The notes under the pieces are model-generated. The model saw nothing but the letters and a program-made list of their open reading frames with translations. It did no database searches and was not told the DNA's origin. Of a DNA stretch of 64,000 nucleotides, positions 1-64,000 are shown one piece after another. The stretch is from Hujiaoplasma nucleasis (GTDB lineage Bacteria > Bacillota_I > Bacilli_A > Izemoplasmatales > Hujiaoplasmataceae), in the NCBI RefSeq assembly GCF_013745115.1, contig NZ_CP051151.1, positions 1,426,001 to 1,490,000 of the forward strand. The letters run 5' to 3'. Position 1 is the stretch's first letter. Each line of letters begins with the position of its first letter. The position numbers were made by a program, and so were the translations under genes.

Positions 1-871
1 TGACTTGATCATTAGTTGATTGAATACCTAATTCAAAGCGTATCAAGTTTTTAGGAGCCTTATTCACTAAGAATTCAATGAAAGGTTTCTTCAAAACATC
101 ACCATTAATTTCAAATTGGTAAACAATATTTTTATCATTTCTAGATATGATATATTCAAGAAATTCTTGAGCCAGTTTTGGATTGGCATTAAAGGATCTA
201 TCTAAGAATTTAAAAGTTTTTCCTCCTCGTTTTATTAATGAATCAAGGATTTCTTTGACATGGTCAAGGGAGAAAAACCTTAGACCCTTTTCCAATGAAG
301 CCAAGCAATATGCGCATTGATATGGACAACCTCTAGACAATTCAAGGTACTGGATTTTATGTTGATAGTCATCATGATCTAATATAAAATAAGGGTTATT
401 TAAATTATCAAGATTTTTAATAATTTTTATTTTGTTTTTTATGATTAAATCCTTTTCCTTATAAATAAGGTTAGGAATATTCTTTAAATTATCTTCTTGA
501 TGAAGAGCTTCTAAGAGAAGATTAAAACTTTCTTCACCTTCATTAACTATAATATAATCAGCTAGATCATCTTTAAAGAAGCCTTCGTTTACATAGGAAA
601 CTTCTGGACCCCCTAGCAATAATTTTGTTTTAGGTGATAATGCTCTTATTTTTTTAAGAAGTGCTTTTATGATTTCAATATTCCATATATATACTGAAAA
701 ACCAATCAAATGAGCTTGGTAAGTCATAATATCTTCAATTATTTTTTCTTGAGTATCTTTGATGGTGTATTCAAAAACATCTACAGGATAGTGTGTATTG
801 GCCTTTAAATATCGTACCGCAAGATTAGGATGGATATATTTAGAATTGATTGCTATAAGCATTGTTTTCAT
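1..871 (-). CDS. B12-binding radical SAM protein (DUF4080-type), C-terminus cut off
   Basis: The ATG at 871 opens a frame that stays open to the window edge (290 codons), so the 3' part is missing. The N-terminal ~140 residues look like a cobalamin-binding domain with the LLGGPEVSY strand-turn. A radical SAM cluster motif follows, RGCPYQCAYC (CX3CX2C), then FELGIQSTND, typical of the later radical SAM barrel strands. This order matches B12-dependent radical SAM proteins with a DUF4080 tail, whose substrate is generally unknown. It is divergent from uvrB. Family call is good; function is not determined. Confidence 0.8.
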   Translation of the reverse strand, partial: MKTMLIAINSKYIHPNLAVRYLKANTHYPVDVFEYTIKDTQEKIIEDIMTYQAHLIGFSVYIWNIEIIKALLKKIRALSPKTKLLLGGPEVSYVNEGFFKDDLADYIIVNEGEESFNLLLEALHQEDNLKNIPNLIYKEKDLIIKNKIKIIKNLDNLNNPYFILDHDDYQHKIQYLELSRGCPYQCAYCLASLEKGLRFFSLDHVKEILDSLIKRGGKTFKFLDRSFNANPKLAQEFLEYIISRNDKNIVYQFEINGDVLKKPFIEFLVNKAPKNLIRFELGIQSTNDQV

Positions 872-930
872 TTAATCACCTGTATCTATTGTATCAAATA
901 ATTTAAAAAATAAGTAATGTATATAAAATA

Positions 931-939
931 TGTTATACT
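931..939 (+). promoter_or_regulatory. Extended -10 promoter for uvrB
   Basis: TGTTATACT is an extended -10 element (TGn plus TATACT) about 15 bases before the uvrB start. No good -35 is visible, as is usual for extended -10 promoters. A GGTGA ribosome site lies at 946-950. Confidence 0.5.
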
Positions 940-954
940 TAAATTGGTGATTAT

Positions 955-2928
955 ATGAAAGATTTTAAATTGATATCAGAATATCTTCCGACAGGAGACC
1001 AACCAAAAGCAATTCAGACTCTTGTTGAAAATTTGAATAATAATATGAAAGAACAAGTCTTGTTAGGAGCGACTGGTACAGGTAAAACTTATACCATAGC
1101 TAATGTCATTCAAGAGGTTGATAGACCTGTTCTTGTTTTAGCGCACAACAAAACTTTAGCAGGCCAATTATACTCGGAGTTTAAATCATTATTTCCTGAC
1201 AATCGAGTGGAATACTTTATCTCTTATTATGATTATTATCAACCAGAAGCTTATGTTCCAGGGGCAGACTTATATATAGAGAAAGACGCAAAAATTAATG
1301 ATGAAATTGATGAATTGCGTCACGCAGCAACTTCTAGTCTTTTAGAAAGAAGAGATGTTATTATTGTTGCTTCTGTATCTTGTATATATGGTATTGGAGA
1401 TCCGGAAACTTATAAACGAGGTATGGTGACCCTAAGAAAAGATGATGGTATGACCAGGGATGAACTTATGCAAAGACTCGTGGATATACTATATATAAGG
1501 AATGATATTGATTTTGTTAGGGGTTCATTTAGGGTTAGGGGCGATGTTGTCGAAATACTACCACCTTATCAAAAAACCAAGGGTATCAGAGTTGAGTTTG
1601 ATTTTGATGAAGTTTCTAGGATAAGAGAATTTAATATTGTTTCGGGTGAGATATTTCAAGATTATGAAATGTTATCATTGTTTCCTGCATCGCACTTCTT
1701 AACAGATAAAGATAAATTAGATGAAGCCTTAAGAAGAATTGAAACAGAACTTAAAGAACAAATTAAATTCTTTAAAGATAAAAATATGCTTTTAGAAGCT
1801 GAAAGAATTGAACAAAGAACTAATTATGATTTAGAAATGTTAAGAGAAATGGGGACTGTCTCAGGAGTAGAAAACTATTCTAGACATTTAGCGTTAAGAG
1901 AAGAAGGAGAAACTCCTTCTACTTTAATAGATTTCTTCCCTGATGACTTTATTTTAGTAGTTGATGAATCTCATGTGACTTTACCTCAAGTTAGGGGTAT
2001 GTACAATGGAGATAGATCTAGAAAGCAAACTTTGGTTGATTATGGTTTTAGATTACCTAGTGCTTTAGATAATAGACCATTAAACTTTTCTGAGTTTAAT
2101 GATAAGATTAATCAAGTTATTTATGTTTCCGCAACGCCAGGAGATTATGAATTAGAAAAATCTGGAGATGTCATTGAACAAATCATTCGACCAACAGGAC
2201 TTATAGATCCTTTGGTTGAAGTTAGAGATTCAATGAATCAAATTGATGATTTACTTATAGAAATAGATAAAACCATTCAAAGAAAAGAAAGGGTATTGAT
2301 CACAACGCTTACCATTAAGATGAGTGAAGACCTAACAGCCTACTTGAAGTCTTTAGGATATAAGGTAGAATACTTACATTCAAAAATTAAATCTTTAGAA
2401 AGAATGGAACTTATTCGACAATTAAGACAAGGTGATTTTGATGTCCTTGTTGGTATCAACTTATTAAGAGAAGGTTTAGATTTACCTGAGGTATCTTTTA
2501 TAGCGATTTTGGATGCTGATAAAGAAGGTTTCTTGCGAAGTGAGAAATCATTGATTCAAACTATTGGACGGGCTGCGAGAAATGTTAATGGTCATGTAGT
2601 GATGTATGCGTCAAGAATTACAGATTCCATGAAAAAAGCTATTGAAGAAACAGAAAGACGAAGAGAAATTCAAATTCAACATAATATTGATAATAACATT
2701 ACTCCAAAAACCATCCTTAAGAATATTCCTAAAGCAATTTCAATTAAAACAGATACTGATCAAGTGGTTGATGATATCAATAAATTATCAAGACTAGAAA
2801 TTGAAAAGAATATCGCTATGTTGGAAGACCAAATGATGGTTTACGCAAAAGAATTAGATTTTGAACAAGCTGCTCGCATCAGAGATTTAATCTTTGAAAT
2901 GAAGAAAGTTAGCAAAAATAAAAGATAA
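955..2928 (+). CDS. uvrB: Excinuclease ABC subunit B
   Basis: Full-length UvrB (657 aa), the damage-verification helicase of nucleotide excision repair, which receives DNA from UvrA and recruits UvrC. Visible features: Walker A GATGTGKT near residue 38-45, the tyrosine-rich beta-hairpin region ([12 protein letters not shown]) near residue 90, the VVDESH Walker B, SATPGDYE, the conserved QTIGRAARN helicase motif, and a C-terminal UVR coiled coil ([10 protein letters not shown]). The gene is monocistronic here, with uvrA and uvrC not adjacent, and is closed by an intrinsic terminator. No anomaly seen. Confidence 0.98.
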
Positions 2929-2945
2929 AATTAATAATATTAATT

Positions 2946-2973
2946 AAAAAAGTCAATTTTATTGACTTTTTTT
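2946..2973 (+). terminator. Intrinsic terminator after uvrB
   Basis: A 12-bp stem (2946-2957 with 2961-2972) around a TTT loop contains the GTCAAT/ATTGAC core and ends in a run of T. Confidence 0.85.
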
Positions 2974-3004
2974 AAAATTTTATTAAAAAAATTAAAAAAT
3001 TTAC

Positions 3005-3032
3005 TTGACATCCTTAAAATACTTGATATAAT
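3005..3032 (+). promoter_or_regulatory. Strong promoter of the micro-protein/VanZ/DUF2089 operon
   Basis: Consensus TTGACA (3005-3010) and TATAAT (3027-3032) are separated by 16 bp. It drives the operon starting at 3118, leaving a leader of about 80 bases. Confidence 0.8.
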
Positions 3033-3117
3033 AAAGGTGTAATTAAGAAAAGTTAACAAAATTATTTACAAAAATCAATAATCTTAATTTATAAATCAAT
3101 AATGAGGAGGGGTCATT

Positions 3118-3216
3118 ATGAAATATCGTAAAGAAGAATTTAAAGAAACAGTTTACATCAGTGGATTTTGCCAAGGTGAATATTGGCAACAATTTCAAGA
3201 CAAGAAAAGAAGTTAA
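3118..3216 (+). CDS. Micro-protein 1 (32 aa), EYWQQ motif
   Basis: A 32-codon frame has an excellent ribosome site (GAGGAGGGG) seven bases before its ATG and sits directly behind a consensus promoter, so it is very likely translated. The product is charged and has no membrane segment or signal peptide. Its C-terminal half carries C-Q-G-EYW-Q-Q-F-Q, echoed in the next gene as C-P-N-EYW-N-Q-L-Q. I do not recognise the family. It might be a small regulator or cofactor of the operon, or a leader peptide; neither is shown. Confidence 0.6.
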   Translation: MKYRKEEFKETVYISGFCQGEYWQQFQDKKRS

Positions 3217-3250
3217 TTGTTAAGGATTTATTAGGAAGGGGGAAACCAAA

Positions 3251-3382
3251 ATGAAAGAAAGAGAATTCAAGTTGTTTAAAGTCCAAGAATTTGGTACAAT
3301 TTGTCCAAACGAGTATTGGAATCAATTACAAAACAACTACCATATTCGTCAATCTAAATTACGGAAGGATTATTATGGATAA
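3251..3382 (+). CDS. Micro-protein 2 (43 aa), EYWNQ motif
   Basis: A 43-codon frame is preceded by AGGAAGGGGG. Residues 18-27 read CPNEYWNQLQ, matching the CQGEYWQQFQ block of the preceding micro-protein, so the two are probably divergent tandem duplicates. Its stop overlaps the start of the VanZ-family gene by 8 bases, indicating translational coupling. The C-terminal tail is basic. Function unknown; a longer in-frame start for the downstream gene inside this frame is unlikely because that gene has its own ribosome site. Confidence 0.6.
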   Translation: MKEREFKLFKVQEFGTICPNEYWNQLQNNYHIRQSKLRKDYYG

Positions 3383-4154
3383 GAAAAAAATTACTTTACT
3401 TATATCTTTATTACTTACAATATTTATATTCTCAATGTCATTGTTTTCTGGGACTGATTCTGGGGAAATGAGTTCAGGATTGTCAATGACATTGAAGAAT
3501 ATCTGGGATTCAATATTTAAAAACAATCCCATAAGTTTAAGTTTCTTACAAACTTTTGTAAGAAAAGCAGCTCATGTATTTGAGTATTTGTTATTAGGGG
3601 TATCTTATTTCTTTACTGCAAAAGCTTGGAAGCTATCTATTTTAAAGATTCTCACCATAGGCTTTATTACAGCTGGTATTGATGAGTGGATCCAAACTTT
3701 TGTTCCAGGAAGAGCTGGCCGATGGCTTGATATTCTAGTGTTTGATTTAGGCGGTTTTATTATTGGGCTTGCCTTGATGATATTAATATTTGATAGGCGA
3801 TCAAAAATTCATCCGGATGATGTCTTAAAAGATTTAGAAGATCAAAAAATATCGAGTAAGAAAGCTTATAAATATTTATATAAGCAAGGTCAAAGATTAT
3901 CATTTACCAATCATGCACATTTTTTAAAGCTCAATATTACATTAATTGATGAACCAGGTGTCAACAAGTTTTTAAAAGTACTATTCTTTATTCCTTTACC
4001 CTTATTTATTGCAAGATTTGCCTTATTGTTTATAAGAGATTTTCAATATGATGGATTTTCAAAGGAAGATATTAAAAGAGTTATTAATACTAAAGGTATA
4101 AAAATTAATGTTTACCCACAGTCTGGTGAACAAATCGAAATTATAACATTTTAA
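3375..4154 (+). CDS. VanZ-family membrane protein with C-terminal SHOCT-like extension
   Basis: The start at 3375 is chosen because GGAAGGA lies just before it; an in-frame start at 3291 falls inside the preceding micro-protein. The first ~150 residues form a VanZ-like domain: N-terminal membrane helix, FVRKAAHVFEYLLLG, and DEWIQTFVPGRAGRWLDILVFDLGG. After the last VanZ helix a soluble tail begins with LEDQKISSKKAYKYLY, then a segment ending GIKINVYPQSGEQIEIITF. That tail resembles the separate protein two genes downstream, so this looks like a fusion. VanZ proteins are linked to cell-envelope or glycopeptide tolerance in some bacteria, but biochemical activity is unclear. Confidence 0.75.
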   Translation: MDKKKITLLISLLLTIFIFSMSLFSGTDSGEMSSGLSMTLKNIWDSIFKNNPISLSFLQTFVRKAAHVFEYLLLGVSYFFTAKAWKLSILKILTIGFITAGIDEWIQTFVPGRAGRWLDILVFDLGGFIIGLALMILIFDRRSKIHPDDVLKDLEDQKISSKKAYKYLYKQGQRLSFTNHAHFLKLNITLIDEPGVNKFLKVLFFIPLPLFIARFALLFIRDFQYDGFSKEDIKRVINTKGIKINVYPQSGEQIEIITF

Positions 4155-4168
4155 AAGGAGAGTGTATT

Positions 4169-4627
4169 ATGAGAGATTTTGAAAGAGAAATAGAAAAGAA
4201 GATTGAAGAAAAATTCAAAGGTAAGTTTAAGAAATATCCAGTGATGTCAGAGTGTCCAGTGTGCCAACACGATCTTGAAGTAACACATTTATCATGTTCT
4301 AATTGTCACACGGAATTGGAAGGTCGTTTTACTTTATCAAAGTTTAATTATTTAAACACTGATAAGTTATATTTCATTGAAATATTTGTTAAAAACAGAG
4401 GTAACATTAAAGCAATAGAAAAAGAAATGGGTTATTCATATCCAACCATTAAAAAAATGTTGGATGAAGTCATAGAAGAATTAGGTTATTCAGCTGATGC
4501 AAAAGAAGAAGAAGCTGAAGATGTAGATCAAACACCTAAAAAAAGTAAAATAGAAATATTAGATATGATTGATAAAGGTCAAGTATCAGTCGAAGAAGCT
4601 GCTAAATTATTAGCTAAAATTAAATAG
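4169..4627 (+). CDS. DUF2089 zinc-ribbon/HTH protein
   Basis: A 152-aa protein of the DUF2089 family. It has an N-terminal zinc ribbon with two cysteine pairs (CPVC and CSNC) and the family signature ELEGRF. A helix-turn-helix-like segment follows (NRGNIKAIEKEMGYSYPTIKKMLDEVIEELGY). The C-terminal ILDMIDKGQVSVEEAAKLL is a short helical hairpin also found in the neighbouring products. Such proteins usually sit beside YvlB/LiaG-like envelope-stress genes, and the neighbourhood fits that. It is probably a transcription regulator of this operon (inference). Confidence 0.85.
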   Translation: MRDFEREIEKKIEEKFKGKFKKYPVMSECPVCQHDLEVTHLSCSNCHTELEGRFTLSKFNYLNTDKLYFIEIFVKNRGNIKAIEKEMGYSYPTIKKMLDEVIEELGYSADAKEEEAEDVDQTPKKSKIEILDMIDKGQVSVEEAAKLLAKIK

Positions 4628-4639
4628 GAGGGGAAAATT

Positions 4640-5017
4640 ATGTCAAACCATGAATTAAAAGAAGAAAGAATGAAAATTTTAGATTTATTATCAAAGAAAA
4701 TTATTACCGCTGAAGAGGCAGAAAAATTATTGTCATCATTGTTAAGTGAACAAGAAGAACCAAAAGCTATAGAAAAAAAATCACAATTTAGAATGTTGAA
4801 AATTAAAATTGATTCAGCTGATGGCGATAATGTCAATGTTCAAATTCCGATTGAATTTGCTAAATTATTAAAAACTAAGAAGTTTATGGGCAATTATACA
4901 TCAGATTTTGATTTTGATATCGATCAACTCATTGAAATGATTCAAACAGGAGCTCATGGAGAACTTGTAAATATCAAATCTGGCGATGGTGACACTGTAA
5001 AAATCGTTGTTGAATAA
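4640..5017 (+). CDS. Small SHOCT/YvlB-N-like protein
   Basis: A 125-aa soluble protein whose N-terminus ILDLLSKKIITAEEAEKLL matches the short helical domain at the N-terminus of YvlB/DUF4097-type proteins. The rest (FRMLKIKIDSADGDNVNVQIPIEFA, ending in IKSGDGDTVKIVVE) is a short beta-rich region similar to the tail of the VanZ fusion upstream. It lies 12 bases behind the DUF2089 gene with a GGAGGGG ribosome site and is closed by a terminator. Likely part of an envelope-stress regulatory unit; no enzymatic motif is visible. Confidence 0.65.
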   Translation: MSNHELKEERMKILDLLSKKIITAEEAEKLLSSLLSEQEEPKAIEKKSQFRMLKIKIDSADGDNVNVQIPIEFAKLLKTKKFMGNYTSDFDFDIDQLIEMIQTGAHGELVNIKSGDGDTVKIVVE

Positions 5018-5023
5018 GATCTT

Positions 5024-5052
5024 AAAAACACCTTTTAGGAGGTGTTTTTTTA
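5024..5052 (+). terminator. Intrinsic terminator of the VanZ/DUF2089 operon
   Basis: Arms AAAAACACCT (5024-5033) and AGGTGTTTTT (5040-5049) with a 6-base loop, followed by T residues. Confidence 0.85.
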
Positions 5053-5078
5053 ATTGTCAGCTTTTTTTGTAGTTTTTA

Positions 5079-5087
5079 TGGTATAAT
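5079..5087 (+). promoter_or_regulatory. Extended -10 promoter for rlmD-type gene
   Basis: TGGTATAAT is a perfect extended -10; no convincing -35 at 16-18 bp. GGAAGGAGA follows at 5121-5130 as ribosome site. Confidence 0.55.
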
Positions 5088-5134
5088 ATTTATAAAGATA
5101 TTTATTTTTTTGCGTAAATTTGGAAGGAGAAAAT

Positions 5135-6493
5135 ATGTCTGAAAATCAAAATGAAAAATTCATAGTCGAGGCTATCGATTTAACCCATGATGGGTTGGCC
5201 GTTACACGTTTAGATGATGGCTACACTGTTTTTGTCGAGGATTTATTAAAGGGAGAAACAGCTGAAATCGAAATCACTCATAGACGTAAGAATTTTGGTT
5301 TTGGTCAGGTTGTCACAAGGATTAATCGAAGTCCTTATCGACAAGCACCAAAATGCAAACATTTTTATGAATGTGGTGGATGCCAATTAATGCATATGGA
5401 CTATGACGTCCAAGTTGCTTTTAAAAAATATCGAGTAGAATCAATGTTGAAAAAAATTGGCGTTGATAACATAGATGTTGATGATATGGTATCAATGGTT
5501 AATCCATATTATTATCGTAATAAGGTTGAGATTAAATTTGCTAATGGTAAAGAAGGTATAGAAGCAGGTTTTTATCAAACCAAGTCTCATGATGTGGTTG
5601 ATATAGAAGAATGTTTTATTATGCCTAAAAAATCCTTCCAATTATTAACTTTAATTAAGAATCTTTTTAATCAATACAAGATCAGTGCATTCGATGAAAA
5701 AACTAAGAATGGTTTAGTAAAATCTATTATTATTAGAGAATCTAGTAAACATAAAGAAATATTGGTTTTGATGAATTTATCAGCGTCAAAATTACCTAAT
5801 GAACGTAAATTTATTAAAAGACTTGCTGAACAACAATCAGAACTTGTTGGTGTAGGAATAATTAAAACAGATGATGATAGTGATTATCATTTAAATAAAC
5901 CTATTCGTTTAGTTTATGGTAAAAGATTTATTTATGATACGATTCTAGATGTTAAATATAGGATTGGTTTTAAATCTTTCTTCCAAGTTAACCCTTTACA
6001 AACAGAAAGATTATATTCAACAGCTATAGAAATGGCAGGATTATCTTTGAAAGATAAGGTCATCGATGCTTATTCAGGGATTGGATCCATTGCTTTAAAT
6101 ATCGCTAATAAAGTATATAAAGTATTTGGTATAGAACAATTAAGAGCTGCAGTTTATGATGCAAAAAGAAATGCCAAATTAAACAATATAAAAAATGCCT
6201 TTTTTGAAGTAGGAGATGCTGAAAAAGTAATATCAAAATGGAAAAAATATTCTTTTGACGCTATTTTCTTTGACCCACCAAGAAAAGGATGCAAAAAAGA
6301 GTTTTTAAAAACAGTTGTTGATATGAAAATTCCTAAAATTATCTATATTTCATGTAATCCAGCAACTTTAGGAAGAGATTTAGAATACTTGATTAATCAT
6401 GATTATGAAATTAAGAAAGTGGCTCCTGTTGATATGTTTCCGCAAACATCACACGTTGAGTCTATCGTATTGCTTTCATTAAAAACAGCGTAA
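5135..6493 (+). CDS. rlmD: 23S rRNA (uracil-5-)-methyltransferase, RlmD/RumA type
   Basis: A 452-aa TrmA-family RNA m5U methyltransferase. The start is the ATG at 5135 behind GGAAGGAGA; a TTG at 5120 in the same frame would place the ribosome site inside the gene. An N-terminal TRAM domain (residues ~5-65) is followed by four-iron cluster cysteines C74, C80, C83 and C160. The SAM site is DAYSGIGSIALNIA. The catalytic cysteine is C407 in YISCNPATLGRDL. The C-terminus reads THVE-like SHVESIVLLSLKTA. Its last ~45 coding bases recur in degenerate form at three places downstream, which suggests that the gene end is an integration site. RlmCD-like specificity cannot be separated from RlmD by eye. 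Confidence 0.9.
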   Translation: MSENQNEKFIVEAIDLTHDGLAVTRLDDGYTVFVEDLLKGETAEIEITHRRKNFGFGQVVTRINRSPYRQAPKCKHFYECGGCQLMHMDYDVQVAFKKYRVESMLKKIGVDNIDVDDMVSMVNPYYYRNKVEIKFANGKEGIEAGFYQTKSHDVVDIEECFIMPKKSFQLLTLIKNLFNQYKISAFDEKTKNGLVKSIIIRESSKHKEILVLMNLSASKLPNERKFIKRLAEQQSELVGVGIIKTDDDSDYHLNKPIRLVYGKRFIYDTILDVKYRIGFKSFFQVNPLQTERLYSTAIEMAGLSLKDKVIDAYSGIGSIALNIANKVYKVFGIEQLRAAVYDAKRNAKLNNIKNAFFEVGDAEKVISKWKKYSFDAIFFDPPRKGCKKEFLKTVVDMKIPKIIYISCNPATLGRDLEYLINHDYEIKKVAPVDMFPQTSHVESIVLLSLKTA

Positions 6494-6510
6494 CAAAGCC
6501 ATTTATAAAT
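6452..6510 (+). repeat. rlmD 3'-end repeat, copy A (in the live gene; putative attachment site)
   Basis: This is the end of the intact rlmD gene plus 17 bases beyond its stop. The same stretch, mostly with synonymous changes, occurs at 18776-18834 (copy C) and more weakly at 18028-18066 (B) and 21747-21806 (D). After TTATAAA copies A and C diverge completely, as expected at an insertion boundary. Confidence 0.6.
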
Positions 6511-6847
6511 ACCAATTAAAGGTGATTTTATCTATCAAAGGGTAAATATTGCCTTTTTTTTATTTTCTAGCCATTGTGGGAACATACGCATATCATTGTG
6601 GAAACATATTTTTTGTTCAAATGGACTGAAAATGATAGTCGAGGTTTGTTTGGGTAAACATATTTTAACACCTATTTTTGTTTTGATAATTTTATCAAAT
6701 CGCACTATAAAGGGCATAAGTATACTTGATGTTTACACACTCAATGATAGAGCCAATTCTGACATTTTTTAAGTATTATTTTGTGTTTCATCTCACTTTT
6801 TTATTCAACTGTAAAAAAAGCTATTCCATCATTGAGTTGATGAGATA
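6511..6847. other. Non-coding island edge with CATATTTT repeat remnants
   Basis: No credible gene. Contains two GTGGGAACATA/GTGGAAACATATTTT boxes in tandem (near 6574-6612) and GGGTAAACATATTTTA (near 6653-6668). The same short box recurs many times near 17.95, 18.55-18.76 and 21.66 kb. A weak T-rich hairpin near 6536-6560 could end rlmD transcription. The short minus-strand frame here is not supported by a ribosome site. Confidence 0.5.
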
Positions 6848-6874
6848 TGCTCTGCTATGAAAAAACAGGACACA
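6848..6874 (+). repeat. IS left terminal inverted repeat
   Basis: 27 bases starting TGCTCTGCTATG, exactly complementary to 8231-8257. Confidence 0.9.
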
Positions 6875-6929
6875 CGCCCCCCCTTTAAAGATAATGATGT
6901 ATAATATAAACAAGACAAGGAGAAAAAGA

Positions 6930-7247
6930 ATGACAAATCACTATACAACTGACTTTAAGCTTAAGATTGTTAAAATGATATTAGATGATCACATATCAAA
7001 ACATGAGTTAGAAAGACAATATAAGGTAGCCAGGAAAACTCAAAGAGACTGGGTACGTAAATATGAACAAGAGGGTATAACAGGCTTAATAAATAAAAAG
7101 AAACAAAGAGATAAAATACCAACTGATAAAACAAAAGATTCAATAGATGATTTGAAACATCAAATTTTCTTATTGAAAATTGAAATAGAACGGCTTAAAA
7201 AAGGCTATTCTAAAGAAGATGTAAAATATATAAAAAAAAACTCATAA
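6930..7247 (+). CDS. IS3-family transposase OrfA
   Basis: A 105-aa DNA-binding subunit. The ATG at 6930 follows AAGGAG; an ATG at 6894 in frame lacks a ribosome site. An N-terminal helix-turn-helix (YTTDFKLKIVKMILDD ... HELERQYKVARKTQRDWVRKYEQEG) recognises the ends, followed by a leucine-zipper-like coiled coil (LKHQIFLLKIEIERLKKG). The frame ends just after nine A residues (7232-7240), where a -1 slip would join OrfB to give the full OrfAB transposase. Confidence 0.9.
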   Translation: MTNHYTTDFKLKIVKMILDDHISKHELERQYKVARKTQRDWVRKYEQEGITGLINKKKQRDKIPTDKTKDSIDDLKHQIFLLKIEIERLKKGYSKEDVKYIKKNS

Positions 7248-8134
7248 AACAATATGAGTTTGAACTGAAAGACAAATTCAAAGCTAGGTACTATGTAAAA
7301 GACTTATGTAAGTATTTAGAAGTTCATAGATCAAGCTATTACAGGTATCTTAAGAGGAAGACCTACTTAACACATCAAGAACAAACTAAGAACCATCTGA
7401 AGATGTTAATCAAGAATTACCATGAAATGTATCCGACAAAAGGATATAGATCCATAAGAAAAGATATTAGAGATGAAACTGGTTGGGTTGTAAGTTATTA
7501 CTTAATGTATCGGTGCTTTAGAGAGATGGGTATCTCTTCTAAAGCTAGAAGGAAGGCCTTTAGAAGGCCAAAACACCAATCTGATAAGTTCCCTAATTTA
7601 GTGAATAACAATTGGTTAACATCAAGACCATTTGAGATTGTGTGTTCGGATACAACCATGTTGGTTATTAATGGGAAGAAATATGATTGGAACTATCATA
7701 TAGATGTTTTTAATAATGAAATGGTAGGGTGGAATCTAGCCAACTACAAACATGGCATGGGCGTCATGAATCATCATAATTCTTTAAAAGACTTTCTTAA
7801 GATTAAAGAAGAAAGAGGCTATGGTGATTTAAATACAATTCTTCATAGTGACCAAGGCAATATATATGCATCTAAGAAGTTTGAAAAAGCGCACAAAGAT
7901 TATCCTATTACAAGAAGCATGTCAAGGGTGGCTACACCAACTGATAATGCAGTTATAGAATCACTTAATGGCTGGATAAAGGCAGACATTAAAAAGAACT
8001 TAAAAATAGATGATTTTCAAGACCCATGGAAAGCGATTGAAATCTATGTTAATTACTTTAATAACAAAAGGCCATCATGGAAGCTAAATTATTTAAGTCC
8101 AGTAGAATATAGAATAATAAAGGGAATTAAATAA
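7232..8134 (+). CDS. IS3-family transposase OrfB (DDE integrase domain), -1 frame
   Basis: Open in the -1 frame from the A9 run; the first ATG is at 7403, but upstream codons (YEFELKDKFKARYYVKDLCKYLEVHRSSYYRYLKR) are clearly conserved IS3 OrfB sequence, so it is made by frameshifting rather than independent initiation. The rve core is complete: VCSDTTML (first D), LHSDQGNIY (second D) and the glutamate in DNAVIESLNGWIK, with the NNKRPSWKLNYLSPVEY end. No frameshift damage is seen, so the element may still move. Confidence 0.9.
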   Translation, partial: KKKLIKQYEFELKDKFKARYYVKDLCKYLEVHRSSYYRYLKRKTYLTHQEQTKNHLKMLIKNYHEMYPTKGYRSIRKDIRDETGWVVSYYLMYRCFREMGISSKARRKAFRRPKHQSDKFPNLVNNNWLTSRPFEIVCSDTTMLVINGKKYDWNYHIDVFNNEMVGWNLANYKHGMGVMNHHNSLKDFLKIKEERGYGDLNTILHSDQGNIYASKKFEKAHKDYPITRSMSRVATPTDNAVIESLNGWIKADIKKNLKIDDFQDPWKAIEIYVNYFNNKRPSWKLNYLSPVEYRIIKGIK

Positions 8135-8230
8135 ATATCAATGAGTCTATATAAAGGAAAGAAAACATTTGATATAATATATTTAAGAATAGTAATTATA
8201 TCCTCTTTTTTAAAACTTAAAGGGGGGATA

Positions 8231-8257
8231 TGTGTCCTGTTTTTTCATAGCAGAGCA
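8231..8257 (-). repeat. IS right terminal inverted repeat
   Basis: Complement of 6848-6874. The likely start codon of the downstream membrane protein (GTG at 8232) lies within it. Confidence 0.9.
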
Positions 8258-9053
8258 ATTAAAACAAGCTTTTCAAGAAAATGCAGAAAATTCATTTTCA
8301 AAAAGTAAAAATAATGCTGAAAAAATAGGTGTAATAATTGCGGTTCTAATTTTTTCTCTTTTTCTAATTTTTATCGGATCAGTACCTTTTGTAATGCTAG
8401 TTGCAAACTGGATTAAATCTGATTTTCTTACAGGATTAAGATCTTTTTTAGCTTATAGTCTATTATGGCCTATGTTTAATGCTTTCAGAAGAAGTTTGGC
8501 TTCGGAAAAAACTGTTTCTAATGAAAAACAAAGACTTACAATAATCATGTTCTTGTCAGGTGTTTATATTGGAATATTATATACTATGTTCGGATTTAAC
8601 TTTGAGCTCTTTGATGTTGCATATTTTTATTCTTCATCAAATATAACATTCTCCAACTCACTAAGCATAATTATGCCTACACTTACAGTTGTTAGCGTAA
8701 TATTAACATTTTATGCAGTGATATCTAAAATAGCACTTGAGAACGTCAAGAAAAATGATTATCCACACTGGACAATGAAATATCCTTTCATTGGAACAAT
8801 CATTGTTTTATCCACATATGGAGTCCTAATTTATTTTACAGAGCTAACATCAGAGGAGAAGCTCTTACTTGACTTAGAAAATCTAAATAGCACTATTGGA
8901 ATTTATAAAGATTTATTAGCAGCTGCATTAATACCATTGATTATAGGTGTTTTTCTGAATGTGAATTCAGAAAATAAATACAAAAGAAACGCTGGTAGTG
9001 ATAACGATCTAGAATTAAGTTCAATAAAAGAGGAGATGAGAGACGATGTATAG
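8232..9053 (+). CDS. Six-helix membrane protein of the OLD/helicase cassette, start supplied by the IS
   Basis: The frame begins at a GTG (8232) inside the IS right repeat, two bases behind AGGGGGGAT, so the first ~9 residues (MSCFFIAEQ) come from the IS. The native sequence starts near LKQAFQENAENS. Six hydrophobic helices are visible, starting near VIIAVLIFSLFLIF and ending with AALIPLIIGVFLNV, with a charged cytoplasmic-looking tail. No known family is recognised. It lies 51 bases before an OLD-family nuclease, in the same orientation, suggesting a membrane component of a defence cassette. The original N-terminus may have been lost to the insertion. Confidence 0.55.
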   Translation: MSCFFIAEQLKQAFQENAENSFSKSKNNAEKIGVIIAVLIFSLFLIFIGSVPFVMLVANWIKSDFLTGLRSFLAYSLLWPMFNAFRRSLASEKTVSNEKQRLTIIMFLSGVYIGILYTMFGFNFELFDVAYFYSSSNITFSNSLSIIMPTLTVVSVILTFYAVISKIALENVKKNDYPHWTMKYPFIGTIIVLSTYGVLIYFTELTSEEKLLLDLENLNSTIGIYKDLLAAALIPLIIGVFLNVNSENKYKRNAGSDNDLELSSIKEEMRDDV

Positions 9054-9104
9054 AGCTACTTTTCATAACCATTCAAAAAAAGAGAGTAAAAGGCAGATAC
9101 TATT

Positions 9105-10565
9105 ATGATTAAAGAAGTTATTTTTGATAATTTTAGAAATTTGTCGGGGAAGTATCAACTTGATGAGGGTATAAATGTAATAGTAGGAAAGAATAGTAGT
9201 GGAAAAACTAATTTTTTAGATGGACTTAAACTAGCGTTTTATACATTAGTTGGAGATTATTTTCCTGTATCATTAGGGGACTTTAAAGATAGTGATGATA
9301 GCCACCCAATTATTATTGATGTAGTTTTGCTTGAGGACTCTATTCCATCGTTAATAAGTATTAATTCAAAAAAAGAAAGCGAGTGGGGCTTCAAAGTTAT
9401 AGTAAAAAGAACTCAATCCGGGAGGTATTTGAAGCAGGTAAGATTGTTAAATGGCAGCACTATTGATATTGAAACAACAAGAGAAGATAAAAAATTACCA
9501 AAAATTCACAGCATTCCACTTCAAAGAATAGAAGATATATTGATTCCTGGTCTTACTTTGGGTATATCTAAGTTTATTGAATCAGATGTTCAATATAAAA
9601 ATATAATTAGAGATTCTAAAATTGATATCAAAAAACAAATTAGCAAAAAAGAAAGTGAATTTAAAAAAATGTGTTTGATGTTTAATCAAAATCTTAGTAT
9701 TGAACTTTCAGACCCTAAAATTAGTAATGAGAGATTATTTGTAGTGGATGGAGATAAAGAACATAATGCAAGAATTGGTTCGGGATATAAAAGTATAGCA
9801 AACATATTTATAAACTCAATTAATGATGACTTCAATATCATACTTATTGATGAAATTGAAAACCATTTGCATCCATCACTTATAAGATCTTTAATTAGAG
9901 AATTAAGAAAAATAGAAAACATTATGGTCATCACTACTAGTCATTCACCAGTTGTTATAAACGAGTTATTCTTGAAAGAAATTATTCATATATCCGGATT
10001 GAAACTATCTGACATTCATGATGATCAAGATGGTAATATTAAAAGAAAATTGAATAAATTTTTGCATCCAGGAAGAAATGAATTAATCTTAGCTGACAAC
10101 ATAATTCTTGTGGAAGGTTATACAGAAGAGTTGTTAATTAGGAATTACTTGGTACAAAATAACAAAAATTGGACTGTAGTAAATGTAGCTGGAGTTATGT
10201 TTGAACCATATGTGATTTTGGCAGCTTTTCTTAATAAGAATATAGTAGTCATTAGTGATAACGATTTTGCTTTATCACTAGAAAAAAAGAATTCAGACAG
10301 ATTTGTAAAACTTGAAGAATTGTGTAATAAACATAACATTAAATTACTAGAGGTTTATAATACTCTAGAATCTGATTTATATAAAAACAAGTATCTCACT
10401 AAAGAATTTGACAGTCTATTAAAAAAACATATTAATTTTCCAGATGTAAGTATAGCTAAAGAAAAAAAGAAAACTGAAATTGCAGAAATGTTAATAGAGA
10501 AAAATGTTGATTTGTCTGATTGGCATATTATAAAAGGAATTAATGATGAGTTCAAAAGTAATTAA
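9105..10565 (+). CDS. OLD-family ATP-dependent nuclease (GajA-like)
   Basis: A 486-aa protein with an N-terminal ABC-type ATPase and a C-terminal TOPRIM nuclease. Visible: Walker A GKNSSGKT at residues 28-35, a degenerate signature near ARIGSGYKSI, Walker B ILIDEIENHLHP (D249, E250), the TTSHSP switch histidine, then TOPRIM glutamate E337 (ILVEGYTEE) and the acidic pair D385/D387 (VISDNDF). This matches class 2 OLD enzymes, which pair with a UvrD-like helicase, as in Gabija (GajA). It is shorter than typical GajA. It overlaps the helicase gene by 23 bases, implying coupled translation. Confidence 0.85.
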   Translation: MIKEVIFDNFRNLSGKYQLDEGINVIVGKNSSGKTNFLDGLKLAFYTLVGDYFPVSLGDFKDSDDSHPIIIDVVLLEDSIPSLISINSKKESEWGFKVIVKRTQSGRYLKQVRLLNGSTIDIETTREDKKLPKIHSIPLQRIEDILIPGLTLGISKFIESDVQYKNIIRDSKIDIKKQISKKESEFKKMCLMFNQNLSIELSDPKISNERLFVVDGDKEHNARIGSGYKSIANIFINSINDDFNIILIDEIENHLHPSLIRSLIRELRKIENIMVITTSHSPVVINELFLKEIIHISGLKLSDIHDDQDGNIKRKLNKFLHPGRNELILADNIILVEGYTEELLIRNYLVQNNKNWTVVNVAGVMFEPYVILAAFLNKNIVVISDNDFALSLEKKNSDRFVKLEELCNKHNIKLLEVYNTLESDLYKNKYLTKEFDSLLKKHINFPDVSIAKEKKKTEIAEMLIEKNVDLSDWHIIKGINDEFKSN

Positions 10566-11574
10566 GTTTGTGGCTGGTGGCGGTAAAACAACATATTCAA
10601 AGAAACTTATGAGTAAAACAAAGAATGGATTATATCTCGCTTTTACAAATAGTGTTGTTGAAGAAATGAGTAGTAACGGATTTTTATCTAAAACTATAGA
10701 TTCCCTATTTGCTAGTTTCATTATTCCTAAGTTTGTTGATTTAATACCAATTATTAACTCCTCATCAAATATTAAATATTTTGATAAAGAAAGCCCAAAT
10801 GACATTGCAAAAGCTGCATCAAATATTTCATTTACATCAAATGGGGAAATTTATAATAAAGGCAAGAAAATATATGAAGTATCATTAAATTCTACTAATG
10901 GTGAACTTCACAAGCTAAATTATTTCAAAAACTCAAGGTCTATCAAATATATTTTTGATATAGATTCAACTAGACTAACGCACCAACAAAGAGGACAAAT
11001 ATCTGAATTTATTATTCATAATTACCCAAAAGAGTTGAGTTACATAATGTCAAAAAGATTTTCATTTATAATTTTTGATGAAGCACAAGATTTATCTGGA
11101 TATAGGGAAAAATTTTGTAGCTTACTATACTCATCGAATGTCTCATTAAGAATTTTGGGCGATGACTATCAAAACATCAACAATGGTGGTGTGTGGTTTG
11201 AAAAACTATCTCCGTCAAAAATTAATAATCTCACTTATAGATGTTCTGATGTACTTTGTGAATGGATTAGACGAGAATTAGACATTGACATTCAAGGTGT
11301 ATCTAGAGATGCTTCTGTTTCATTAATTACACTTGAAAAAGTTTTAAATTATGATGATGGGAAAAGGGTATTACTATATAAAAGTCGAATAAAAAAGTTG
11401 GCGGATACAATAGATAATTGGCATGGTAGAACCCAAACCATTCAAAGTGCAAAGGGGAATACAATTGATTCTGATATTGTGATCATAGGAGATTCGCTTA
11501 GTAAAAAAAACATGTATACAGCAATTACAAGGACAACTAAAAGTGCTTATTATACAATTAAGAGAATCAATTAA
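10543..11574 (+). CDS. Minimal UvrD-like SF1 helicase (GajB-like)
   Basis: A 343-aa superfamily 1 helicase with compact motifs: Walker A AGGGKTT (G12-T17), the FTNSVVEEM motif Ia, Walker B DEAQD at 179-183, motif III LGDDYQ, motif IV TYRCS, motif V SAKGNTID and motif VI YTAITRTTK. It is much shorter than the ~500-residue GajB usually seen, so the 1B/2B subdomains are reduced. The start overlaps the OLD gene by 23 bases with AAAGGA upstream. Together they form a Gabija-like pair that would cleave or deplete invading DNA; activity is inferred from family. Confidence 0.8.
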   Translation: MMSSKVIKFVAGGGKTTYSKKLMSKTKNGLYLAFTNSVVEEMSSNGFLSKTIDSLFASFIIPKFVDLIPIINSSSNIKYFDKESPNDIAKAASNISFTSNGEIYNKGKKIYEVSLNSTNGELHKLNYFKNSRSIKYIFDIDSTRLTHQQRGQISEFIIHNYPKELSYIMSKRFSFIIFDEAQDLSGYREKFCSLLYSSNVSLRILGDDYQNINNGGVWFEKLSPSKINNLTYRCSDVLCEWIRRELDIDIQGVSRDASVSLITLEKVLNYDDGKRVLLYKSRIKKLADTIDNWHGRTQTIQSAKGNTIDSDIVIIGDSLSKKNMYTAITRTTKSAYYTIKRIN

Positions 11575-11639
11575 TTTAACAACCATACAGAATGGAATAT
11601 ATATAGTGTATATTCAAAACGGGTTTTTATACGCAGGGG

Positions 11640-12062
11640 TTTAAATCGTCGATTTCGATATGCTTATAACGAACAGAATTTTTACTGTTTTTGTCAGCCT
11701 AACTATTCGTTCAAAAGAAAATTGAAGAATATGAACTTTTAGCATTATTTATAGTAAAGTTAGTCTAGAGGTTATCAAAAACAGTGATAAAGTCCATAAT
11801 GACAAGACATTTAAACAAAGTAGCGATTCGCTTCAAAACCTCAATTATCTATCGATTGAAAGAGGGTCTAGTATTTCAGGGGAACTATCCTTTGAACCTT
11901 ATAAAATCATGTCTTTAGCAGTATTGGTGGTCATGCACCTGCTATGTTCGCAGCTGGTCCATTCAAAAAACAGCACTTTCTAAGTCGAAAAAGGGTGCCA
12001 AAAGGTATGCCGCTTATCTCGTTTTGTGTGACTTCTTTGGTATTGAACCAGAAGAAGAATAA
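11640..12062 (+). pseudogene. Decayed coding remnant, unidentified
   Basis: No intact gene in 11575-12240, but frames with protein-like composition remain. One reads ...SDSLQNLNYLSIERG then SGELSFEPYKIM; after a frame change near 11925 the reading GHAPAMFAAGPFK appears, and a further frame gives KKGAKRYAAYLVLCDFFGIEPEEE followed by TAA at 12060. Several frameshifts are needed to join them. I do not recognise the family. It is probably the corpse of an island gene. Confidence 0.4.
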
Positions 12063-12184
12063 TTTAAGATAACTGCCTATAAGGTACTTGGATTCCCATT
12101 ATATAGAAATGCTTCCCAGATAACACTAGGTTATGGTAATATTCCGCATACAAGTACAAATAGATCCCAAGATAGATTCAATAT

Positions 12185-12219
12185 GAAATGCTCATAGCTC
12201 AAGGTTATGGGCGTTTTTC
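12185..12219 (+). terminator. Weak intrinsic terminator
   Basis: ATGCTCAT (12188-12195) pairs with ATGGGCGT (12207-12214) through two G-U pairs, followed by TTTTC. Ends the decayed region before the metal operon. Confidence 0.45.
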
Positions 12220-12438
12220 ATCCTTAAAGGTGTCTTTATTTTCAATCATAGAAAATGTTACTTAGATTAAACAATATAATTAACTCAAAACCATAATAAA
12301 AAATTCTTGTTCATCGAAATAAGTTGGGAAAAATGACTTAAAACCTGAAATGCACCTAATATTCGTTACAATCTATTTGTTTTGATGCTAAAAAAATGCA
12401 TAAAAAAACGATGAAGCAATCTAAAGAAGTTATTTTTA
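12220..12438. other. Intergenic stretch, no gene seen
   Basis: AT-rich spacer between the decayed region and the cadC promoter. No convincing frame or RNA was found. Confidence 0.4.
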
Positions 12439-12466
12439 TTGACTCCGTAGTTTATTGTGATATAAT
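12439..12466 (+). promoter_or_regulatory. cadC-cadA promoter
   Basis: TTGACT (12439-12444), 16 bp, TATAAT (12461-12466). The -10 abuts the operator that follows, so repressor binding would block initiation. Confidence 0.8.
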
Positions 12467-12468
12467 AA

Positions 12469-12496
12469 ATCTATATGAATGAACGCTCATATAGAT
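12469..12496 (+). promoter_or_regulatory. CadC/ArsR-family operator
   Basis: Perfect 10-bp inverted repeat ATCTATATGA / TCATATAGAT separated by 8 bases, centred just downstream of the -10. The TATATGA...TCATATA core is the classical type for CadC/SmtB repressors. Confidence 0.8.
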
Positions 12497-12507
12497 AGGA
12501 GATTAGT

Positions 12508-12873
12508 ATGGATCAAAAAGATATAATAGAGTTTTGTGAATGTAATGTTCTTCACCCTGAAAAAATAGAAATAGCCCATAAAAACTTACTAGATAATGAA
12601 TCTATTTCACTGCTAACTTTGTTCTTCAAAACATTTAGCGATCCCACAAGAATGAAAATCATATTGGCATTAAAAGAAACCGAGTTGTGTGTATGCGATC
12701 TGTCTGCTGTGATCAATGTCAGTCAATCCGCTGTCTCACATCAATTGAAAACCTTAAGAGAGAATCGTTTGGTTAAATACCGAAAAGAGGGGAATGTTGT
12801 TTATTACTCGCTTGACGATGACCACGTCCACGTGTTAATAACTCAAGCAATGAATCATCTAAAACATAAGTAG
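12508..12873 (+). CDS. cadC: ArsR/SmtB-family metal-responsive repressor, CadC type
   Basis: A 121-aa winged-helix repressor. Metal-site residues fit CadC: N-terminal C10 and C12 (FCECNV) plus the helix pair C61 and C63 (ELCVCDL), which in CadC together bind Cd/Pb/Zn. The recognition helix region is VINVSQSAVSHQLKTLRENRLV. A C-terminal acidic/histidine segment (DDDHVHVL...HLKHK) resembles the second, zinc-type alpha5 site. It starts 12 bases after its own operator and lies 14 bases ahead of the exporter gene. Expected to repress both genes until metal binds. Confidence 0.88.
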   Translation: MDQKDIIEFCECNVLHPEKIEIAHKNLLDNESISLLTLFFKTFSDPTRMKIILALKETELCVCDLSAVINVSQSAVSHQLKTLRENRLVKYRKEGNVVYYSLDDDHVHVLITQAMNHLKHK

Positions 12874-12887
12874 AATGGAGAAAAAAC

Positions 12888-15230
12888 ATGAAAGAGATTA
12901 AATATAGTTTATCAGAAATTAGCTGTGCGAGTTGTGCAGATAAGATTGAACAAAAGATAAAGAAGTTAAACGGAGTTGAGGAAGGTTATTTAAACTTTGT
13001 TACAAAAGAAATCAAGGTACAAGTTGCGGATTCAACTGATACTGCAAGACTATTTGACACGATTAAAAAAATTGTGAAAGATGAAGAGGGTGATGTCGAG
13101 GTATGTGAACTAACCCCAAATGTCATTTATGCAATAGATGGTTTAGACTGTGCAAATTGTGCGGCTAAGATTGAAGAAAAATTAAACAAAACCGAAGGAA
13201 TTTTAGGTGCCAACGTTGATTTTATAGCAAAAAAACTGACACTTCAATTCAAAAATTCGCTAGATCAAAAACGTATAGAAGAAAAGGTTCAAAAAATTAT
13301 TGATAAAATTGAACCAGGCGTAACGATAGCACAATCAAATGTGAAGAATGAAGATCACGTGGATGAAGAATCATCAATGACGAAAGATTTAATCATCTTC
13401 GGTATAGGTATCTTACTATTTATTGGAGCATTATTGATTGCTGAAGGAACGGTTTTTCATTATGTATTACTTATACTAAGTTATTTCATCGTCGGTGGAG
13501 AAGTTGTACTGAAGGCAGTCAATAACATATATCGAGGTAAGGTGTTCGATGAAAACTTCTTAATGACGATAGCAACTATGGGTGCATTTGCTATTGGAGA
13601 GCATCCTGAAGCAGTTGCAGTTATGATTTTTTATCAGGTCGGTGAATTTTTCCAAGACGTAGCAGTCAATCGATCCAGAAGATCCATAAAAAAATTGATG
13701 TCAATCAGACCTGATGTCGCAACGATTAAAAAAGGCAACACTTCTGTGGAAATGCGTGTTGAAGACGTTCAAACTGGAGAGATAATGATCATTAAACCAG
13801 GCGAAAGAATTCCGCTTGATGGTGAAGTGTTGTCAGGAGATTCCACAATTGACACAAAAATTCTAACAGGAGAATCTGTGCCTGTAAATGTTACAAAAGG
13901 TGAGATGGTACTCTCTGGTTGTATTAATATCAATGGTTTATTGACCGTTAAAGTTACCAAACTCGCAAGCGAATCAACTGTTTCTAAGGTACTTGAAATG
14001 GTTGAAAATGCAACCAGCAAAAAAGCACCAACCGAGAATTTTATCACTAAATTTGCACGAGTATATACTCCAATTGTCACTTCGTTGGCTGTTTTGATTG
14101 CGGTAATACCACCACTCGTTATACAAGGTGCAACTTTTGAGGAATGGATCTACAGAGCACTTATATTCTTAGTTATTTCGTGTCCATGTGCACTCGTTGT
14201 ATCGATTCCGCTTGGTTTCTTTGGTGGTATTGGAGCTGCATCAAGAAATGGTATCTTAGTTAAAGGTGGAAACTACCTAGAAGCATTAAATAACATTGAG
14301 ATTGCAGTTTTTGATAAGACTGGCACATTGACTGAGGGAACGTTTACAGTGACTGAAATCAATACAGCTAATGGTGCAACACAAGAAGAGTTGCTCGAAA
14401 AAGCAGCTTATGTGGAAAGTTTTTCTAATCATCCTATCGCTGTCTCAGTCGTCAATAAATACAATAAAGAAATAGATCAAAGTTTAATAACTGATGTTGA
14501 AGAAATATCTGGACACGGTGTAAAAGCAACTTATCAAAATGATATCATTGCAATCGGGAATGCTAGATTGATGAAAAGAGAAGGTGTTGAATTCAAGGAA
14601 TCTGTTTCGTTGGGTTCAATTATATACATCGCTATCAATGGAAAATATGTTGGAAATATTGTTGTCTCAGATCAGATAAAGAAAGACTCAAAAGCAGCTA
14701 TCAAAATGTTGAAATCATTAGGCATTAAAAAAACTGTCATGCTAACTGGTGATAAGAAATTAGTTGCTGATACAGTTGGACAAGAGTTAGATATCGATGA
14801 AATTCATAGCGAATTGTTGCCTGAAGATAAGCTCAATATTGTAGAGAAGTTATTACTCCAAAAATCGAGCAGAGGGAAGCTGTTCTTTGTAGGTGATGGT
14901 ATCAACGATACACCAGTATTAGCGAGAGCTGATATTGGAATTGCTATGGGTGGACTCGGTGCCGATGCAGCCATCGATGTAGCTGATGTCGTGATTATGA
15001 ATGATGAACCTTCTAAGATAGGTACTGCGGTCTTTGTGGCAAAGAGAACCAGAAAGATTGTTTGGCAAAATATATACTTCGCATTAGGAGTTAAATTCCT
15101 GTTTTTAGCCTTAGGAGCTATCGGAATTGCAACTATGTGGGAAGCCGTGATTGCTGATGTCGGAGTATCATTATTAGCAGTACTAAATGCAATGAGGGTA
15201 CTCAAATATAACTATAAAATAAATAATTAA
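12888..15230 (+). CDS. cadA: P1B-type heavy-metal ATPase (Cd/Zn/Pb exporter)
   Basis: A 780-aa metal-exporting ATPase with two N-terminal HMA domains (C13/C16 in SCASC, C88/C91 in DCANC). The metal-gating CPC is at 432-434, the phosphorylation site D476 in DKTGTLTEG, an HP motif (SNHPIAVS) and the GDGINDTPVLARADIGIAMG hinge. The last helices carry the P1B-2 lysine (ALGVKFLF) and aspartate (ADVGVSLLAVLNAMR), indicating divalent Zn/Cd/Pb rather than copper. It is co-transcribed with cadC. Two HMA domains are more than many CadA proteins have. Confidence 0.93.
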   Translation: MKEIKYSLSEISCASCADKIEQKIKKLNGVEEGYLNFVTKEIKVQVADSTDTARLFDTIKKIVKDEEGDVEVCELTPNVIYAIDGLDCANCAAKIEEKLNKTEGILGANVDFIAKKLTLQFKNSLDQKRIEEKVQKIIDKIEPGVTIAQSNVKNEDHVDEESSMTKDLIIFGIGILLFIGALLIAEGTVFHYVLLILSYFIVGGEVVLKAVNNIYRGKVFDENFLMTIATMGAFAIGEHPEAVAVMIFYQVGEFFQDVAVNRSRRSIKKLMSIRPDVATIKKGNTSVEMRVEDVQTGEIMIIKPGERIPLDGEVLSGDSTIDTKILTGESVPVNVTKGEMVLSGCININGLLTVKVTKLASESTVSKVLEMVENATSKKAPTENFITKFARVYTPIVTSLAVLIAVIPPLVIQGATFEEWIYRALIFLVISCPCALVVSIPLGFFGGIGAASRNGILVKGGNYLEALNNIEIAVFDKTGTLTEGTFTVTEINTANGATQEELLEKAAYVESFSNHPIAVSVVNKYNKEIDQSLITDVEEISGHGVKATYQNDIIAIGNARLMKREGVEFKESVSLGSIIYIAINGKYVGNIVVSDQIKKDSKAAIKMLKSLGIKKTVMLTGDKKLVADTVGQELDIDEIHSELLPEDKLNIVEKLLLQKSSRGKLFFVGDGINDTPVLARADIGIAMGGLGADAAIDVADVVIMNDEPSKIGTAVFVAKRTRKIVWQNIYFALGVKFLFLALGAIGIATMWEAVIADVGVSLLAVLNAMRVLKYNYKINN

Positions 15231-15326
15231 CTTAAATTATACTAACTTATTAGAGTTTATTCAATTTAAGGCTATGTTTTTTTAACAAGTCTCTAATAAA
15301 AACAGCTTCATTAAGCCATAAATTAA

Positions 15327-15399
15327 GGGTGCTAGAAAATTACATATATATGACACTAGGGTGCTAAAATTTTTACACGATTTGAAGGCTAGGGTGCTA
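15327..15399 (+). repeat. Tandem GGGTGCTA repeat (three boxes, 32-33 bp apart)
   Basis: GGGTGCTA boxes at 15327, 15359 and 15392, each followed by A/T-rich sequence; units 1 and 2 are similar over about 32 bases. A fourth box is at 17775-17782 beyond merA, also followed by similar sequence (ACCTTA-A/G-ACAGT). May be recombinase-related or remnants of a duplicated element end. Confidence 0.55.
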
Positions 15400-15508
15400 A
15401 AGTTGTATTAAACCTCAAAACCTTAGACAGTAGAGTGACGGAGGACTTAAACCCTTTTGAATACTCTTTAGGTGATGTGATAAAATGAGTGTAGTTCGTA
15501 TTGGCAAT

Positions 15509-15928
15509 TTAGCATACGATCTCATTTGGACTGACTGATATCATTTTATAGATGAATGTACTTAATATCTCTGAATCAAGTTCATCGATGACTAAATTCT
15601 TTTTACCTAAAATCTCACCTATTTTATCCATACGTTTTTTGGTATCATAATTTTTTACGTGTTCAAGTTCAAGCTTGTTAATCTCTGCTGTTAGAACTTT
15701 AAGTCGATCCGAGTATTCTCTATACTTGGCATTAAATATTGATTCTGGAATATCTGGTTTTTTTACCTTTGTATCAATTAGATTGGATAATGCTATTTCG
15801 TTTTCGTCTCTTTCTAATGTTAACTTTTCAATGATACTTTCAACATCATCAACCTTGATGGTTGATTTAATTACCCTTTGAATGGTTGTCATGATATCCA
15901 GATCTTTTAAGAAGACTTTGTATTTACG
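15509..15928 (-). pseudogene. C-terminal remnant of a large serine recombinase
   Basis: A minus-strand frame open from 15928 to a TAA at 15509; the first ATG is at 15892 but sequence upstream is in frame and truncated by a TGA at 15929. It has a long coiled coil (SIIEKLTLERDENEIALSNLI ... AEINKLELEH) followed by IDELDSEILSTFIYKMISVSP, which resembles the end of large serine recombinases (last strand and helix after the coiled coil). The catalytic and zinc domains are absent. Likely a relic of an integrase that once mobilised part of this island; the family call is by pattern only. Confidence 0.5.
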
Positions 15929-16046
15929 TCAATAAAGTGGATATAAAGAGAAAGCATCCTCGGGACATGATACAATATTATTGACAGTTAAATTAGATAT
16001 AATGTGTACACTGAATTAAACAACTAAAATAAGAAAGGTAAAACAT

Positions 16047-17687
16047 ATGAAAAAGTATGAAGCAGTTATTCAAGGTATGACATGTGATGCCTGTGAAATC
16101 CATGTAGAAAAAGCTTTAGGGTCTATAGAAGTTAAAATCATTGATGTTGATTATAAAACAGGAGTTGCTCAATTTGTCTCAACTGAAAGCATTTCTTTTA
16201 AAGATGTTGAATTGGCATTGAGTAAAACACCATATTATTTGAAATCTGTACATGAAGAGAATCATATAGCACAAGACAGCACATCCAATAAAAAAGATTT
16301 TGATTTAATTATTATTGGATCAGGCAGTGCTGCTTTTTCTGCAGCAATTAAGGCTAAAGAATATGGTAAGACGGTAGCAATTATAGAACGGGATACGATT
16401 GGAGGCACATGTGTAAACGTTGGATGTGTGCCATCAAAAACCATGATTCGTGCAGGTTATATAAATCAATTTTCAAAGAGCCACAATTTTCAAGGATTAA
16501 ATATATCATCAAACGAGGTAAATTTTGAACAACTGATTGACCAAAAGAATCATTTAGTTGACCAGTTAAGACAAAAAAAATATATAAACTTACTAGATGT
16601 TTATCAAATTGAACTTATTAAAGGACACGCAAGATTTATCAATAGTAGTCAAATTTCAGTCAATAACAACGTTTATACTGCAGATAAATACTTGATTGCG
16701 ACAGGTTCTAAGCCTGTGATTCCCAATATAAAGGGGTTAGATCAGGTTAATTATTTGACCAGTACTACATTACTAGAATTAAAAAAAACACCTAAAAGTA
16801 TTGTTATTATCGGATCTGGATATATTGCACTAGAACTCGGGCAAATGTTAAAAAATTTGGGATCAAAAGTTACTTTTTTAAGAAGAAGTCATTATTTATT
16901 AAAAGAGTATGATTCAGAAATATCGATTAAAATGGAGGAAATACTAAAGACTGATGGTATTGAATTGATCAATGATATTTCTTATGACAAAGTTGAAAAG
17001 AACCAGGATTTGATTCAGATTCATTTCACAAAAAACAACGAGAAAACATATTTAGAAAGTGAAGCACTACTCGTTGCAGCCGGACGTACTCCTAGTACAG
17101 AAGATTTGAATCTTGATTTAGCTGGAGTTAAACTTGGTGATACAAACGAGATATTAATTAACGATTTCGGTGTAACTAGCAATGAAAATATTTATGCAGC
17201 TGGTGATGTCACTGGTGGTCCTATGTTTGTATACGTTGCAGCTTATCAAGGTGGAGTAGTTATGGATAACGCATTTGGTAATGTTAAAAAGAAGATAGAT
17301 TTGAGATATGTGCCTAGTGTCATATTCACGACGCCCTCAATCGCATCTGTTGGCTACACTGAACATGAAGCAAACAGGCTAGGATACTCAACAGTTTCAC
17401 GAACAATTGATTTAGAAATGGTGCCAAGAGCACTCGTCAATCATGACACTAGGGGTCTTTTCAAAATTGTTGTTGATCAAGCAACTAACAAAATTATAGG
17501 TGTACATATTTTGGCTGAGGATGCTGGTGAGATCATTTACTCAGCCACATTGGCCATCAAATTCGGATTAACGATTCAAGATTTAAAAGATACGATGGTT
17601 CCATATCTAACCATGTCAGAAGGACTTAAGTTAGCAATCCTCTCGCTTGAAAAAGATGTTTCTCATTTATCTTGTTGTGCAGTTTAA
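16047..17687 (+). CDS. merA: Mercuric reductase with N-terminal HMA domain
   Basis: A 546-aa flavoprotein disulfide reductase that reduces Hg(II) to Hg(0) with NADPH in the cytoplasm. Features: MerP-like HMA domain with C13 and C16 (MTCDAC), FAD-binding IIGSGSAAFSAA, redox pair C122/C127 (GGTCVNVGCVPSK), NAD-site IGSGYIALELGQ, AAGDVTGGPMFVYVAA, and the C-terminal vicinal cysteines near 543-544 (LSCCAV) that hand mercury to the active site. All key cysteines are present. No merR lies beside it; the cadC repressor is 3.2 kb upstream on the other side of the recombinase relic. Confidence 0.93.
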   Translation: MKKYEAVIQGMTCDACEIHVEKALGSIEVKIIDVDYKTGVAQFVSTESISFKDVELALSKTPYYLKSVHEENHIAQDSTSNKKDFDLIIIGSGSAAFSAAIKAKEYGKTVAIIERDTIGGTCVNVGCVPSKTMIRAGYINQFSKSHNFQGLNISSNEVNFEQLIDQKNHLVDQLRQKKYINLLDVYQIELIKGHARFINSSQISVNNNVYTADKYLIATGSKPVIPNIKGLDQVNYLTSTTLLELKKTPKSIVIIGSGYIALELGQMLKNLGSKVTFLRRSHYLLKEYDSEISIKMEEILKTDGIELINDISYDKVEKNQDLIQIHFTKNNEKTYLESEALLVAAGRTPSTEDLNLDLAGVKLGDTNEILINDFGVTSNENIYAAGDVTGGPMFVYVAAYQGGVVMDNAFGNVKKKIDLRYVPSVIFTTPSIASVGYTEHEANRLGYSTVSRTIDLEMVPRALVNHDTRGLFKIVVDQATNKIIGVHILAEDAGEIIYSATLAIKFGLTIQDLKDTMVPYLTMSEGLKLAILSLEKDVSHLSCCAV

Positions 17688-17910
17688 TCATTAATTAGGC
17701 AGAACTGAATTGGTATATATAAGACTTATTCAATAGTTGCTTTCGATTATCCTCTTGGTAAAGCTATAATTTTAGGGTGCTAAATTGTTTTAACATCGAT
17801 TACCTTAAACAGTTAAGTAAAGGGGATTTATACCCTACAAATCAATCTTTTGATGTAGAAATCAACGATGGTACTTTGATCTAATAATTTAATAGTAAAA
17901 ATCAAAAAAT
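17688..17910. other. Spacer with the fourth GGGTGCTA box
   Basis: No gene. GGGTGCTA at 17775-17782 is followed by a segment resembling that behind the third box at 15392 (ACCTTAAACAGT here, ACCTTAGACAGT there). It thus brackets the recombinase relic and merA with a degenerate direct repeat. Confidence 0.45.
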
Positions 17911-18066
17911 ATGTTTCTTTGGTATTATAGACGGTTTTCAACCATGTAAGGGGAAACATATTTTAGCCGTTTTTGATGTTACTTCAATACACACAAGGTT
18001 GATTTTGCAAGCAATTTGGTTTTTTCAACGCATGTGGAGTCTATCACGTTGCTTTCTCTGAAATAA
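17911..18066 (+). repeat. Island repeat with rlmD 3'-end copy B
   Basis: About 155 bp, similar over its whole length to 21627-21788. Shared blocks include TTTGGTATTATAGAC, TTTTCAACCATGTAA, AAACATATTTT and TGATACACACAAGG-like sequence. Its end (18028-18066) translates STHVESITLLSLK then stop, matching the C-terminus of the RlmD at 5135-6493. No intact gene precedes it. Best read as a decayed methyltransferase gene end left by an integration or duplication. Confidence 0.6.
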
Positions 18067-18112
18067 TTATTATTGGAGTATTTCAAAACACCTTTATGTC
18101 ATGGGAGGACAA

Positions 18113-18385
18113 ATGAAAAAAATACTACCTTATCTCTATCCGCTGGTTACAGTTATATTCACATTTCTATACTTCTTACCATGGATACAAGCTACACGAT
18201 CAAATTTAGGATTTAACATGCTTGCAACTGTATATCTTTTATTTGGATGGATATTTGAGTTTTTCTATTTCGGCTTCTTTCTCAAATCAAAAAACTTTAA
18301 TTATTCTATTTCAATGGGCATTGTCCTAATATGTTATGCGTTTTTAGCAATTATGATATTTAGTGGGTATGTACCCCATGTGTAA
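18113..18385 (+). CDS. Small three-helix membrane protein
   Basis: A 90-aa hydrophobic protein starting at the ATG behind GGGAGGA; an ATG at 18101 would overlap the ribosome site. Three predicted helices: YPLVTVIFTFLYFLPWI, MLATVYLLFGWIFEFFYFGFFL and SMGIVLICYAFLAIMIFSG. No family recognised. It sits alone between two rlmD-end repeats, so it may be the sole cargo of one small island unit. Confidence 0.5.
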   Translation: MKKILPYLYPLVTVIFTFLYFLPWIQATRSNLGFNMLATVYLLFGWIFEFFYFGFFLKSKNFNYSISMGIVLICYAFLAIMIFSGYVPHV

Positions 18386-18559
18386 GGGTTATTCAGATTA
18401 TCATTAAAGAGTGGTATAGAAATTAATGAGTAGGTGACATGCCCTTTGAATAGGTGTTGAGACACCAAATTCCTATGATTGGCCACAAAAGCATTTAGTT
18501 CCGTTGTTCCATATCCACGCAAAAAATGTTTGCGCCTATAATGAAGTGTCGTCTTACAA
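18386..18559. other. Non-coding spacer
   Basis: Contains a small hairpin GGTGT-TGAG-ACACC (18453-18466). Short frames on both strands lack ribosome sites and overlap repeat DNA. Confidence 0.4.
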
Positions 18560-18584
18560 AACATATTTTGGCCGAAAATATGTT
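18560..18584. repeat. Perfect palindromic hairpin repeat, AACATATTTT type
   Basis: AACATATTTT (18560-18569) and AAAATATGTT (18575-18584) form a perfect 10-bp stem with loop GGCCG. Single-arm copies occur at about 6603, 6658, 17955 and 21668. Confidence 0.7.
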
Positions 18585-18665
18585 ACCTGCCTATATTTTA
18601 CAGCAATTTTTCGAGCAAACAGAGTAACATCACACAGTCTGGTTTATGAAACATTTAGTCTCAAA

Positions 18666-18706
18666 TATGTTCCCACACTGGAAAAAGTCTGGAATGGGGG
18701 AACATA
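18666..18706. repeat. Second hairpin repeat of the cluster
   Basis: TATGTTCCC (18666-18674) pairs perfectly with GGGAACATA (18698-18706) over a 23-base loop. Confidence 0.55.
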
Positions 18707-18715
18707 AAATGGCCA

Positions 18716-18752
18716 AAAATATGTTTCCGACGTACACGAACCAACATATTTT
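18716..18752. repeat. Third hairpin repeat of the cluster
   Basis: AAAATATGTT (18716-18725) pairs perfectly with AACATATTTT (18743-18752); 17-base loop. Same arms as the hairpin at 18560 but in reversed order. Confidence 0.6.
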
Positions 18753-18775
18753 CGAGCAATTAGATATACTCCACG

Positions 18776-18834
18776 CACGTTGAAACCATCGTATTGCTTT
18801 CTCTAAAAACCGCTTAACAAAGCCGCTTATAAAA
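18776..18834 (+). repeat. rlmD 3'-end repeat, copy C (left flank of AbiE cassette)
   Basis: Translates HVETIVLLSLKTA then stop, against HVESIVLLSLKTA in the live gene. Six codons differ and five of the changes are synonymous. The 3' flank (AACAAAGCC..TTATAAA) is also shared. This is a once-functional gene end, not a random match. Confidence 0.7.
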
Positions 18835-18841
18835 TAGTAGT

Positions 18842-18886
18842 AGAAGCATCTAACCTATTAAAGTAGGTTAAATGCTTCTTTTTTTG
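18842..18886 (+). terminator. Intrinsic terminator of the rlmD-end repeat, copy C
   Basis: Two-part stem: GAAGCAT with ATGCTTC and TAACCTA with TAGGTTA, six-base loop, then T7. A close copy with two compensating changes ends copy D at 21813-21855. Confidence 0.85.
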
Positions 18887-18972
18887 TTTTATCCTTGATA
18901 TGTTTCAAAAAAGATTCTATTGTCTTGAGAATACTAGTCACCCTGATCAAAAAGATATCAAACAAAATAACA

Positions 18973-19001
18973 TTGATTTTCTCCAGATAATAGCATATAA
19001 T
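18973..19001 (+). promoter_or_regulatory. Promoter of the AbiE operon, flanked by direct repeats
   Basis: TTGATT (18973-18978), 17 bp, TATAAT (18996-19001). The 9-mer AATAACATT occurs at 18966-18974 and 18999-19007, exactly 33 bp apart, bracketing the promoter. AbiEi proteins autorepress by binding repeats in this position, so these could be its operators (inference). Confidence 0.6.
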
Positions 19002-19023
19002 AACATTAAGTGGAGGAAATGAT

Positions 19024-19614
19024 ATGATTGTTACAACATTAAACTTAAAAGAAAAGTACAAGGATTATACGGATATTAATGGCAAAATCAAAAGAGATAT
19101 TGATAATGGTTTCTTATTTCCTCTTATACGAGGCATTTATGAAACCGACGAATCAGTACCTGGATTTTTACTTGCGGCTTATATTTATGGACCATCCTAT
19201 TTATCTTTCGAATATGCACTTTCATTTCATAATATCATTCCTGAAAGGGTAGTTGTTTATACGAATGCAACATTCAACAAACGAAAAAGTAAGTCCTATC
19301 AAAATAAGTTCGGACTTTATACTTATAGAGATGTTCCCAATGCTGCGTTTCCTTTCTCGGTAAAAGCTCATGAAGAAAACGGGTATGCTTACTTTATGGC
19401 AAGTCCAGAAAAAGCACTATGTGATTTATTATATACAAGAAAACCAGTGACAAGTTTGAAAGACTTAAAAATGTTACTTTTTGAGGATTTAAGAATAAAT
19501 AAAGACATGTTTGAACAACTTAACTTTGATGAAATACTGTTTTTATCTGATAAATACATATCGAACAACATGAAGCTCTTTAGAAAATATATTGAAAGTG
19601 GGTATATCAAATGA
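19024..19614 (+). CDS. AbiEi-family antitoxin (type IV TA system)
   Basis: A 196-aa antitoxin and autorepressor of the AbiE type IV system. An N-terminal short helix-turn-helix-like part (GKIKRDIDNGFLFPLIRGIYET) is followed by the family core AAYIYGPSYLSFEYALSFHNIIPE and the ASPEKALCDLLY motif typical of AbiEi. It starts behind TGGAGGAAAT and overlaps the toxin gene by 4 bases (ATGA). In known systems it counters the toxin without binding it and represses the operon. Confidence 0.88.
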   Translation: MIVTTLNLKEKYKDYTDINGKIKRDIDNGFLFPLIRGIYETDESVPGFLLAAYIYGPSYLSFEYALSFHNIIPERVVVYTNATFNKRKSKSYQNKFGLYTYRDVPNAAFPFSVKAHEENGYAYFMASPEKALCDLLYTRKPVTSLKDLKMLLFEDLRINKDMFEQLNFDEILFLSDKYISNNMKLFRKYIESGYIK

Positions 19615-20492
19615 CAATTATTCAGCAGATGATCAATAAGTATAATCCGAAGACCATAGAAGATAAAAAGAACGCAATAAAAGAAGTTATACAAGAAGTG
19701 GTTTTGGCAGGCCTTTCAAAAACTGACTTTTTTACCCATGCAGCTTTTTATGGTGGAACTGCTTTAAGAATTTTTTACGGGATGGATCGATTTAGTGAGG
19801 ATTTGGATTTTACCCTTATTGTAGCAAATGAAGCTTTTGATATGAGTAAATATTTTAAACCGATAAGTGATGTCGTAAACTCGCTTGGACTTAATTTTGA
19901 AGTTTTAAAAAAAGAAAAGACAGTGAACTCGAATATTGATTCGGCTTTCATCAAAGGTAATATAAAAGAAACCCTAATAACAATTTATTCAAGTTCATCG
20001 GATTCTAGACTTATCATCCATAATGAAAAGATTATCATTAAGTTTGAAGTAGATGTAAATCCACCGTTATACGCACATACAGAAATTAAGTTTCGATTAT
20101 TACCATTCCCATACCAAGTTCGAGTTTATGATGCCTCATCGTTATTTGCTGGTAAAATTCATGCTGTGATTGCTAGAAGTTGGAAGGACCGCATAAAGGG
20201 TAGAGATTTATACGATTATGTCTATTATTTAAGTTTGGAGACAAAAGTGAATTTAAAACACTTAGAAGCTAGACTTAAACAAACTAAAACAATTGATGAA
20301 AACATCAAATTGACTAGAGATTTATTAATTAATATATTGGAAAAACGATTTGATCAGATTGATTATGATATTGCGAAATCCGATGCTAGACCATTTATAA
20401 AAGATCAGTCTACTTTAGACCTTTGGAGTCGCGAGTTTTTTAAATCCATTACAGAGCAAATTAAACTAGATTTGGAGGATTACAATGATTAA
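19611..20492 (+). CDS. AbiEii-family nucleotidyltransferase toxin
   Basis: A 293-aa nucleotidyltransferase. The catalytic core is YGGTALRIFYG (G48, G49) followed by RFSEDLDF with the metal-binding D64 and D66, the GSX10DXD-like pattern of AbiEii toxins. The later FEVDVNPP and SSLFAGKIHAVIARSWKDRIKGRDLYD blocks are also characteristic. Members transfer nucleotides to tRNA 3' ends or similar targets and halt growth on phage infection. The gene overlaps both neighbours, so the three are translated as a unit. Confidence 0.9.
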   Translation: MTIIQQMINKYNPKTIEDKKNAIKEVIQEVVLAGLSKTDFFTHAAFYGGTALRIFYGMDRFSEDLDFTLIVANEAFDMSKYFKPISDVVNSLGLNFEVLKKEKTVNSNIDSAFIKGNIKETLITIYSSSSDSRLIIHNEKIIIKFEVDVNPPLYAHTEIKFRLLPFPYQVRVYDASSLFAGKIHAVIARSWKDRIKGRDLYDYVYYLSLETKVNLKHLEARLKQTKTIDENIKLTRDLLINILEKRFDQIDYDIAKSDARPFIKDQSTLDLWSREFFKSITEQIKLDLEDYND

Positions 20493-21558
20493 ACCCAAAC
20501 AACTTAAAAAGGGTGACAAAATCGCCATTGTTAGTTTATCATCAGGAATCTTAGGTGAAATTAACGTTAGACATCAGGTAGAACTTGGTATAAAAAGATT
20601 AGAGGAATTAGGTCTTGAACCTGTCTTTATGCCTCATGCGCTAAAAGGATTAGACTTTGTGAAAAACAATCCAAGTAAAAGAGCTGATGATTTAAGACTT
20701 GCATTTAAGGATCCGATAATTAAGGGTATCATTTGTGCCATTGGTGGAGATGATACTTACAAAACAATACCGTATCTTATGAATGAGGAGTTTAAAAGTC
20801 TGGTACTTTCAAAACCGAAAGTTTTTATAGGTTTTTCAGATTCAACCAATAATCACCTAATGCTAAATAAATTAGGATTAGTAACTTATTATGGGTTAAA
20901 TTTCTTATCAGATCTTTGTGAACTACAAAAGGAAATGATTCCATACACACTGAACAGCTACAAGAGATTGTTTATAAACGATGAACAGTTTGAAATAAAA
21001 TCTAGTCCAAAATGGTACTTTAATAGAACAAATTATGACATAGATCAACTATCTGTTCCACTGAACACTTTAGATGAAAACAAAGGGCATGAGTTCTTAA
21101 ATGGATCGGGCGTCATTGATGGTGTTTTCTGGGGTGGATGTCTAGAAAGTATCTATGATTTGTACACAAGTGAGCGGTATCAAGATCAAAGACATATTTA
21201 TGATCAGTATGGATTAATTCCTAACAAAGATTTCTTTAATGACAAAATCATATTCCTTGAAACAAGTGAAGAAAAGCCAATACCGGAAAAGTTTCAAAGT
21301 ATGCTTTACTTCTTAATTGAAGAAGGTGTTATAAGTCATGCTAGGTGTTTATTGGTTGGTAAACCATACGATGAGGTCTATTATCAAGAATATAAAGAAA
21401 TATTATTGAAGATATCAAATGATTTTGCTTTACCCATAGTATATAACTTAAATTTTGGACATGCACTGCCAAGAACCATTATTCCTTACGGGATTAAAGG
21501 GGAAGTTGATTTTGATAAGAAATCTATTTCAGTAAATGAAAGAATGTTTGAATGGTGA
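20485..21558 (+). CDS. S66-family peptidase (LD-carboxypeptidase/MccF-like)
   Basis: A 357-aa serine peptidase of the S66 family. Visible are the N-terminal KGDKIAIVSLSSG, the oxyanion-type AIGGDDTYKTIPYL, the nucleophile S118 in GFSDST, the acidic FLETSEEKP and a late GHALPRTIIPYG holding the likely catalytic histidine. The length and the SEE region resemble MccF, which destroys microcin C-type peptidyl-nucleotides, more than housekeeping LdcA. Its ATG is 8 bases inside the AbiEii gene behind TTGGAGG, which makes it a third member of the operon. Resistance to a nucleotide antibiotic is the likeliest role (inference). Confidence 0.82.
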   Translation: MIKPKQLKKGDKIAIVSLSSGILGEINVRHQVELGIKRLEELGLEPVFMPHALKGLDFVKNNPSKRADDLRLAFKDPIIKGIICAIGGDDTYKTIPYLMNEEFKSLVLSKPKVFIGFSDSTNNHLMLNKLGLVTYYGLNFLSDLCELQKEMIPYTLNSYKRLFINDEQFEIKSSPKWYFNRTNYDIDQLSVPLNTLDENKGHEFLNGSGVIDGVFWGGCLESIYDLYTSERYQDQRHIYDQYGLIPNKDFFNDKIIFLETSEEKPIPEKFQSMLYFLIEEGVISHARCLLVGKPYDEVYYQEYKEILLKISNDFALPIVYNLNFGHALPRTIIPYGIKGEVDFDKKSISVNERMFEW

Positions 21559-21626
21559 TTGATATCTACTACATTTTCTAGCACAAGTAAATTCTAGATG
21601 TGTTGACCACTTATACGATATAAATT

Positions 21627-21788
21627 ATGTTACTTTGGTATTATAGACAGTTTTCAACCATGTAAAGGTAAACATATTTTGGTCTATTTTGATGTTACTC
21701 TGATACACACAAGGTTAACTTTGCTAGCAATTCAGTCTTATCAAGCCATGTTGAAATCATCATATTGCTTTCTTTAAAAACTACTTAA
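21627..21788 (+). repeat. Island repeat with rlmD 3'-end copy D (right flank of AbiE cassette)
   Basis: Similar to 17911-18066 throughout. The end translates SSHVEIIILLSLKTT then stop, a more diverged form of the RlmD C-terminus. Copy D starts 2971 bp after copy C, so the AbiE-peptidase cassette is bracketed by imperfect direct repeats. Confidence 0.6.
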
Positions 21789-21812
21789 TAACCTATTCAT
21801 AATATAGTAGTA

Positions 21813-21855
21813 GAAGCATAAACCCATCAAATAGGGTTAAATGCTTCTTTTTTTC
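21813..21855 (+). terminator. Intrinsic terminator of the rlmD-end repeat, copy D
   Basis: GAAGCAT pairs with ATGCTTC and AACCC with GGGTT, then a T-rich run. Near-duplicate of 18842-18886. Also terminates the AbiE operon. Confidence 0.85.
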
Positions 21856-21979
21856 TTTATGTCTAATGTAATAACTTCTGATTTGTAATGAATAACTTAT
21901 AAATCATATATATTGGTTGGAAAAATGAGTTTTTATAATTACTGAGTTTGAGTTATAATAAACATGCAGGAGAATGATA

Positions 21980-22825
21980 ATGAAAATTACAAACGCCATA
22001 AAAAATATAAAACAATTATATGTTAATAATGAATTTGTTTATGAAAGATGGTTGTCTTATATAAAAGATATATTTCCTGAAGATTATTCAATATTTATAG
22101 ATGATATAAAGGACTACGATTTTGATAATGACTGTTTGCCTATTTTAAATGAAGTAATTGTAAGTGATGAAAGGATAATAAATCTTGAATTTCTTTTTGA
22201 TCAACTAACTAGAAATTTAGAATCTTTAGTCTTACAACACTTTCATAAAAGCTTAGATGTTGAAATTATATTATATCTTGGTTTGTGTAACGGTGCTGGA
22301 TGGGTAAGGACTATTCAAGGTCAATGTAAAGTGCTTTTAGGTATAGAAAAAATATTTGAGCTAAATTGGGATGATGAAAAGCATATGATAGGTTTAATTT
22401 ATCATGAATTAGGACATGTTTACCAAAATCAATATGGTGTATTGGAAAGATATTTTAATAATTCTAAAGATCAATATTTATGGCAACTTTTTACGGAAGG
22501 TGTGGCCATGGTTTTTGAACAAATTTTAATGAATAATCATAATTATTATCATCAAGATGATGGTCAGTGGTTACTTTATTTTGATAAACATCTTCCTAAT
22601 TTAGCCAATGATTTTTACCATGATTTAACAGTGATGAATAGCCAAAATCAAAGATATTTTGGTGATTGGGTTTATTATAACAAACATAATGATGCTGGTT
22701 ATTATTTAGGGGCCAAGTTTGTTCAATTTATTCTTCTCTATGAAACTTTTGATCATATTATTTTATTCAATATAGAAAAGGTAAAAACTTATTTTTCGAT
22801 GTTTCTTAAAGGAGTTAGGAAATGA
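21980..22825 (+). CDS. HELGH-type zinc metallopeptidase-like protein
   Basis: A 281-aa soluble protein of unassigned family. It has a zinc motif HELGH at 142-146 (LIYHELGHVYQNQYG) and a plausible third ligand E173 in FTEGVAMVFE, 27 residues later, a gluzincin-like arrangement. No signal peptide is present, so it acts in the cytoplasm. The start is the second ATG (21980), seven bases behind AGGAG; the ATG at 21974 is too close. It overlaps the next gene by 4 bases and leads a four-gene operon. The substrate may be a peptide handled by the neighbouring proteins (inference). Confidence 0.6.
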   Translation: MKITNAIKNIKQLYVNNEFVYERWLSYIKDIFPEDYSIFIDDIKDYDFDNDCLPILNEVIVSDERIINLEFLFDQLTRNLESLVLQHFHKSLDVEIILYLGLCNGAGWVRTIQGQCKVLLGIEKIFELNWDDEKHMIGLIYHELGHVYQNQYGVLERYFNNSKDQYLWQLFTEGVAMVFEQILMNNHNYYHQDDGQWLLYFDKHLPNLANDFYHDLTVMNSQNQRYFGDWVYYNKHNDAGYYLGAKFVQFILLYETFDHIILFNIEKVKTYFSMFLKGVRK

Positions 22826-23745
22826 CTAATTTAGAATGGTTATTAAAGGGTGATGAGGTTTTAAATCGGCTTAGTAGAAAATATTTGTTGGGTGAAGAGC
22901 TTGATTACAATAATGAAGGCTATATAGCAGAATATTTGAAGCTATATGACCATAAAACAAAACTTTGGGGCAATGGCTTTTATGGTCCTAAGTGGATTTC
23001 AACCAACTATACTTTGTTAGAACTTAAATATATGGAAATCAATCCAAAACATCCAATCTATCAAGAAAGCCTTCTGAATTATCTAGATTACTATTTAGAT
23101 CATTATTTAGGAAAATCATCGATTGATAAGATGGATTTATGTATCTCTGGTATGTTTATAGAATTGCTGTCTTATGGGAAAATCCAAGATCATAGATTGT
23201 TTACTTTAATTGATTATGTATTGGATCACACAATGTCAGATGGAGCCTGGAATTGTCAGTGGAACCATAAGTCAAAACCAAGAATATCTTCAGTTCATAC
23301 GACCATTAATATTTTAGAAGGTCTTAATGAATATCTTAAGAATGATTATTCTTATCGTAAAAACGAAGTTTCTATTCGTGTTATAAAAGCCATTGAAGTT
23401 TTAATGTCTAGACACTTGCTTTTTGTAAAAACTACTAAAGAACCTATACATCCAAGTTTTGTTGATCATCATTATCCGCCTAGATGGAAATATGATTATT
23501 TAAGAATTTTAGAGTTTCTAGCAAAGAGAAAACATCCATATCAAATAGAGATGCAAGCTGCGCTTGATCTTTTATATAAGAAACTAAAAAATGGTCGTTT
23601 AAGTAAGGGTTCAAGAATCTCTGGTAAAATTCATTTTCCGATTGAACAGGAGACTTATGGGAGATTTAATACTTTAAGAGCTTATATCGTTTTGAAAGAA
23701 TATCATAAGGAATTATATAATCATATTGTTGGGAGTGAAATATGA
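22822..23745 (+). CDS. Terpenoid-cyclase/prenyltransferase-like alpha-toroid protein
   Basis: A 307-aa protein resembling the squalene-hopene cyclase/prenyltransferase alpha-alpha toroid, but with no signal or membrane segment. Suggestive pieces are YYGPKW-like FYGPKWISTNYTLLELKYM, the SDGAWNCQWNH repeat (a QW-like G-A-W block) and VHTTINILEGLNEYL. Catalytic DXDD is not seen. Such folds also occur in small-molecule or peptide-processing cassettes. It overlaps the genes on both sides by 4 bases. Function unknown. Confidence 0.5.
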   Translation: MTNLEWLLKGDEVLNRLSRKYLLGEELDYNNEGYIAEYLKLYDHKTKLWGNGFYGPKWISTNYTLLELKYMEINPKHPIYQESLLNYLDYYLDHYLGKSSIDKMDLCISGMFIELLSYGKIQDHRLFTLIDYVLDHTMSDGAWNCQWNHKSKPRISSVHTTINILEGLNEYLKNDYSYRKNEVSIRVIKAIEVLMSRHLLFVKTTKEPIHPSFVDHHYPPRWKYDYLRILEFLAKRKHPYQIEMQAALDLLYKKLKNGRLSKGSRISGKIHFPIEQETYGRFNTLRAYIVLKEYHKELYNHIVGSEI

Positions 23746-24470
23746 ATAAAATAGGTGAAGGAAAAACAGCTGAAGTATTTTCAGATGGTCAATATGCATA
23801 TAAGAAATATCGTGATCATTACGATATTAGAAATATAGAGTATGAAGTTAAGGTGCAAAATGAAATATTCAATAAAACCAATTTGAATGTATGTCATTAT
23901 GATATTGAAAATAATATGATTAAAATGACTTTATTAAATGGTATAGAGTTTGCTGATAGGATTAGGTTAGAAAAGTATAAATTATGGTTAGAAGATTTTA
24001 CTGACCTACAGTGTCAAACCTATGAATACGATCAAATTGAGTTGTTGGATGTTTATCAAGTTTTTAATAAGCAAGTCATGGCTTCTAGTCTTGATGATTC
24101 TTTAAAAAATAAAGCCTTAGTATCCCTAAGCAAAATTGATAAGATTTATAAATTATGTCATCTTGATTTTCATCCTCTAAATATTATTTATACTGAAGAC
24201 AAATATTTTATAATTGATTGGACAAATGCAAAATTAGCGCATCCAGTCATGGATATAGCAAGTACTTATATTATCTTTAGACAATACTTAAAAAGACAAG
24301 CAAACAAGTATTTGAATATGATGATTAAGAAGACTGGATACAATAAAGATCAAATATGTAATGCTTTGCCTATCATGGCTTTTATTAAGTTAAGAGAAAG
24401 TGACCATGAAGACAATCAGTTTTTAATTGATTTAATTAATGGAAATGATTTGATTTATGATAGATACTAA
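23742..24470 (+). CDS. Aminoglycoside phosphotransferase-family kinase
   Basis: A 242-aa small-molecule kinase of the APH/choline kinase fold. N-terminal IGEGKTAEVFSDGQYAYKKY forms the nucleotide loop and lysine. The catalytic loop is LCHLDFHPLNIIY (the HxDxxxxN pattern) and the metal-binding aspartate is in FIIDWTNAKLAHPVMDIA. It could phosphorylate an antibiotic or a metabolite. It is translationally coupled to the cyclase-like gene upstream and overlaps the GNAT gene downstream by 14 bases. Confidence 0.8.
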   Translation: MNKIGEGKTAEVFSDGQYAYKKYRDHYDIRNIEYEVKVQNEIFNKTNLNVCHYDIENNMIKMTLLNGIEFADRIRLEKYKLWLEDFTDLQCQTYEYDQIELLDVYQVFNKQVMASSLDDSLKNKALVSLSKIDKIYKLCHLDFHPLNIIYTEDKYFIIDWTNAKLAHPVMDIASTYIIFRQYLKRQANKYLNMMIKKTGYNKDQICNALPIMAFIKLRESDHEDNQFLIDLINGNDLIYDRY

Positions 24471-24963
24471 TCGTTTAATATTAAGAAAATTTACAGATAG
24501 TGATTTAGATGCTTATTATCAAATCATGAAAGAAAAATCTGTTTACCAATGGTTAGGCAAGGGTGGGCAAAGAACTAAAGAGCATGTACTAAAAACGATA
24601 GAGTATTATAAAAAACATTGGATACAATATGGTATAGGTAATTTTGCAGTTTACTTAAAAGATAAAAATGAACTTATTGGCCATTGTGGTTTTAATTGCA
24701 TCGATGAACTCGGTGGATTTGAATTGCTTTATGCTTTGTCTGAGGACCACTGGTATAAAGGTTATGCGAGCGAAGCAAGTATAGCCTGTCTTGAGTGGTT
24801 AGAAAAACAAGGGTCTCTTAGTAAGGTCTATGCTTTATCATATCCAGATAATCATAGATCAATTCACGTGATAGAAAAATTAAACTTTATATATATTGGA
24901 AACAAGCATTTATTCGGAGTGGATTTAAGAGCCTTTGAATTAAATTTCCAAAGTAGACACTAA
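24457..24963 (+). CDS. GNAT acetyltransferase (RimJ/RimL-like)
   Basis: A 168-aa N-acetyltransferase. It starts TNRLILRKFTDSDLDAYYQIM, as in RimJ/RimL-like enzymes, and ends with NHRSIHVIEKLNFIYIG, the usual GNAT acetyl-CoA-side helix and strand. The central EHWYKGYASEAS-like block (DHWYKGYASEASIACLEWL) is the acetyl-CoA loop. It is the last gene of the peptidase/cyclase-like/kinase operon. Acceptor unknown: ribosomal protein, peptide or antibiotic amine. Confidence 0.8.
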   Translation: MIDTNRLILRKFTDSDLDAYYQIMKEKSVYQWLGKGGQRTKEHVLKTIEYYKKHWIQYGIGNFAVYLKDKNELIGHCGFNCIDELGGFELLYALSEDHWYKGYASEASIACLEWLEKQGSLSKVYALSYPDNHRSIHVIEKLNFIYIGNKHLFGVDLRAFELNFQSRH

Positions 24964-25026
24964 ATTATAGGGTCTACTTTTTATTATGATTATAAATTAT
25001 TTAATGAAAATTCACACAACTTTTTC

Positions 25027-25077
25027 ATATATTTGCATAAAATTTGAATACTTTTTCAAATATAAGCAAAATATTTT
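25027..25077. promoter_or_regulatory. Long dyad upstream of the sugar operon, putative operator
   Basis: Inner arms ATTTGAA (25042-25048) and TTCAAAT (25055-25061); outer arms ATATTTGC and GCAAAATAT continue the symmetry with one extra base. It lies just upstream of the promoter, a fitting place for the DeoR-type regulator or another activator. Confidence 0.5.
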
Positions 25078-25086
25078 AAAATAATC

Positions 25087-25115
25087 TTGACACCAATGAA
25101 AATAAATGATAATAT
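25087..25115 (+). promoter_or_regulatory. Promoter of the sugar operon
   Basis: TTGACA (25087-25092), 17 bp, TAATAT (25110-25115). Ahead of the isomerase gene at 25157. Confidence 0.65.
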
Positions 25116-25156
25116 TTGAAATGTAATGAAAAGGCATGAGAAGGGGGGGAAGGTTA

Positions 25157-26083
25157 ATGGATTATTCAATAAGACTCAATGGCTTTTTATCTAAAGGTTA
25201 TTCATTAGAAGAAACTTTTAAAGCATTATCAACCATTGACGGCGCAACCCATGTTGATTTAAATTATCCGGAACATTTCGAAGGATTAAGTATTGAATCT
25301 ATGAAATCCTTGTTAAATAAATATAATTTAAAGGTTTCTAGTGTTGCGGCTAGATTTAGAGAAGGTTTTGAAAATGGTGAATTTACCAATCAAGATCCTA
25401 CAATTGTAAAAAAAGCTCTTGATATTGTTAAGAAATCAGCTGATATGGCTGTAGCTTTAGATTGTAATCATGTAATTTTATGGTTTGCTCAAGATGGATG
25501 GACTTATCCTTTTGAAGTAGATTATGAAAAAATCTGGGTTCAATCAAGAGATTGCATAAGAGAATGTTGTGATTATAATAAGGAAGTAGATTTTTCCATT
25601 GAATATAAACCTTTTGAACCAAGAACATTTTCTTTATATTCATCAGCGGCTATTACAGCCATGATGGCTAAAGAAGTTGATCGTAAAAATATATTTGTAA
25701 CAATGGATTTAGCGCATGTATATATGAAAGATGAAATGCCATCGTTTTCAGTGTCGCTATTAATGCATCATCATTTATTATCTGCTATACATGTTAATGA
25801 TGGTTATGGTTTACAAGATGATGGTTTATTGGTTGGTTCAATAAGATTTATTCAAACATTAGAATTCTATTATTATTTAATAAAATATAAATATGATAAG
25901 GCTATTTATTTTGATACATTCCCAATCAGGGAAAAACCTGAAGAAGAAGTAAAACAAAATATTCGAATGTCAAATAAAATATTCGAGTTAATTCATATGA
26001 TAGGTATGGATAAGATTGAAGAAATCATTAAAAAGAATGATGCGATTCAAGCTCAAGAAATAATGATGATGTGTTTAAAATAA
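25157..26083 (+). CDS. Sugar phosphate isomerase/epimerase (xylose-isomerase-like TIM barrel)
   Basis: A 308-aa AP-endonuclease-2 superfamily enzyme. The ATG at 25157 follows a strong AAGGGGGGGAAGG site; the in-frame ATG at 25136 precedes it and is unlikely. The metal-site glutamate is in DFSIEYKPFEPR, and TMDLAHVY and AIHVNDGYG supply the typical aspartate and histidine ligands. It heads the allose-type operon and probably interconverts a hexose or ketohexose, such as allose/allulose or another epimer pair, feeding the kinases downstream. The exact substrate is not readable from sequence. Confidence 0.75.
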   Translation: MDYSIRLNGFLSKGYSLEETFKALSTIDGATHVDLNYPEHFEGLSIESMKSLLNKYNLKVSSVAARFREGFENGEFTNQDPTIVKKALDIVKKSADMAVALDCNHVILWFAQDGWTYPFEVDYEKIWVQSRDCIRECCDYNKEVDFSIEYKPFEPRTFSLYSSAAITAMMAKEVDRKNIFVTMDLAHVYMKDEMPSFSVSLLMHHHLLSAIHVNDGYGLQDDGLLVGSIRFIQTLEFYYYLIKYKYDKAIYFDTFPIREKPEEEVKQNIRMSNKIFELIHMIGMDKIEEIIKKNDAIQAQEIMMMCLK

Positions 26084-26104
26084 TCATTTTTCTTGAAATA
26101 AAAA

Positions 26105-26118
26105 TGTAAGCGATTTTA
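26105..26118 (+). promoter_or_regulatory. cre-like site (CcpA), with promoter -10 at 26138-26143
   Basis: TGTAAGCGATTTTA matches the cre consensus TGWAANCGNTNWCA at 13 of 14 positions and overlaps the expected -35 region of a promoter with TATAAT at 26138-26143. Suggests carbon catabolite repression of the transporter. Confidence 0.6.
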
Positions 26119-26172
26119 TATGTCCTTAATAAAAATTTATAATATAAATATAAGGGAAAGAAGGAGAAGAAA

Positions 26173-27282
26173 ATGAAAAAAGTTTTAGGTTTATTTATTG
26201 TTTTATTTGCAGTATTTGCTTTAGCTGCTTGTGGTGGAGAAGAAAGAGAACCAATTCCAACAGCTAATCCAGAAGGTTTCAATCCGGATACAAATACGGA
26301 TGCAGTAAACTATTATGATTTAAGAGAAGATTTAGGTGCAGTTCCTTTATTAGAAGGCGAATACACATTTGGTGGTGTAGCTAAAGCTTTCGAAAATGAA
26401 TATTGGAGAACTCTAAAAACTGGTATGGAAACTGGTGCAGCTAAATTTTACGAAGGCGGAATTAACGTTACAATTGACATGAGATCTGCATTAGGTGAAG
26501 GAGACCAAACTGGTCAATTAGCTATCGTTCAAGATATGATTACTAGAGATTATGATGCTATCTTAGTTTCACCGATTACAGATGGTAACTTAGTGCCTGG
26601 GGTTGAAGATGCATTAGAAGCTGGTATTCCAGTGGTAAATGTTAATGACGGTATCGTTGCAATTGCTCCTAATTTTGTAGGACCAAATGCTTATGAAAAC
26701 GGTGTTTTAGCAGCTCATTATGTTGGACAACAACTTGGTGGTGCTAGCGCTGAAGGTCAAGTCGCAATCGTTACAGGCATGTCAGGAGCTTTTGCTGCTA
26801 GACAAAGAACTGCTGGTTTCAAAGAAACATTAGAAGCAAACTATCCTGGTATCGTTGTTGTTGAAGAACAAACAGCTAACTGGTCAAGAGAAGAAGCTAG
26901 AAACTTAGCTAACACATGGTTTACAACTTATGATGGTTCAACACCTGAAAAAACTTTAGATGCAATTTTTGCTAATAATGATACAATGGCTTTAGGTATT
27001 GTTGAAGCTAACGAATCTAATGCTAATGTTGATCCAATCATCGTTGGTGTTGATGGAATCTCTGAAGCATATGATGCTATCCGTGAAGGTAAATTAGATG
27101 CTACAGTAGATAGTTTCCCATTATTCAAAGGTCAAATCGCAGTTGAAATGGCAATTAGAATTTTAGCTGGACAAGATGTTCCGCGTGTTGTTCATACACC
27201 ACAAGCTTTAATCACTATTGACAATGTTGATCAATCAGCAGAAACAATTATCGCTTGGACAGATCCTGAAATAGAAGAATAA
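26173..27282 (+). CDS. Sugar ABC transporter substrate-binding lipoprotein (AlsB/RbsB-like)
   Basis: A 369-aa extracellular binding protein of the ribose/allose/xylose family. Signal peptide and lipobox LAAC put the acylated cysteine at residue 20. The periplasmic-binding fold is evident from QDMITRDYDAILVSPITDG, INVNDGI-like VVNVNDGIVAI, GQVAIVTGMSGAFAARQRTAGF and VDGISEAYDAIREGK. It is preceded by GGGAAAGAAGGAG. A stable hairpin without a T-run follows the gene, which would let it be made in excess over the membrane parts. Confidence 0.88.
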   Translation: MKKVLGLFIVLFAVFALAACGGEEREPIPTANPEGFNPDTNTDAVNYYDLREDLGAVPLLEGEYTFGGVAKAFENEYWRTLKTGMETGAAKFYEGGINVTIDMRSALGEGDQTGQLAIVQDMITRDYDAILVSPITDGNLVPGVEDALEAGIPVVNVNDGIVAIAPNFVGPNAYENGVLAAHYVGQQLGGASAEGQVAIVTGMSGAFAARQRTAGFKETLEANYPGIVVVEEQTANWSREEARNLANTWFTTYDGSTPEKTLDAIFANNDTMALGIVEANESNANVDPIIVGVDGISEAYDAIREGKLDATVDSFPLFKGQIAVEMAIRILAGQDVPRVVHTPQALITIDNVDQSAETIIAWTDPEIEE

Positions 27283-27305
27283 GATTTTAGATAATACGTA
27301 TGAAT

Positions 27306-27340
27306 TTATGGTAGAATAGACTTGTTTTATTCTACCATAA
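27306..27340 (+). other. Stable intercistronic hairpin after the binding-protein gene
   Basis: A perfect 13-bp stem (27306-27318 with 27328-27340, core GGTAGAATA/TATTCTACC) over a 9-base loop, no T-run. Likely protects the upstream mRNA 3' end or partially attenuates transcription. Confidence 0.75.
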
Positions 27341-27368
27341 TTCTTATGAATGATAGAGGTGGCAAATA

Positions 27369-28868
27369 ATGAGTGAATATATTGAATTCAAGAATATCTC
27401 AAAAAGTTTTGGTAAAATTGAAGTCCTTCATGACATTAGTTTTTCTATCAAACAAGGGGAAATACATGCCTTGTTAGGAGAAAATGGTGCTGGAAAGTCA
27501 ACTTTATTAAATATTTTTCATGGTGTCTACCAAGATTATACTGGTGAGATCTTTTATAATCATGAACCTGTTAGGTTTAAGTCAGTTTTTGATGCGAATC
27601 AAGCTGGTATTGCTAAAGTACATCAAGAGATCAATTTGGTTAATGAGTTAACTGTAGGAGAAAATATAGCATTAGGTCAAGAAGATTCTAAAGGTATTTT
27701 TATTGATCGTAAGAAAATTGATGTTAAAGCTAACGAAATACTAGATGAATTAGGTTGTGTTTTTAGATCGAGAACCAAAGTTGCTTCTTTAACTGCTGGT
27801 GAAAAACAAATGGTATTGATTGCTAAGGCTTTATATGCTAACGCCAATACAATTTCATTTGATGAACCTACGGCTGCATTAAGTAATAATGAGATTGATC
27901 ATTTCTTTGCTACAGTAAAGAAGTTAAAAGCTAAAGGGGTTACCATCATCTATGTATCCCATAGACTAGCAGAGATATTTCAAATTTGTGATCGGGTAAC
28001 TGTATTTTTAGATGGTAAATATGTGGATACTTACGATGCAAAGACCATTAGTAAAGAAAAGTTAATTCATTCTATGGTAGGGCGAGATGTTGAGATGTTT
28101 GCTCAAAGAAAAATGCCTAAGTTATATACAGATGAAGTTGCAATTAAAGTTGAAGATTTACATAAGGATAAAGTATTTACAGGTATTAACTTTCAAGTAA
28201 GAAAAGGTGAAATATTTGGTCTATACGGGCTTGTTGGTTCAAAAAGAACTGATGTTGTCAGAGCTATTTTTGGTGCAGAAGAAAATGTATCCGGAAATAT
28301 TTATATAGATGGAGAGTTAAGACATATTCACTCGACATCTGATGCCATTAAATATGGTATAGGTTTGGTTCCAGAAGAACGCAAATCACAGGGATTTATT
28401 AAGGTTTTTAATAACAGTGAAAACATCACATTAACTGATGTTGATAGATACGTTGAACACTTTATTATTAATGATAAAAAGAAACGTCTTAGTTCAGAAG
28501 ATTACATTGAAAAACTCAATGTTCATCCTAGAGATTCTAGAAAAATGACCGCTACTTTAAGTGGTGGTAATCAACAAAAAGTAGTCATTGCTAAATGGCT
28601 TCATAGGAACTCTAATATATTAATTTTAGATGAACCTACCAAGGGTATTGATGTAGGTGCTAAAGAAGAAATTTATAACCTTTTAGAAGAATTAGCTTCT
28701 CAAGGTAAAACGATTATTATTGTGTCTTCAGAGTTGCCTGAAATTGTAGGTTTATGTGATACAGTCATGGTAATGTCAGAAGGAAAACAAGTTGCTCTAT
28801 TGAAAGAAGAGCATATCAATGAAAAAGAAATATTAAAATTTGCATTAGGCGGTGACTCTGATGAGTAA
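27369..28868 (+). CDS. Sugar ABC transporter ATP-binding protein (AlsA/RbsA-like)
   Basis: A 499-aa double-NBD ATPase of the carbohydrate uptake CUT2 type. First NBD: Walker A GENGAGKST, signature LTAGEKQMV, Walker B FDEPTAALS. Second NBD: degenerate Walker A GLVGSKRTDV, as in RbsA, signature LSGGNQQKVV, Walker B LDEPTKGIDVG. It energises the permease encoded immediately downstream, overlapping it by 8 bases. Confidence 0.92.
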   Translation: MSEYIEFKNISKSFGKIEVLHDISFSIKQGEIHALLGENGAGKSTLLNIFHGVYQDYTGEIFYNHEPVRFKSVFDANQAGIAKVHQEINLVNELTVGENIALGQEDSKGIFIDRKKIDVKANEILDELGCVFRSRTKVASLTAGEKQMVLIAKALYANANTISFDEPTAALSNNEIDHFFATVKKLKAKGVTIIYVSHRLAEIFQICDRVTVFLDGKYVDTYDAKTISKEKLIHSMVGRDVEMFAQRKMPKLYTDEVAIKVEDLHKDKVFTGINFQVRKGEIFGLYGLVGSKRTDVVRAIFGAEENVSGNIYIDGELRHIHSTSDAIKYGIGLVPEERKSQGFIKVFNNSENITLTDVDRYVEHFIINDKKKRLSSEDYIEKLNVHPRDSRKMTATLSGGNQQKVVIAKWLHRNSNILILDEPTKGIDVGAKEEIYNLLEELASQGKTIIIVSSELPEIVGLCDTVMVMSEGKQVALLKEEHINEKEILKFALGGDSDE

Positions 28869-29859
28869 AGTGAAATCATTTTTAAAAAATAAATTTTCAT
28901 TAGTAAATATTAAGAATGCTGTTGAATCAAGAGAAGGTCTTTTGATTATTTCCATTCTATTGATATTTGTTGTATTTACAATTATCGATCCAATTTATAT
29001 ATATCCAAGAAATATGGTCAATATTTTAGAACAATCTGTCGTTAACGGTTTCTTGGCAGTTGGTATTACCTTCGCCATTGTCTTGGCTGGTATTGATTTA
29101 TCGATTGGTTCTATTTATGCCCTAGCTATTGTTTTTGTTTCTAAATTCTTAGTGGCGGGTGTTAATCCATTTATAGCTATTATATTAGGGATAATTATTG
29201 GTGCCATTTTTGGTGGGTTTAACGGATTATTAATATCTAAATTAAAGTTGCAACCTTTTATCGCAACACTAGGTACCATGAGTGTATATAGGGGGATTGC
29301 TTATATCGTAACTCAAGGGAATCCTGTTTTAGGTATTCCAGATAATTATAGATCTATCTTAAATTCAAATACCTTTGGGTCAATCATTCCTGTTTCTATT
29401 TTCATTTTAATTGCCTTTGTGATTTTAACACAAATCATATTAAAGAAAACCAAACCAGGGACCTACATATATTCTGTAGGTGGTAATGAAGAATCTGCTT
29501 TCTTATCAGGTATTAAAATTGATAGAATTAAAATATTAGGTTATGCTTTTTCTGGTATTGGTGGAGCTATTGCTGGTATGGTATTACTTGCTCAATTAGG
29601 AACTGGAGAACCTATAGCTGGGACTGGCGCTGAATTAAATGCCATTGCAGCTACAGCCATTGGTGGGACTAGTTTGGCAGGTGGTAAGGGTTCACCTGTT
29701 GCTGCATTCTTAGGGGCTATATTACTATCTGCTTTAAAAGTTGGTTTGATTGTTGCTATGGTACCAACTTTCTGGCAATATGTTGCGACTGGTGCTATTA
29801 TTATTGTAGCTGCTTCAGTTGAAATTATTCAAAAACGATTAAAAAGAGCGACGACTTAA
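28861..29859 (+). CDS. Sugar ABC transporter permease (AlsC/RbsC-like)
   Basis: A 332-aa CUT2-family permease with about ten membrane helices. The conserved GIDLSIGSIYALA, QPFIATLGTM(S)VYRGIAY, and AIAATAIGGTSLAGGKGSPVAAFLGA blocks identify the RbsC/AlsC/XylH family. The ATG at 28861 is taken because it lies 8 bases inside the ATPase gene behind GGCGGTGA; a GTG three codons earlier is less likely. It forms the channel with the ATPase and the lipoprotein. Confidence 0.92.
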   Translation: MSKVKSFLKNKFSLVNIKNAVESREGLLIISILLIFVVFTIIDPIYIYPRNMVNILEQSVVNGFLAVGITFAIVLAGIDLSIGSIYALAIVFVSKFLVAGVNPFIAIILGIIIGAIFGGFNGLLISKLKLQPFIATLGTMSVYRGIAYIVTQGNPVLGIPDNYRSILNSNTFGSIIPVSIFILIAFVILTQIILKKTKPGTYIYSVGGNEESAFLSGIKIDRIKILGYAFSGIGGAIAGMVLLAQLGTGEPIAGTGAELNAIAATAIGGTSLAGGKGSPVAAFLGAILLSALKVGLIVAMVPTFWQYVATGAIIIVAASVEIIQKRLKRATT

Positions 29860-29868
29860 GGAGATAAA

Positions 29869-30756
29869 ATGAAAAACAAGTATGTTTCAGTGATTGGAAG
29901 TCTAAATTATGATTTTTTCTTAAAAGTGAATAGATTGCCAAAACCTGGTGAAAATATGCATGCTAAAGATCTTAAGTTTTCTTGTGGAGGTAAAGGCGCA
30001 AATCAAGCTTACCAAATGGGTAAACTGGGTTTAAATGTCTACATGATTGGTTGTGTAGGCGATGATGAGTATGGAGATAAATGTATCCAAAGTTTAAATG
30101 ATGCTAAGGTCAATACTTCATTCATAAGAAGAGTTCATTGTAATACTGGTTTAGGCTTTGTAAGTGTTCAAGAAGATGGTGAAGTATCTGCCATCCTTGA
30201 TGAAGGTGCCAATGCTTTTGTGAGCATTGATATGATTAAAGCCTTATATGATCATATATTTAATAGTGAGTATGTTGTATTACAAATGGAAATTCCAATG
30301 GAAACCATAAAGTACATCATCAAAGAAGCTGAGAAACATGATGTTAAAATTGTTTTAAATCCTGCACCTGCTCAAGAACTTGAAGAAAAATACTTAAATA
30401 AAGTTCATTATTTGATTGTCAATGAAGTTGAAGCTGGCTTTTATTTAGGTGAAAACTATAGTGATGAAGAACTTTTAGAACATGGTTTTGATTTAAGAAA
30501 AAAAGTTAAATCCGGATTGATATTGACTTTAGGTTCTAAAGGCAGTTATTATATAGATGAATATAGAACATTTATTCCTATTGTAAAAGCAAAGGCTGTC
30601 GATTCGACAGGCGCTGGGGATTCTTATATAGGATCATTCGTCTACGGTTTGTTTAATGGTTATACACCTGTTGAGTCTTGTCAACTAGGCGCAAGGTCTT
30701 CTGCTCAAACTGTTGAAGCTTTTGGAAGAGAATCAATGCCATCTATGTTAAAATAA
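29869..30756 (+). CDS. PfkB-family sugar kinase (ribokinase-like)
   Basis: A 295-aa ribokinase-like enzyme. N-terminal GSLNYDFFLKVNRLPKPGEN, the substrate-side CGGKGANQAYQMGKLG, and the C-terminal catalytic VDSTGAGDSYIGSFVYG with the anion hole and base aspartate are intact. It resembles RbsK. In this allose-type operon it may phosphorylate a pentose or ketohexose such as allulose, giving a second entry besides the ROK kinase. It lies 9 bases after the permease with an AAGGAGA site. Confidence 0.85.
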   Translation: MKNKYVSVIGSLNYDFFLKVNRLPKPGENMHAKDLKFSCGGKGANQAYQMGKLGLNVYMIGCVGDDEYGDKCIQSLNDAKVNTSFIRRVHCNTGLGFVSVQEDGEVSAILDEGANAFVSIDMIKALYDHIFNSEYVVLQMEIPMETIKYIIKEAEKHDVKIVLNPAPAQELEEKYLNKVHYLIVNEVEAGFYLGENYSDEELLEHGFDLRKKVKSGLILTLGSKGSYYIDEYRTFIPIVKAKAVDSTGAGDSYIGSFVYGLFNGYTPVESCQLGARSSAQTVEAFGRESMPSMLK

Positions 30757-30773
30757 TAACTGAGGTGAGAATA

Positions 30774-31511
30774 ATGTTACCCTATGAAAGAAAAAAAGTC
30801 ATTGAAGAATTTTTAGAAAAAAATGGAGAGACTACTATTGATGATATTTGTGATATCACAAAAGATGTCTCAGTATCAACCATTCGTAGAGATTTAAAAA
30901 CCTTAGAAAATGAAGGTGTTATTTCTGTCTATTATGGTGGTATTGTTAAATTGAATCAGTACTCAACTGAGCAAAAAATTGAAAGTAAGAGACTAACCAA
31001 TATTGAAGCTAAAAAAAGTATTGCTAAGTATGCAGCTTCTTTAGTAAAGCCTGATGAAACGATTTTTCTTGATTCAGGGTCGACAGTGGCTGAAATGATT
31101 CATCATTTAGACCGATCTGTCAAGGTTATTACAACTTCCTTAGATATTGTGATGAACAATAAGAATAATTTAGAAATTCATCTTTTGGGTGGTAAGGTTT
31201 CAGATGTTAGAAATTCTGTTTATGGTATAACAACCATTGATCAAGTTTCTGATTTTATATTTGAAAAAGCATTTCTTGGTGCTAATGGTATTGGTGAAAA
31301 ACATGGAATTACAACACCATCTACTGAGGAATCTATGTTAAAGAAAAAAATCATTCAAAATTCTTCAAAAGTTTACTTTTTAATAGATAGTTCTAAAATA
31401 GGTAATTACTCTAATTGTAAAATTTCTAAAATCGATGAGAATTATGTGATTATGGAAAGTAAAAATCAATTGACAGAGATTTATAAGAATATTCTTTGTC
31501 CAGAAGACTAG
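30774..31511 (+). CDS. DeoR-family transcriptional regulator
   Basis: A 245-aa repressor. The ATG at 30774 follows GAGGTGAG; a GTG at 30765 overlaps that site. N-terminal DeoR helix-turn-helix (VSVSTIRRDLKTLENEGVISVYYGG) is followed by a DeoRC sugar-phosphate sensor domain with LDSGSTVAEM and the FLGANGIGEKHGITTPS block. It is embedded in the operon and probably senses a phosphorylated intermediate to control it. The dyad near 25050 is a candidate operator. Confidence 0.88.
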   Translation: MLPYERKKVIEEFLEKNGETTIDDICDITKDVSVSTIRRDLKTLENEGVISVYYGGIVKLNQYSTEQKIESKRLTNIEAKKSIAKYAASLVKPDETIFLDSGSTVAEMIHHLDRSVKVITTSLDIVMNNKNNLEIHLLGGKVSDVRNSVYGITTIDQVSDFIFEKAFLGANGIGEKHGITTPSTEESMLKKKIIQNSSKVYFLIDSSKIGNYSNCKISKIDENYVIMESKNQLTEIYKNILCPED

Positions 31512-31519
31512 GAGTGTGA

Positions 31520-32188
31520 ATGATGAAATATTTTGCGACATCAATGATGTGTGTGGATTACTTTAACTTAAAAGATCAAATTAAGATTATAGAAAAACAC
31601 ACAGACTACTATCATATTGATATAATGGATGGTCATTTTGTTCCAAATTTAGCCTTATCTTTTGATTTCATTAAACAGTTAAGAGCTTATACAAATAAAG
31701 CAATCGATGCTCATTTAATGATGACAGATCCTGAAAAATTCATTGACCTCTTAATGGAATTAAAAGTAGACTATATCTCTTTACATCCAAAAACAATTGA
31801 AAAAGATGTATTTAGAATTATCAAGAAACTTAAGGAAAATCATATTAAATTTGGTATAGTCTTAAGTCCAAGTATGGGTTTAGATGATATATATTATTAT
31901 CGTCATCATGTAGATAAAATAACAGTGATGACAGTTGAACCAGGTTTTGCAGGTCAAAAAGTGATACCTGAAGCTATTGATAAAATAAAAGAAGTGTTTG
32001 AATATAGAAAACAACACCAATTAGATTTTTTAATTGAAGTGGATGGTTCTAATAACTTTGAAACCTTTGAAGATTATTATAAAAATGGTACAGATATATT
32101 CATCTTAGGATCAACATTATTTAAAGAAGAAGATTTAAATCAATCTTATCAAAATATCAAAGATTATATTGGACGTATCCATGACTAA
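31520..32188 (+). CDS. alsE: D-allulose-6-phosphate 3-epimerase (AlsE-like)
   Basis: A 222-aa ribulose-phosphate epimerase-family enzyme. The metal and catalytic motifs are in place: HIDIMDGHFVPNL (H, D), the DAHLMMTDP histidine, TVMTVEPGFAGQ and IEVDGSNN with the second catalytic aspartate. The phrases YFHIDIMDGHFVPNL-like and KITVMTV(E)PGFAGQ are closer to E. coli AlsE than to Rpe as I remember them. It would convert D-allulose 6-phosphate to fructose 6-phosphate. It overlaps the ROK kinase by 8 bases. A generic Rpe is the alternative. Confidence 0.8.
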   Translation: MMKYFATSMMCVDYFNLKDQIKIIEKHTDYYHIDIMDGHFVPNLALSFDFIKQLRAYTNKAIDAHLMMTDPEKFIDLLMELKVDYISLHPKTIEKDVFRIIKKLKENHIKFGIVLSPSMGLDDIYYYRHHVDKITVMTVEPGFAGQKVIPEAIDKIKEVFEYRKQHQLDFLIEVDGSNNFETFEDYYKNGTDIFILGSTLFKEEDLNQSYQNIKDYIGRIHD

Positions 32189-33056
32189 AGTATTGGGTAT
32201 AGATATAGGTGGAACCCATTTAAGATGGGGTATAGTTGAAGATAAGAATGTGCTTTGTGTTGAAAAAATAAAAAGCAAAGATATTGATGATTTTGTTGAA
32301 TATATTTCAAAGATTGCTTTAGACCATCCTGAGATTGATGTTATTAGTATTGGTATACCTGGAATAGTTAATAATCATAAAATAATGAATGTCCCTAATG
32401 TTGAGAAATTAAATGTTTATGATTTAAAGGATCAAATAGAAGAAAGAACTAAAAAATTAGTCCTAATTCATAGAGATGTTAGATTATTGTTTGCTTATGA
32501 TTTAGAACGTTTATCTTTAGAGGATAAGCCTTATGTTTTAGCCTTCTATTTAGGAACAGGTATTGGAAACGTGATAAAAGTTGAGGGACAAATTGTTAAA
32601 GGTAGACATGGTTTTTCTGCTGAATTAGGTCATATTCCAATTACTGGAAACGATAAAATATGTGGATGTGGTAAGGTGGGTTGTGCAGAAACTATTGTTT
32701 CTGGTAAGGCCTTATTAGAACTCTTCCATAGTAAAAAATTATCTGGTGACTTTAGTGATATTTTTATACAACATAAAAATCATCCTTTAATTCATGAATT
32801 TATTGAGGCTTTTGCTAGAATCATTGCGATTGAAATGAATATTCTAGATGCTACGACCTTGATTATCGGTGGTGGTGTCGCTAATATGATTGGTTTTCCT
32901 CAAGGAAAATTAAATCGTCTCTTAGCATCACACTTAAGATCTGAGGAGTTAATAGCTGGTTTGAATATTCATTATGTGGATGATTCGCCCATGAATTCTA
33001 TGATTGGCGCCTCTTTAATAGCAAAGGAGTATATAAATGAAAATAGCCATAGGTAG
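32181..33056 (+). CDS. alsK: ROK-family sugar kinase (AlsK-like)
   Basis: A 291-aa ROK kinase starting at the ATG 32181; a TTG at 32169 lies inside alsE and is not needed. Nucleotide loop GIDIGGTHLRWG, catalytic-region LGTGIGNVIKVEG and RHGFSAELGHIPI, and the zinc motif CGCGKVGCAE all fit. With alsE and rpiB beside it, D-allose kinase is the best fit, giving allose 6-phosphate. Overlaps rpiB by 20 bases, so coupling is tight. Confidence 0.82.
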   Translation: MTKVLGIDIGGTHLRWGIVEDKNVLCVEKIKSKDIDDFVEYISKIALDHPEIDVISIGIPGIVNNHKIMNVPNVEKLNVYDLKDQIEERTKKLVLIHRDVRLLFAYDLERLSLEDKPYVLAFYLGTGIGNVIKVEGQIVKGRHGFSAELGHIPITGNDKICGCGKVGCAETIVSGKALLELFHSKKLSGDFSDIFIQHKNHPLIHEFIEAFARIIAIEMNILDATTLIIGGGVANMIGFPQGKLNRLLASHLRSEELIAGLNIHYVDDSPMNSMIGASLIAKEYINENSHR

Positions 33057-33480
33057 CGATCATACTGCCGTTGATTTAAAAAGTGAAATCATTGATTATT
33101 TAAAATCATTGAATATAGATGTTATTGATTGTGGTCCACAATCAAAAGAAAGAACCCATTATCCAATCTATGCACATGAAGTATCTACATTGGTTCAAGA
33201 TCAGAAAGTCGAATACGGTATTTTGATTTGTGGAACAGGTGTAGGGATGAGTATAGCAGCCAATAAACATAAGGGTATAAGGGCTGTTGTATGTAGCGAT
33301 ACTTTTAGTGCTAAAGCTTCTAAACAGCATAATGATTCAAATGTGCTTTGTTTTGGTGCTAGGGTTGTTGGAACTGAATTGGCAAAGGATATAGTAGAAA
33401 GTTTTTTAAAAGCAAGTTACGAAGGCGGAAGACATCAACAAAGAGTTGATATGTTGAATGAATTAGATCATAGTTTGTAA
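33037..33480 (+). CDS. rpiB: RpiB-type sugar-phosphate isomerase (allose-6-phosphate/ribose-5-phosphate isomerase)
   Basis: A 147-aa RpiB/LacAB-family isomerase. It has GSDHTAVDLK at the N-terminus, the catalytic cysteine in LICGTGVGMSIAANK, and the histidine in SKQHNDSNVLCFGAR. E. coli RpiB acts on both ribose 5-phosphate and allose 6-phosphate. At the end of this operon it would make allulose 6-phosphate for AlsE. Strong AAAGGAG site inside the ROK gene. Confidence 0.9.
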   Translation: MKIAIGSDHTAVDLKSEIIDYLKSLNIDVIDCGPQSKERTHYPIYAHEVSTLVQDQKVEYGILICGTGVGMSIAANKHKGIRAVVCSDTFSAKASKQHNDSNVLCFGARVVGTELAKDIVESFLKASYEGGRHQQRVDMLNELDHSL

Positions 33481-33540
33481 CCCCCTCTCCTTGTAGAATT
33501 TATATAAGTTGATTCATTCAACCCAATTCTTTTATTGATT

Positions 33541-33569
33541 ACCCAGTATAATTTATACTGGGTTTTTTT
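33541..33569 (+). terminator. Terminator of the sugar operon
   Basis: ACCCAGTATA (33541-33550) and TATACTGGGT (33554-33563), loop ATT, then T6. Confidence 0.9.
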
Positions 33570-33588
33570 AAAGAAATTAAATTTATAC

Positions 33589-33616
33589 TTGAAATATTTT
33601 CTACATCCGATATAAT
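33589..33616 (+). promoter_or_regulatory. Promoter ahead of the GNAT-like gene
   Basis: TTGAAA (33589-33594), 16 bp, TATAAT (33611-33616). Confidence 0.7.
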
Positions 33617-33662
33617 TTTTAGTGTTACTTAAATAATAATTACGAAGAAAGGATATTACATT

Positions 33663-34319
33663 ATGGAAAAAGTACTTACATCAAGAAGAACAATTATGAA
33701 CATTGAATACAAGAATGACAATAGTGGTCAGTATCGCTTGACCCTAATAGACGGCAATGAATATCTTGCTGATAGATTAGGTGATCATTTTTATGTTCAC
33801 ACTGATAATGAAAATTTAATCAAAGAACTTACAAAGTTTAACGTTGAGGAAGATATCTTTGAATTTGGAGATGAATATTTTCACTTCCGTTCTACCACTA
33901 GGGATGATATTATAGCATTTATGAAAAGCTATAATACCATGAGAAATGAACCTGAATTAGCAGAAGAGTACATAACAAAAGCGAACTGTAAAGATTCACA
34001 CTTGTTATTGGTTGAGGTTTTTGGAGAAACCGTTGGTTTTATTAAATACATAGTTCACCAAGGTCAAATGGTAGTTAAATTTTATTTTTCTTCAAATAAG
34101 AACCATATTATCAATCCCTATGTATGGCAAATATTTGAGAAAAAAATGATCGAAATTCATCAAGTGAGCCAATTTGAAGCTGATGTTGATAAATTTGATG
34201 AAAAAACCATCGCTTTACATAAGGCTATAGGTTTTGTTGATTCAGATAAGGAAGATGAAGAAATTGAATTAGAAACTGATTATAAATTAGTAATTACAAC
34301 TTTAATTAAAAAGATATAA
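33663..34319 (+). CDS. GNAT-like hypothetical protein
   Basis: A 218-aa soluble protein. The first ~80 residues (DGNEYLADRLGDHFYVHTDN, IFEFGDEYFHFRS) form an unfamiliar beta-rich region. The second half looks like a GNAT fold: HLLLVEVFGETVGFIKYI, then FEADVDKFDEKTIALHKAIGFV, the usual acetyl-CoA helix ending in GF. The pyrophosphate-loop Q/RxxGxG/A is not obvious, so it may be a degenerate acetyltransferase. A second ATG 11 codons in could also be used. Monocistronic or with the following gene. Confidence 0.5.
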   Translation: MEKVLTSRRTIMNIEYKNDNSGQYRLTLIDGNEYLADRLGDHFYVHTDNENLIKELTKFNVEEDIFEFGDEYFHFRSTTRDDIIAFMKSYNTMRNEPELAEEYITKANCKDSHLLLVEVFGETVGFIKYIVHQGQMVVKFYFSSNKNHIINPYVWQIFEKKMIEIHQVSQFEADVDKFDEKTIALHKAIGFVDSDKEDEEIELETDYKLVITTLIKKI

Positions 34320-34345
34320 ATTTAATATATGATATGGAGGTCATT

Positions 34346-35788
34346 ATGCTGATTAGTAAGTCAAATTATGTTTCATATCATCAATGCCCAAAACAATTTT
34401 ACTTAGAGAAACATAACAAGGATGTTTCTCTTTTTTCTATGTCTTTAAAAAGACGAATTAGAATGGGTAATGATGTTGGTTTATTAGCTAAATCAATGTT
34501 TTCAGGTATCAAAGAAGTTGACTATGGAGAGTCTAAAGCTATGTCTAAAAAGACAAAATCTCTCATTGATTTAAAGGTTCCCTATATTTCTGAAGCTGCT
34601 TTTTATATCAATGATTTATTTTGCGCAGTTGATATTTTACAAGTTCAAGACCAAGGTCTCATCATTTATGAAGTTAAATCATCAAGTAAGATTAAAAAGG
34701 ATTATTACAAAGATTTAGCTTTTCAAACCCATGTGATTCAAGCTGCAGGCTATAAGGTTTTAGATGCATTTGTTATCTATGTAAATAAAAATTATGTGAG
34801 AGAAGATCAGATAGATTTAAATTCATTTTTTATAATTGAATCTGTATTAGATCAACTTGATAATCATTTACTTCATGTAAAAAAAGATGTAGATAAAATG
34901 CGTGCTATGGATGAAGAACCTGAATTTAGTCCCGTAAGTCATTGTTCTAATTGTTCTTTCAATCATTATTGTTATCAAGATATGCCTAAAGATTCTATCT
35001 TTAATTTATATGGCTTTAGAGCAAGTAAAGCCTACCATGATGGCATGAGAAATTTTCAAGATTTATTAGACAATCAAGTATCCTTGACCATAAAACAAAA
35101 AAGACAAATAGATCATTTCTATTTAGATCAAGCAATGTATATAGATCATTTAAGTCTATTTGATTTTCTTAATCAAATGATTTATCCTCTATATTTCCTT
35201 GATTTTGAAACTCTAGATTTTGTGATTCCTAACTTTAAAGGCTCTAAAGTCAACCAAAGATTACCTTATCAAGCATCTATTCATTATTTGAATCAAAACC
35301 ATTCTCAATTAATACACGAGGATATATTGGTATTACCTGATCAAGACCCAAGAGAAAGAATGATTGATTTCTTAATAAAGAATCTAGGTGTTAAAGGACA
35401 TATTATGGTATACAATCAATCATTTGAAAAATCTATTATTAAAGATTTGGCAAATCAGTATCCTCAATATAAAAAAGCTTTGTTAGATATAAATCAAAGA
35501 ATCATTGATTTGTATGATGTTTTTAAAGAAGGTATGGTTTATATGAAAGAGTTTGAAGGTTCATTTTCTATTAAGTCAGTTTATCCAGCCTTATGTCAAT
35601 CTGATTCATATGAAAAACTTGACCAAGTTCATCATGGTGTTGAAGCCATGGAAGGGCTAGAAAGATTAAGTCATTTACAAGGAGAAGAACAAGGTAAACT
35701 AATCAAAGACTTAAAAGCATATTGTCGATTAGACACCTTATCGATGGTACAAATCTATGTTAAGTTATTGGAACTCATCAATGGATAA
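34346..35788 (+). CDS. DUF2779 protein with RecB/Cas4-like nuclease domain
   Basis: A 480-aa protein whose ATG (34346) follows TATGGAGG. The N-terminus YVSYHQCPKQFYLEKH, EAAFYINDLFCAVDIL, YEVKSS (the E-x-K of a PD-(D/E)XK nuclease) and the cysteine cluster CSNCSFNHYC indicate a Cas4/RecB-like iron-sulfur nuclease; the CP of CPKQ would be the first cluster cysteine. The second half (FLDFETLDFVIPNFKGSKVNQRLPYQ, MVYNQSFEKSII, CRLDTLSMVQIY) is DUF2779, an RNase H-like exonuclease fold with DFET and D acidic residues. Probably DNA processing or repair. Confidence 0.8.
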   Translation: MLISKSNYVSYHQCPKQFYLEKHNKDVSLFSMSLKRRIRMGNDVGLLAKSMFSGIKEVDYGESKAMSKKTKSLIDLKVPYISEAAFYINDLFCAVDILQVQDQGLIIYEVKSSSKIKKDYYKDLAFQTHVIQAAGYKVLDAFVIYVNKNYVREDQIDLNSFFIIESVLDQLDNHLLHVKKDVDKMRAMDEEPEFSPVSHCSNCSFNHYCYQDMPKDSIFNLYGFRASKAYHDGMRNFQDLLDNQVSLTIKQKRQIDHFYLDQAMYIDHLSLFDFLNQMIYPLYFLDFETLDFVIPNFKGSKVNQRLPYQASIHYLNQNHSQLIHEDILVLPDQDPRERMIDFLIKNLGVKGHIMVYNQSFEKSIIKDLANQYPQYKKALLDINQRIIDLYDVFKEGMVYMKEFEGSFSIKSVYPALCQSDSYEKLDQVHHGVEAMEGLERLSHLQGEEQGKLIKDLKAYCRLDTLSMVQIYVKLLELING

Positions 35789-35813
35789 ATTTAAAGATAA
35801 TTTAGGATATATA

Positions 35814-35822
35814 TGGTAAAAT
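35814..35822 (+). promoter_or_regulatory. Extended -10 promoter of the amylase gene
   Basis: TGGTAAAAT, 31 bases before the likely start; no clear -35. Confidence 0.45.
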
Positions 35823-35853
35823 ATGCTTAGATTATTGAATGGAGATGAATAAA

Positions 35854-37914
35854 TTGAAAAAATTATTAATGTTTATTTTGGCAGCTTTCTTGTTTGTTGG
35901 TATTGTTGCTTGTGATGGTGAAGGGACAATTGATGTTACTGATGAACCAACAACAGTTCAAGTAACAGAAGCACCAACTCAAGCACCAACAGATGAACTG
36001 ACAACAGAATATATTTCTGAAGAAATGACAAGTATTGAACCTATATATTTAGAACCTACTCTTGATTCTGGTTATCTTGTAGATAATCCACAAGATGGTT
36101 TGATTTTACATGCTTGGAACTGGTCTTTGGTAAATATTGAAGCCCATTTAGAAGAAATTGCTATTGCTGGATTTTCTAGTGTGCAAATATCCCCTTTACA
36201 ACCGCAAAAGGATTATTTTGGAGATGCTTCATGGGGGTCTGCTTGGTGGAAGTTATACCAACCATTAGGCTTTGAGATTGCTACTAGTGATCACTATATT
36301 GGTACCCTTGAACAATTAATCTCATTAACATCTGAGGCAGATTTATATGGGATTAATATTATTGTTGATGTAGTCGCTAATCATTTAGCTGGTGGTACTT
36401 CTACATCTTTAAATGATGAAGTTGAAGACTATGAATTTGAAATATTTTCACAAAACTTAATCCATACAGATAATGGTCTAGTTTCTGATGCTTCTATTCA
36501 AGCAGTGACTAAAGGCGCTTTGGGGGATTATCCAGATTTACAAACAGAAAGTGATATTGTTCAAAATGCTGTTTTAGATCTTTTAAAAGCATATGTAGAT
36601 GCAGGTGTAGACGGTTTTAGGTTTGACGCCGCTAAACATATAGAAACACCAAATGATGGTGATTATGCCAGTGATTTTTGGCCAACAATCATCAATGGTA
36701 TTCAAACTTATGCAGGCAATGATTTATATATCTATGGAGAAATACTAAACACACCGGGAAATAACCGTTCTTATAGTGATTACACTGATTATATGGCTTT
36801 AACCATGAATGGTATGTCTGATCGTGTAAGAAATGCAGTGGTTTTAAGAGATTCATCTCGTTTAGATAATATCAATAATTACGGGGAAGTTCCCGCCAAT
36901 CAAACGATATTATGGGCTGAATCACATGATGATTATGCTGCTGGACATACAGATGGTATTAATGATTTAAATATGACTAAGGCTTATGTAATCAATACTT
37001 CTAGAAAAGATGCAACCACGCTTTATTTTGCTAGACCTAATCAGGCAAGTTTTATGGGTGATATTGGTTCTTATTTATGGCAATCTTTAGAAGTTGCAAC
37101 AATCAATAGGTTCCATAATTATTTTGTTGGTGGAGATGAAGTTGTTTCTATTCAAAATGGTTTCTTTTTAAATGAAAGAACTTTATCAAATCAAGAAGGT
37201 ATTGTTATTGTTGATGTAGATAGAACTGGCCAAGTAGATGCTTTAGAGGTAAGTTCTATATCTGATGGCTATTATTTAGACCAAGTATCAGGTAATTTCT
37301 TTACTGTTGTAAACGGTAAAATATCAGGTGAAATGGGTGAAAGTGGTATAGCGGTGATTTATAATAATCCACATCCTACTTTACCAGCTGTATATGTTTC
37401 TAATACAGGAGAAAGTGGAAGTTTTTCTGATACTTTAGATATTAGTATCTATTCTCATAGTGCTGAACAAGCATTTTATTCAATTAATGGTGGAGATCAA
37501 ATTGCTTTTTCAGGAAATATAGATCTTGTATTAAGTCATCCTGACTTAAACGCAATTGTGACTTTAACCATTGATGTATATGCTGGTGATTATCACTTAT
37601 CAAAAACTTATGAATATACTAAGTCCAATACTGTGATAGAAGAAGTTATCGTTAATAACTTAGATTTCTCAACAAGCCAATACAGGATTGTTGCCTGGAC
37701 TTGGAAGACTGGTCAAGATGGTCAGTGGGCTATGGGGGTTTATGAGGACGGCACATTTACTTTTGATTTACCAGAAGGTAATGATTATTTCTTATTGGTA
37801 CTTTTCCCAGTAGCGACTTCTTCAAATAATTGGAATATTAAAGCTTTTCAAACAGGTGATATTCCAGTTCCTAATGATGGAATCTATGATGGTTCTAATA
37901 TAGTGTGGAATTAA
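35854..37914 (+). CDS. Surface alpha-amylase (GH13) lipoprotein
   Basis: The TTG at 35854 is preferred because GGAG lies at 35841-35844, nine bases ahead; ATGs at 35839 and 35845 overlap that site. A lipoprotein signal peptide ends in VGIVAC, followed by a Thr/Pro-rich linker. GH13 regions are clear: VDVVANH (I), DGFRFDAAKH with the nucleophile D (II), YGEIL with the acid/base E (III) and ESHDD (IV). A C-terminal region of repeated beta segments ends in a starch-binding-like part (VVAWTWKTGQDG). It would degrade alpha-glucans at the cell surface. It is flanked by a terminator. Confidence 0.9.
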   Translation: MKKLLMFILAAFLFVGIVACDGEGTIDVTDEPTTVQVTEAPTQAPTDELTTEYISEEMTSIEPIYLEPTLDSGYLVDNPQDGLILHAWNWSLVNIEAHLEEIAIAGFSSVQISPLQPQKDYFGDASWGSAWWKLYQPLGFEIATSDHYIGTLEQLISLTSEADLYGINIIVDVVANHLAGGTSTSLNDEVEDYEFEIFSQNLIHTDNGLVSDASIQAVTKGALGDYPDLQTESDIVQNAVLDLLKAYVDAGVDGFRFDAAKHIETPNDGDYASDFWPTIINGIQTYAGNDLYIYGEILNTPGNNRSYSDYTDYMALTMNGMSDRVRNAVVLRDSSRLDNINNYGEVPANQTILWAESHDDYAAGHTDGINDLNMTKAYVINTSRKDATTLYFARPNQASFMGDIGSYLWQSLEVATINRFHNYFVGGDEVVSIQNGFFLNERTLSNQEGIVIVDVDRTGQVDALEVSSISDGYYLDQVSGNFFTVVNGKISGEMGESGIAVIYNNPHPTLPAVYVSNTGESGSFSDTLDISIYSHSAEQAFYSINGGDQIAFSGNIDLVLSHPDLNAIVTLTIDVYAGDYHLSKTYEYTKSNTVIEEVIVNNLDFSTSQYRIVAWTWKTGQDGQWAMGVYEDGTFTFDLPEGNDYFLLVLFPVATSSNNWNIKAFQTGDIPVPNDGIYDGSNIVWN

Positions 37915-37940
37915 GTGGATTGTTGATAATAAATTAATAA

Positions 37941-37973
37941 AAAAAAATTCAAGAGATAATCTTGAATTTTTTT
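37941..37973 (+). terminator. Bidirectional terminator after the amylase
   Basis: A 14-bp stem (37941-37954 with 37960-37973) around GATAA, A-run on one side and T-run on the other, so it also ends the convergent HAAS gene. Confidence 0.9.
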
Positions 37974-37986
37974 ATTTATTGCTTGA

Positions 37987-38937
37987 TTAATTATTATAAA
38001 AACCGTATTTTAATTCTTTATAAGAATCAATGGTGAATACTATAAAGATAATTAAACCTGCTAATCTAAATAAGTTATGTATAAAGTTAAATGAGAAAAG
38101 TTCTGGGAAACCTAAATTTGCGAGTTCTTGGCTTAAATTTGGGTTCAATAAATTTGGATTTAAGATAATTGCTAGAACAATAACCAATGATATTAGGTTA
38201 AGAATAAAACTAATTGAAGAATTAATTTTATTATATTCAGTAAAGAATATTCTTAAGAACAATCTGGTAGCTGAAATGATTAAGGCTATATTTAACCATG
38301 TTTTATAGGTATCAAAATCATTTAAATTGAAGAAAGGTATATTGGTGTTTTCTCCAATAACATTAATCCCAATTAAATGAGGGAATCGATTAATGATGAC
38401 TAAGAATAAAATAGTAAAAATAATACCCACATAAGAACTTGATCTCGACCATGATTTTTGACTGTGTTTTTTTATGTCTATTTGTGAAGGGTGCCAGTCT
38501 TTATTCTGATCTTGGTTCTTATTGACTTTTTCAGCGATGATAAAACCGATGGTAACATAGGTGAATACAACAAATGTAGCTTGGTTTAGAGATTCAAACA
38601 TTTCAGAAAAACTATAGTCTCCTGTAAATATAAAAGATATTAAATCTAAGGCTATAATAATTGTCCAGATTAAAGGAATTAATAGTTTTAATGTTTGATA
38701 ATAGGATTCTTTATATCTCGGTCCAATCACATATTCTTTATTATCTAAATAAGAATAAGCCAATTGTTTTGGATGTCCTAAGTCTAATAATACATCTTCT
38801 AAACTCATATTTTCGTTTTCCATTTGAGCATCAATGTTGGCTGATAATTCCATTCTAATATCTTCTTTTAGAGAAAGCGGTAAATATTTAATAACTTCGC
38901 TAATATAAGCATTTTTTAAATTTTCATTCATTTTCAT
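37987..38937 (-). CDS. HAAS-domain membrane protein, PadR partner
   Basis: A 316-aa protein with a cytoplasmic N-terminal HAAS-like domain (YLPLSLKEDIRMELSANI ... SLEDVLLDLGHPKQLAYSYL) and about six membrane helices after residue 80. Proteins of this type are encoded next to PadR regulators and signal to or are controlled by them. The start codon overlaps the end of the PadR gene by 14 bases with GGAG just upstream, so they form a coupled pair. The helices have no known transport motif. Confidence 0.75.
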   Translation of the reverse strand: MKMNENLKNAYISEVIKYLPLSLKEDIRMELSANIDAQMENENMSLEDVLLDLGHPKQLAYSYLDNKEYVIGPRYKESYYQTLKLLIPLIWTIIIALDLISFIFTGDYSFSEMFESLNQATFVVFTYVTIGFIIAEKVNKNQDQNKDWHPSQIDIKKHSQKSWSRSSSYVGIIFTILFLVIINRFPHLIGINVIGENTNIPFFNLNDFDTYKTWLNIALIISATRLFLRIFFTEYNKINSSISFILNLISLVIVLAIILNPNLLNPNLSQELANLGFPELFSFNFIHNLFRLAGLIIFIVFTIDSYKELKYGFYNN

Positions 38938-39271
38938 AGTCTCCTATAATGGTTTGGATTGATTTTTTTGATGATTTCCATGACTCAATCAGTTCATTTA
39001 GTACCTGAAGTCCTTCTTCAGTAATCTTATAGTATTTTCTTGGTTTTGATACTTCAACTTCCCATTCACTCTTCAGTAACCTTTGTTTTTCCAGTCTTCT
39101 TAATAAAGGATAAAGGGTATTTCCATCAATGGGTATACCTTTTTCTTCTAAAGTTTGAACAAGTGAATAACCATAATGCGGATTTTTCAGTAAAGCTAAA
39201 GTTGATAAAACAATAAGTCCTCGTCGCATTTCTGTTTTTGTTTGTTCAATAATGGTTTTTAAATCACTCAT
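38924..39271 (-). CDS. PadR-family transcriptional regulator
   Basis: A 115-aa winged-helix protein. The ATG at 39271 follows GAGGTGAT; a longer frame upstream to 39319 has no ribosome site and covers the promoter (TATAAT on the minus strand near 39291). The PadR signature is visible as RRGLIVLSTLALLKNPHYGYSLVQTL, IDGNTLYPLLRRLEKQRLL and PRKYYKITEEG. Likely autoregulated repressor of itself and the HAAS protein. Confidence 0.9.
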   Translation of the reverse strand: MSDLKTIIEQTKTEMRRGLIVLSTLALLKNPHYGYSLVQTLEEKGIPIDGNTLYPLLRRLEKQRLLKSEWEVEVSKPRKYYKITEEGLQVLNELIESWKSSKKSIQTIIGDYENE

Positions 39272-39464
39272 GAATATCACCTCGATTTCATTATACTGTA
39301 TGACATACACTATTGTCAATATAAATTATTTTTTTATTTTATTTTCTACATTTTTTAAGCAAACTAAACTTTAGTTTTTTATAAAAATAATCTTTTTTTT
39401 AAATCAATCTATAAAAATCTTTAGATTTATTATAGGATTTTTATATAAGGGGGATAGAAGAATT

Positions 39465-41789
39465 ATGAAATTTAAAGTTTATTTGATTGGTTTTTTGATT
39501 TTAATCTTAGGGTTTATGGTTTCGTGTAATGATAACAATCAAACTACTCTTCAAGAAGAAGATACAAATGAAGATTCATCACTCGCTTTTGATCAAACTT
39601 ATGTTTATCAAGATCTTTTGATGGATTATTATACTTTTGCTTACCAGACTTATGATATTAACTTATCACAGGGTTTAGAACTTGATTTTTATGATCAAAT
39701 TAAAAGTGTTTCTTTCTTTGTTCATAAGGGTTATGTGGATGGTCTTCGGGTAGGTGACTATGAATATGTGGATAGAGAATATATTTATGCCTATATGTTA
39801 ATACATTTTGATGATGCTTTGGGTGTTAACCCACATGTTTTTAGGGTTGAAAGAAATTTAATTAGTCAATACTATTCAGCGAGAATTATTGAAGTCAATC
39901 AAAACTATAGCTTTGATGATTTTGTTGTTGCACAAAAGTCTTTTATTGAAGGTATGAAAAGTCAATATTTAAGCGATTATGAATTGATTGATGAAAACTC
40001 GGTTTATTTGTATCAAGAATATGAAAATACATACACTATTTCAGAGTTAAATTCTTTAGTAGGAAATATTGAAATCATTGAAGATGATTATTTTGGTTAT
40101 TTAATTAATGATTATGAAGCTACCATCATAGGATTTAAAGAGGGTGTTGATGATTTGCTTGACATTTCTATTCCAGAGAAAATTGAATCCTATGATGTGA
40201 AGTACTTTAGGGAATATTCTTTTGTGACATATGACATAGAGTCTGTTTTTTTACCAAAAACAATTGAAAATATTCAATTAATAAGGGGTATAAAACATGT
40301 TAAAGAAATCACTATTCATGAAGATAATCCTTATTTTAAAAGCCTTAATAATGTTGTTTACAACAAGAGTTTAGATAGACTTATAATGTATCCTAGTCAA
40401 AGACAAGGACTTGACTTTGTCTTGCCCCAATCTGTTAAAACGATTGGTGAATATAGTTTTTTTAGGGCACCTATATTTAATATGAATTTTGAAGAAGGAA
40501 GTTCTTTAGAAAGGATTGAAAGGTTTGCTTTTCAACAAAGTCAGTTAAAGTCGATAGTTTTACCTGCATCCTTGAAATATATTGAGCAATATAGCTTCGA
40601 AAACTTATTTTATTTAGAAGTAGTAACAATTCCAGAAAATAGTTTATTAGAATATATTGGAGATTATGCTTTTTTTAATACTTCAATCACATCGATATTT
40701 ATTCCTGAAAACCTTAAGACTATCTATCCTTCCTCATTTACTAAGAATTCAAATTTAGAAGCATTTTTAGTTGATGAAGATAATAGCTATTTCAAATCAA
40801 TAGATGGGGTACTCTTTAGTAAAGATGGGGCTTCGTTATTAGCTTACCCGAGTCATAGAGAAGGTACTAGTTATTCCGTTAATTCTTCAGTGAAAAGACT
40901 TGGGACGGATGCTTTTGCTTATTCTAGCCTGACACAAATTATTTTTGAGGATGAAAACAATCTTGAAATCATAGGAAATAGAACTTTTTATAATTCCATG
41001 ATTACTTCTTTTGTTTTACCTCCTAAGGTCAATGAAATTGGTGTGAGTGCTTTTTCTGGTACAGTTCAATTAAAGGTCTTTGATTTTAATAATAATCAGG
41101 AATTAAAAAGAATCCCTGATTATATGTTTTCTGGTTCATCCATTATAGACTTATATTTGCCAGATCAAATCGAAAGTATTGGTCGTTTTGCTTTTTCTGC
41201 TTGTGAATATCTTGAATATATTGAATTAAATGATTCAGGGAACTTGAAAACCATAGAAACCTATGCTTTTCAAGGAAATTATCGTTTAAAAAATATCTTT
41301 ATCCCTCAAAGTCTTTCAGTTATTGAAACAAAAGCTTTTTACTTTGATGACCAAACCAATATATACATTCAAGAAAATGCAGATGAGTCTCAATGGGATC
41401 CTTCATGGTATGATCGTGAACAAGATATCTATAGGGATGTCTTAGACTATGGTCAATTTGAAGACTTTATTTATCTTCAACTAAGTGATGAGACATTAAC
41501 CATTGTTAAAATTCTTATCCATGACAGAAAAGAAGAAGTTGCAATACCTGAATACATTAATGAGAATCAAGTCACAAGAATAGAAGAAAATGTTTTATTG
41601 GGAGAATATAACTCATTATCTATCTACATTCCTCAATCAATTCTTCAGATAGAAGCCTATGCTTTTTCTGGTTTGAATGGGTTAATTAAGACAGGGTTTG
41701 CATCAAAACCTGATGGTTGGAATCTTGCTTGGAATCGTCATTACGACTATAGTGGTTCTATCAGTGTTCTTTGGTCTCAACCAAGCTAA
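39465..41789 (+). CDS. BspA-like leucine-rich-repeat surface lipoprotein
   Basis: A 774-aa exported protein. The signal peptide ends in FMVSC, a lipobox, with the mature chain starting CNDNNQ. After an N-terminal domain of ~200 residues, LRR_5 (BspA-type) repeats run through most of the chain, with units such as SVKTIGEYSFF, LKYIEQYSFENL, IESIGRFAFSAC and LKTIETYAFQG. Such proteins bind host or matrix components or other cells. The start follows AGGGGGATAG. It ends at a shared terminator with the convergent cupin gene. Confidence 0.85.
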   Translation: MKFKVYLIGFLILILGFMVSCNDNNQTTLQEEDTNEDSSLAFDQTYVYQDLLMDYYTFAYQTYDINLSQGLELDFYDQIKSVSFFVHKGYVDGLRVGDYEYVDREYIYAYMLIHFDDALGVNPHVFRVERNLISQYYSARIIEVNQNYSFDDFVVAQKSFIEGMKSQYLSDYELIDENSVYLYQEYENTYTISELNSLVGNIEIIEDDYFGYLINDYEATIIGFKEGVDDLLDISIPEKIESYDVKYFREYSFVTYDIESVFLPKTIENIQLIRGIKHVKEITIHEDNPYFKSLNNVVYNKSLDRLIMYPSQRQGLDFVLPQSVKTIGEYSFFRAPIFNMNFEEGSSLERIERFAFQQSQLKSIVLPASLKYIEQYSFENLFYLEVVTIPENSLLEYIGDYAFFNTSITSIFIPENLKTIYPSSFTKNSNLEAFLVDEDNSYFKSIDGVLFSKDGASLLAYPSHREGTSYSVNSSVKRLGTDAFAYSSLTQIIFEDENNLEIIGNRTFYNSMITSFVLPPKVNEIGVSAFSGTVQLKVFDFNNNQELKRIPDYMFSGSSIIDLYLPDQIESIGRFAFSACEYLEYIELNDSGNLKTIETYAFQGNYRLKNIFIPQSLSVIETKAFYFDDQTNIYIQENADESQWDPSWYDREQDIYRDVLDYGQFEDFIYLQLSDETLTIVKILIHDRKEEVAIPEYINENQVTRIEENVLLGEYNSLSIYIPQSILQIEAYAFSGLNGLIKTGFASKPDGWNLAWNRHYDYSGSISVLWSQPS

Positions 41790-41801
41790 TTTAAATATTA
41801 A

Positions 41802-41835
41802 AAAAACAAGGAGATTCATTTCTCTTTGTTTTAGT
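41802..41835. terminator. Bidirectional terminator
   Basis: AAAACAAGGAGA pairs with TCTCTTTGTTTT (one G-U) over TTCATT; lies between two convergent genes. Confidence 0.75.
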
Positions 41836-41840
41836 TAAAC

Positions 41841-42161
41841 TTAAATACCTGGTGTTTTAATGTTTAAGAATGATAAAGGCGATTCATCATCTGCCTTAAC
41901 AGACATTGGAACATTTGGCGGACATAAGACAATGTCATTGGCTTTGACTGGATAACTTTCATCATCAATAGTGATCTGTCCTTTACCTTCTAGAACAAAA
42001 AAGGTAACGTCTACTGGAACTTGATGGGTTGGTATGCTTTCACCTTTTTTTAGTAATAAATTTTTTATGGTTGTGTTTTTGTGGTTAACTAAGGTTTTAG
42101 CATGGACACCTCTAATGTTAATTTCTGCCTTTAAGTCTTCTAAGTTAAAATGTTTCATCAT
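41841..42161 (-). CDS. Cupin-domain protein
   Basis: A 106-aa single-domain cupin. Motif 1 is partly retained (PTHQVPVDVTFFVLEGKG) and motif 2 is VLCPPNVPMSV; the usual second histidines are reduced, so metal binding is uncertain. It lies 26 bases behind the ScdA-like gene in the same orientation and is probably co-transcribed under the same Fnr-type site, hinting at a redox or nitrosative-stress role (inference). Confidence 0.8.
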   Translation of the reverse strand: MMKHFNLEDLKAEINIRGVHAKTLVNHKNTTIKNLLLKKGESIPTHQVPVDVTFFVLEGKGQITIDDESYPVKANDIVLCPPNVPMSVKADDESPLSFLNIKTPGI

Positions 42162-42187
42162 TGACTCCTTTCTATGATTATATATTA

Positions 42188-42883
42188 TTATATTTCTTCT
42201 TTTAACCTTATGAACAATATATTGTTTTCTAAATGGATATGGGTGAAAGTATTCTTTTCTAATTGGTCTAACATTTGATAAGTTTTATCAAAGGTTTCAC
42301 ATCCATCTTCAGGCCTTTGATAATTATTGGTTAATTGATTGATTGTTTTTAATAAAGAACCAGCAACTTCGTGTTCATCTTCTAAATCATCGATCACATG
42401 GATAGCTTTTTCTAAGTCTTCCTTTTTATGTGATTGAAGATAAGCTTCAATGGCTGGGTATTGAATGGTTTCTTCCTTAATTAAATGCATTTCTAATTCG
42501 GTTTTTAGTTGTTGGAAGTTTTGGTATAAAGCCATTAATTCTGGGTGGTTTTCGCCATGGACTCTTAAGATGGTTTTAATATGTTCACCTATGATTGGAA
42601 GATTAGTATGTAAAAAAGCATGATGTTCTTGTAATATATGGTTGACTAATTGGTCATATGGAGCCTTATTCCAATCTGTGGTGGTATTGACACTCATTTT
42701 ATTATAATAGTCCTCTAAGTTGAATATAAGGTCATTTAAGTTAATGTTTTGGTCTTTAGTAACTTCTTTTAAACTTCTATGGCCTCCGCAACAATAATCT
42801 ATTTTATTTTTATGGAATATATCAGCTGCTTTTGGGAATTTAGAAACGATATCTCCAACTTAATCTAATGCTTGAAATTTCAT
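42188..42883 (-). pseudogene. scdA: Iron-sulfur cluster repair protein (RIC/ScdA/YtfE type), interrupted by one in-frame TAA
   Basis: The original start is the ATG at 42883, behind GAGGTG. The frame is intact for 232 codons except for TAA at codon 8 (42860-42862). Past the stop come the ScdA N-terminal domain (VGDIVSKFPKAADIFHKNKIDYCCGGH) and the hemerythrin-like di-iron domain with its histidines and glutamates (QEHHAFLH, EEHLIKEE-like HLIKEETIQYP, EHEVAGSL, HIHLENNILF). The shorter frame from an ATG at 42697 would make only the di-iron domain. The wild-type codon was probably AAA. Repairs NO- or oxidatively damaged clusters when functional. Sequence error, recent inactivation and readthrough are all possible. 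Confidence 0.75.
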
Positions 42884-42906
42884 ATAGACACCTCTTTCTT
42901 AACTTA

Positions 42907-42949
42907 ATTATAGGTTATCTTTCAAGCATTAGATGTGATTCAAATCACA
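42907..42949 (-). promoter_or_regulatory. Fnr/Crp-type activator site and promoter of scdA
   Basis: TGTGA-TTCAAA-TCACA (42934-42949) is the TGTGA-N6-TCACA palindrome used by Fnr/Crp regulators. On the minus strand a TATAAT lies at 42912-42907, putting the site centre about 41 bases before the likely transcription start, the classic activator position. Confidence 0.75.
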
Positions 42950-42977
42950 CTTAAAGCAGAAAAAAAAGGATAAAAAT

Positions 42978-43421
42978 TTATCCTTTTAAATCATCTAATA
43001 CATTTTGAGCGTGATCTTTAGCCTTGATATTTCGATATTCTTTTATTATTTGACCTTCTTCATCAAGAATGAAGGTGCTTCTTTCAACACCCATGTATGA
43101 TTTTCCATACATTTGTTTTTCTTTCCAAACATCAAAAGCTTGTATTAATTGAGTATCTGGATCAGAGAGTAATAATAAATTTAAAGCTTGTTTAGAAATA
43201 AAGTTTTTATGTGATTTAATTGAATCTTTACTCACACCAATGATTTTATAACCTAGCTCTTCAAATTCATGTCTTAAGTCTGTAAAGTCTTTGGCTTCTA
43301 ATGTACAACCACTGGTATTGTCTTTGGGATAAAAATAGACAATGAGTTTTTGACCTTTAAAATCACTAAGTTTATATGTTTTTTCATCACTTGCTTGTAA
43401 AGCAATATTTAAATAATTCAT
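42978..43421 (-). CDS. bcp: Peroxiredoxin, BCP/PrxQ type
   Basis: A 147-aa thiol peroxidase. The peroxidatic cysteine is in FYPKDNTSGCTLEAKDF and the supporting arginine in YMGVERSTFILDEEG. The usual PrxQ resolving cysteine five residues after the first (CTxEAC) is replaced by lysine, so it may work as a one-cysteine enzyme or use another thiol. Reduces hydroperoxides. Stands between redox genes. Confidence 0.9.
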   Translation of the reverse strand: MNYLNIALQASDEKTYKLSDFKGQKLIVYFYPKDNTSGCTLEAKDFTDLRHEFEELGYKIIGVSKDSIKSHKNFISKQALNLLLLSDPDTQLIQAFDVWKEKQMYGKSYMGVERSTFILDEEGQIIKEYRNIKAKDHAQNVLDDLKG

Positions 43422-43481
43422 TTGAAAACCTCCTTAGCTTTATCATAACATAGACCTTGGTTATTTTAAAAATGGATGCTT

Positions 43482-44309
43482 TTAATAATTGTTTTTTATA
43501 AATTTAAGAACTTTATCTTTGAGATTTTTTTGATAAGGGTATTTATATTTATTTGATAAGTGTAAGGCAAGATGATGGTATAAATTAAGAGCTTGTTCAA
43601 GGGCTTGCCAAAGATTTTTTTCTTCTAAGTTGGTGTAGGTTTTTATATATTGTTGGTAGATATCTTTATCTAATAAATCTTTATACCTACTTTTTGCTTT
43701 ACCCACGGATTGATTAAAGCCTTTTTGATCTCCTATCCACCAGTCCAACATAAGTTCTAATTCTTTTCTGATGAGTTGAAGGTGTTTGTGAGCATAAAAA
43801 TATTGTTTTCTTTTAATCCCTTTAGAAACATAAGGAATTAACCAATAAAACTCATTACAAGAATAATTAAATTCTTTTTCAGTGATGGTTTGTATATAAT
43901 AAGATGATTCGTTTTGATAATCTTCTAGTTGATAATTATCTTTATCAATTAATATTACTGATAAGGAATCTCTTTGATTCATACTTAATTCTTTAACATC
44001 ACAAATACTTAAATCAAGTCTAGCCCCATTTTCAAATTGCATCATATAGATGAATGATTGATTGGCATCACCATCTCTTTGATCCTTTGTTGTTTGTCTT
44101 AATAATGGCTTATCAAAGACATTTAACCATGATTCATCTTCGATGAATGATGGGTAATTATCTACATAGAAAACCATATCAAAGTCCTGATAATCATCAG
44201 GTTCAATGTTTGGATTTACCCTTGAACCATTCATTTCTAGAACACGAATATGTATATTATCTTTGGCTATCTTAATGACTTTTTCTAATAATTGTTCATG
44301 TTTATTCAT
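43482..44309 (-). CDS. Aminoglycoside 6-adenylyltransferase-like protein (AadE/AadK family)
   Basis: A 276-aa nucleotidyltransferase. The ATG at 44309 follows GAGGAAAT; an ATG four codons earlier lacks a site. The core is VLEMNGSRVNPN then DYQDFDMVFYV (G-S and the D-x-D pair), later ARLDLSICDVKEL and the long helical C-terminal region typical of the streptomycin adenylyltransferase family. It overlaps an ATPase gene by 8 bases, unlike mobile resistance genes, so it may be an intrinsic enzyme or half of a two-component system rather than a resistance gene. Confidence 0.8.
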   Translation of the reverse strand: MNKHEQLLEKVIKIAKDNIHIRVLEMNGSRVNPNIEPDDYQDFDMVFYVDNYPSFIEDESWLNVFDKPLLRQTTKDQRDGDANQSFIYMMQFENGARLDLSICDVKELSMNQRDSLSVILIDKDNYQLEDYQNESSYYIQTITEKEFNYSCNEFYWLIPYVSKGIKRKQYFYAHKHLQLIRKELELMLDWWIGDQKGFNQSVGKAKSRYKDLLDKDIYQQYIKTYTNLEEKNLWQALEQALNLYHHLALHLSNKYKYPYQKNLKDKVLKFIKNNY

Positions 44310-45102
44310 AGATTTCCTCATCTGTTAAATGTTTAATAAAAGTTTCTTTATGGTTTAAAAATTGTCTTAATAAGTTAATGCTATCAATATCCTCATAATC
44401 AGTTTTTATAAAAGATTCATTCTTAATCTGGTAAATACATGCTTGAGGTAAGGCTGTGAGAATGGGTGAATGACTAGCGATGATAAATTGACAACCTCTT
44501 TTACATGCATCCATAATCATAGCCATCAAGGTTAATTGATTTTGAATGGATAGGGGTGTTTCTGGCTCATCTAATAGATACAATTGATTGTCTTTAATCC
44601 TTGAAGCGAAGAAGTCAAGATAAGCTTCACCATGAGATGATTTAGACAAATCTTTTGAATACATATTTTCAAGCTCGTGAATGGTTTTTCTATAAGGAGA
44701 CTTAGCCATGATTTTTGAATATTCTGACTTATTTTTATAGGTATCATCAACTCTTTTGATTTCTTGATTGGCTTGATCAATCTCATTGATCATATATTCT
44801 AAATAATTAACAAAAGATAAACTCTCGAAATAAAATCCTTTGACTTTTTTAATGTTTGGCCATAGACTTACAGCTGAACCATCTATTTGTTTTTTACTAT
44901 GTTGATTGGGTATTTTAATTTCTATGAGTTTAAGTTTTGCTTGAAGTATTTTTAAGAAAGAAGATTTACCTGAACCGTTTTCTCCTAAAATAAGTGTAAC
45001 TGGGGATCTTAAATCAAAGGTCAAGGATTGATTAAATAATTTCATATTAAAAGGGTATTGATCAGTCTTGGGTTCGATTCTTATTTTTTCTATCAGCATC
45101 AT
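44302..45102 (-). CDS. ABC-type AAA ATPase (AAA_21-like)
   Basis: A 266-aa single-domain ATPase without membrane parts. Walker A LGENGSGKSS near residue 40, signature SSHGEAYLDFF, Walker B LYLLDEPETPLS and the switch IIASHSPILTALP. Between them lies a ~90-residue helical insertion (INEIDQANQEIKRVDDTYKN) of SMC/Rad50-like character. Such short ATPases occur in several defence and toxin systems. It starts behind GGAGGC and is coupled to the nucleotidyltransferase gene. Confidence 0.75.
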   Translation of the reverse strand: MMLIEKIRIEPKTDQYPFNMKLFNQSLTFDLRSPVTLILGENGSGKSSFLKILQAKLKLIEIKIPNQHSKKQIDGSAVSLWPNIKKVKGFYFESLSFVNYLEYMINEIDQANQEIKRVDDTYKNKSEYSKIMAKSPYRKTIHELENMYSKDLSKSSHGEAYLDFFASRIKDNQLYLLDEPETPLSIQNQLTLMAMIMDACKRGCQFIIASHSPILTALPQACIYQIKNESFIKTDYEDIDSINLLRQFLNHKETFIKHLTDEEIYE

Positions 45103-45182
45103 AGCCTCCTATCCAAGTCAATTTATTATATCTATAATTTTTGCTTTATTCAAGCTTTAGTCAACTTGAAAATCAAGTAAAC

Positions 45183-45212
45183 AAAAAGACTTTTCAGGGA
45201 ATGAAAAGTCTT
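45183..45212 (-). terminator. Terminator of the membrane protein gene at 45230-45841
   Basis: On the minus strand AAGACTTTTCA and TGAAAAGTCTT form an 11-bp stem with loop TTCCC, then TTTTG. Confidence 0.85.
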
Positions 45213-45229
45213 CGCAGTCTATTTAATGA

Positions 45230-45841
45230 TTATAGTTCTATTTTGTTTAAATTGTTTAATATTAAAGCACCAATACCATATAAGGAGCCGATACTAGCGA
45301 ACAATAAGCCAATAGCCATAGTGATTTCAGTACCTTCAACCATCATGGTTCCCATGGTTGCTGGGAAAGCTGGGTTAATGGCATTTAATGAATTGTACAT
45401 TGATTCGATACCATTTAGTTTTGATGGTGCTGTAAACCAAATTAACCAAAAACTAAAAAATACCAATCCAAAAGCTCCATATAGTAATGGCTTAATGAAT
45501 TTCTTTTTCAATTCTAAAATGACTAAACCTGTAATACCACCAATAAGCCCTAAGATTGGAAGTAAGCCTAGTAAACCAGATAAGAATGATGTTCCAGTAC
45601 CATGTTCTTCAATTAAGTCTAAAGCAACTGATTCAGGAAGACCTAAAGCAACTAAAGAATCTCTTGTGTTTTCTGAAGGAATATCAGTGAATAGGTTTTC
45701 CCACATTAATTTCCAAATTGAAGTTGTTGATTCCTTGTCAACACCTAAGGCTGGAACGGCAGTTGTTGTGACAAGTGCTGTTAAAAATAGTGATACTAAA
45801 ATAATAACTAATGCAATTGATAAATGGTGCTTAAGTTTCAT
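45230..45841 (-). CDS. Membrane protein of unknown function
   Basis: A 203-aa protein. An N-terminal hydrophobic segment (SIALVIILVSLFLTALVTT) is followed by a ~60-residue extracytoplasmic loop (WENLFTDIPSENTRDSLVALG), then three to four helices (LLGLLPILGLIGGITGLVIL, LYGAFGLVFFSFWLIWF, and the last TMAIGLLFASIGSLYGIGALIL). No family recognised. Monocistronic. Confidence 0.6.
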   Translation of the reverse strand: MKLKHHLSIALVIILVSLFLTALVTTTAVPALGVDKESTTSIWKLMWENLFTDIPSENTRDSLVALGLPESVALDLIEEHGTGTSFLSGLLGLLPILGLIGGITGLVILELKKKFIKPLLYGAFGLVFFSFWLIWFTAPSKLNGIESMYNSLNAINPAFPATMGTMMVEGTEITMAIGLLFASIGSLYGIGALILNNLNKIEL

Positions 45842-46049
45842 TGTTTCTCTCCTTTGTTTTTTTTGATTTAGATATAGTTTAAACCTCTAGGATACAAAAT
45901 TCAATATACTTTGATATTCAAAGTAATTAGTTTGTATGAAATTTATTAAAACCATATTTTGATGTCATCATATTTAATATGTATTCATAATTTTCTATTA
46001 ATCATTTATAATAGAAGTAAGTGGATATATTTGTTATTAGGAGCTTTAC

Positions 46050-46511
46050 ATGTTTAGAGATTTAAGAAGAAAAGATAAAAGAATGGATAAAGAAACTACA
46101 TTAGATTTATTAGAAAAAGCTGAAGTTGGTGTATTATCAACCTTAGGGAAGGATGGGTATCCTTATGGAGTTGCTCTTAATTACGTTTATTTAAATCAAA
46201 AAATATATTTTCATTGTGCCAAAGATGGGCACAAGCTTGATAATATTAATTATCATGATAAGGTATCTTTTTCTATTTATGATGATGTTCAAATTAAGGG
46301 TAAAGCATTAACAACCTATTATCGTTCTCTTGTTGTTTTTGGTAAGGCAAGAATTATTTAAGCAGATGAAAATATACTGCTAGCTTTGGTTTTTAAATAC
46401 GCTGATCTTGATGAAAATACGGCTAGAAATATGATTAGAAAAGAAATAGATGTGACAGCTTTAGTGGAAATAGATATTCATCATATATCTGGTAAGATTG
46501 GCAACAAATAA
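46050..46511 (+). pseudogene. Pyridoxamine 5'-phosphate oxidase-family flavoprotein, split by an in-frame TAA
   Basis: From ATG 46050 (behind TAGGAGC) the frame encodes a Nim-like flavin-binding protein: MDKETTLDLLEKAEVGVLST, KDGYPYGVALNYVY, KIYFHCAKDGHKLDN, VVFGKARII. A TAA at 46359-46361 ends it, but the same frame goes on for 49 codons to 46509 with clear family sequence (ALVEIDIHHISGK). One base change therefore removes the last third. These proteins bind FMN and are often linked to nitro-compound resistance. Second such single-TAA gene within 4 kb. Confidence 0.75.
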
Positions 46512-46528
46512 AGATTAAAAAAATAAAG

Positions 46529-46553
46529 AAAACACCTAAATTAGGTGTTTTTC
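46529..46553. terminator. Bidirectional terminator
   Basis: AAAACACCT and AGGTGTTTTT around AAATT, between two convergent genes. Confidence 0.85.
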
Positions 46554-46564
46554 CTTTGAAATCA

Positions 46565-47713
46565 TTAAAAAATCAGTGTGATTAGTATAAATAAATAATT
46601 GGCTGAGATACCACTAACTAGACCACCTATGGTATGAGAAAATATAGCTTTTGATGTTAGAGGTCTTGAGTCTAATGAATCCATCATACCAACATGGGTG
46701 CTTAAGTAACCGCTCCATGTTGTACCTATGGCTGTAAAAACAGCAATGTCTTTAACATCAATAAAACCGCTAGATAAAAATTCATCAACAAATCCAATAG
46801 CTGCCCCAGCACTTCCTAGAGAAGTTAAAGGGAAGGCAATGGCTTCTGGTGAATCAAATCCAAACAAGGGTTTAAAGATAAACATTAGGTGTTTACCTAT
46901 GGATGGTAACCATCCTACACCTTCCAAGGCAGCCCCTGTGTAACCACCAAGAGGTGGTTGATTGGTTAAGATAATAATAAAAGTAGAAATGATTAAGATA
47001 CCAGGGATAATTTGTAAACCTATTTCTACACCATTTTTTCCACCATCTAAAGCAGCTTCTAATAATCTATTTAAGGTGTTTCCTTCGCGAGTATATCTAA
47101 ATAGATCTTCACCAGTTGCTTTTTTAATTGGATCATCATTCTTAGGAATCTTATAGTATTTTCTTGAATAATGAGTTAATAAACGTACAGATACAATAGA
47201 TCCAATAATACTAGCAATAATACCTACTCCAGTGGCTAAGAAGAAGTTTCCTTCATATTTTTGTCCTAGGGATAGAAAAGCAATAGCAATAACCAAACCC
47301 ATACCAAAACTGGTACCTAGATTACAAAGGACTGGGATTTGGTAGTCTTTAAATTGTTTTCTGAATTCTCTTTCTTTATACAAAGAAATAATGGCTGGAT
47401 TATCTGAAAGATAAGCACTAATTGCACCTATACCAGCAACACCTGGTAAACGATAAACCCATCGTACTACAGGTCTTAATAATTTATTGAATAAGGCAAT
47501 AATACCAAATTCACTAAAGACCCCTGCTAATGCCCCAGTTAATACGGCGACACCCATAATCCATAAAGCAACATTCATCAATAAATAATAACCTGTTTCA
47601 ATGGTTGTGCCTAAAAAGTTAGCCACACCCATTTCAATTGAAAAGATGACAAAAGCAAAAATAAAAAACCCTAAAACGACATAGGTTTCTTTTGTCACAG
47701 CGTTCTTTTTCAT
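46565..47713 (-). CDS. Gate-domain membrane protein (CD0519/CD1768-like; nucleoside-transporter fold)
   Basis: A 382-aa membrane protein with about ten helices. Blocks such as AYLSDNPAIISLYKEREFRKQ, NLGTSFGMGLVIAI and the paired EIGLQIIPGILIISTF and ATTWSGYLSTHVGMMDSL segments match Gate-domain proteins known from nucleoside recognition/SpmA families, here of the CD0519/CD1768 kind. Substrate unknown. A cre-like site overlaps its promoter, so expression probably responds to carbon source. Confidence 0.7.
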   Translation of the reverse strand: MKKNAVTKETYVVLGFFIFAFVIFSIEMGVANFLGTTIETGYYLLMNVALWIMGVAVLTGALAGVFSEFGIIALFNKLLRPVVRWVYRLPGVAGIGAISAYLSDNPAIISLYKEREFRKQFKDYQIPVLCNLGTSFGMGLVIAIAFLSLGQKYEGNFFLATGVGIIASIIGSIVSVRLLTHYSRKYYKIPKNDDPIKKATGEDLFRYTREGNTLNRLLEAALDGGKNGVEIGLQIIPGILIISTFIIILTNQPPLGGYTGAALEGVGWLPSIGKHLMFIFKPLFGFDSPEAIAFPLTSLGSAGAAIGFVDEFLSSGFIDVKDIAVFTAIGTTWSGYLSTHVGMMDSLDSRPLTSKAIFSHTIGGLVSGISANYLFILITLIF

Positions 47714-47740
47714 TTCTTCCTCCGTGATGTATTAAATTAT

Positions 47741-47754
47741 ATATAGCGCTTTCA
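47741..47754 (-). promoter_or_regulatory. cre-like site at the Gate-protein promoter
   Basis: On the minus strand TGAAAGCGCTATAT matches the cre consensus at 12 of 14 positions. It lies immediately before a TATAAT (47741-47736). Confidence 0.5.
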
Positions 47755-47842
47755 TTATATTAAATGAAAAGTATGAAAAAATCAATATATTTTTACTTGA
47801 TTTTTTATAAGTAATTATTTTAACTTTTTAAGTTAAAGTCTT

Positions 47843-47870
47843 TTGATGACTTAAGGGACTATGATAAAAT
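47843..47870 (+). promoter_or_regulatory. Promoter of the yitT-like gene
   Basis: TTGATG (47843-47848), 16 bp, TAAAAT (47865-47870). Transcription would start about 20 bases ahead of a terminator-like hairpin. Confidence 0.5.
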
Positions 47871-47896
47871 ATGATTGTCTATTTTTAAAGGATTTT

Positions 47897-47924
47897 CTCT
47901 AATGAAAATATTAGAGTTTTTTTT
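47897..47924 (+). terminator. Terminator-like hairpin in the yitT leader
   Basis: CTCTAAT (47897-47903) and ATTAGAG (47910-47916) with a T8 tract, inside the leader of the downstream gene. May be an attenuator. Confidence 0.6.
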
Positions 47925-47951
47925 ATGATTTTATAAGAAAAGAGGTATATT

Positions 47952-48797
47952 ATGTCAAATAAAGTTAAAGAATATATTTATATTAATATTGGTGTGGTAA
48001 TGGTGGCTTTAGGTATGTATGTTTTTTTAATGCCTAGTAACTTAGCGACCGGAGGAGCTAATGGTTTAGCCATTGTTTTAAACTATTTTATTCCGATTTT
48101 ACCTGTAGGTGTTATTATGGTTTTTATCAATATTATTTTGTTTGTTATTGCCTTTATTGTGATTGGTAAAGGTTTTGGTTTCAAAACTATTTATGCTTCT
48201 TTAGCAGTATCATTACTTGTATATGTTTTTGAAAAAGTATTTCCTATGGAAACATCATTAACAGGAGATATCTTGTTAGAACTCATCTTTGGTATTGTTA
48301 TTACTGGGGTTGGTATGGGGATTGTCTTTAATCAAAATGCTTCAACTGGGGGTACTGATATCTCGGCTAAGATCCTCCATAAGTTTTTTCATATTAACTT
48401 AGGTAAAGCTGTCTTTTTATCAGATATCGTCATTACTGTGTTTTCTGCTTTTGCCTTTGGTATTAATATAGCGATGTACGCTATGTTAGGTGTTTTACTT
48501 AATTCTTTTGTGATTGATTATATTATTGATGGTTTAAATTTAAGGAAAGAAGTAACCATTGTAAGTGATCATTTTGATGAAATAAAGACATATATCATTG
48601 AAACTCTAGATCGTTCTTTTACCATTTATTATGGTAAAGGCGGATATTCTAACTTAGATAAAAAATTGATTACTACAGTAATTTCTAAAAGAGAGTTTAT
48701 AAGATTAAGAACTTTTATAAATGAACTAGATTCTAATGCCTTTGTGACAGTAAAAAATACTCATGAAGTTTATGGTGATGGTTTTTCTGAACTATAA
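47952..48797 (+). CDS. yitT: YitT-family membrane protein (DUF161/DUF2179)
   Basis: A 281-aa protein with five or six N-terminal helices (VVMVALGMYVFLMPSNLATGGANGLA is the family hallmark; NQNASTGGTDISAKIL the second) and a cytoplasmic C-terminal DUF2179 domain (EVTIVSDHFDEI, RSFTIYYGKGGYSN, KNTHEVYGDGF). YitT proteins are widespread in Bacillota and of uncertain, probably transport, function. Preceded by AGAGG and a leader hairpin. Confidence 0.9.
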   Translation: MSNKVKEYIYINIGVVMVALGMYVFLMPSNLATGGANGLAIVLNYFIPILPVGVIMVFINIILFVIAFIVIGKGFGFKTIYASLAVSLLVYVFEKVFPMETSLTGDILLELIFGIVITGVGMGIVFNQNASTGGTDISAKILHKFFHINLGKAVFLSDIVITVFSAFAFGINIAMYAMLGVLLNSFVIDYIIDGLNLRKEVTIVSDHFDEIKTYIIETLDRSFTIYYGKGGYSNLDKKLITTVISKREFIRLRTFINELDSNAFVTVKNTHEVYGDGFSEL

Positions 48798-48829
48798 ATA
48801 ATGATATAATGATATTCATAAGGGGTTAA

Positions 48830-49501
48830 ATGATGGAAAAAGATATGTTTCCTATTCTAAAAGATTTCTTAATGAATGATGGTTATGATGTTAAAGCAGA
48901 AGTATTAAAGGCTGATATTGTTGCAAAAAAAGATGATATCATTTTGATTGTTGAAATGAAAAGTGTCTTTTCAACAACATTAATCTATCAAGGTTTAAAG
49001 AGGCAACATATATCTGATTTTGTATATTTAGCTATTGAAAAACCTTCAAGTAAGGTTTTGAATTCTTCTACTTTTAAAGAAAAGAAAACCATTGTTAGAC
49101 GACTAGAATTAGGATTAATTCTTGTGGATATAAAGAAAAAAATGATTGAAGTCATATTGGATCCTAAAACTTATCATTTTAAAAATAATAAAAAAAAGAG
49201 AAAACAATTAAACAAAGAATTCTCTTTAAGAAAAACATCCATGAATACTGGTGGGGTCAAAGGTGTTAAAATCATGACGGCTTATAAAGAACTAGCTTTA
49301 ATGATTCTTGATGCATTGAAAGATGAGCCTAAGACAAGTCAGTATTTGAAAAATTATACAAATAGAAATAAAACTTTAAGTATCTTACAAAAGAATTATT
49401 ATGGATGGTTTGAAAGAGTTTCAAGAGGAGTTTATCAATTAAGTGATACAGGTAGATTGGCAATAGAAGAGTATCGAGATGTCATCAAGGAAATAAAATA
49501 A
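48830..49501 (+). CDS. DUF2161-type PD-(D/E)XK nuclease-like protein
   Basis: A 223-aa protein. The N-terminal half holds a restriction-endonuclease-like core, with ADIVAKKDDIILIVEMKS giving D and E-x-K, plus LIYQGLKRQHISDFVYLAI. The C-terminal half is a winged-helix (ELALMILDALKDEPKTSQYL ... WFERVSRGVYQLSDTGRLAI). This is the DUF2161 arrangement, described as a predicted phosphodiesterase. Two adjacent ATGs at 48830 and 48833 fit the AGGGG site. Role unknown; possibly DNA or nucleotide cleavage. Confidence 0.75.
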   Translation: MMEKDMFPILKDFLMNDGYDVKAEVLKADIVAKKDDIILIVEMKSVFSTTLIYQGLKRQHISDFVYLAIEKPSSKVLNSSTFKEKKTIVRRLELGLILVDIKKKMIEVILDPKTYHFKNNKKKRKQLNKEFSLRKTSMNTGGVKGVKIMTAYKELALMILDALKDEPKTSQYLKNYTNRNKTLSILQKNYYGWFERVSRGVYQLSDTGRLAIEEYRDVIKEIK

Positions 49502-49515
49502 TAGAATCATTAGGG

Positions 49516-49545
49516 TAAGATTAAAAAATCTTATTCTTTTTTCTT
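49516..49545 (+). terminator. Weak terminator after the DUF2161 gene
   Basis: TAAGATT and AATCTTA around AAAA, followed by TTCTTTTTT. Confidence 0.65.
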
Positions 49546-49576
49546 TTTTAAACCAAGATTTTATTAGATTTATTTA

Positions 49577-49620
49577 TAAGAAATTAAGAATGTATATGAC
49601 CAATCATTCTTAATTTCTTA
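49577..49620. promoter_or_regulatory. Perfect 16-bp inverted repeat at the permease promoter
   Basis: TAAGAAATTAAGAATG (49577-49592) and its exact complement (49605-49620), 12-base spacer, ending three bases before a TATAAT (49624-49629). Its place over the -35 fits an operator; there is no T-run for a terminator. Confidence 0.7.
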
Positions 49621-49661
49621 TGATATAATACTGCTACATTTATATAGATAAGGAGTCATTT

Positions 49662-51026
49662 ATGGATAAAGAAAAACAATCTTTAGATAGATCTATTGGA
49701 TTATTTGGAGGTATTTCAATATTAACTGGTATTATGGTTGGTTCTGGTATATTCTTCATTGGATCCTATGTATTAATGAGAACAGATTATTCATCTGGTA
49801 CTTCATTACTTGTTTGGTTAATTGGTGGTTTAATTACTTTAATTTATGGTTTGATTTATGGTGAGTTAGGCGCAATGATGCCTAAAGCTGGAGGCTATTA
49901 TGTTTATTTAAGAGAAGCCTTTGGAAAGCCTGTGGCTTTCCTAAGCGGTTTTGTTAATTTTATTTTGGCTTCTAGTGGATCTATCGCAGCTTTAGCCATT
50001 GCTTTTTCATTGATTTTAAGTAATGTTTTATCCATGTTATTTTCTATCACTATGTCTTCATTGGTCATGTCTTTAATATCAGTGATCATGATTATTTTAT
50101 TATCTCTATTGAATTTCTTTGAGATTAGGTTAGGAGCTTTGGTTCAAAAGATATTCTTTGTAATTAAGATCATTCCTATTTTCTTAATTATTATCTTAGG
50201 ATTAATTTTAGGAACTAATTCAGTTTCTTTATCAATTGATTTTAATCAAATGCCATTTTTTGATGTCTTAACCATGATTGGTTATGCTGTTATAGCGACT
50301 TTTTGGGCATATGAAGGTTGGACCAATTTAAATAGTGTGGCTGGAGAAGTTAAAAAGCCTGGAAGAAATATTCCTTTATCATTGATTATATCCATTGGAT
50401 CTGTAACCTTACTTTATGTTATTTATCAATATTCTACTTTTAGGGTATTATCTTTAGCTGACTTACAAGCCTTAATTCAAGGTGATAATATCTATACAGG
50501 TATTAATGCGGCTTATGTCTTAATAGGTAATATTGGTATGTACTTGGTTATGATAACCATGTTATTAAGTGTTCTAGGTGCATTGAATGGATCCATTATG
50601 GTATTTCCTAGAGTATATTACGCCATGAGTCATGATGGTGTTTTATTTCCTAAATTCAAAGAATTACATTCAAAATACAAAACACCTTATTATGCAATTA
50701 TAGGATCAGCAATCATGGCTGTTATTTTATTGGTATTTGGCTTAGATGATTTGATTTCTTTGATTGCATTTTCAGGTCTATTATTTAATGGTTTAATCTT
50801 TATTTCTTTATTTATATTTAGAAAGAAATATCCAAATATAGAAAGACCTTATAAAGTACCATTTTATCCTTATTTACCAGCATTGGCTATTATAGTGACA
50901 GGTCTATTATTAGTCGCTGTATATGTAGAAAATATAAGATCATCTTTAATTGGAACAGGAGTATTGTTATTAGGATTACCAATTTATTATGGGATTAAGT
51001 ATTTTAATAAAACAAAATCTCAATAA
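49662..51026 (+). CDS. APC-family amino acid permease
   Basis: A 454-aa transporter with twelve predicted helices. The first helix has the APC signature GGISILTGIMVGSGIFFI, and helix 6 contains AVIATFWAYEGWTNLNSVAGEVKKPGRNIP. Later PFYPYLPALAIIVTG is typical of LAT/SteT-like exchangers. Amino acid specificity cannot be read. Starts behind AAGGAG, with a strict palindrome upstream implying tight control. Confidence 0.9.
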   Translation: MDKEKQSLDRSIGLFGGISILTGIMVGSGIFFIGSYVLMRTDYSSGTSLLVWLIGGLITLIYGLIYGELGAMMPKAGGYYVYLREAFGKPVAFLSGFVNFILASSGSIAALAIAFSLILSNVLSMLFSITMSSLVMSLISVIMIILLSLLNFFEIRLGALVQKIFFVIKIIPIFLIIILGLILGTNSVSLSIDFNQMPFFDVLTMIGYAVIATFWAYEGWTNLNSVAGEVKKPGRNIPLSLIISIGSVTLLYVIYQYSTFRVLSLADLQALIQGDNIYTGINAAYVLIGNIGMYLVMITMLLSVLGALNGSIMVFPRVYYAMSHDGVLFPKFKELHSKYKTPYYAIIGSAIMAVILLVFGLDDLISLIAFSGLLFNGLIFISLFIFRKKYPNIERPYKVPFYPYLPALAIIVTGLLLVAVYVENIRSSLIGTGVLLLGLPIYYGIKYFNKTKSQ

Positions 51027-51079
51027 ATAGTTTTTAAGATGAAATATAGATAGAGTAGAAAAAACAATATATTAATCAT

Positions 51080-51125
51080 ATAGCCATAGATTTTGATCAT
51101 CATAATCTATGGCTATTCTTTTATG
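51080..51125 (+). terminator. Terminator after the permease
   Basis: A perfect 13-bp stem (51080-51092 with 51104-51116, core AGCCATAGA/TCTATGGCT) then TCTTTTATG. Confidence 0.75.
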
Positions 51126-52011
51126 TTTTGGTTGAATTTTTTATAAGAGGTAATCACTTGAACTTTTTTTGATAGATTACAGAAGTAGTATTTAAGTTGT
51201 CTTGTTAACACATATTGGATCTATAGACATCGCAAAAACATAAGTATCTTGATTTAATAATAGCTAAAGTAAAGCCAAACCTATATTTTATTAATCATTG
51301 TAGCAAGGAGTGTTTCTAATTGATTCAAAATCATCATAGGTATTTATTAATAAGATATTGTTATGACTTATTACAGTAATTAGTTTGATATTATAAAGAA
51401 GCATAAACAAAATTTAAACTATAGTAAACTTCTATGATATGGACTTGGAAACTTTATTGGCTTTTGAATTGTCATTAACTAATTTATCGTAATTTATGCG
51501 GAAATTTCCTCTTGCATTGTAATTATTCTATATTAATCATATAATAATTATATAACAATTTTTTTCTAAATTTTGATTTAATGATTGGAATACTTAAATA
51601 TGACTGATATTTTTCAATTACTAGCCTTTTCGGAAAAGAACAAATGTTTTTATTTATTACTGTATGATGATTTAGAAAATATATGACATATATGCCTTTG
51701 ATTATGATTTGTAATAAGGTTAAAATATGTCTAGTAGATTTGATGAAAAGATAATGAATAATAAGAAGAGAAAAATATAGTTGTCTTTTATTGGATAATT
51801 ATAAGTTTTTTTCTATAGTTATATTTGATTTCAACAAATTGAAGAATTAAATGAGTAGAAAGATTAGAAGAATGGAGTAATAATTAAACATCTTTAGCGA
51901 TGATTTAATTAAACGTATTATCATGTGTTTTTTTAAAGTAAAAGTTGAGAAAATTTATTAATTTTACAACTTATTTAACTTGGCAGTTAAAATAGAGTAT
52001 TGGAGGCAATT
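51126..52011. other. Gene-poor spacer, ~885 bp
   Basis: Very AT-rich; no credible frame with a ribosome site on either strand, no tRNA-like structure, and stops in all frames. It separates the core region from the type I restriction island. May hold decayed DNA or an integration boundary; no repeat pair was found. Confidence 0.5.
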
Positions 52012-53493
52012 ATGGTAGCGTTAGGTTTTGAAACAAAATTATGGGAGATGGCTGATAAACTAAGAGGAAATATAGAAAGTTCTGAATACAAACATGTTGT
52101 ATTAGGTCTAGTATTTCTTAAGTATATATCAGATTCATTTGAAGAAAAATATAATGAATTAAAAGAAGAAGACTTAGGCTTTGAAGAAGAACGAGATGCT
52201 TATCTTGCGGATAATGTATTCTTTGTTCCTAAAGAAGCTAGATGGTCTTATATTAAGAGTAATGCTAAACAACCAACGATTGGTCAAATCATTGATGATG
52301 CTATGATAGCCATAGAAAAAGAAAATAAAACACTAAAGAATGTTTTACCTAAGAATTATTCTAGACCTGCTTTAGATAAAACCAGATTAGGTGAGTTAGT
52401 TGATTTGTTTTCTTTTAATATTGGATCTAAAGAAGCAAAAGCAAAAGATGTATTAGGAAGAGTTTATGAATACTTCCTTAAAAAGTTCGGATCAACTGAA
52501 GGCGAATTTTATACGCCACCTAGTTTAGTTAAATTACTTGTTAATATGATTGAACCATATAAAGGAAGAGTCTATGACCCATGTTGTGGATCAGGTGGCA
52601 TGTTTGTTCAATCAGCAAGATTTGTAGAAGAACACCAAGGTAGAATTGGTGATATTTCTATTTATGGACAAGAATATACAGCAACTACTTGGCGACTAGC
52701 TAAGATGAACCTAGCCATAAGAGGAATTGATGCTAATCTTGGTGAAAGAGATGCAGATAGTTTTACTAATGACCAACATAAGAACTTAAGAGCGGATTAT
52801 ATACTAGCCAATCCACCTTTTAATATTAAAGACTGGGGTCAACCTCATCTGTTAGATGACCCAAGATGGAAATGGGGTATCCCACCAAAGACTAATGCAA
52901 ACTATGCATGGATATCTCATATGATATCTAAACTAAGTCCAAAAGGTACAGCTGGATTTGTTTTAGCTAATGGATCTTTATCAACATCAAGAAGTGAAGA
53001 ATATGAAATCAGAAAGAATATTTTAGAAGAAAGACTAGTTGATTGTATTATAGCCATGCCTTCACAGTTATTCTATGATGTATCTATTCCTGTATCCTTA
53101 TGGTTTATTTCTAAAGATAGAAGCAGTAGAAAAGACAAAGTTTTGTTTATGGATGCTAGAAAAATGGGCTACATGGAAACAAGAAAACATAGAGAATTAA
53201 AAGAAGAGGAAACTAAACAATTATTTGAAACTTATCATAACTGGAAAAACAATGAAAACTATAAAGATATTGAAGGCTTCTGTAAATCAGCGAGTTTAGA
53301 AGAAATCAGAAGTTATGGTTATGTTTTAACACCAGGAAGATATGTTGGTATAGAGGAAGAGGAAGATGATGGAATCCCATTTGAAGAAAAGATGGATAGA
53401 TTAACATCTGAGTTATCTGACTTATTTGAAGAATCTAAATCTCTTGAAGAAAAGATTAAAGAAAACCTAAGAGGGATAGGTTATGAGGTTTAA
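52012..53493 (+). CDS. hsdM: Type I restriction-modification methyltransferase subunit
   Basis: A 493-aa HsdM. The ATG at 52012 follows TTGGAGG; a TTG at 52000 includes that site and is rejected. An N-terminal helical domain (KLRGNIESSEYKHVVLGLVFLKYISDSFE) precedes the SAM motif VYDPCCGSGGMFVQ and the N6-adenine motif NPPF (ILANPPFNIKDWG). It makes the methylase with HsdS and joins HsdR for cleavage. It overlaps hsdS by 11 bases. Confidence 0.95.
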   Translation: MVALGFETKLWEMADKLRGNIESSEYKHVVLGLVFLKYISDSFEEKYNELKEEDLGFEEERDAYLADNVFFVPKEARWSYIKSNAKQPTIGQIIDDAMIAIEKENKTLKNVLPKNYSRPALDKTRLGELVDLFSFNIGSKEAKAKDVLGRVYEYFLKKFGSTEGEFYTPPSLVKLLVNMIEPYKGRVYDPCCGSGGMFVQSARFVEEHQGRIGDISIYGQEYTATTWRLAKMNLAIRGIDANLGERDADSFTNDQHKNLRADYILANPPFNIKDWGQPHLLDDPRWKWGIPPKTNANYAWISHMISKLSPKGTAGFVLANGSLSTSRSEEYEIRKNILEERLVDCIIAMPSQLFYDVSIPVSLWFISKDRSSRKDKVLFMDARKMGYMETRKHRELKEEETKQLFETYHNWKNNENYKDIEGFCKSASLEEIRSYGYVLTPGRYVGIEEEEDDGIPFEEKMDRLTSELSDLFEESKSLEEKIKENLRGIGYEV

Positions 53494-54676
53494 AAGTTAT
53501 AAGTTAGAAGATATTTTAGAAAAAGTTATAGATAATAGAGGTAAGACTCCACCAACAGTAGATGCAGGGGTACCATTAATTCAATCTTTTATGTTGGGTA
53601 AAGGAAATAGATATCCACTTGTTAATGATAAGACTAAATTTGTTTCTATTGATACATATAATACATGGTTTAGGTCTGGTCATCCTGAAAAAGGAGATGT
53701 ACTAATTGCAGTTAATGGTAGCATTGGTGAAGTTAGCATAGTTGATAAGAAAAAATATTCTATCGCTCAAGACTTAATAGGTTTGAGATTTGATAAAACT
53801 TTATGTTCGCCTAAATATATGTATTATTTAATGATTTCTAATTATATGAAAGAAGTTTACTCAAGATTAAATAATGGAGCAACAAGACCGAGTATTAGAG
53901 TGCCACATTTAATGGGATACGAAATTGAAATAATTAAAAGTATCGAAGAACAAAAATCAATAGCGAACATCCTTTCATCACTTGATGATAAGATAGAAAT
54001 CAACAACAAGATCAACAAGAATCTAGAAGAACTTGCACAAACGCTTTATAAAAGATGGTTTGTTGATTTTGAGTTTCCAAATGAGGATGGAGAACCATAT
54101 AAATCTTCTGGTGGAGAAATGGTAGAATCTGAACTCGGTTTAATTCCTGAAGGATGGGATATAACAAATTTTTCAACTATTATAAATATTTATTCTGGTA
54201 AAAGACCACCAAAAAAGGTTAAGGAAAGAGATTCAAAATATGAAATTCCTGTGCTTGGAGCCTCGGGTATCATGGCATACACAAATGATTACAATATTCA
54301 AAGTGAAGTCTTGGTTATTGGAAGAGTAGGGACCCACGGAGTAGTTCAAAGAATTAATGAAAAAGTATGGAGTTCTGATAATACCCTTATAATTGAGTCG
54401 CAAAAATACTATTTCTCATATCAAATATTAATGAGTATAGATTATAAATCTCTAAATAGGGGAAGCACTCAACCATTAATTACTCAAACTGATATTAAAA
54501 AAGTTGATATAGTAAAACCTAATAATGTTTTAGTTGAAAACTATGAGGAGATATGTAGAAATGCTTTCAATGTCATTAATTCTAATAATATTCAAAATAA
54601 TATTTTATGTGAATTTAGGAATGAACTATTACCAAAACTAATGAATGGTGAAATAGAAGTACCTATAGAAGAATAA
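53483..54676 (+). CDS. hsdS: Type I restriction-modification specificity subunit
   Basis: A 397-aa HsdS with two target-recognition domains (residues ~1-155 and ~205-365). They are joined by the central conserved helix (EEQKSIANILSSLDDKIEINNKINKNLEELAQTLYKRWFVDFEFP) and closed by a second helix ending LLPKLMNGEIEVP. The first TRD begins VIDNRGKTPPT, the second IYSGKRPPKK. Full length and apparently intact. TRDs set the DNA site, which cannot be deduced here. Confidence 0.95.
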   Translation: MRFKSYKLEDILEKVIDNRGKTPPTVDAGVPLIQSFMLGKGNRYPLVNDKTKFVSIDTYNTWFRSGHPEKGDVLIAVNGSIGEVSIVDKKKYSIAQDLIGLRFDKTLCSPKYMYYLMISNYMKEVYSRLNNGATRPSIRVPHLMGYEIEIIKSIEEQKSIANILSSLDDKIEINNKINKNLEELAQTLYKRWFVDFEFPNEDGEPYKSSGGEMVESELGLIPEGWDITNFSTIINIYSGKRPPKKVKERDSKYEIPVLGASGIMAYTNDYNIQSEVLVIGRVGTHGVVQRINEKVWSSDNTLIIESQKYYFSYQILMSIDYKSLNRGSTQPLITQTDIKKVDIVKPNNVLVENYEEICRNAFNVINSNNIQNNILCEFRNELLPKLMNGEIEVPIEE

Positions 54677-54703
54677 GTTACATATTTTTAAGGAGTTGAT
54701 TCT

Positions 54704-57700
54704 ATGTCAAGCTTTAATGAATCACATTTAGAAGAAGCTGTTATTGAATGGTTTCAAGAATTAGGATATGAATATGCCAATGGTTTAGATATTGGACCTG
54801 ATGGAGATTATCCTGAAAGAGAGTCTTATGAAGATGTTATTTTAAAAGAGCGCTTAAGAGAAGCGCTTTTTGCCTTTAATAAGGATATACCTCATGAAGC
54901 CTTAGAAGAAGCTCTAAGAGAGATTATCATTCCTAAAAAGGTTTCTTTAATTGATAATAATAAAGATTTTCATAAATACCTGACTGAAGGTATTACTGTG
55001 GAATACAGAAATGACTCAGGTAGAATGGTTCATAAACAAGCTGTTTTATTTGATTATAATCATATTCACAATAATGATTTTCTTGTTGTGAACCAATTCA
55101 TTGTTATAGAAAATAAAGTCAAAAAGATTCCTGATGTGATTGTTTTTATTAATGGATTTCCTTTAGTTGTTTTTGAACTAAAATCAATGTCAGATGAAAA
55201 AGTAAGTATATCAGATGCATATAATCAAATAAGAACTTATCAAAATACGATTAGTAACTTATTTGTTTATAATGCTTTTTCAGTGATTAGCGATGGAGAA
55301 AATGCTAAAGCTGGTACAATTACTTCTAATGAAAAAAGATTTATGTTTTGGAGATTATTAAAAGGCAAGAAAATATTAGGTAACGATATACCTCAATTAG
55401 AACTAATTATTAAAGGTATGTTTGATAAAGAAATATTATTGAATATCATTAAGCATTATATTGTCTTTGAAGAAGATAACCATTTTACTAATAAAATATT
55501 AGCTGGATATCATCAATACCAAGCCAGTGAAGAGGCTTTAAAAAATACCATAAGAGCCATTAGTCCTACAGGTGATAGAAGAATCGGTGTGGTATGGCAT
55601 ACACAAGGTTCAGGAAAATCATTAACTATGGTTTTTTATAGTGGTAAGTTAGTCATTAATGAAAAACTAAATAATCCTACAATTGTTGTTATTACAGATA
55701 GAAATGATTTAGATGATCAATTGTTCTCAACATTTTCTAAATCACAAGATTTATTAAGAAACAAACCTGTACAAGCAACTGATAGAGAACATTTAAGAGA
55801 ATTATTAGATGGTAGAACATCTGGAGGAATTATCTTTACAACGATTCATAAGTTTTATCCTGAAAATGGAAATTCAATAGAACCTTTAACCAATAGAACA
55901 AATGTGATAGTCATCGCTGATGAAGCACATAGAACACAATATGGTTTTGATGCTAAAATCGTTGAGAATAAAGAAGAAGCTTATGAGACTTTTGGTTATG
56001 CTAAGTATATGAGAGATTCATTACCAAATGCTTCATATATTGGTTTTACTGGAACGCCTATAGAATTAGTTGATAGAAATACAAAAGCAGTCTTTGGTGA
56101 TTATATCGATACCTATGACATGACTAATTCAATCAAAGACAAAAATACTGTTGAAATCTATTATGAAAGTCGTATAGCTAAAATAGACTTTTATGATCAA
56201 TATAGAGATTTATTAGATGAAGAATTTGATGAAATAACAGAATACCAAGAAGAAATAGAAAAGACTAAACAAAAAAGAAAATGGGCTCAGTTAGAAGCAG
56301 TTGTTGGTTCTAAAGAAAGAGTTAAACAGATATCAAAAGATATCGTGAAACATTTTGAAGAAAGACAATACGCCAATGAAGCACCAACTGGTAAAGCAAT
56401 GATTGTTTCTATGTCTAGAAGAATCGCAGTAGAGTTCTATAAAGAAATAACTGCTTTAAGACCAACTTGGCATCATAAGGATTTAAACAAAGGTAAGATT
56501 AAAGTTGTCATGACTTCATCATCTTCTGATCCAGAAGATTGGCAACTTCATAAAACAACAAAAGCTGATAGAGATAAACTATCAGCTAGAATGAAAGATA
56601 ATAAAGATGAGTTAGAATTAGTGATTGTCTGTGATATGTGGTTAACAGGTTTTGATGTACCATCATTACATACTATGTATATTGATAAACCGATGAAAGG
56701 CCATAACTTAATGCAAGCGATTGCTAGAGTTAATAGAGTCTTTAAAGAAAAAGAAGGCGGACTTGTCGTTGATTATATTGGTATCGCAGATAGTCTAAAG
56801 AAAGCTTTGTCTATTTATACTGAAACGGATAGAGAAACAACGGGTATTGATACAGATTTAGCTGTTAACTTAATGATGGAAAAATTAGATGTCATTCATG
56901 ATTTATTACATAATCATGATTACTCTAAGTTCTTTGGAGAATCAAAAGGACAAAAAGTAAAAGCCATTGTAGAAACAGCAGATTATATTATTGGACTTGG
57001 TGAGAAGGATAAAAAGGACTATATACAATTAGTGACTGAATTAACTAAAACTTATTCACTTTGCGCAACGACTGATCAAGCCATGGAAGTCAATGTTGAA
57101 ATAGGCTTCCATAAAGCAGTGAAAGCGACTTTAATAAAAACAATCACACATGGTTCTAAGAAAAAGACAACTGCAGAGTTGGATGCGGAGTTGAATCAAT
57201 TAATATCTAAATCATTAAGATCAGATAAGGTCATTGATATATTAGCAGAAGCAGGATTACAAAAACCTAACATCGCTGTCTTATCAGATGAGTTCTTAGA
57301 AGAGTTTAAAGAAATGGAACATAAGAACTTAGCTGTAGAATTACTTAAAAAACTAATAAAAGGTAAGATTAAAGCCATAGCGACTAAATCTATTATTCAA
57401 TCAAGAAAGTTCTCTGAAATGTTAGAAGATGCAATCCTTAAATACCAATTAAGATCACTGACAACATCTCTTATCATTCAAGAGCTAATTGATATGGCGA
57501 AAGAAATCATGAAAGCAGAAGATATATCTAAAGGTTCAGGACTTAATGAAGATGAATATGCCTTCTATGAGGCTTTATCATCTAATATGACAGCAAAGAA
57601 AGTCATGGGCACTGCTGTATTAAAAGAGATCGCTAGAGAATTAACAGTTAAGATAAAGAGTAATACAACAGTTGATTGGAACATTAGAGAATCTGTAAGA

Positions 57701-57847
57701 GCAAGAATAAGGATGGAAGTCAGAAGGTTACTTAAAAAGTATGATTATCCACCAGATGATCCAAGTGACCCTAATAATTATGATAAATCGATTCAGTTAA
57801 TTATGGAACAGACAGAACTTGTTTGTGATAGAGATTCATTAGATTAA
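54704..57847 (+). CDS. hsdR: Type I restriction endonuclease subunit
   Basis: A 1047-aa HsdR. The N-terminal nuclease core contains VIVFINGFPLVVFELKS (D and E-x-K class), followed by SF2 translocase motifs: Walker A THTQGSGKSLTM-like (WHTQGSGKSLTMVF), DEAHRTQYG, GFTGTPIE, VDMWLTGFDVPSLHTMYIDKP and QAIARVNRVF. A C-terminal helical assembly domain follows. The frame is uninterrupted. It completes the hsdM-S-R operon; cleaves unmodified DNA at a distance after translocation. Confidence 0.96.
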   Translation: MSSFNESHLEEAVIEWFQELGYEYANGLDIGPDGDYPERESYEDVILKERLREALFAFNKDIPHEALEEALREIIIPKKVSLIDNNKDFHKYLTEGITVEYRNDSGRMVHKQAVLFDYNHIHNNDFLVVNQFIVIENKVKKIPDVIVFINGFPLVVFELKSMSDEKVSISDAYNQIRTYQNTISNLFVYNAFSVISDGENAKAGTITSNEKRFMFWRLLKGKKILGNDIPQLELIIKGMFDKEILLNIIKHYIVFEEDNHFTNKILAGYHQYQASEEALKNTIRAISPTGDRRIGVVWHTQGSGKSLTMVFYSGKLVINEKLNNPTIVVITDRNDLDDQLFSTFSKSQDLLRNKPVQATDREHLRELLDGRTSGGIIFTTIHKFYPENGNSIEPLTNRTNVIVIADEAHRTQYGFDAKIVENKEEAYETFGYAKYMRDSLPNASYIGFTGTPIELVDRNTKAVFGDYIDTYDMTNSIKDKNTVEIYYESRIAKIDFYDQYRDLLDEEFDEITEYQEEIEKTKQKRKWAQLEAVVGSKERVKQISKDIVKHFEERQYANEAPTGKAMIVSMSRRIAVEFYKEITALRPTWHHKDLNKGKIKVVMTSSSSDPEDWQLHKTTKADRDKLSARMKDNKDELELVIVCDMWLTGFDVPSLHTMYIDKPMKGHNLMQAIARVNRVFKEKEGGLVVDYIGIADSLKKALSIYTETDRETTGIDTDLAVNLMMEKLDVIHDLLHNHDYSKFFGESKGQKVKAIVETADYIIGLGEKDKKDYIQLVTELTKTYSLCATTDQAMEVNVEIGFHKAVKATLIKTITHGSKKKTTAELDAELNQLISKSLRSDKVIDILAEAGLQKPNIAVLSDEFLEEFKEMEHKNLAVELLKKLIKGKIKAIATKSIIQSRKFSEMLEDAILKYQLRSLTTSLIIQELIDMAKEIMKAEDISKGSGLNEDEYAFYEALSSNMTAKKVMGTAVLKEIARELTVKIKSNTTVDWNIRESVRARIRMEVRRLLKKYDYPPDDPSDPNNYDKSIQLIMEQTELVCDRDSLD

Positions 57848-57900
57848 GATTTTTGTATTGATATATTAGTAAGAATAGAGTTTTTCAAGGAGAAGATTAA

Positions 57901-59451
57901 ATGGAAAAAATTAGTATTTATAATTTAAGATCACTTAAGAAAATAAAAGATATTGAAATTAAAAATTTAACTGTTTTAATAGGAAAAAATAGTTCTGGTA
58001 AAAGTACATTTTTAAGAGTTTTTCCATTACTAAAACAAAGTATAACAACGAGAACATCTGATCCAATATTATGGTATGGTAAATTAGTAGATTTTGGAGA
58101 ATATGATGATGCAAAATCAAAAGATTCAAAGGAAGATATTGCTTTTACATTTCATTTTGACGCAAAGGAAGTATTGAATAAAAGACCATATATTATTAAC
58201 TCTAGAAGGTATTATAGCTTCGGATTCTATAACGGTTTTTTTAGAAAGGAACTAAAAGGTAAGGTTGAATGCAAAGTTTATATTAAAGAAAACATATTTA
58301 GTAAAATTGATATAATATATCAATCTCAAAAATTCTCTCTTAAATATGAAGTTGCTAAGAAAGAATATAATTTATTAATTAATGATAGTGTGGAAAAGAG
58401 TTTAAGTTTTAAAGTGATACTTAATCCAGAGAGATTTCTACCAACTATTATAATGGATAGAAATAATACATTTTTTGATGATTTTATTGATAATAAGTCG
58501 GTTGAGAATTTAGCTGAAAAACTGAAAACACACACTAGAAAGGGAACAAAAAGTAAAACTATAGTTAATTATTTATCAAATATAGACTTCGGGGAAAAAA
58601 AGGATATCTACAATGAACTATTGAAAAAAAATGGACCTAAAACATTAAAAAAATATATAAAGTCTTTGAAATATAATGATAATGACTTTATGAAGATTAA
58701 TAATCAAATCGTTTTGCCACATGCCGCTATTATGTTTGAATTATCTAATTCGTTTTTTGATAATTTAGGAAAAAATATTCATTATATTGAGCCGTTAAGG
58801 GCAAGAGCAAGTCGGTATTATAGGGTTCAAGGCATTTATATTGATGAAATTGATCCGACTGGAGAAAATATCCATATGTTTCTAGCCAGTTTGAAAAAAG
58901 ATCCATTAGAAGAATTTAGGATGTGGACAAGAAAGCATTTTGGATTTATGATTAAAACTATGAAAGAACAAGGCCATATATCACTATACATTCAAGATGA
59001 TGAAAGTAAAGATATTTTTAATGTAACTGATATGGGGTTTGGATTTTCACAAATAATTCCTATAGTTGTTCTTTTATGGAAAATACAACAAGAGGCAAGA
59101 ATAAATAGTAGAAATTTTAGAGAAATACTTATTTGTATTGAACAACCTGAGTTGCACCTTCATCCTGCATTTCAGGCTAAACTAATTGATGCATTTATTA
59201 CAATAATAAATTTGAGTAAAAAATCTAAACATATAAATGTAAAATTTGTTATTGAAACCCATAGTGAAACAATAGTTAATAGAATTAGTAGTATTATTTC
59301 AAATAATATTATTGATAAGGAACTATCTAATATATTAATATTTGATAAGAAGGATAATTCTACCAACATTATGACTGGAAAGTTTAATAGTGATGGATAC
59401 ATAGAAAATTGGCCATTGGGATTTTTTGATGCTGAGGATATAAAATGCTGA
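57901..59451 (+). CDS. ABC-type AAA ATPase of a putative two-gene defence module
   Basis: A 516-aa ATPase. Walker A GKNSSGKST at 28-36, a long insert with SRYYRVQGIYIDEIDPTGENIHMFL (DUF3696-like), signature region NVTDMGFGFSQIIP, Walker B ICIEQPELHLHP (E414) and the switch VIETHSETIVNR. No TOPRIM domain follows, unlike fused OLD enzymes. It overlaps the next gene by 7 bases, whose product appears to supply a TOPRIM-like domain. That split arrangement is like AriA/AriB of PARIS. It follows hsdR by 53 bases with AAGGAG, so it may be co-transcribed. Confidence 0.75.
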   Translation: MEKISIYNLRSLKKIKDIEIKNLTVLIGKNSSGKSTFLRVFPLLKQSITTRTSDPILWYGKLVDFGEYDDAKSKDSKEDIAFTFHFDAKEVLNKRPYIINSRRYYSFGFYNGFFRKELKGKVECKVYIKENIFSKIDIIYQSQKFSLKYEVAKKEYNLLINDSVEKSLSFKVILNPERFLPTIIMDRNNTFFDDFIDNKSVENLAEKLKTHTRKGTKSKTIVNYLSNIDFGEKKDIYNELLKKNGPKTLKKYIKSLKYNDNDFMKINNQIVLPHAAIMFELSNSFFDNLGKNIHYIEPLRARASRYYRVQGIYIDEIDPTGENIHMFLASLKKDPLEEFRMWTRKHFGFMIKTMKEQGHISLYIQDDESKDIFNVTDMGFGFSQIIPIVVLLWKIQQEARINSRNFREILICIEQPELHLHPAFQAKLIDAFITIINLSKKSKHINVKFVIETHSETIVNRISSIISNNIIDKELSNILIFDKKDNSTNIMTGKFNSDGYIENWPLGFFDAEDIKC

Positions 59452-60563
59452 TAGAAATTCATAATAGTATAATTTCAATATTAAAGGAAGAAAATGAGCA
59501 AAAATCCGACAAAGTTGAAAAGTTATTAATTGATTTAGCTATTGCTCATAAAAATGGAGATCACATAATTTTAGGAGATAGTCAGGTATTACATTATTTA
59601 TCAATACACGTTAATTTTGGAAAGATAATTAAATCAATATATGCGAGTAGATTTAAGAAGAAGTTAGACTATATACCGTTAATAAAAACTTTTAAGAAAA
59701 GAATTATTTTAGTTGATGATGAATATATGAAAACTAACGATAATAACAATTACTATATTTCTATACAATCAAATATTTCTTTTCAAAAAACTGTTTTTAT
59801 TTGTGAAGATTTATCTGACTGTGAAATTTATAAGTATATTTCAAATTGGACAAAAAAATATATTCCTGAATTTAGCAATTTTAAAATCTCCTTAGAGAAT
59901 AGGTCTTGTGGAGGTTCTCAAGCAAAGATTCATTGTAAGGAAGAACATAAAAATATGAGATACATATTATTGTTGCTAGACACTGACCGTGGATATCAGA
60001 ATGATAAATGCTCTTCATCCTATCATAGTGGACATACTTACTATAAAAACAATAAATCAGATAAGGTAGTAGGATTTATAGATGTTGGTTATAGAAATTT
60101 AGAGAATATTTTTTCACCGAAAGAATATTTGAAGATAAAATCATTAAATAAATATCAGAGTCAAATATTAGATCTTATAAATCAAGAATTGGATAAAGGA
60201 AATCCAAATATTTGTAAGTATTTTAAATATAGAGATGGCTATAAGGTGAAAAATGTTATTGAAATATCAAATAATAGTATCAGTTTTAAAATGTTTTTTA
60301 AGGATTTATATAACAAAGGTTTTTTAAAAAATATATATCTTGACGAAAATGATAGATTTATAGAATTAAGCGACCCAAATTTAATTTGCTTAAATGGGTT
60401 GGGAAAATTAATTCATTTGGTAGAGAGAGAAAATATTCTGGGAAACATTGAATCAAAAACAGAACTAAATTTAGATTTTTTTAATCAATGGAAAGAAATC
60501 ACTAAAGAATTATTTGATTGGGGTTGTTCTTACCCTAAAACTGCTATAAACATCCTTATTTAG
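59445..60563 (+). CDS. TOPRIM-like partner of the AAA ATPase (candidate effector)
   Basis: A 372-aa protein with no assigned family. In the middle, VFICEDLSDCEIYKYI gives an invariant-type glutamate (E121), followed by a strand-turn ENRSCGGSQ and then YILLLLDTDRGYQ with the acidic D179/D181 pair. The spacing and order fit a TOPRIM fold. The N-terminal ~100 residues are helical (IIKSIYASRFKKKLDYIP), the C-terminal ~150 are basic and helical. No signal peptide. Overlap with the ATPase gene implies a complex. By analogy to AriB it may be the toxic nuclease (inference). Confidence 0.5.
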   Translation: MLIEIHNSIISILKEENEQKSDKVEKLLIDLAIAHKNGDHIILGDSQVLHYLSIHVNFGKIIKSIYASRFKKKLDYIPLIKTFKKRIILVDDEYMKTNDNNNYYISIQSNISFQKTVFICEDLSDCEIYKYISNWTKKYIPEFSNFKISLENRSCGGSQAKIHCKEEHKNMRYILLLLDTDRGYQNDKCSSSYHSGHTYYKNNKSDKVVGFIDVGYRNLENIFSPKEYLKIKSLNKYQSQILDLINQELDKGNPNICKYFKYRDGYKVKNVIEISNNSISFKMFFKDLYNKGFLKNIYLDENDRFIELSDPNLICLNGLGKLIHLVERENILGNIESKTELNLDFFNQWKEITKELFDWGCSYPKTAINILI

Positions 60564-60637
60564 ATTGTAATGTATTGGTAAGACTACTTGATACTCTAAT
60601 GACTTATTGATGATTTTATTTTAAAAAAGTATTTTTT

Positions 60638-61051
60638 ATGACATTATCTTTTATTGGGTCTGATATAGAAGACAATAATACAACTGTAAAAATTGATTGT
60701 CCTTCAGGATATATCCAAGATGGACTTTCGTGTGTAGAAATAACGGATTCTTTAGAAGAAAATTCATATGTAGGATCATATAGTGGAACTTTTAAACAAA
60801 TACACTCAAATGGAAATACATACACTTCAAATCTTAGAATAGTGATTGTTAATTCAGAGATTTTATATTATGAATATCCAAATGAAAATTGGAAATCAGG
60901 AAACAATGATTATACTATCATGAATAATAAAATTTATATAGATAATTCAATGTGGGTTTTAAGCATTACTGGATTTGGACAGAATGTAGAACTTGATTGG
61001 TATAACTATAACGGTGATACAGAGTTTATAGTACATGTAAAAAAGGATTAA
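60638..61051 (+). CDS. Small beta-rich hypothetical protein
   Basis: A 137-aa acidic protein (YVGSYSGTFKQIHSNGNTYTSNLRIVIVNS, NNKIYIDNSMWVLSITGFGQNVELDWYN). It looks like an extracellular beta domain, but the start lacks a convincing ribosome site and only a short hydrophobic MTLSFIGS precedes it, so the signal peptide may be lost. Cysteines in CPSGYIQDGLSC resemble a short EGF-like opening. Either a truncated lipoprotein or a small orphan. Confidence 0.4.
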   Translation: MTLSFIGSDIEDNNTTVKIDCPSGYIQDGLSCVEITDSLEENSYVGSYSGTFKQIHSNGNTYTSNLRIVIVNSEILYYEYPNENWKSGNNDYTIMNNKIYIDNSMWVLSITGFGQNVELDWYNYNGDTEFIVHVKKD

Positions 61052-61599
61052 ATTTTATTTTTACAGTCATATTCAGATTTAATGGTTAATAGTATATTAA
61101 CTTTACAAATATATCTTCAAGAAAAAAATATTAAATACTTATTGCTGGACTAAAAAAAGTATTGCTTAGTTGATATATAGGGACTCAATATAGATATTTA
61201 ATCGTTTGTAAACTTTATTATCTATTTAGTTTGGCTTTATTTATTGTGGGTTGTAAACCTTTATTGTTTTCATGTTATATTTTATGTTAATTTTCTTAAA
61301 TATTAAGAGCGATTTAAGTAATTTGCTTGATGCTCTAATTGTATTCTTGGATAGAAATCAATATAAAAAAAAGTTGACTTTTGTTTCAAAATAGATAAAC
61401 TATCTGATAACGAACAATATTTTAGGTAATATTTGTAAAAAAAGAACATTGACATATGAAAGAAATATTAAATAATAATATTTAGTCATCTTTTTGATGA
61501 CTTTTTCTTTTAGTTTTATCTATTTTCCGTACCTTTATTGTTTTATATTTAATATTGATTTAAAATACACTTATTAAGTATTTTATTGGCGGTGCAATA
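61052..61599. other. AT-rich intergenic region with one terminator-like hairpin
   Basis: No gene seen. AGTCATC (61484-61490) and GATGACT (61496-61502) around TTTTT, then a T-rich run, form an intrinsic terminator with no gene ahead of it. A TTGACA at 61449-61454 lies just upstream, so a very short transcript is possible. Confidence 0.5.
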
Positions 61600-64000
61600 A
61601 TGAGTGTTAGTTTTAAAATAAGATCAAGTATTAAAAGGGCTATTGAAACTGGTGAACTTTTGTATGTGGATTATGTAAACAAAAATGAAGATAATACTTT
61701 TTATTTTTTTGGCATTAAGAATCTAAAATTTAATGGTGATGAGTCTAAACTTACTGGATCAGCATATAATTATCAATATATAGACTATATAGATATAACC
61801 ATTGAACTAAACCGAATAAAAGATGCTAGGTGTGTAGAAGGCACAAAGAATTTATTTAAGACAAACATTAAAAAATATATGAAAGTGCCTAATGTTAATA
61901 ATTACTTCACTGAGGAAATAAATGAAAAACATATTCTTGATTATTACTCAGATTGTATTGAAAATTCTAATGACTTAGCATTTGTAAGTACTTTTTTTCT
62001 AGATAGTTTTGATTTAGATACTATTAAAGAAAGTCAAAGGATGAGCTTAGATAAAGAAGATGTTGATAGTATTCTCAAATTACTAAACATTAATGAAGAT
62101 AAGGTTAAAGAGAAGTATAAGTTAGCCTTTAATGTATTATCAATTGCAAATTTTGATTTAGATGTTATTCCGTTAGTTTATTTGCCTATATACCTGAATG
62201 TATTTGATAAAGAAATATTTTTTCTAGAAGAAGAGTTTGTTTTTCATCAAAACAATATATCGAAATTACTGAAAACACCCGATATCGATGTATCAATTTA
62301 TGAAAATCACATTGATCAACTTAGAGAAGATATAGATTCAAACTCTTTTAAGCCACAAATTTATGACGAAAACCCACAAATTTTTAAATTAAAGTTAGAT
62401 TTATCATTAAGTCCTAGAAAAGATTTTCAAAAAATAAAAGATATTATATATTCAAAAAAAGAACTCACACCTGTTTTAAAGGCGTTTTTTGGAAAATATG
62501 AAAAACCAGTATTAAGCAATAATAAGAATATATACTTTGTTGATAATAAAGTGAATGCTGATCAGGTTATGGCAACTTATTCTGTTATCAATAATGATTT
62601 AACTTATGTTCAAGGTCCTCCTGGAACAGGTAAATCAGCTACTATAGTTAATATGATAGTTTCTTCTATGTTAAATAATGATACGACTTTAGTAACATCT
62701 TATACCAATGCAGCGGTTGATAATATATATAATAAGTTAAGAAATCTAAAATATAAGCAATATAACATTCCAATTCCTATGATACGGCTTGGTTCTCAAG
62801 AATACGCTAGAAAAGGTATTCGATATATTAAAAACGCTTATCTTTACTATCAATCAATTATTAAAGATATTAATCTTGAAGAGTTAAGAAAAGAATATAA
62901 AGCACTCATCCCAATTGAAGTTAATAAGTTATTACAAATCAATAGTGTAATAGATGCAAATACAAATAGAAAAGATGTTGAAACTAAAATCGATTACTAT
63001 GATAAATTAATTGAGATTTTTACAAAAAATAAAACATTAAAGAAAAAAGTCAAAGATTTAAAAAAATCTCGTACTGCTCAAAAGGGATATCTTACTAGAA
63101 TAGAGAAGAAAACTATAGATAATATTTTAGATGAATTAAATATTAATTTCGAAGTTATTTTACTTGGTATTTTTATCAAATCATTAGATTCTTTTCAAAA
63201 ACTAGAAGAAGATAAATATGCTTATATTAAACAAATGATTACCTCAGAATCATATGAAGATCAAAGAAGCGCACTCTATAAAGAATATACCCATGAAGCA
63301 AACTTAAGAATACTTCAACAAATATTTCCTGTGTTTCTGACCACCAATATTTCATCTAGAAGTTTACCTGACAAACAACCAACTTTTGACTTATTGATAA
63401 TGGATGAAGCAGGTCAATGTGAAAATGCATATGCTATTGTCGCTATGTCAAAAGCATCAAGAGCTGCTTTCATAGGTGATCCAAATCAGTTATTGCCTGT
63501 TGTTACTATTTCAGACACTGTTAACAATCATTTAACATATCAATATTCAATACCGGATGTTTATAACTATAAGAAGACTTCAATATTACAAACACTTAAT
63601 CAAATTGATTTTATAAACGATTTAATTATATTAAAGAAACACTATAGATGTAGAAAAAGCATCGTTAATTTTGCTAATAAAAAATATTATAATAATAGAC
63701 TCGATATCCAAGTAGACCAAATAGACAATGAAGATTGTAAATTTATCGATGTAAAAAGCGAGTTTTATAACAATAAAAAGAATACATCATTACCAGAAGT
63801 AATAGCGATTATAGAAGAACTTAAAAAAATACCACCTGATAAAACCATTGGAGTTATATCTCCTTTTAGAAATCAAACTCTATTAATTAATAAGAAAATA
63901 AAGGAAGAATTACCAGATTCTAAAATTAGTGTTGGAACAGTCCATAAGTTTCAAGGACAAGAAAAAGATGTTATATTGCTTTCTTTGGCGGTTGGAGGGG
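61600..64000 (+). CDS. Large SF1 helicase (UPF1/DNA2-like), C-terminus cut off
   Basis: An open frame from ATG 61600 (behind GGCGGTG) to the window end, 800 codons. Motif I GPPGTGKS is at 339-346, motif Ia SYTNAAVDNIY, motif II LLIMDEAGQC, motif III IGDPNQLLPV, then LKKHYRC, and motif V VGTVHKFQGQEKDVILLS. The first ~80 residues (IKRAIETGELLYVDYVNK ... YNYQYIDYIDITIELNRIKDARCV) have the strand pattern of a WYL-like domain, as in several defence-associated proteins. Placed at the end of a restriction/ATPase island, it probably belongs to a defence or repair module. Confidence 0.8.
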   Translation, partial: MSVSFKIRSSIKRAIETGELLYVDYVNKNEDNTFYFFGIKNLKFNGDESKLTGSAYNYQYIDYIDITIELNRIKDARCVEGTKNLFKTNIKKYMKVPNVNNYFTEEINEKHILDYYSDCIENSNDLAFVSTFFLDSFDLDTIKESQRMSLDKEDVDSILKLLNINEDKVKEKYKLAFNVLSIANFDLDVIPLVYLPIYLNVFDKEIFFLEEEFVFHQNNISKLLKTPDIDVSIYENHIDQLREDIDSNSFKPQIYDENPQIFKLKLDLSLSPRKDFQKIKDIIYSKKELTPVLKAFFGKYEKPVLSNNKNIYFVDNKVNADQVMATYSVINNDLTYVQGPPGTGKSATIVNMIVSSMLNNDTTLVTSYTNAAVDNIYNKLRNLKYKQYNIPIPMIRLGSQEYARKGIRYIKNAYLYYQSIIKDINLEELRKEYKALIPIEVNKLLQINSVIDANTNRKDVETKIDYYDKLIEIFTKNKTLKKKVKDLKKSRTAQKGYLTRIEKKTIDNILDELNINFEVILLGIFIKSLDSFQKLEEDKYAYIKQMITSESYEDQRSALYKEYTHEANLRILQQIFPVFLTTNISSRSLPDKQPTFDLLIMDEAGQCENAYAIVAMSKASRAAFIGDPNQLLPVVTISDTVNNHLTYQYSIPDVYNYKKTSILQTLNQIDFINDLIILKKHYRCRKSIVNFANKKYYNNRLDIQVDQIDNEDCKFIDVKSEFYNNKKNTSLPEVIAIIEELKKIPPDKTIGVISPFRNQTLLINKKIKEELPDSKISVGTVHKFQGQEKDVILLSLAVGG

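Follow-up and report, generated by a model that had tools for sequence, protein, structure and literature searches.

Among described defence systems, the one that most resembles the locus analysed here is Gabija, in which an ATPase-Toprim nuclease of the OLD type, GajA, is encoded beside an SF1 UvrD-like protein, GajB. The N-terminal half of GajB spans 222 residues (subdomains 1A and 1B) and its C-terminal half 272, with an accessory subdomain at residues 314-416 (PMC10681800), and it is through the N-terminal half that GajB touches GajA (PMC10781630). In vitro the Bacillus cereus protein acts as an ATPase but not as a helicase (PMC10568477, PMC10681800); its substrates on DNA are (d)ATP/(d)GTP, and the DNA is not unwound (PMC10568477). 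For a Pseudomonas Gabija system, DNA ends free of RecBCD have been indicated as the trigger (PMC12407980). The active site of the related Class 2 OLD nucleases has been described in a Burkholderia enzyme and consists of E400, E404, D455, D457, T506, E508 and K562 (PMC6755086). In a literature search that took in few subscription papers, we found no report of a Gabija system that is linked to a membrane protein or that lacks the helicase subdomain 2B.

Here we describe a locus from the 1.81-Mb, single-contig genome of Hujiaoplasma nucleasis. It lies in a 64-kb stretch with a G+C content of about 30%, which we refer to as the window, and consists of genes for a compact OLD nuclease and a compact UvrD-type helicase (HEL) that follow an ORF for a membrane protein. 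The original prediction read these as a three-gene cassette and proposed a divergent Gabija subtype with a membrane-located sensor or effector. Our analysis makes it highly probable that the nuclease and helicase genes (9105-11574) make up a compact, apparently intact Gabija-type defence module, next to which lies an unrelated membrane-protein gene decapitated by an insertion sequence (IS).

Results

Layout and setting of the locus

The three ORFs are present as predicted (Table 1), all on the forward strand and with a 23-nt overlap between the nuclease and helicase genes; counted from the second ATG of HEL, the start to which its orthologues align, the overlap is 20 nt. The membrane-protein ORF ends 51 bp before the OLD gene on the same strand, a gap that would still allow the two to be co-transcribed in the host strain. 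Pfam models bear out the identification of the nuclease as an OLD protein (AAA_21/AAA_15 and OLD-like_TOPRIM, above cut-off) and that of the helicase as an SF1 enzyme (a UvrD/Viral_helicase1-type match). Six helices had been ascribed to the membrane protein; a hydropathy scan gives five clear ones and perhaps a sixth, and the first full-length relatives that were found have about seven. Its Pfam candidates, Claudin_2 and TauE, fall below cut-off and were dismissed as composition effects.

Table 1. Features of the OLD/helicase pair, the insertion sequence and the disrupted membrane-protein gene, in window positions
Feature	Position	Strand	Basis or remark
Probable 5' stub of membrane-protein gene	6720..6847	+	open frame 6720-6845, ends ...MIEPILTFFKYYFVFHLTFLFNCKKSYSIIELMR / ...FFKYYFVFHLTFLFNCKKSYSIIELMR
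IS3-like IS element of 1410 bp with TG...CA ends	6848..8257	+	inverted repeats, HTH OrfA, rve-type OrfB
Left terminal inverted repeat of IS, 41 nt	6848..6888	+	
OrfA of IS, HTH	6894-7247		
OrfB of IS, integrase core (rve-type)	7403-8134		
Right terminal inverted repeat of IS, 41 nt	8217..8257	+	
Truncated membrane-protein ORF, 273 aa, GTG start	8232..9053	+	3' part of disrupted gene
Compact Class 2 OLD nuclease (GajA-like), 486 aa	9105..10565	+	ORF, Pfam, PADLOC, fold, residues
Compact SF1 UvrD-type helicase (GajB-like, HEL), 343 aa	10543..11574	+	ORF, Pfam, PADLOC, fold

The pair comes after the IS, on the 3' side of rlmD. The block 5' of the pair is conserved in same-genus genomes and the genes that come after rlmD differ in each of them, so the site is a variable one. 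Several other features of the window are recorded here as observations in their own right. A non-coding stretch 3' of the helicase gene (11900-12060) resembles decayed transposase sequence when read by eye, and a metal-resistance cluster adjoining the pair (12508-17687) contains, by sequence, an ArsR-like regulator and a heavy-metal P-type ATPase as well as a mercuric-reductase-like flavoprotein with an HMA domain (16047-17687). Farther along are a DUF2779 protein with a Cas4-like PD-(D/E)XK nuclease part (34334-35788) and a type I restriction operon at 52000-57847 (HsdM 52000-53493, HsdS 53483-54676, HsdR 54704-57847). After HsdR come an AAA ATPase (57901-59451), matched best in PADLOC by NsnB at 4.6e-49 and also by PDC-M55A, and an overlapping 372-aa ORF without a PADLOC match (59445-60563), and these two are a possible further defence pair.

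The nuclease

Pfam domains and an end-to-end alignment with GajA give the window protein the OLD architecture, an ABC-ATPase fused to a Toprim domain, and the Class 2 residues (E, E, DxD, TxE and a lysine) are all present. Across the 13 OLD proteins of the compact clade described below, E337, E341, D385, D387, T420 and E422 are invariant; K452 and K456 each occur in 12 of the 13, and either may be the equivalent of K562. Together these residues are predicted to form a two-metal site. The ATPase motifs are kept in every member except that of locus L037 (Saccharibacteria), whose N-terminus is frameshifted. The OLD gene of this locus (about 4400-6017) appears to change frame near Walker A, its N-terminal part lying in another frame, which would reflect either a sequencing error or decay.

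The PADLOC model for GajA matches the window OLD at 2.5e-29, and the GajA and GajB models match all 13 members of the clade. When an OLD profile (alignment A3) was compared with the PDB, GajA came first (1.3e-13), above AriA and PtuA. The structural model of OLD (mean pLDDT 79) aligns with GajA (8sm3) at Z 19.3 and rmsd 4.4 over 406 residues, with positions 1-485 lying on 2-575; the top fold match is a Class 1 OLD from Thermus scotoductus (6p74; Z 21.2, rmsd 5.9, 403 residues). Two low-confidence stretches of the model, 139-160 and 201-225, correspond to the would-be dimerisation region. The catalytic residues, the PADLOC matches to GajA and GajB and an OLD fold that runs along the whole of GajA uphold the view that the OLD/UvrD pair is Gabija-like.

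The helicase

The SF1 motifs are kept in all 13 helicases. PADLOC's GajB model matches the window HEL at 1.6e-10, the match being local only, and a Foldseek search with the HEL model (mean pLDDT 92) ranked a GajB chain first. In VIA-align the best matches were UvrD/PcrA (Z up to 23.7, rmsd 3.8, 307 residues) and GajB chains were absent among the best 50; because Foldseek places GajB first, we do not regard this absence as evidence against a relation.

HEL keeps the 1A, 1B and 2A cores and leaves no room for 2B. Just 71 residues separate R233 of motif IV from K304 of motif V, from which it follows that HEL has no 2B domain, and the accessory (2B-like) insertion of about 100 residues is absent from the HEL model and from all 13 members. 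The N- and C-terminal halves of HEL comprise about 212 and 131 residues, respectively. Set against the 222 and 272 residues of GajB, these lengths show that HEL retains the half that contacts GajA and has lost the 2B-like accessory subdomain.

The compact pair at other loci

Twelve other loci (L020, L021, L022 and L031-L039) contain strong relatives of HEL, a recurrence of the pair well beyond chance. At each of the 12 an OLD gene lies directly 5' of the helicase gene, usually with a 20-nt overlap, so that in the window and at these loci alike OLD has a UvrD/PcrA/Rep-like gene immediately 3' of it. Intact OLDs of this group have 480-490 aa and the helicases 340-352 aa, and the compact OLDs group as one clade with 100/100 support in a tree to which four longer OLDs of other loci were added; the compactness remarked on in the original prediction is a conserved property of this clade over the 13 loci. 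Carriers include metagenome-assembled genomes (MAGs) assigned to Bacilli, Clostridia, Acholeplasmatales, Bacteroidota and Saccharibacteria, assignments that may be wrong for single contigs, and strong matches occur in just 4 of 296 genomes of the host's class. Over these 13 loci the distances of OLD track those of HEL (r = 0.87, a value reached in none of 10,000 permutations), so the two genes have been inherited together, and at the level of sequence the pair is a conserved, overlapping and co-diverging unit. Its neighbours elsewhere include type I restriction subunits, a DUF3644/restriction-endonuclease protein, a D12 DNA methylase and AbiEii, and such neighbours, like the variable site, fit a mobile defence module.

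A single-sequence scan of genome contigs returned no HEL relatives, nor did HEL searches of phages and plasmids or a viral scan with the HEL alignment A1; viral scans with alignments A3 and A4 returned distant relatives only. On one viral contig (L109, 3043-5681) lie overlapping genes for an OLD of 536 aa and a helicase of 395 aa; this pair, intermediate in size, possibly bridges compact and canonical Gabija.

An insertion sequence has cut the membrane-protein gene

The IS3-like element is single-copy in the host genome, where a second copy was sought to fix the ends of the element and none was found; its inverted repeats are 93% complementary over 41 nt. The right repeat carries both the GTG start (8232) of the membrane ORF and a ribosome-binding-like sequence, AGGGGGG. 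Residues 1-9 of the protein (MSCFFIAEQ) are IS sequence, with the ninth codon spanning the junction. Since the start lies inside the IS repeat, the ORF is a fusion of IS and gene.

Relatives of the membrane protein at three loci (L023, L024 and L025; found in a small search with E values of about 1e-8 to 3e-11) carry about 35 additional N-terminal residues, including one more hydrophobic helix, and their alignment to the window protein begins only at about residue 18-33. Relatives found later have the same build. The segment just left of the IS is probably the 5' stub of the gene, and the 3' part resumes to the right of the IS with LKQAFQENAENSF from 8259. The distance between the two frames is 1413 bp, the 1410 bp of the IS plus 3 bp, and the parts are in phase once the IS and a 3-bp target duplication are discounted; the putative copies of this duplication, ata and att, differ in one base. 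We call the stub only probable because its match to the N-termini of the relatives is weak (a search limited to the stub stretch gave a best E of 0.035). As read from the DNA, the membrane-protein gene has plainly been cut by the IS at its start: a same-strand ORF does precede the pair as predicted, but it is not an intact gene.

Ahead of the membrane ORF, the right IS end takes part in a terminator-like hairpin of 14 pairs (8197-8232), and transcription from inside the IS may halt there. Promoter-like sites in this region were no commoner than in shuffles, and we therefore do not claim transcription driven by the IS.

The membrane-protein family and its neighbours

The membrane protein adjoins the compact OLD-helicase pair at 0 of the 12 other loci, 11 of which have upstream sequence (L031 starts just 203 bp before OLD); calculated from these 11, the 95% upper limit on linkage between membrane protein and pair is about 24%. 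No OLD/HEL genes were found near the loci of the membrane-protein relatives. One genome, G072, has both families on a single contig, at 69 kb and 497 kb, about 427 kb apart. Co-occurrence of this kind was the check proposed with the original prediction, and both of the findings named beforehand as telling against it, homologous pairs without the membrane protein and a disrupted membrane gene, have now been made. The proposal of a membrane-located sensor or effector is accordingly not supported, and from these sequence comparisons we judge the ORF to lie outside the defence system as an unrelated bystander. The apparent three-gene cassette is an artefact of IS insertion beside the pair.

Relatives of the membrane protein adjoin type I restriction genes at L023 and L024, and Pycsar cyclase and PycTM genes at L085, in the host genome itself, and at the similar-looking L087; others sit elsewhere. 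At L085 (5153-8611; about 968-972 kb of G000:C1) a PycC cyclase and a PycTM effector, probably a Pycsar system, border a membrane-protein paralogue that is full-length. This neighbourhood, like the comparable layout at L087, also has an SprT-like small protein. A weakly SprT-like family of about 155 aa joins the membrane family at L025 (8230-8691), L085 (8144-8611) and L087 (8499-8993), its three members being 37-50% identical, and a search of 6301-13000 in the window for a remnant of such a partner found nothing convincing. A single-sequence scan of viral contigs, a search of plasmids and a viral scan with the membrane-protein alignment A5 returned no relatives of the membrane protein.

Discussion

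Three other readings of the locus have to be weighed against a two-gene defence module. A three-component system, with the membrane protein as sensor or effector of the pair, would suit the 51-bp, same-strand spacing to OLD, the tendency of the membrane family to lie near defence genes, and the ribosome-binding-like sequence of the IS-derived start, from which the ORF may be translated. Yet the gene is truncated by the IS, none of the 12 other pairs adjoins such a protein, OLD/HEL genes were not found at the loci of its relatives, and where both families share a contig (G072) they lie about 427 kb apart; we regard a three-component system as exceedingly improbable. It is also very unlikely that the pair is a housekeeping DNA-repair module with no part in defence. 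Its sporadic distribution (strong matches in 4 of the class's 296 genomes), its scatter over distant phyla, its variable position after rlmD and its restriction and abortive-infection neighbours all speak against such a role, even though a RecF/SMC-like ATPase and a UvrD-like helicase would be apt parts for repair and Class 2 OLDs were once given proposed repair roles (PMC6755086).

The least credible reading of all is that the nuclease is a Class 1 OLD, or a relative of PARIS (AriA/AriB) or of the Septu/retron protein PtuA, that merely adjoins a helicase. The AriA and PtuA models do match the ATPase half and the top fold match is to the T. scotoductus Class 1 enzyme, but GajA ranks above AriA and PtuA in the profile search and a Toprim domain with Class 2 residues is present. 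Moreover, the helicase gene is linked and overlapping at 13 of 13 loci, so that the constant partner is a helicase and not an HNH or AriB-type gene.

For the two-gene Gabija-type module we infer an anti-phage function by analogy. To judge from GajA/GajB, the compact OLD would form a multimer whose nuclease activity is regulated by ATP, and HEL, as a helicase-like ATPase, would dock on it through the retained 1A/1B half. Foreign DNA would switch the complex on, the cue during infection probably being DNA ends or a change in nucleotide state, and the active OLD-HEL complex would then nick and cut DNA. Since it lacks the 2B subdomain, HEL more probably regulates the nuclease as a DNA-stimulated ATPase, in analogy to B. 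cereus GajB, than unwinds DNA processively. A bolder and rather doubtful possibility is that the compact clade forms a Gabija subtype with a mechanism of its own, spread across phyla including Saccharibacteria, in which a 2B-less HEL is unable to unwind DNA and serves the minimal OLD purely as a DNA-stimulated ATPase switch.

A membrane component of Gabija is thus removed as a false lead. The other part of the original proposal, a divergent Gabija subtype, is reasonable in light of the 13 compact loci. The clade, with its 2B-less helicase-like subunit, represents a natural minimal Gabija, and the compact pair lets the parts of GajA and GajB that are needed for defence be probed directly.

Comparison with known systems

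With the Gabija system of B. cereus VD045 (GajA/GajB) the pair shares its gene order and tight overlap, an ATPase-Toprim nuclease with an E/E/DxD/TxE site, an SF1 UvrD-like partner, and defence genes as neighbours. The compact OLD has 486 aa and GajA 578, a difference of about 90; the two are about 20% identical in structural alignment, and the spacing of the Toprim and helical regions is shorter in the compact protein. HEL has 343 aa compared with 494 in GajB, a shortfall that by length corresponds to the missing accessory subdomain (GajB 314-416) and shortened loops of the C-terminal core. The B. cereus OLD-helicase complex is a 4:4 assembly, and the co-divergence seen here (r = 0.87) is consistent with a complex.

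The Class 2 OLDs of Burkholderia pseudomallei and Xanthomonas campestris are about 110 residues longer than the compact OLD. Their E400, E404, D455 and D457 correspond to E337, E341, D385 and D387 here, and their T506, E508 and K562 to T420, E422 and either K452 or K456. The spacing from D457 to T506 is 49 residues in these enzymes and 33 in the compact OLD, and that from E508 to K562 is 54 as against 30-34. Helicases of the UvrD/PcrA/Rep type share with HEL the 1A and 2A RecA cores and all motifs, but their aligned chains have 622-658 aa, compared with the 343 aa of HEL, which is without 2B. The Class 1 OLD of T. scotoductus, finally, shares the overall ATPase-Toprim fold with the compact OLD; Class 1 OLDs are standalone proteins without a helicase gene, whereas the compact OLD is helicase-linked.
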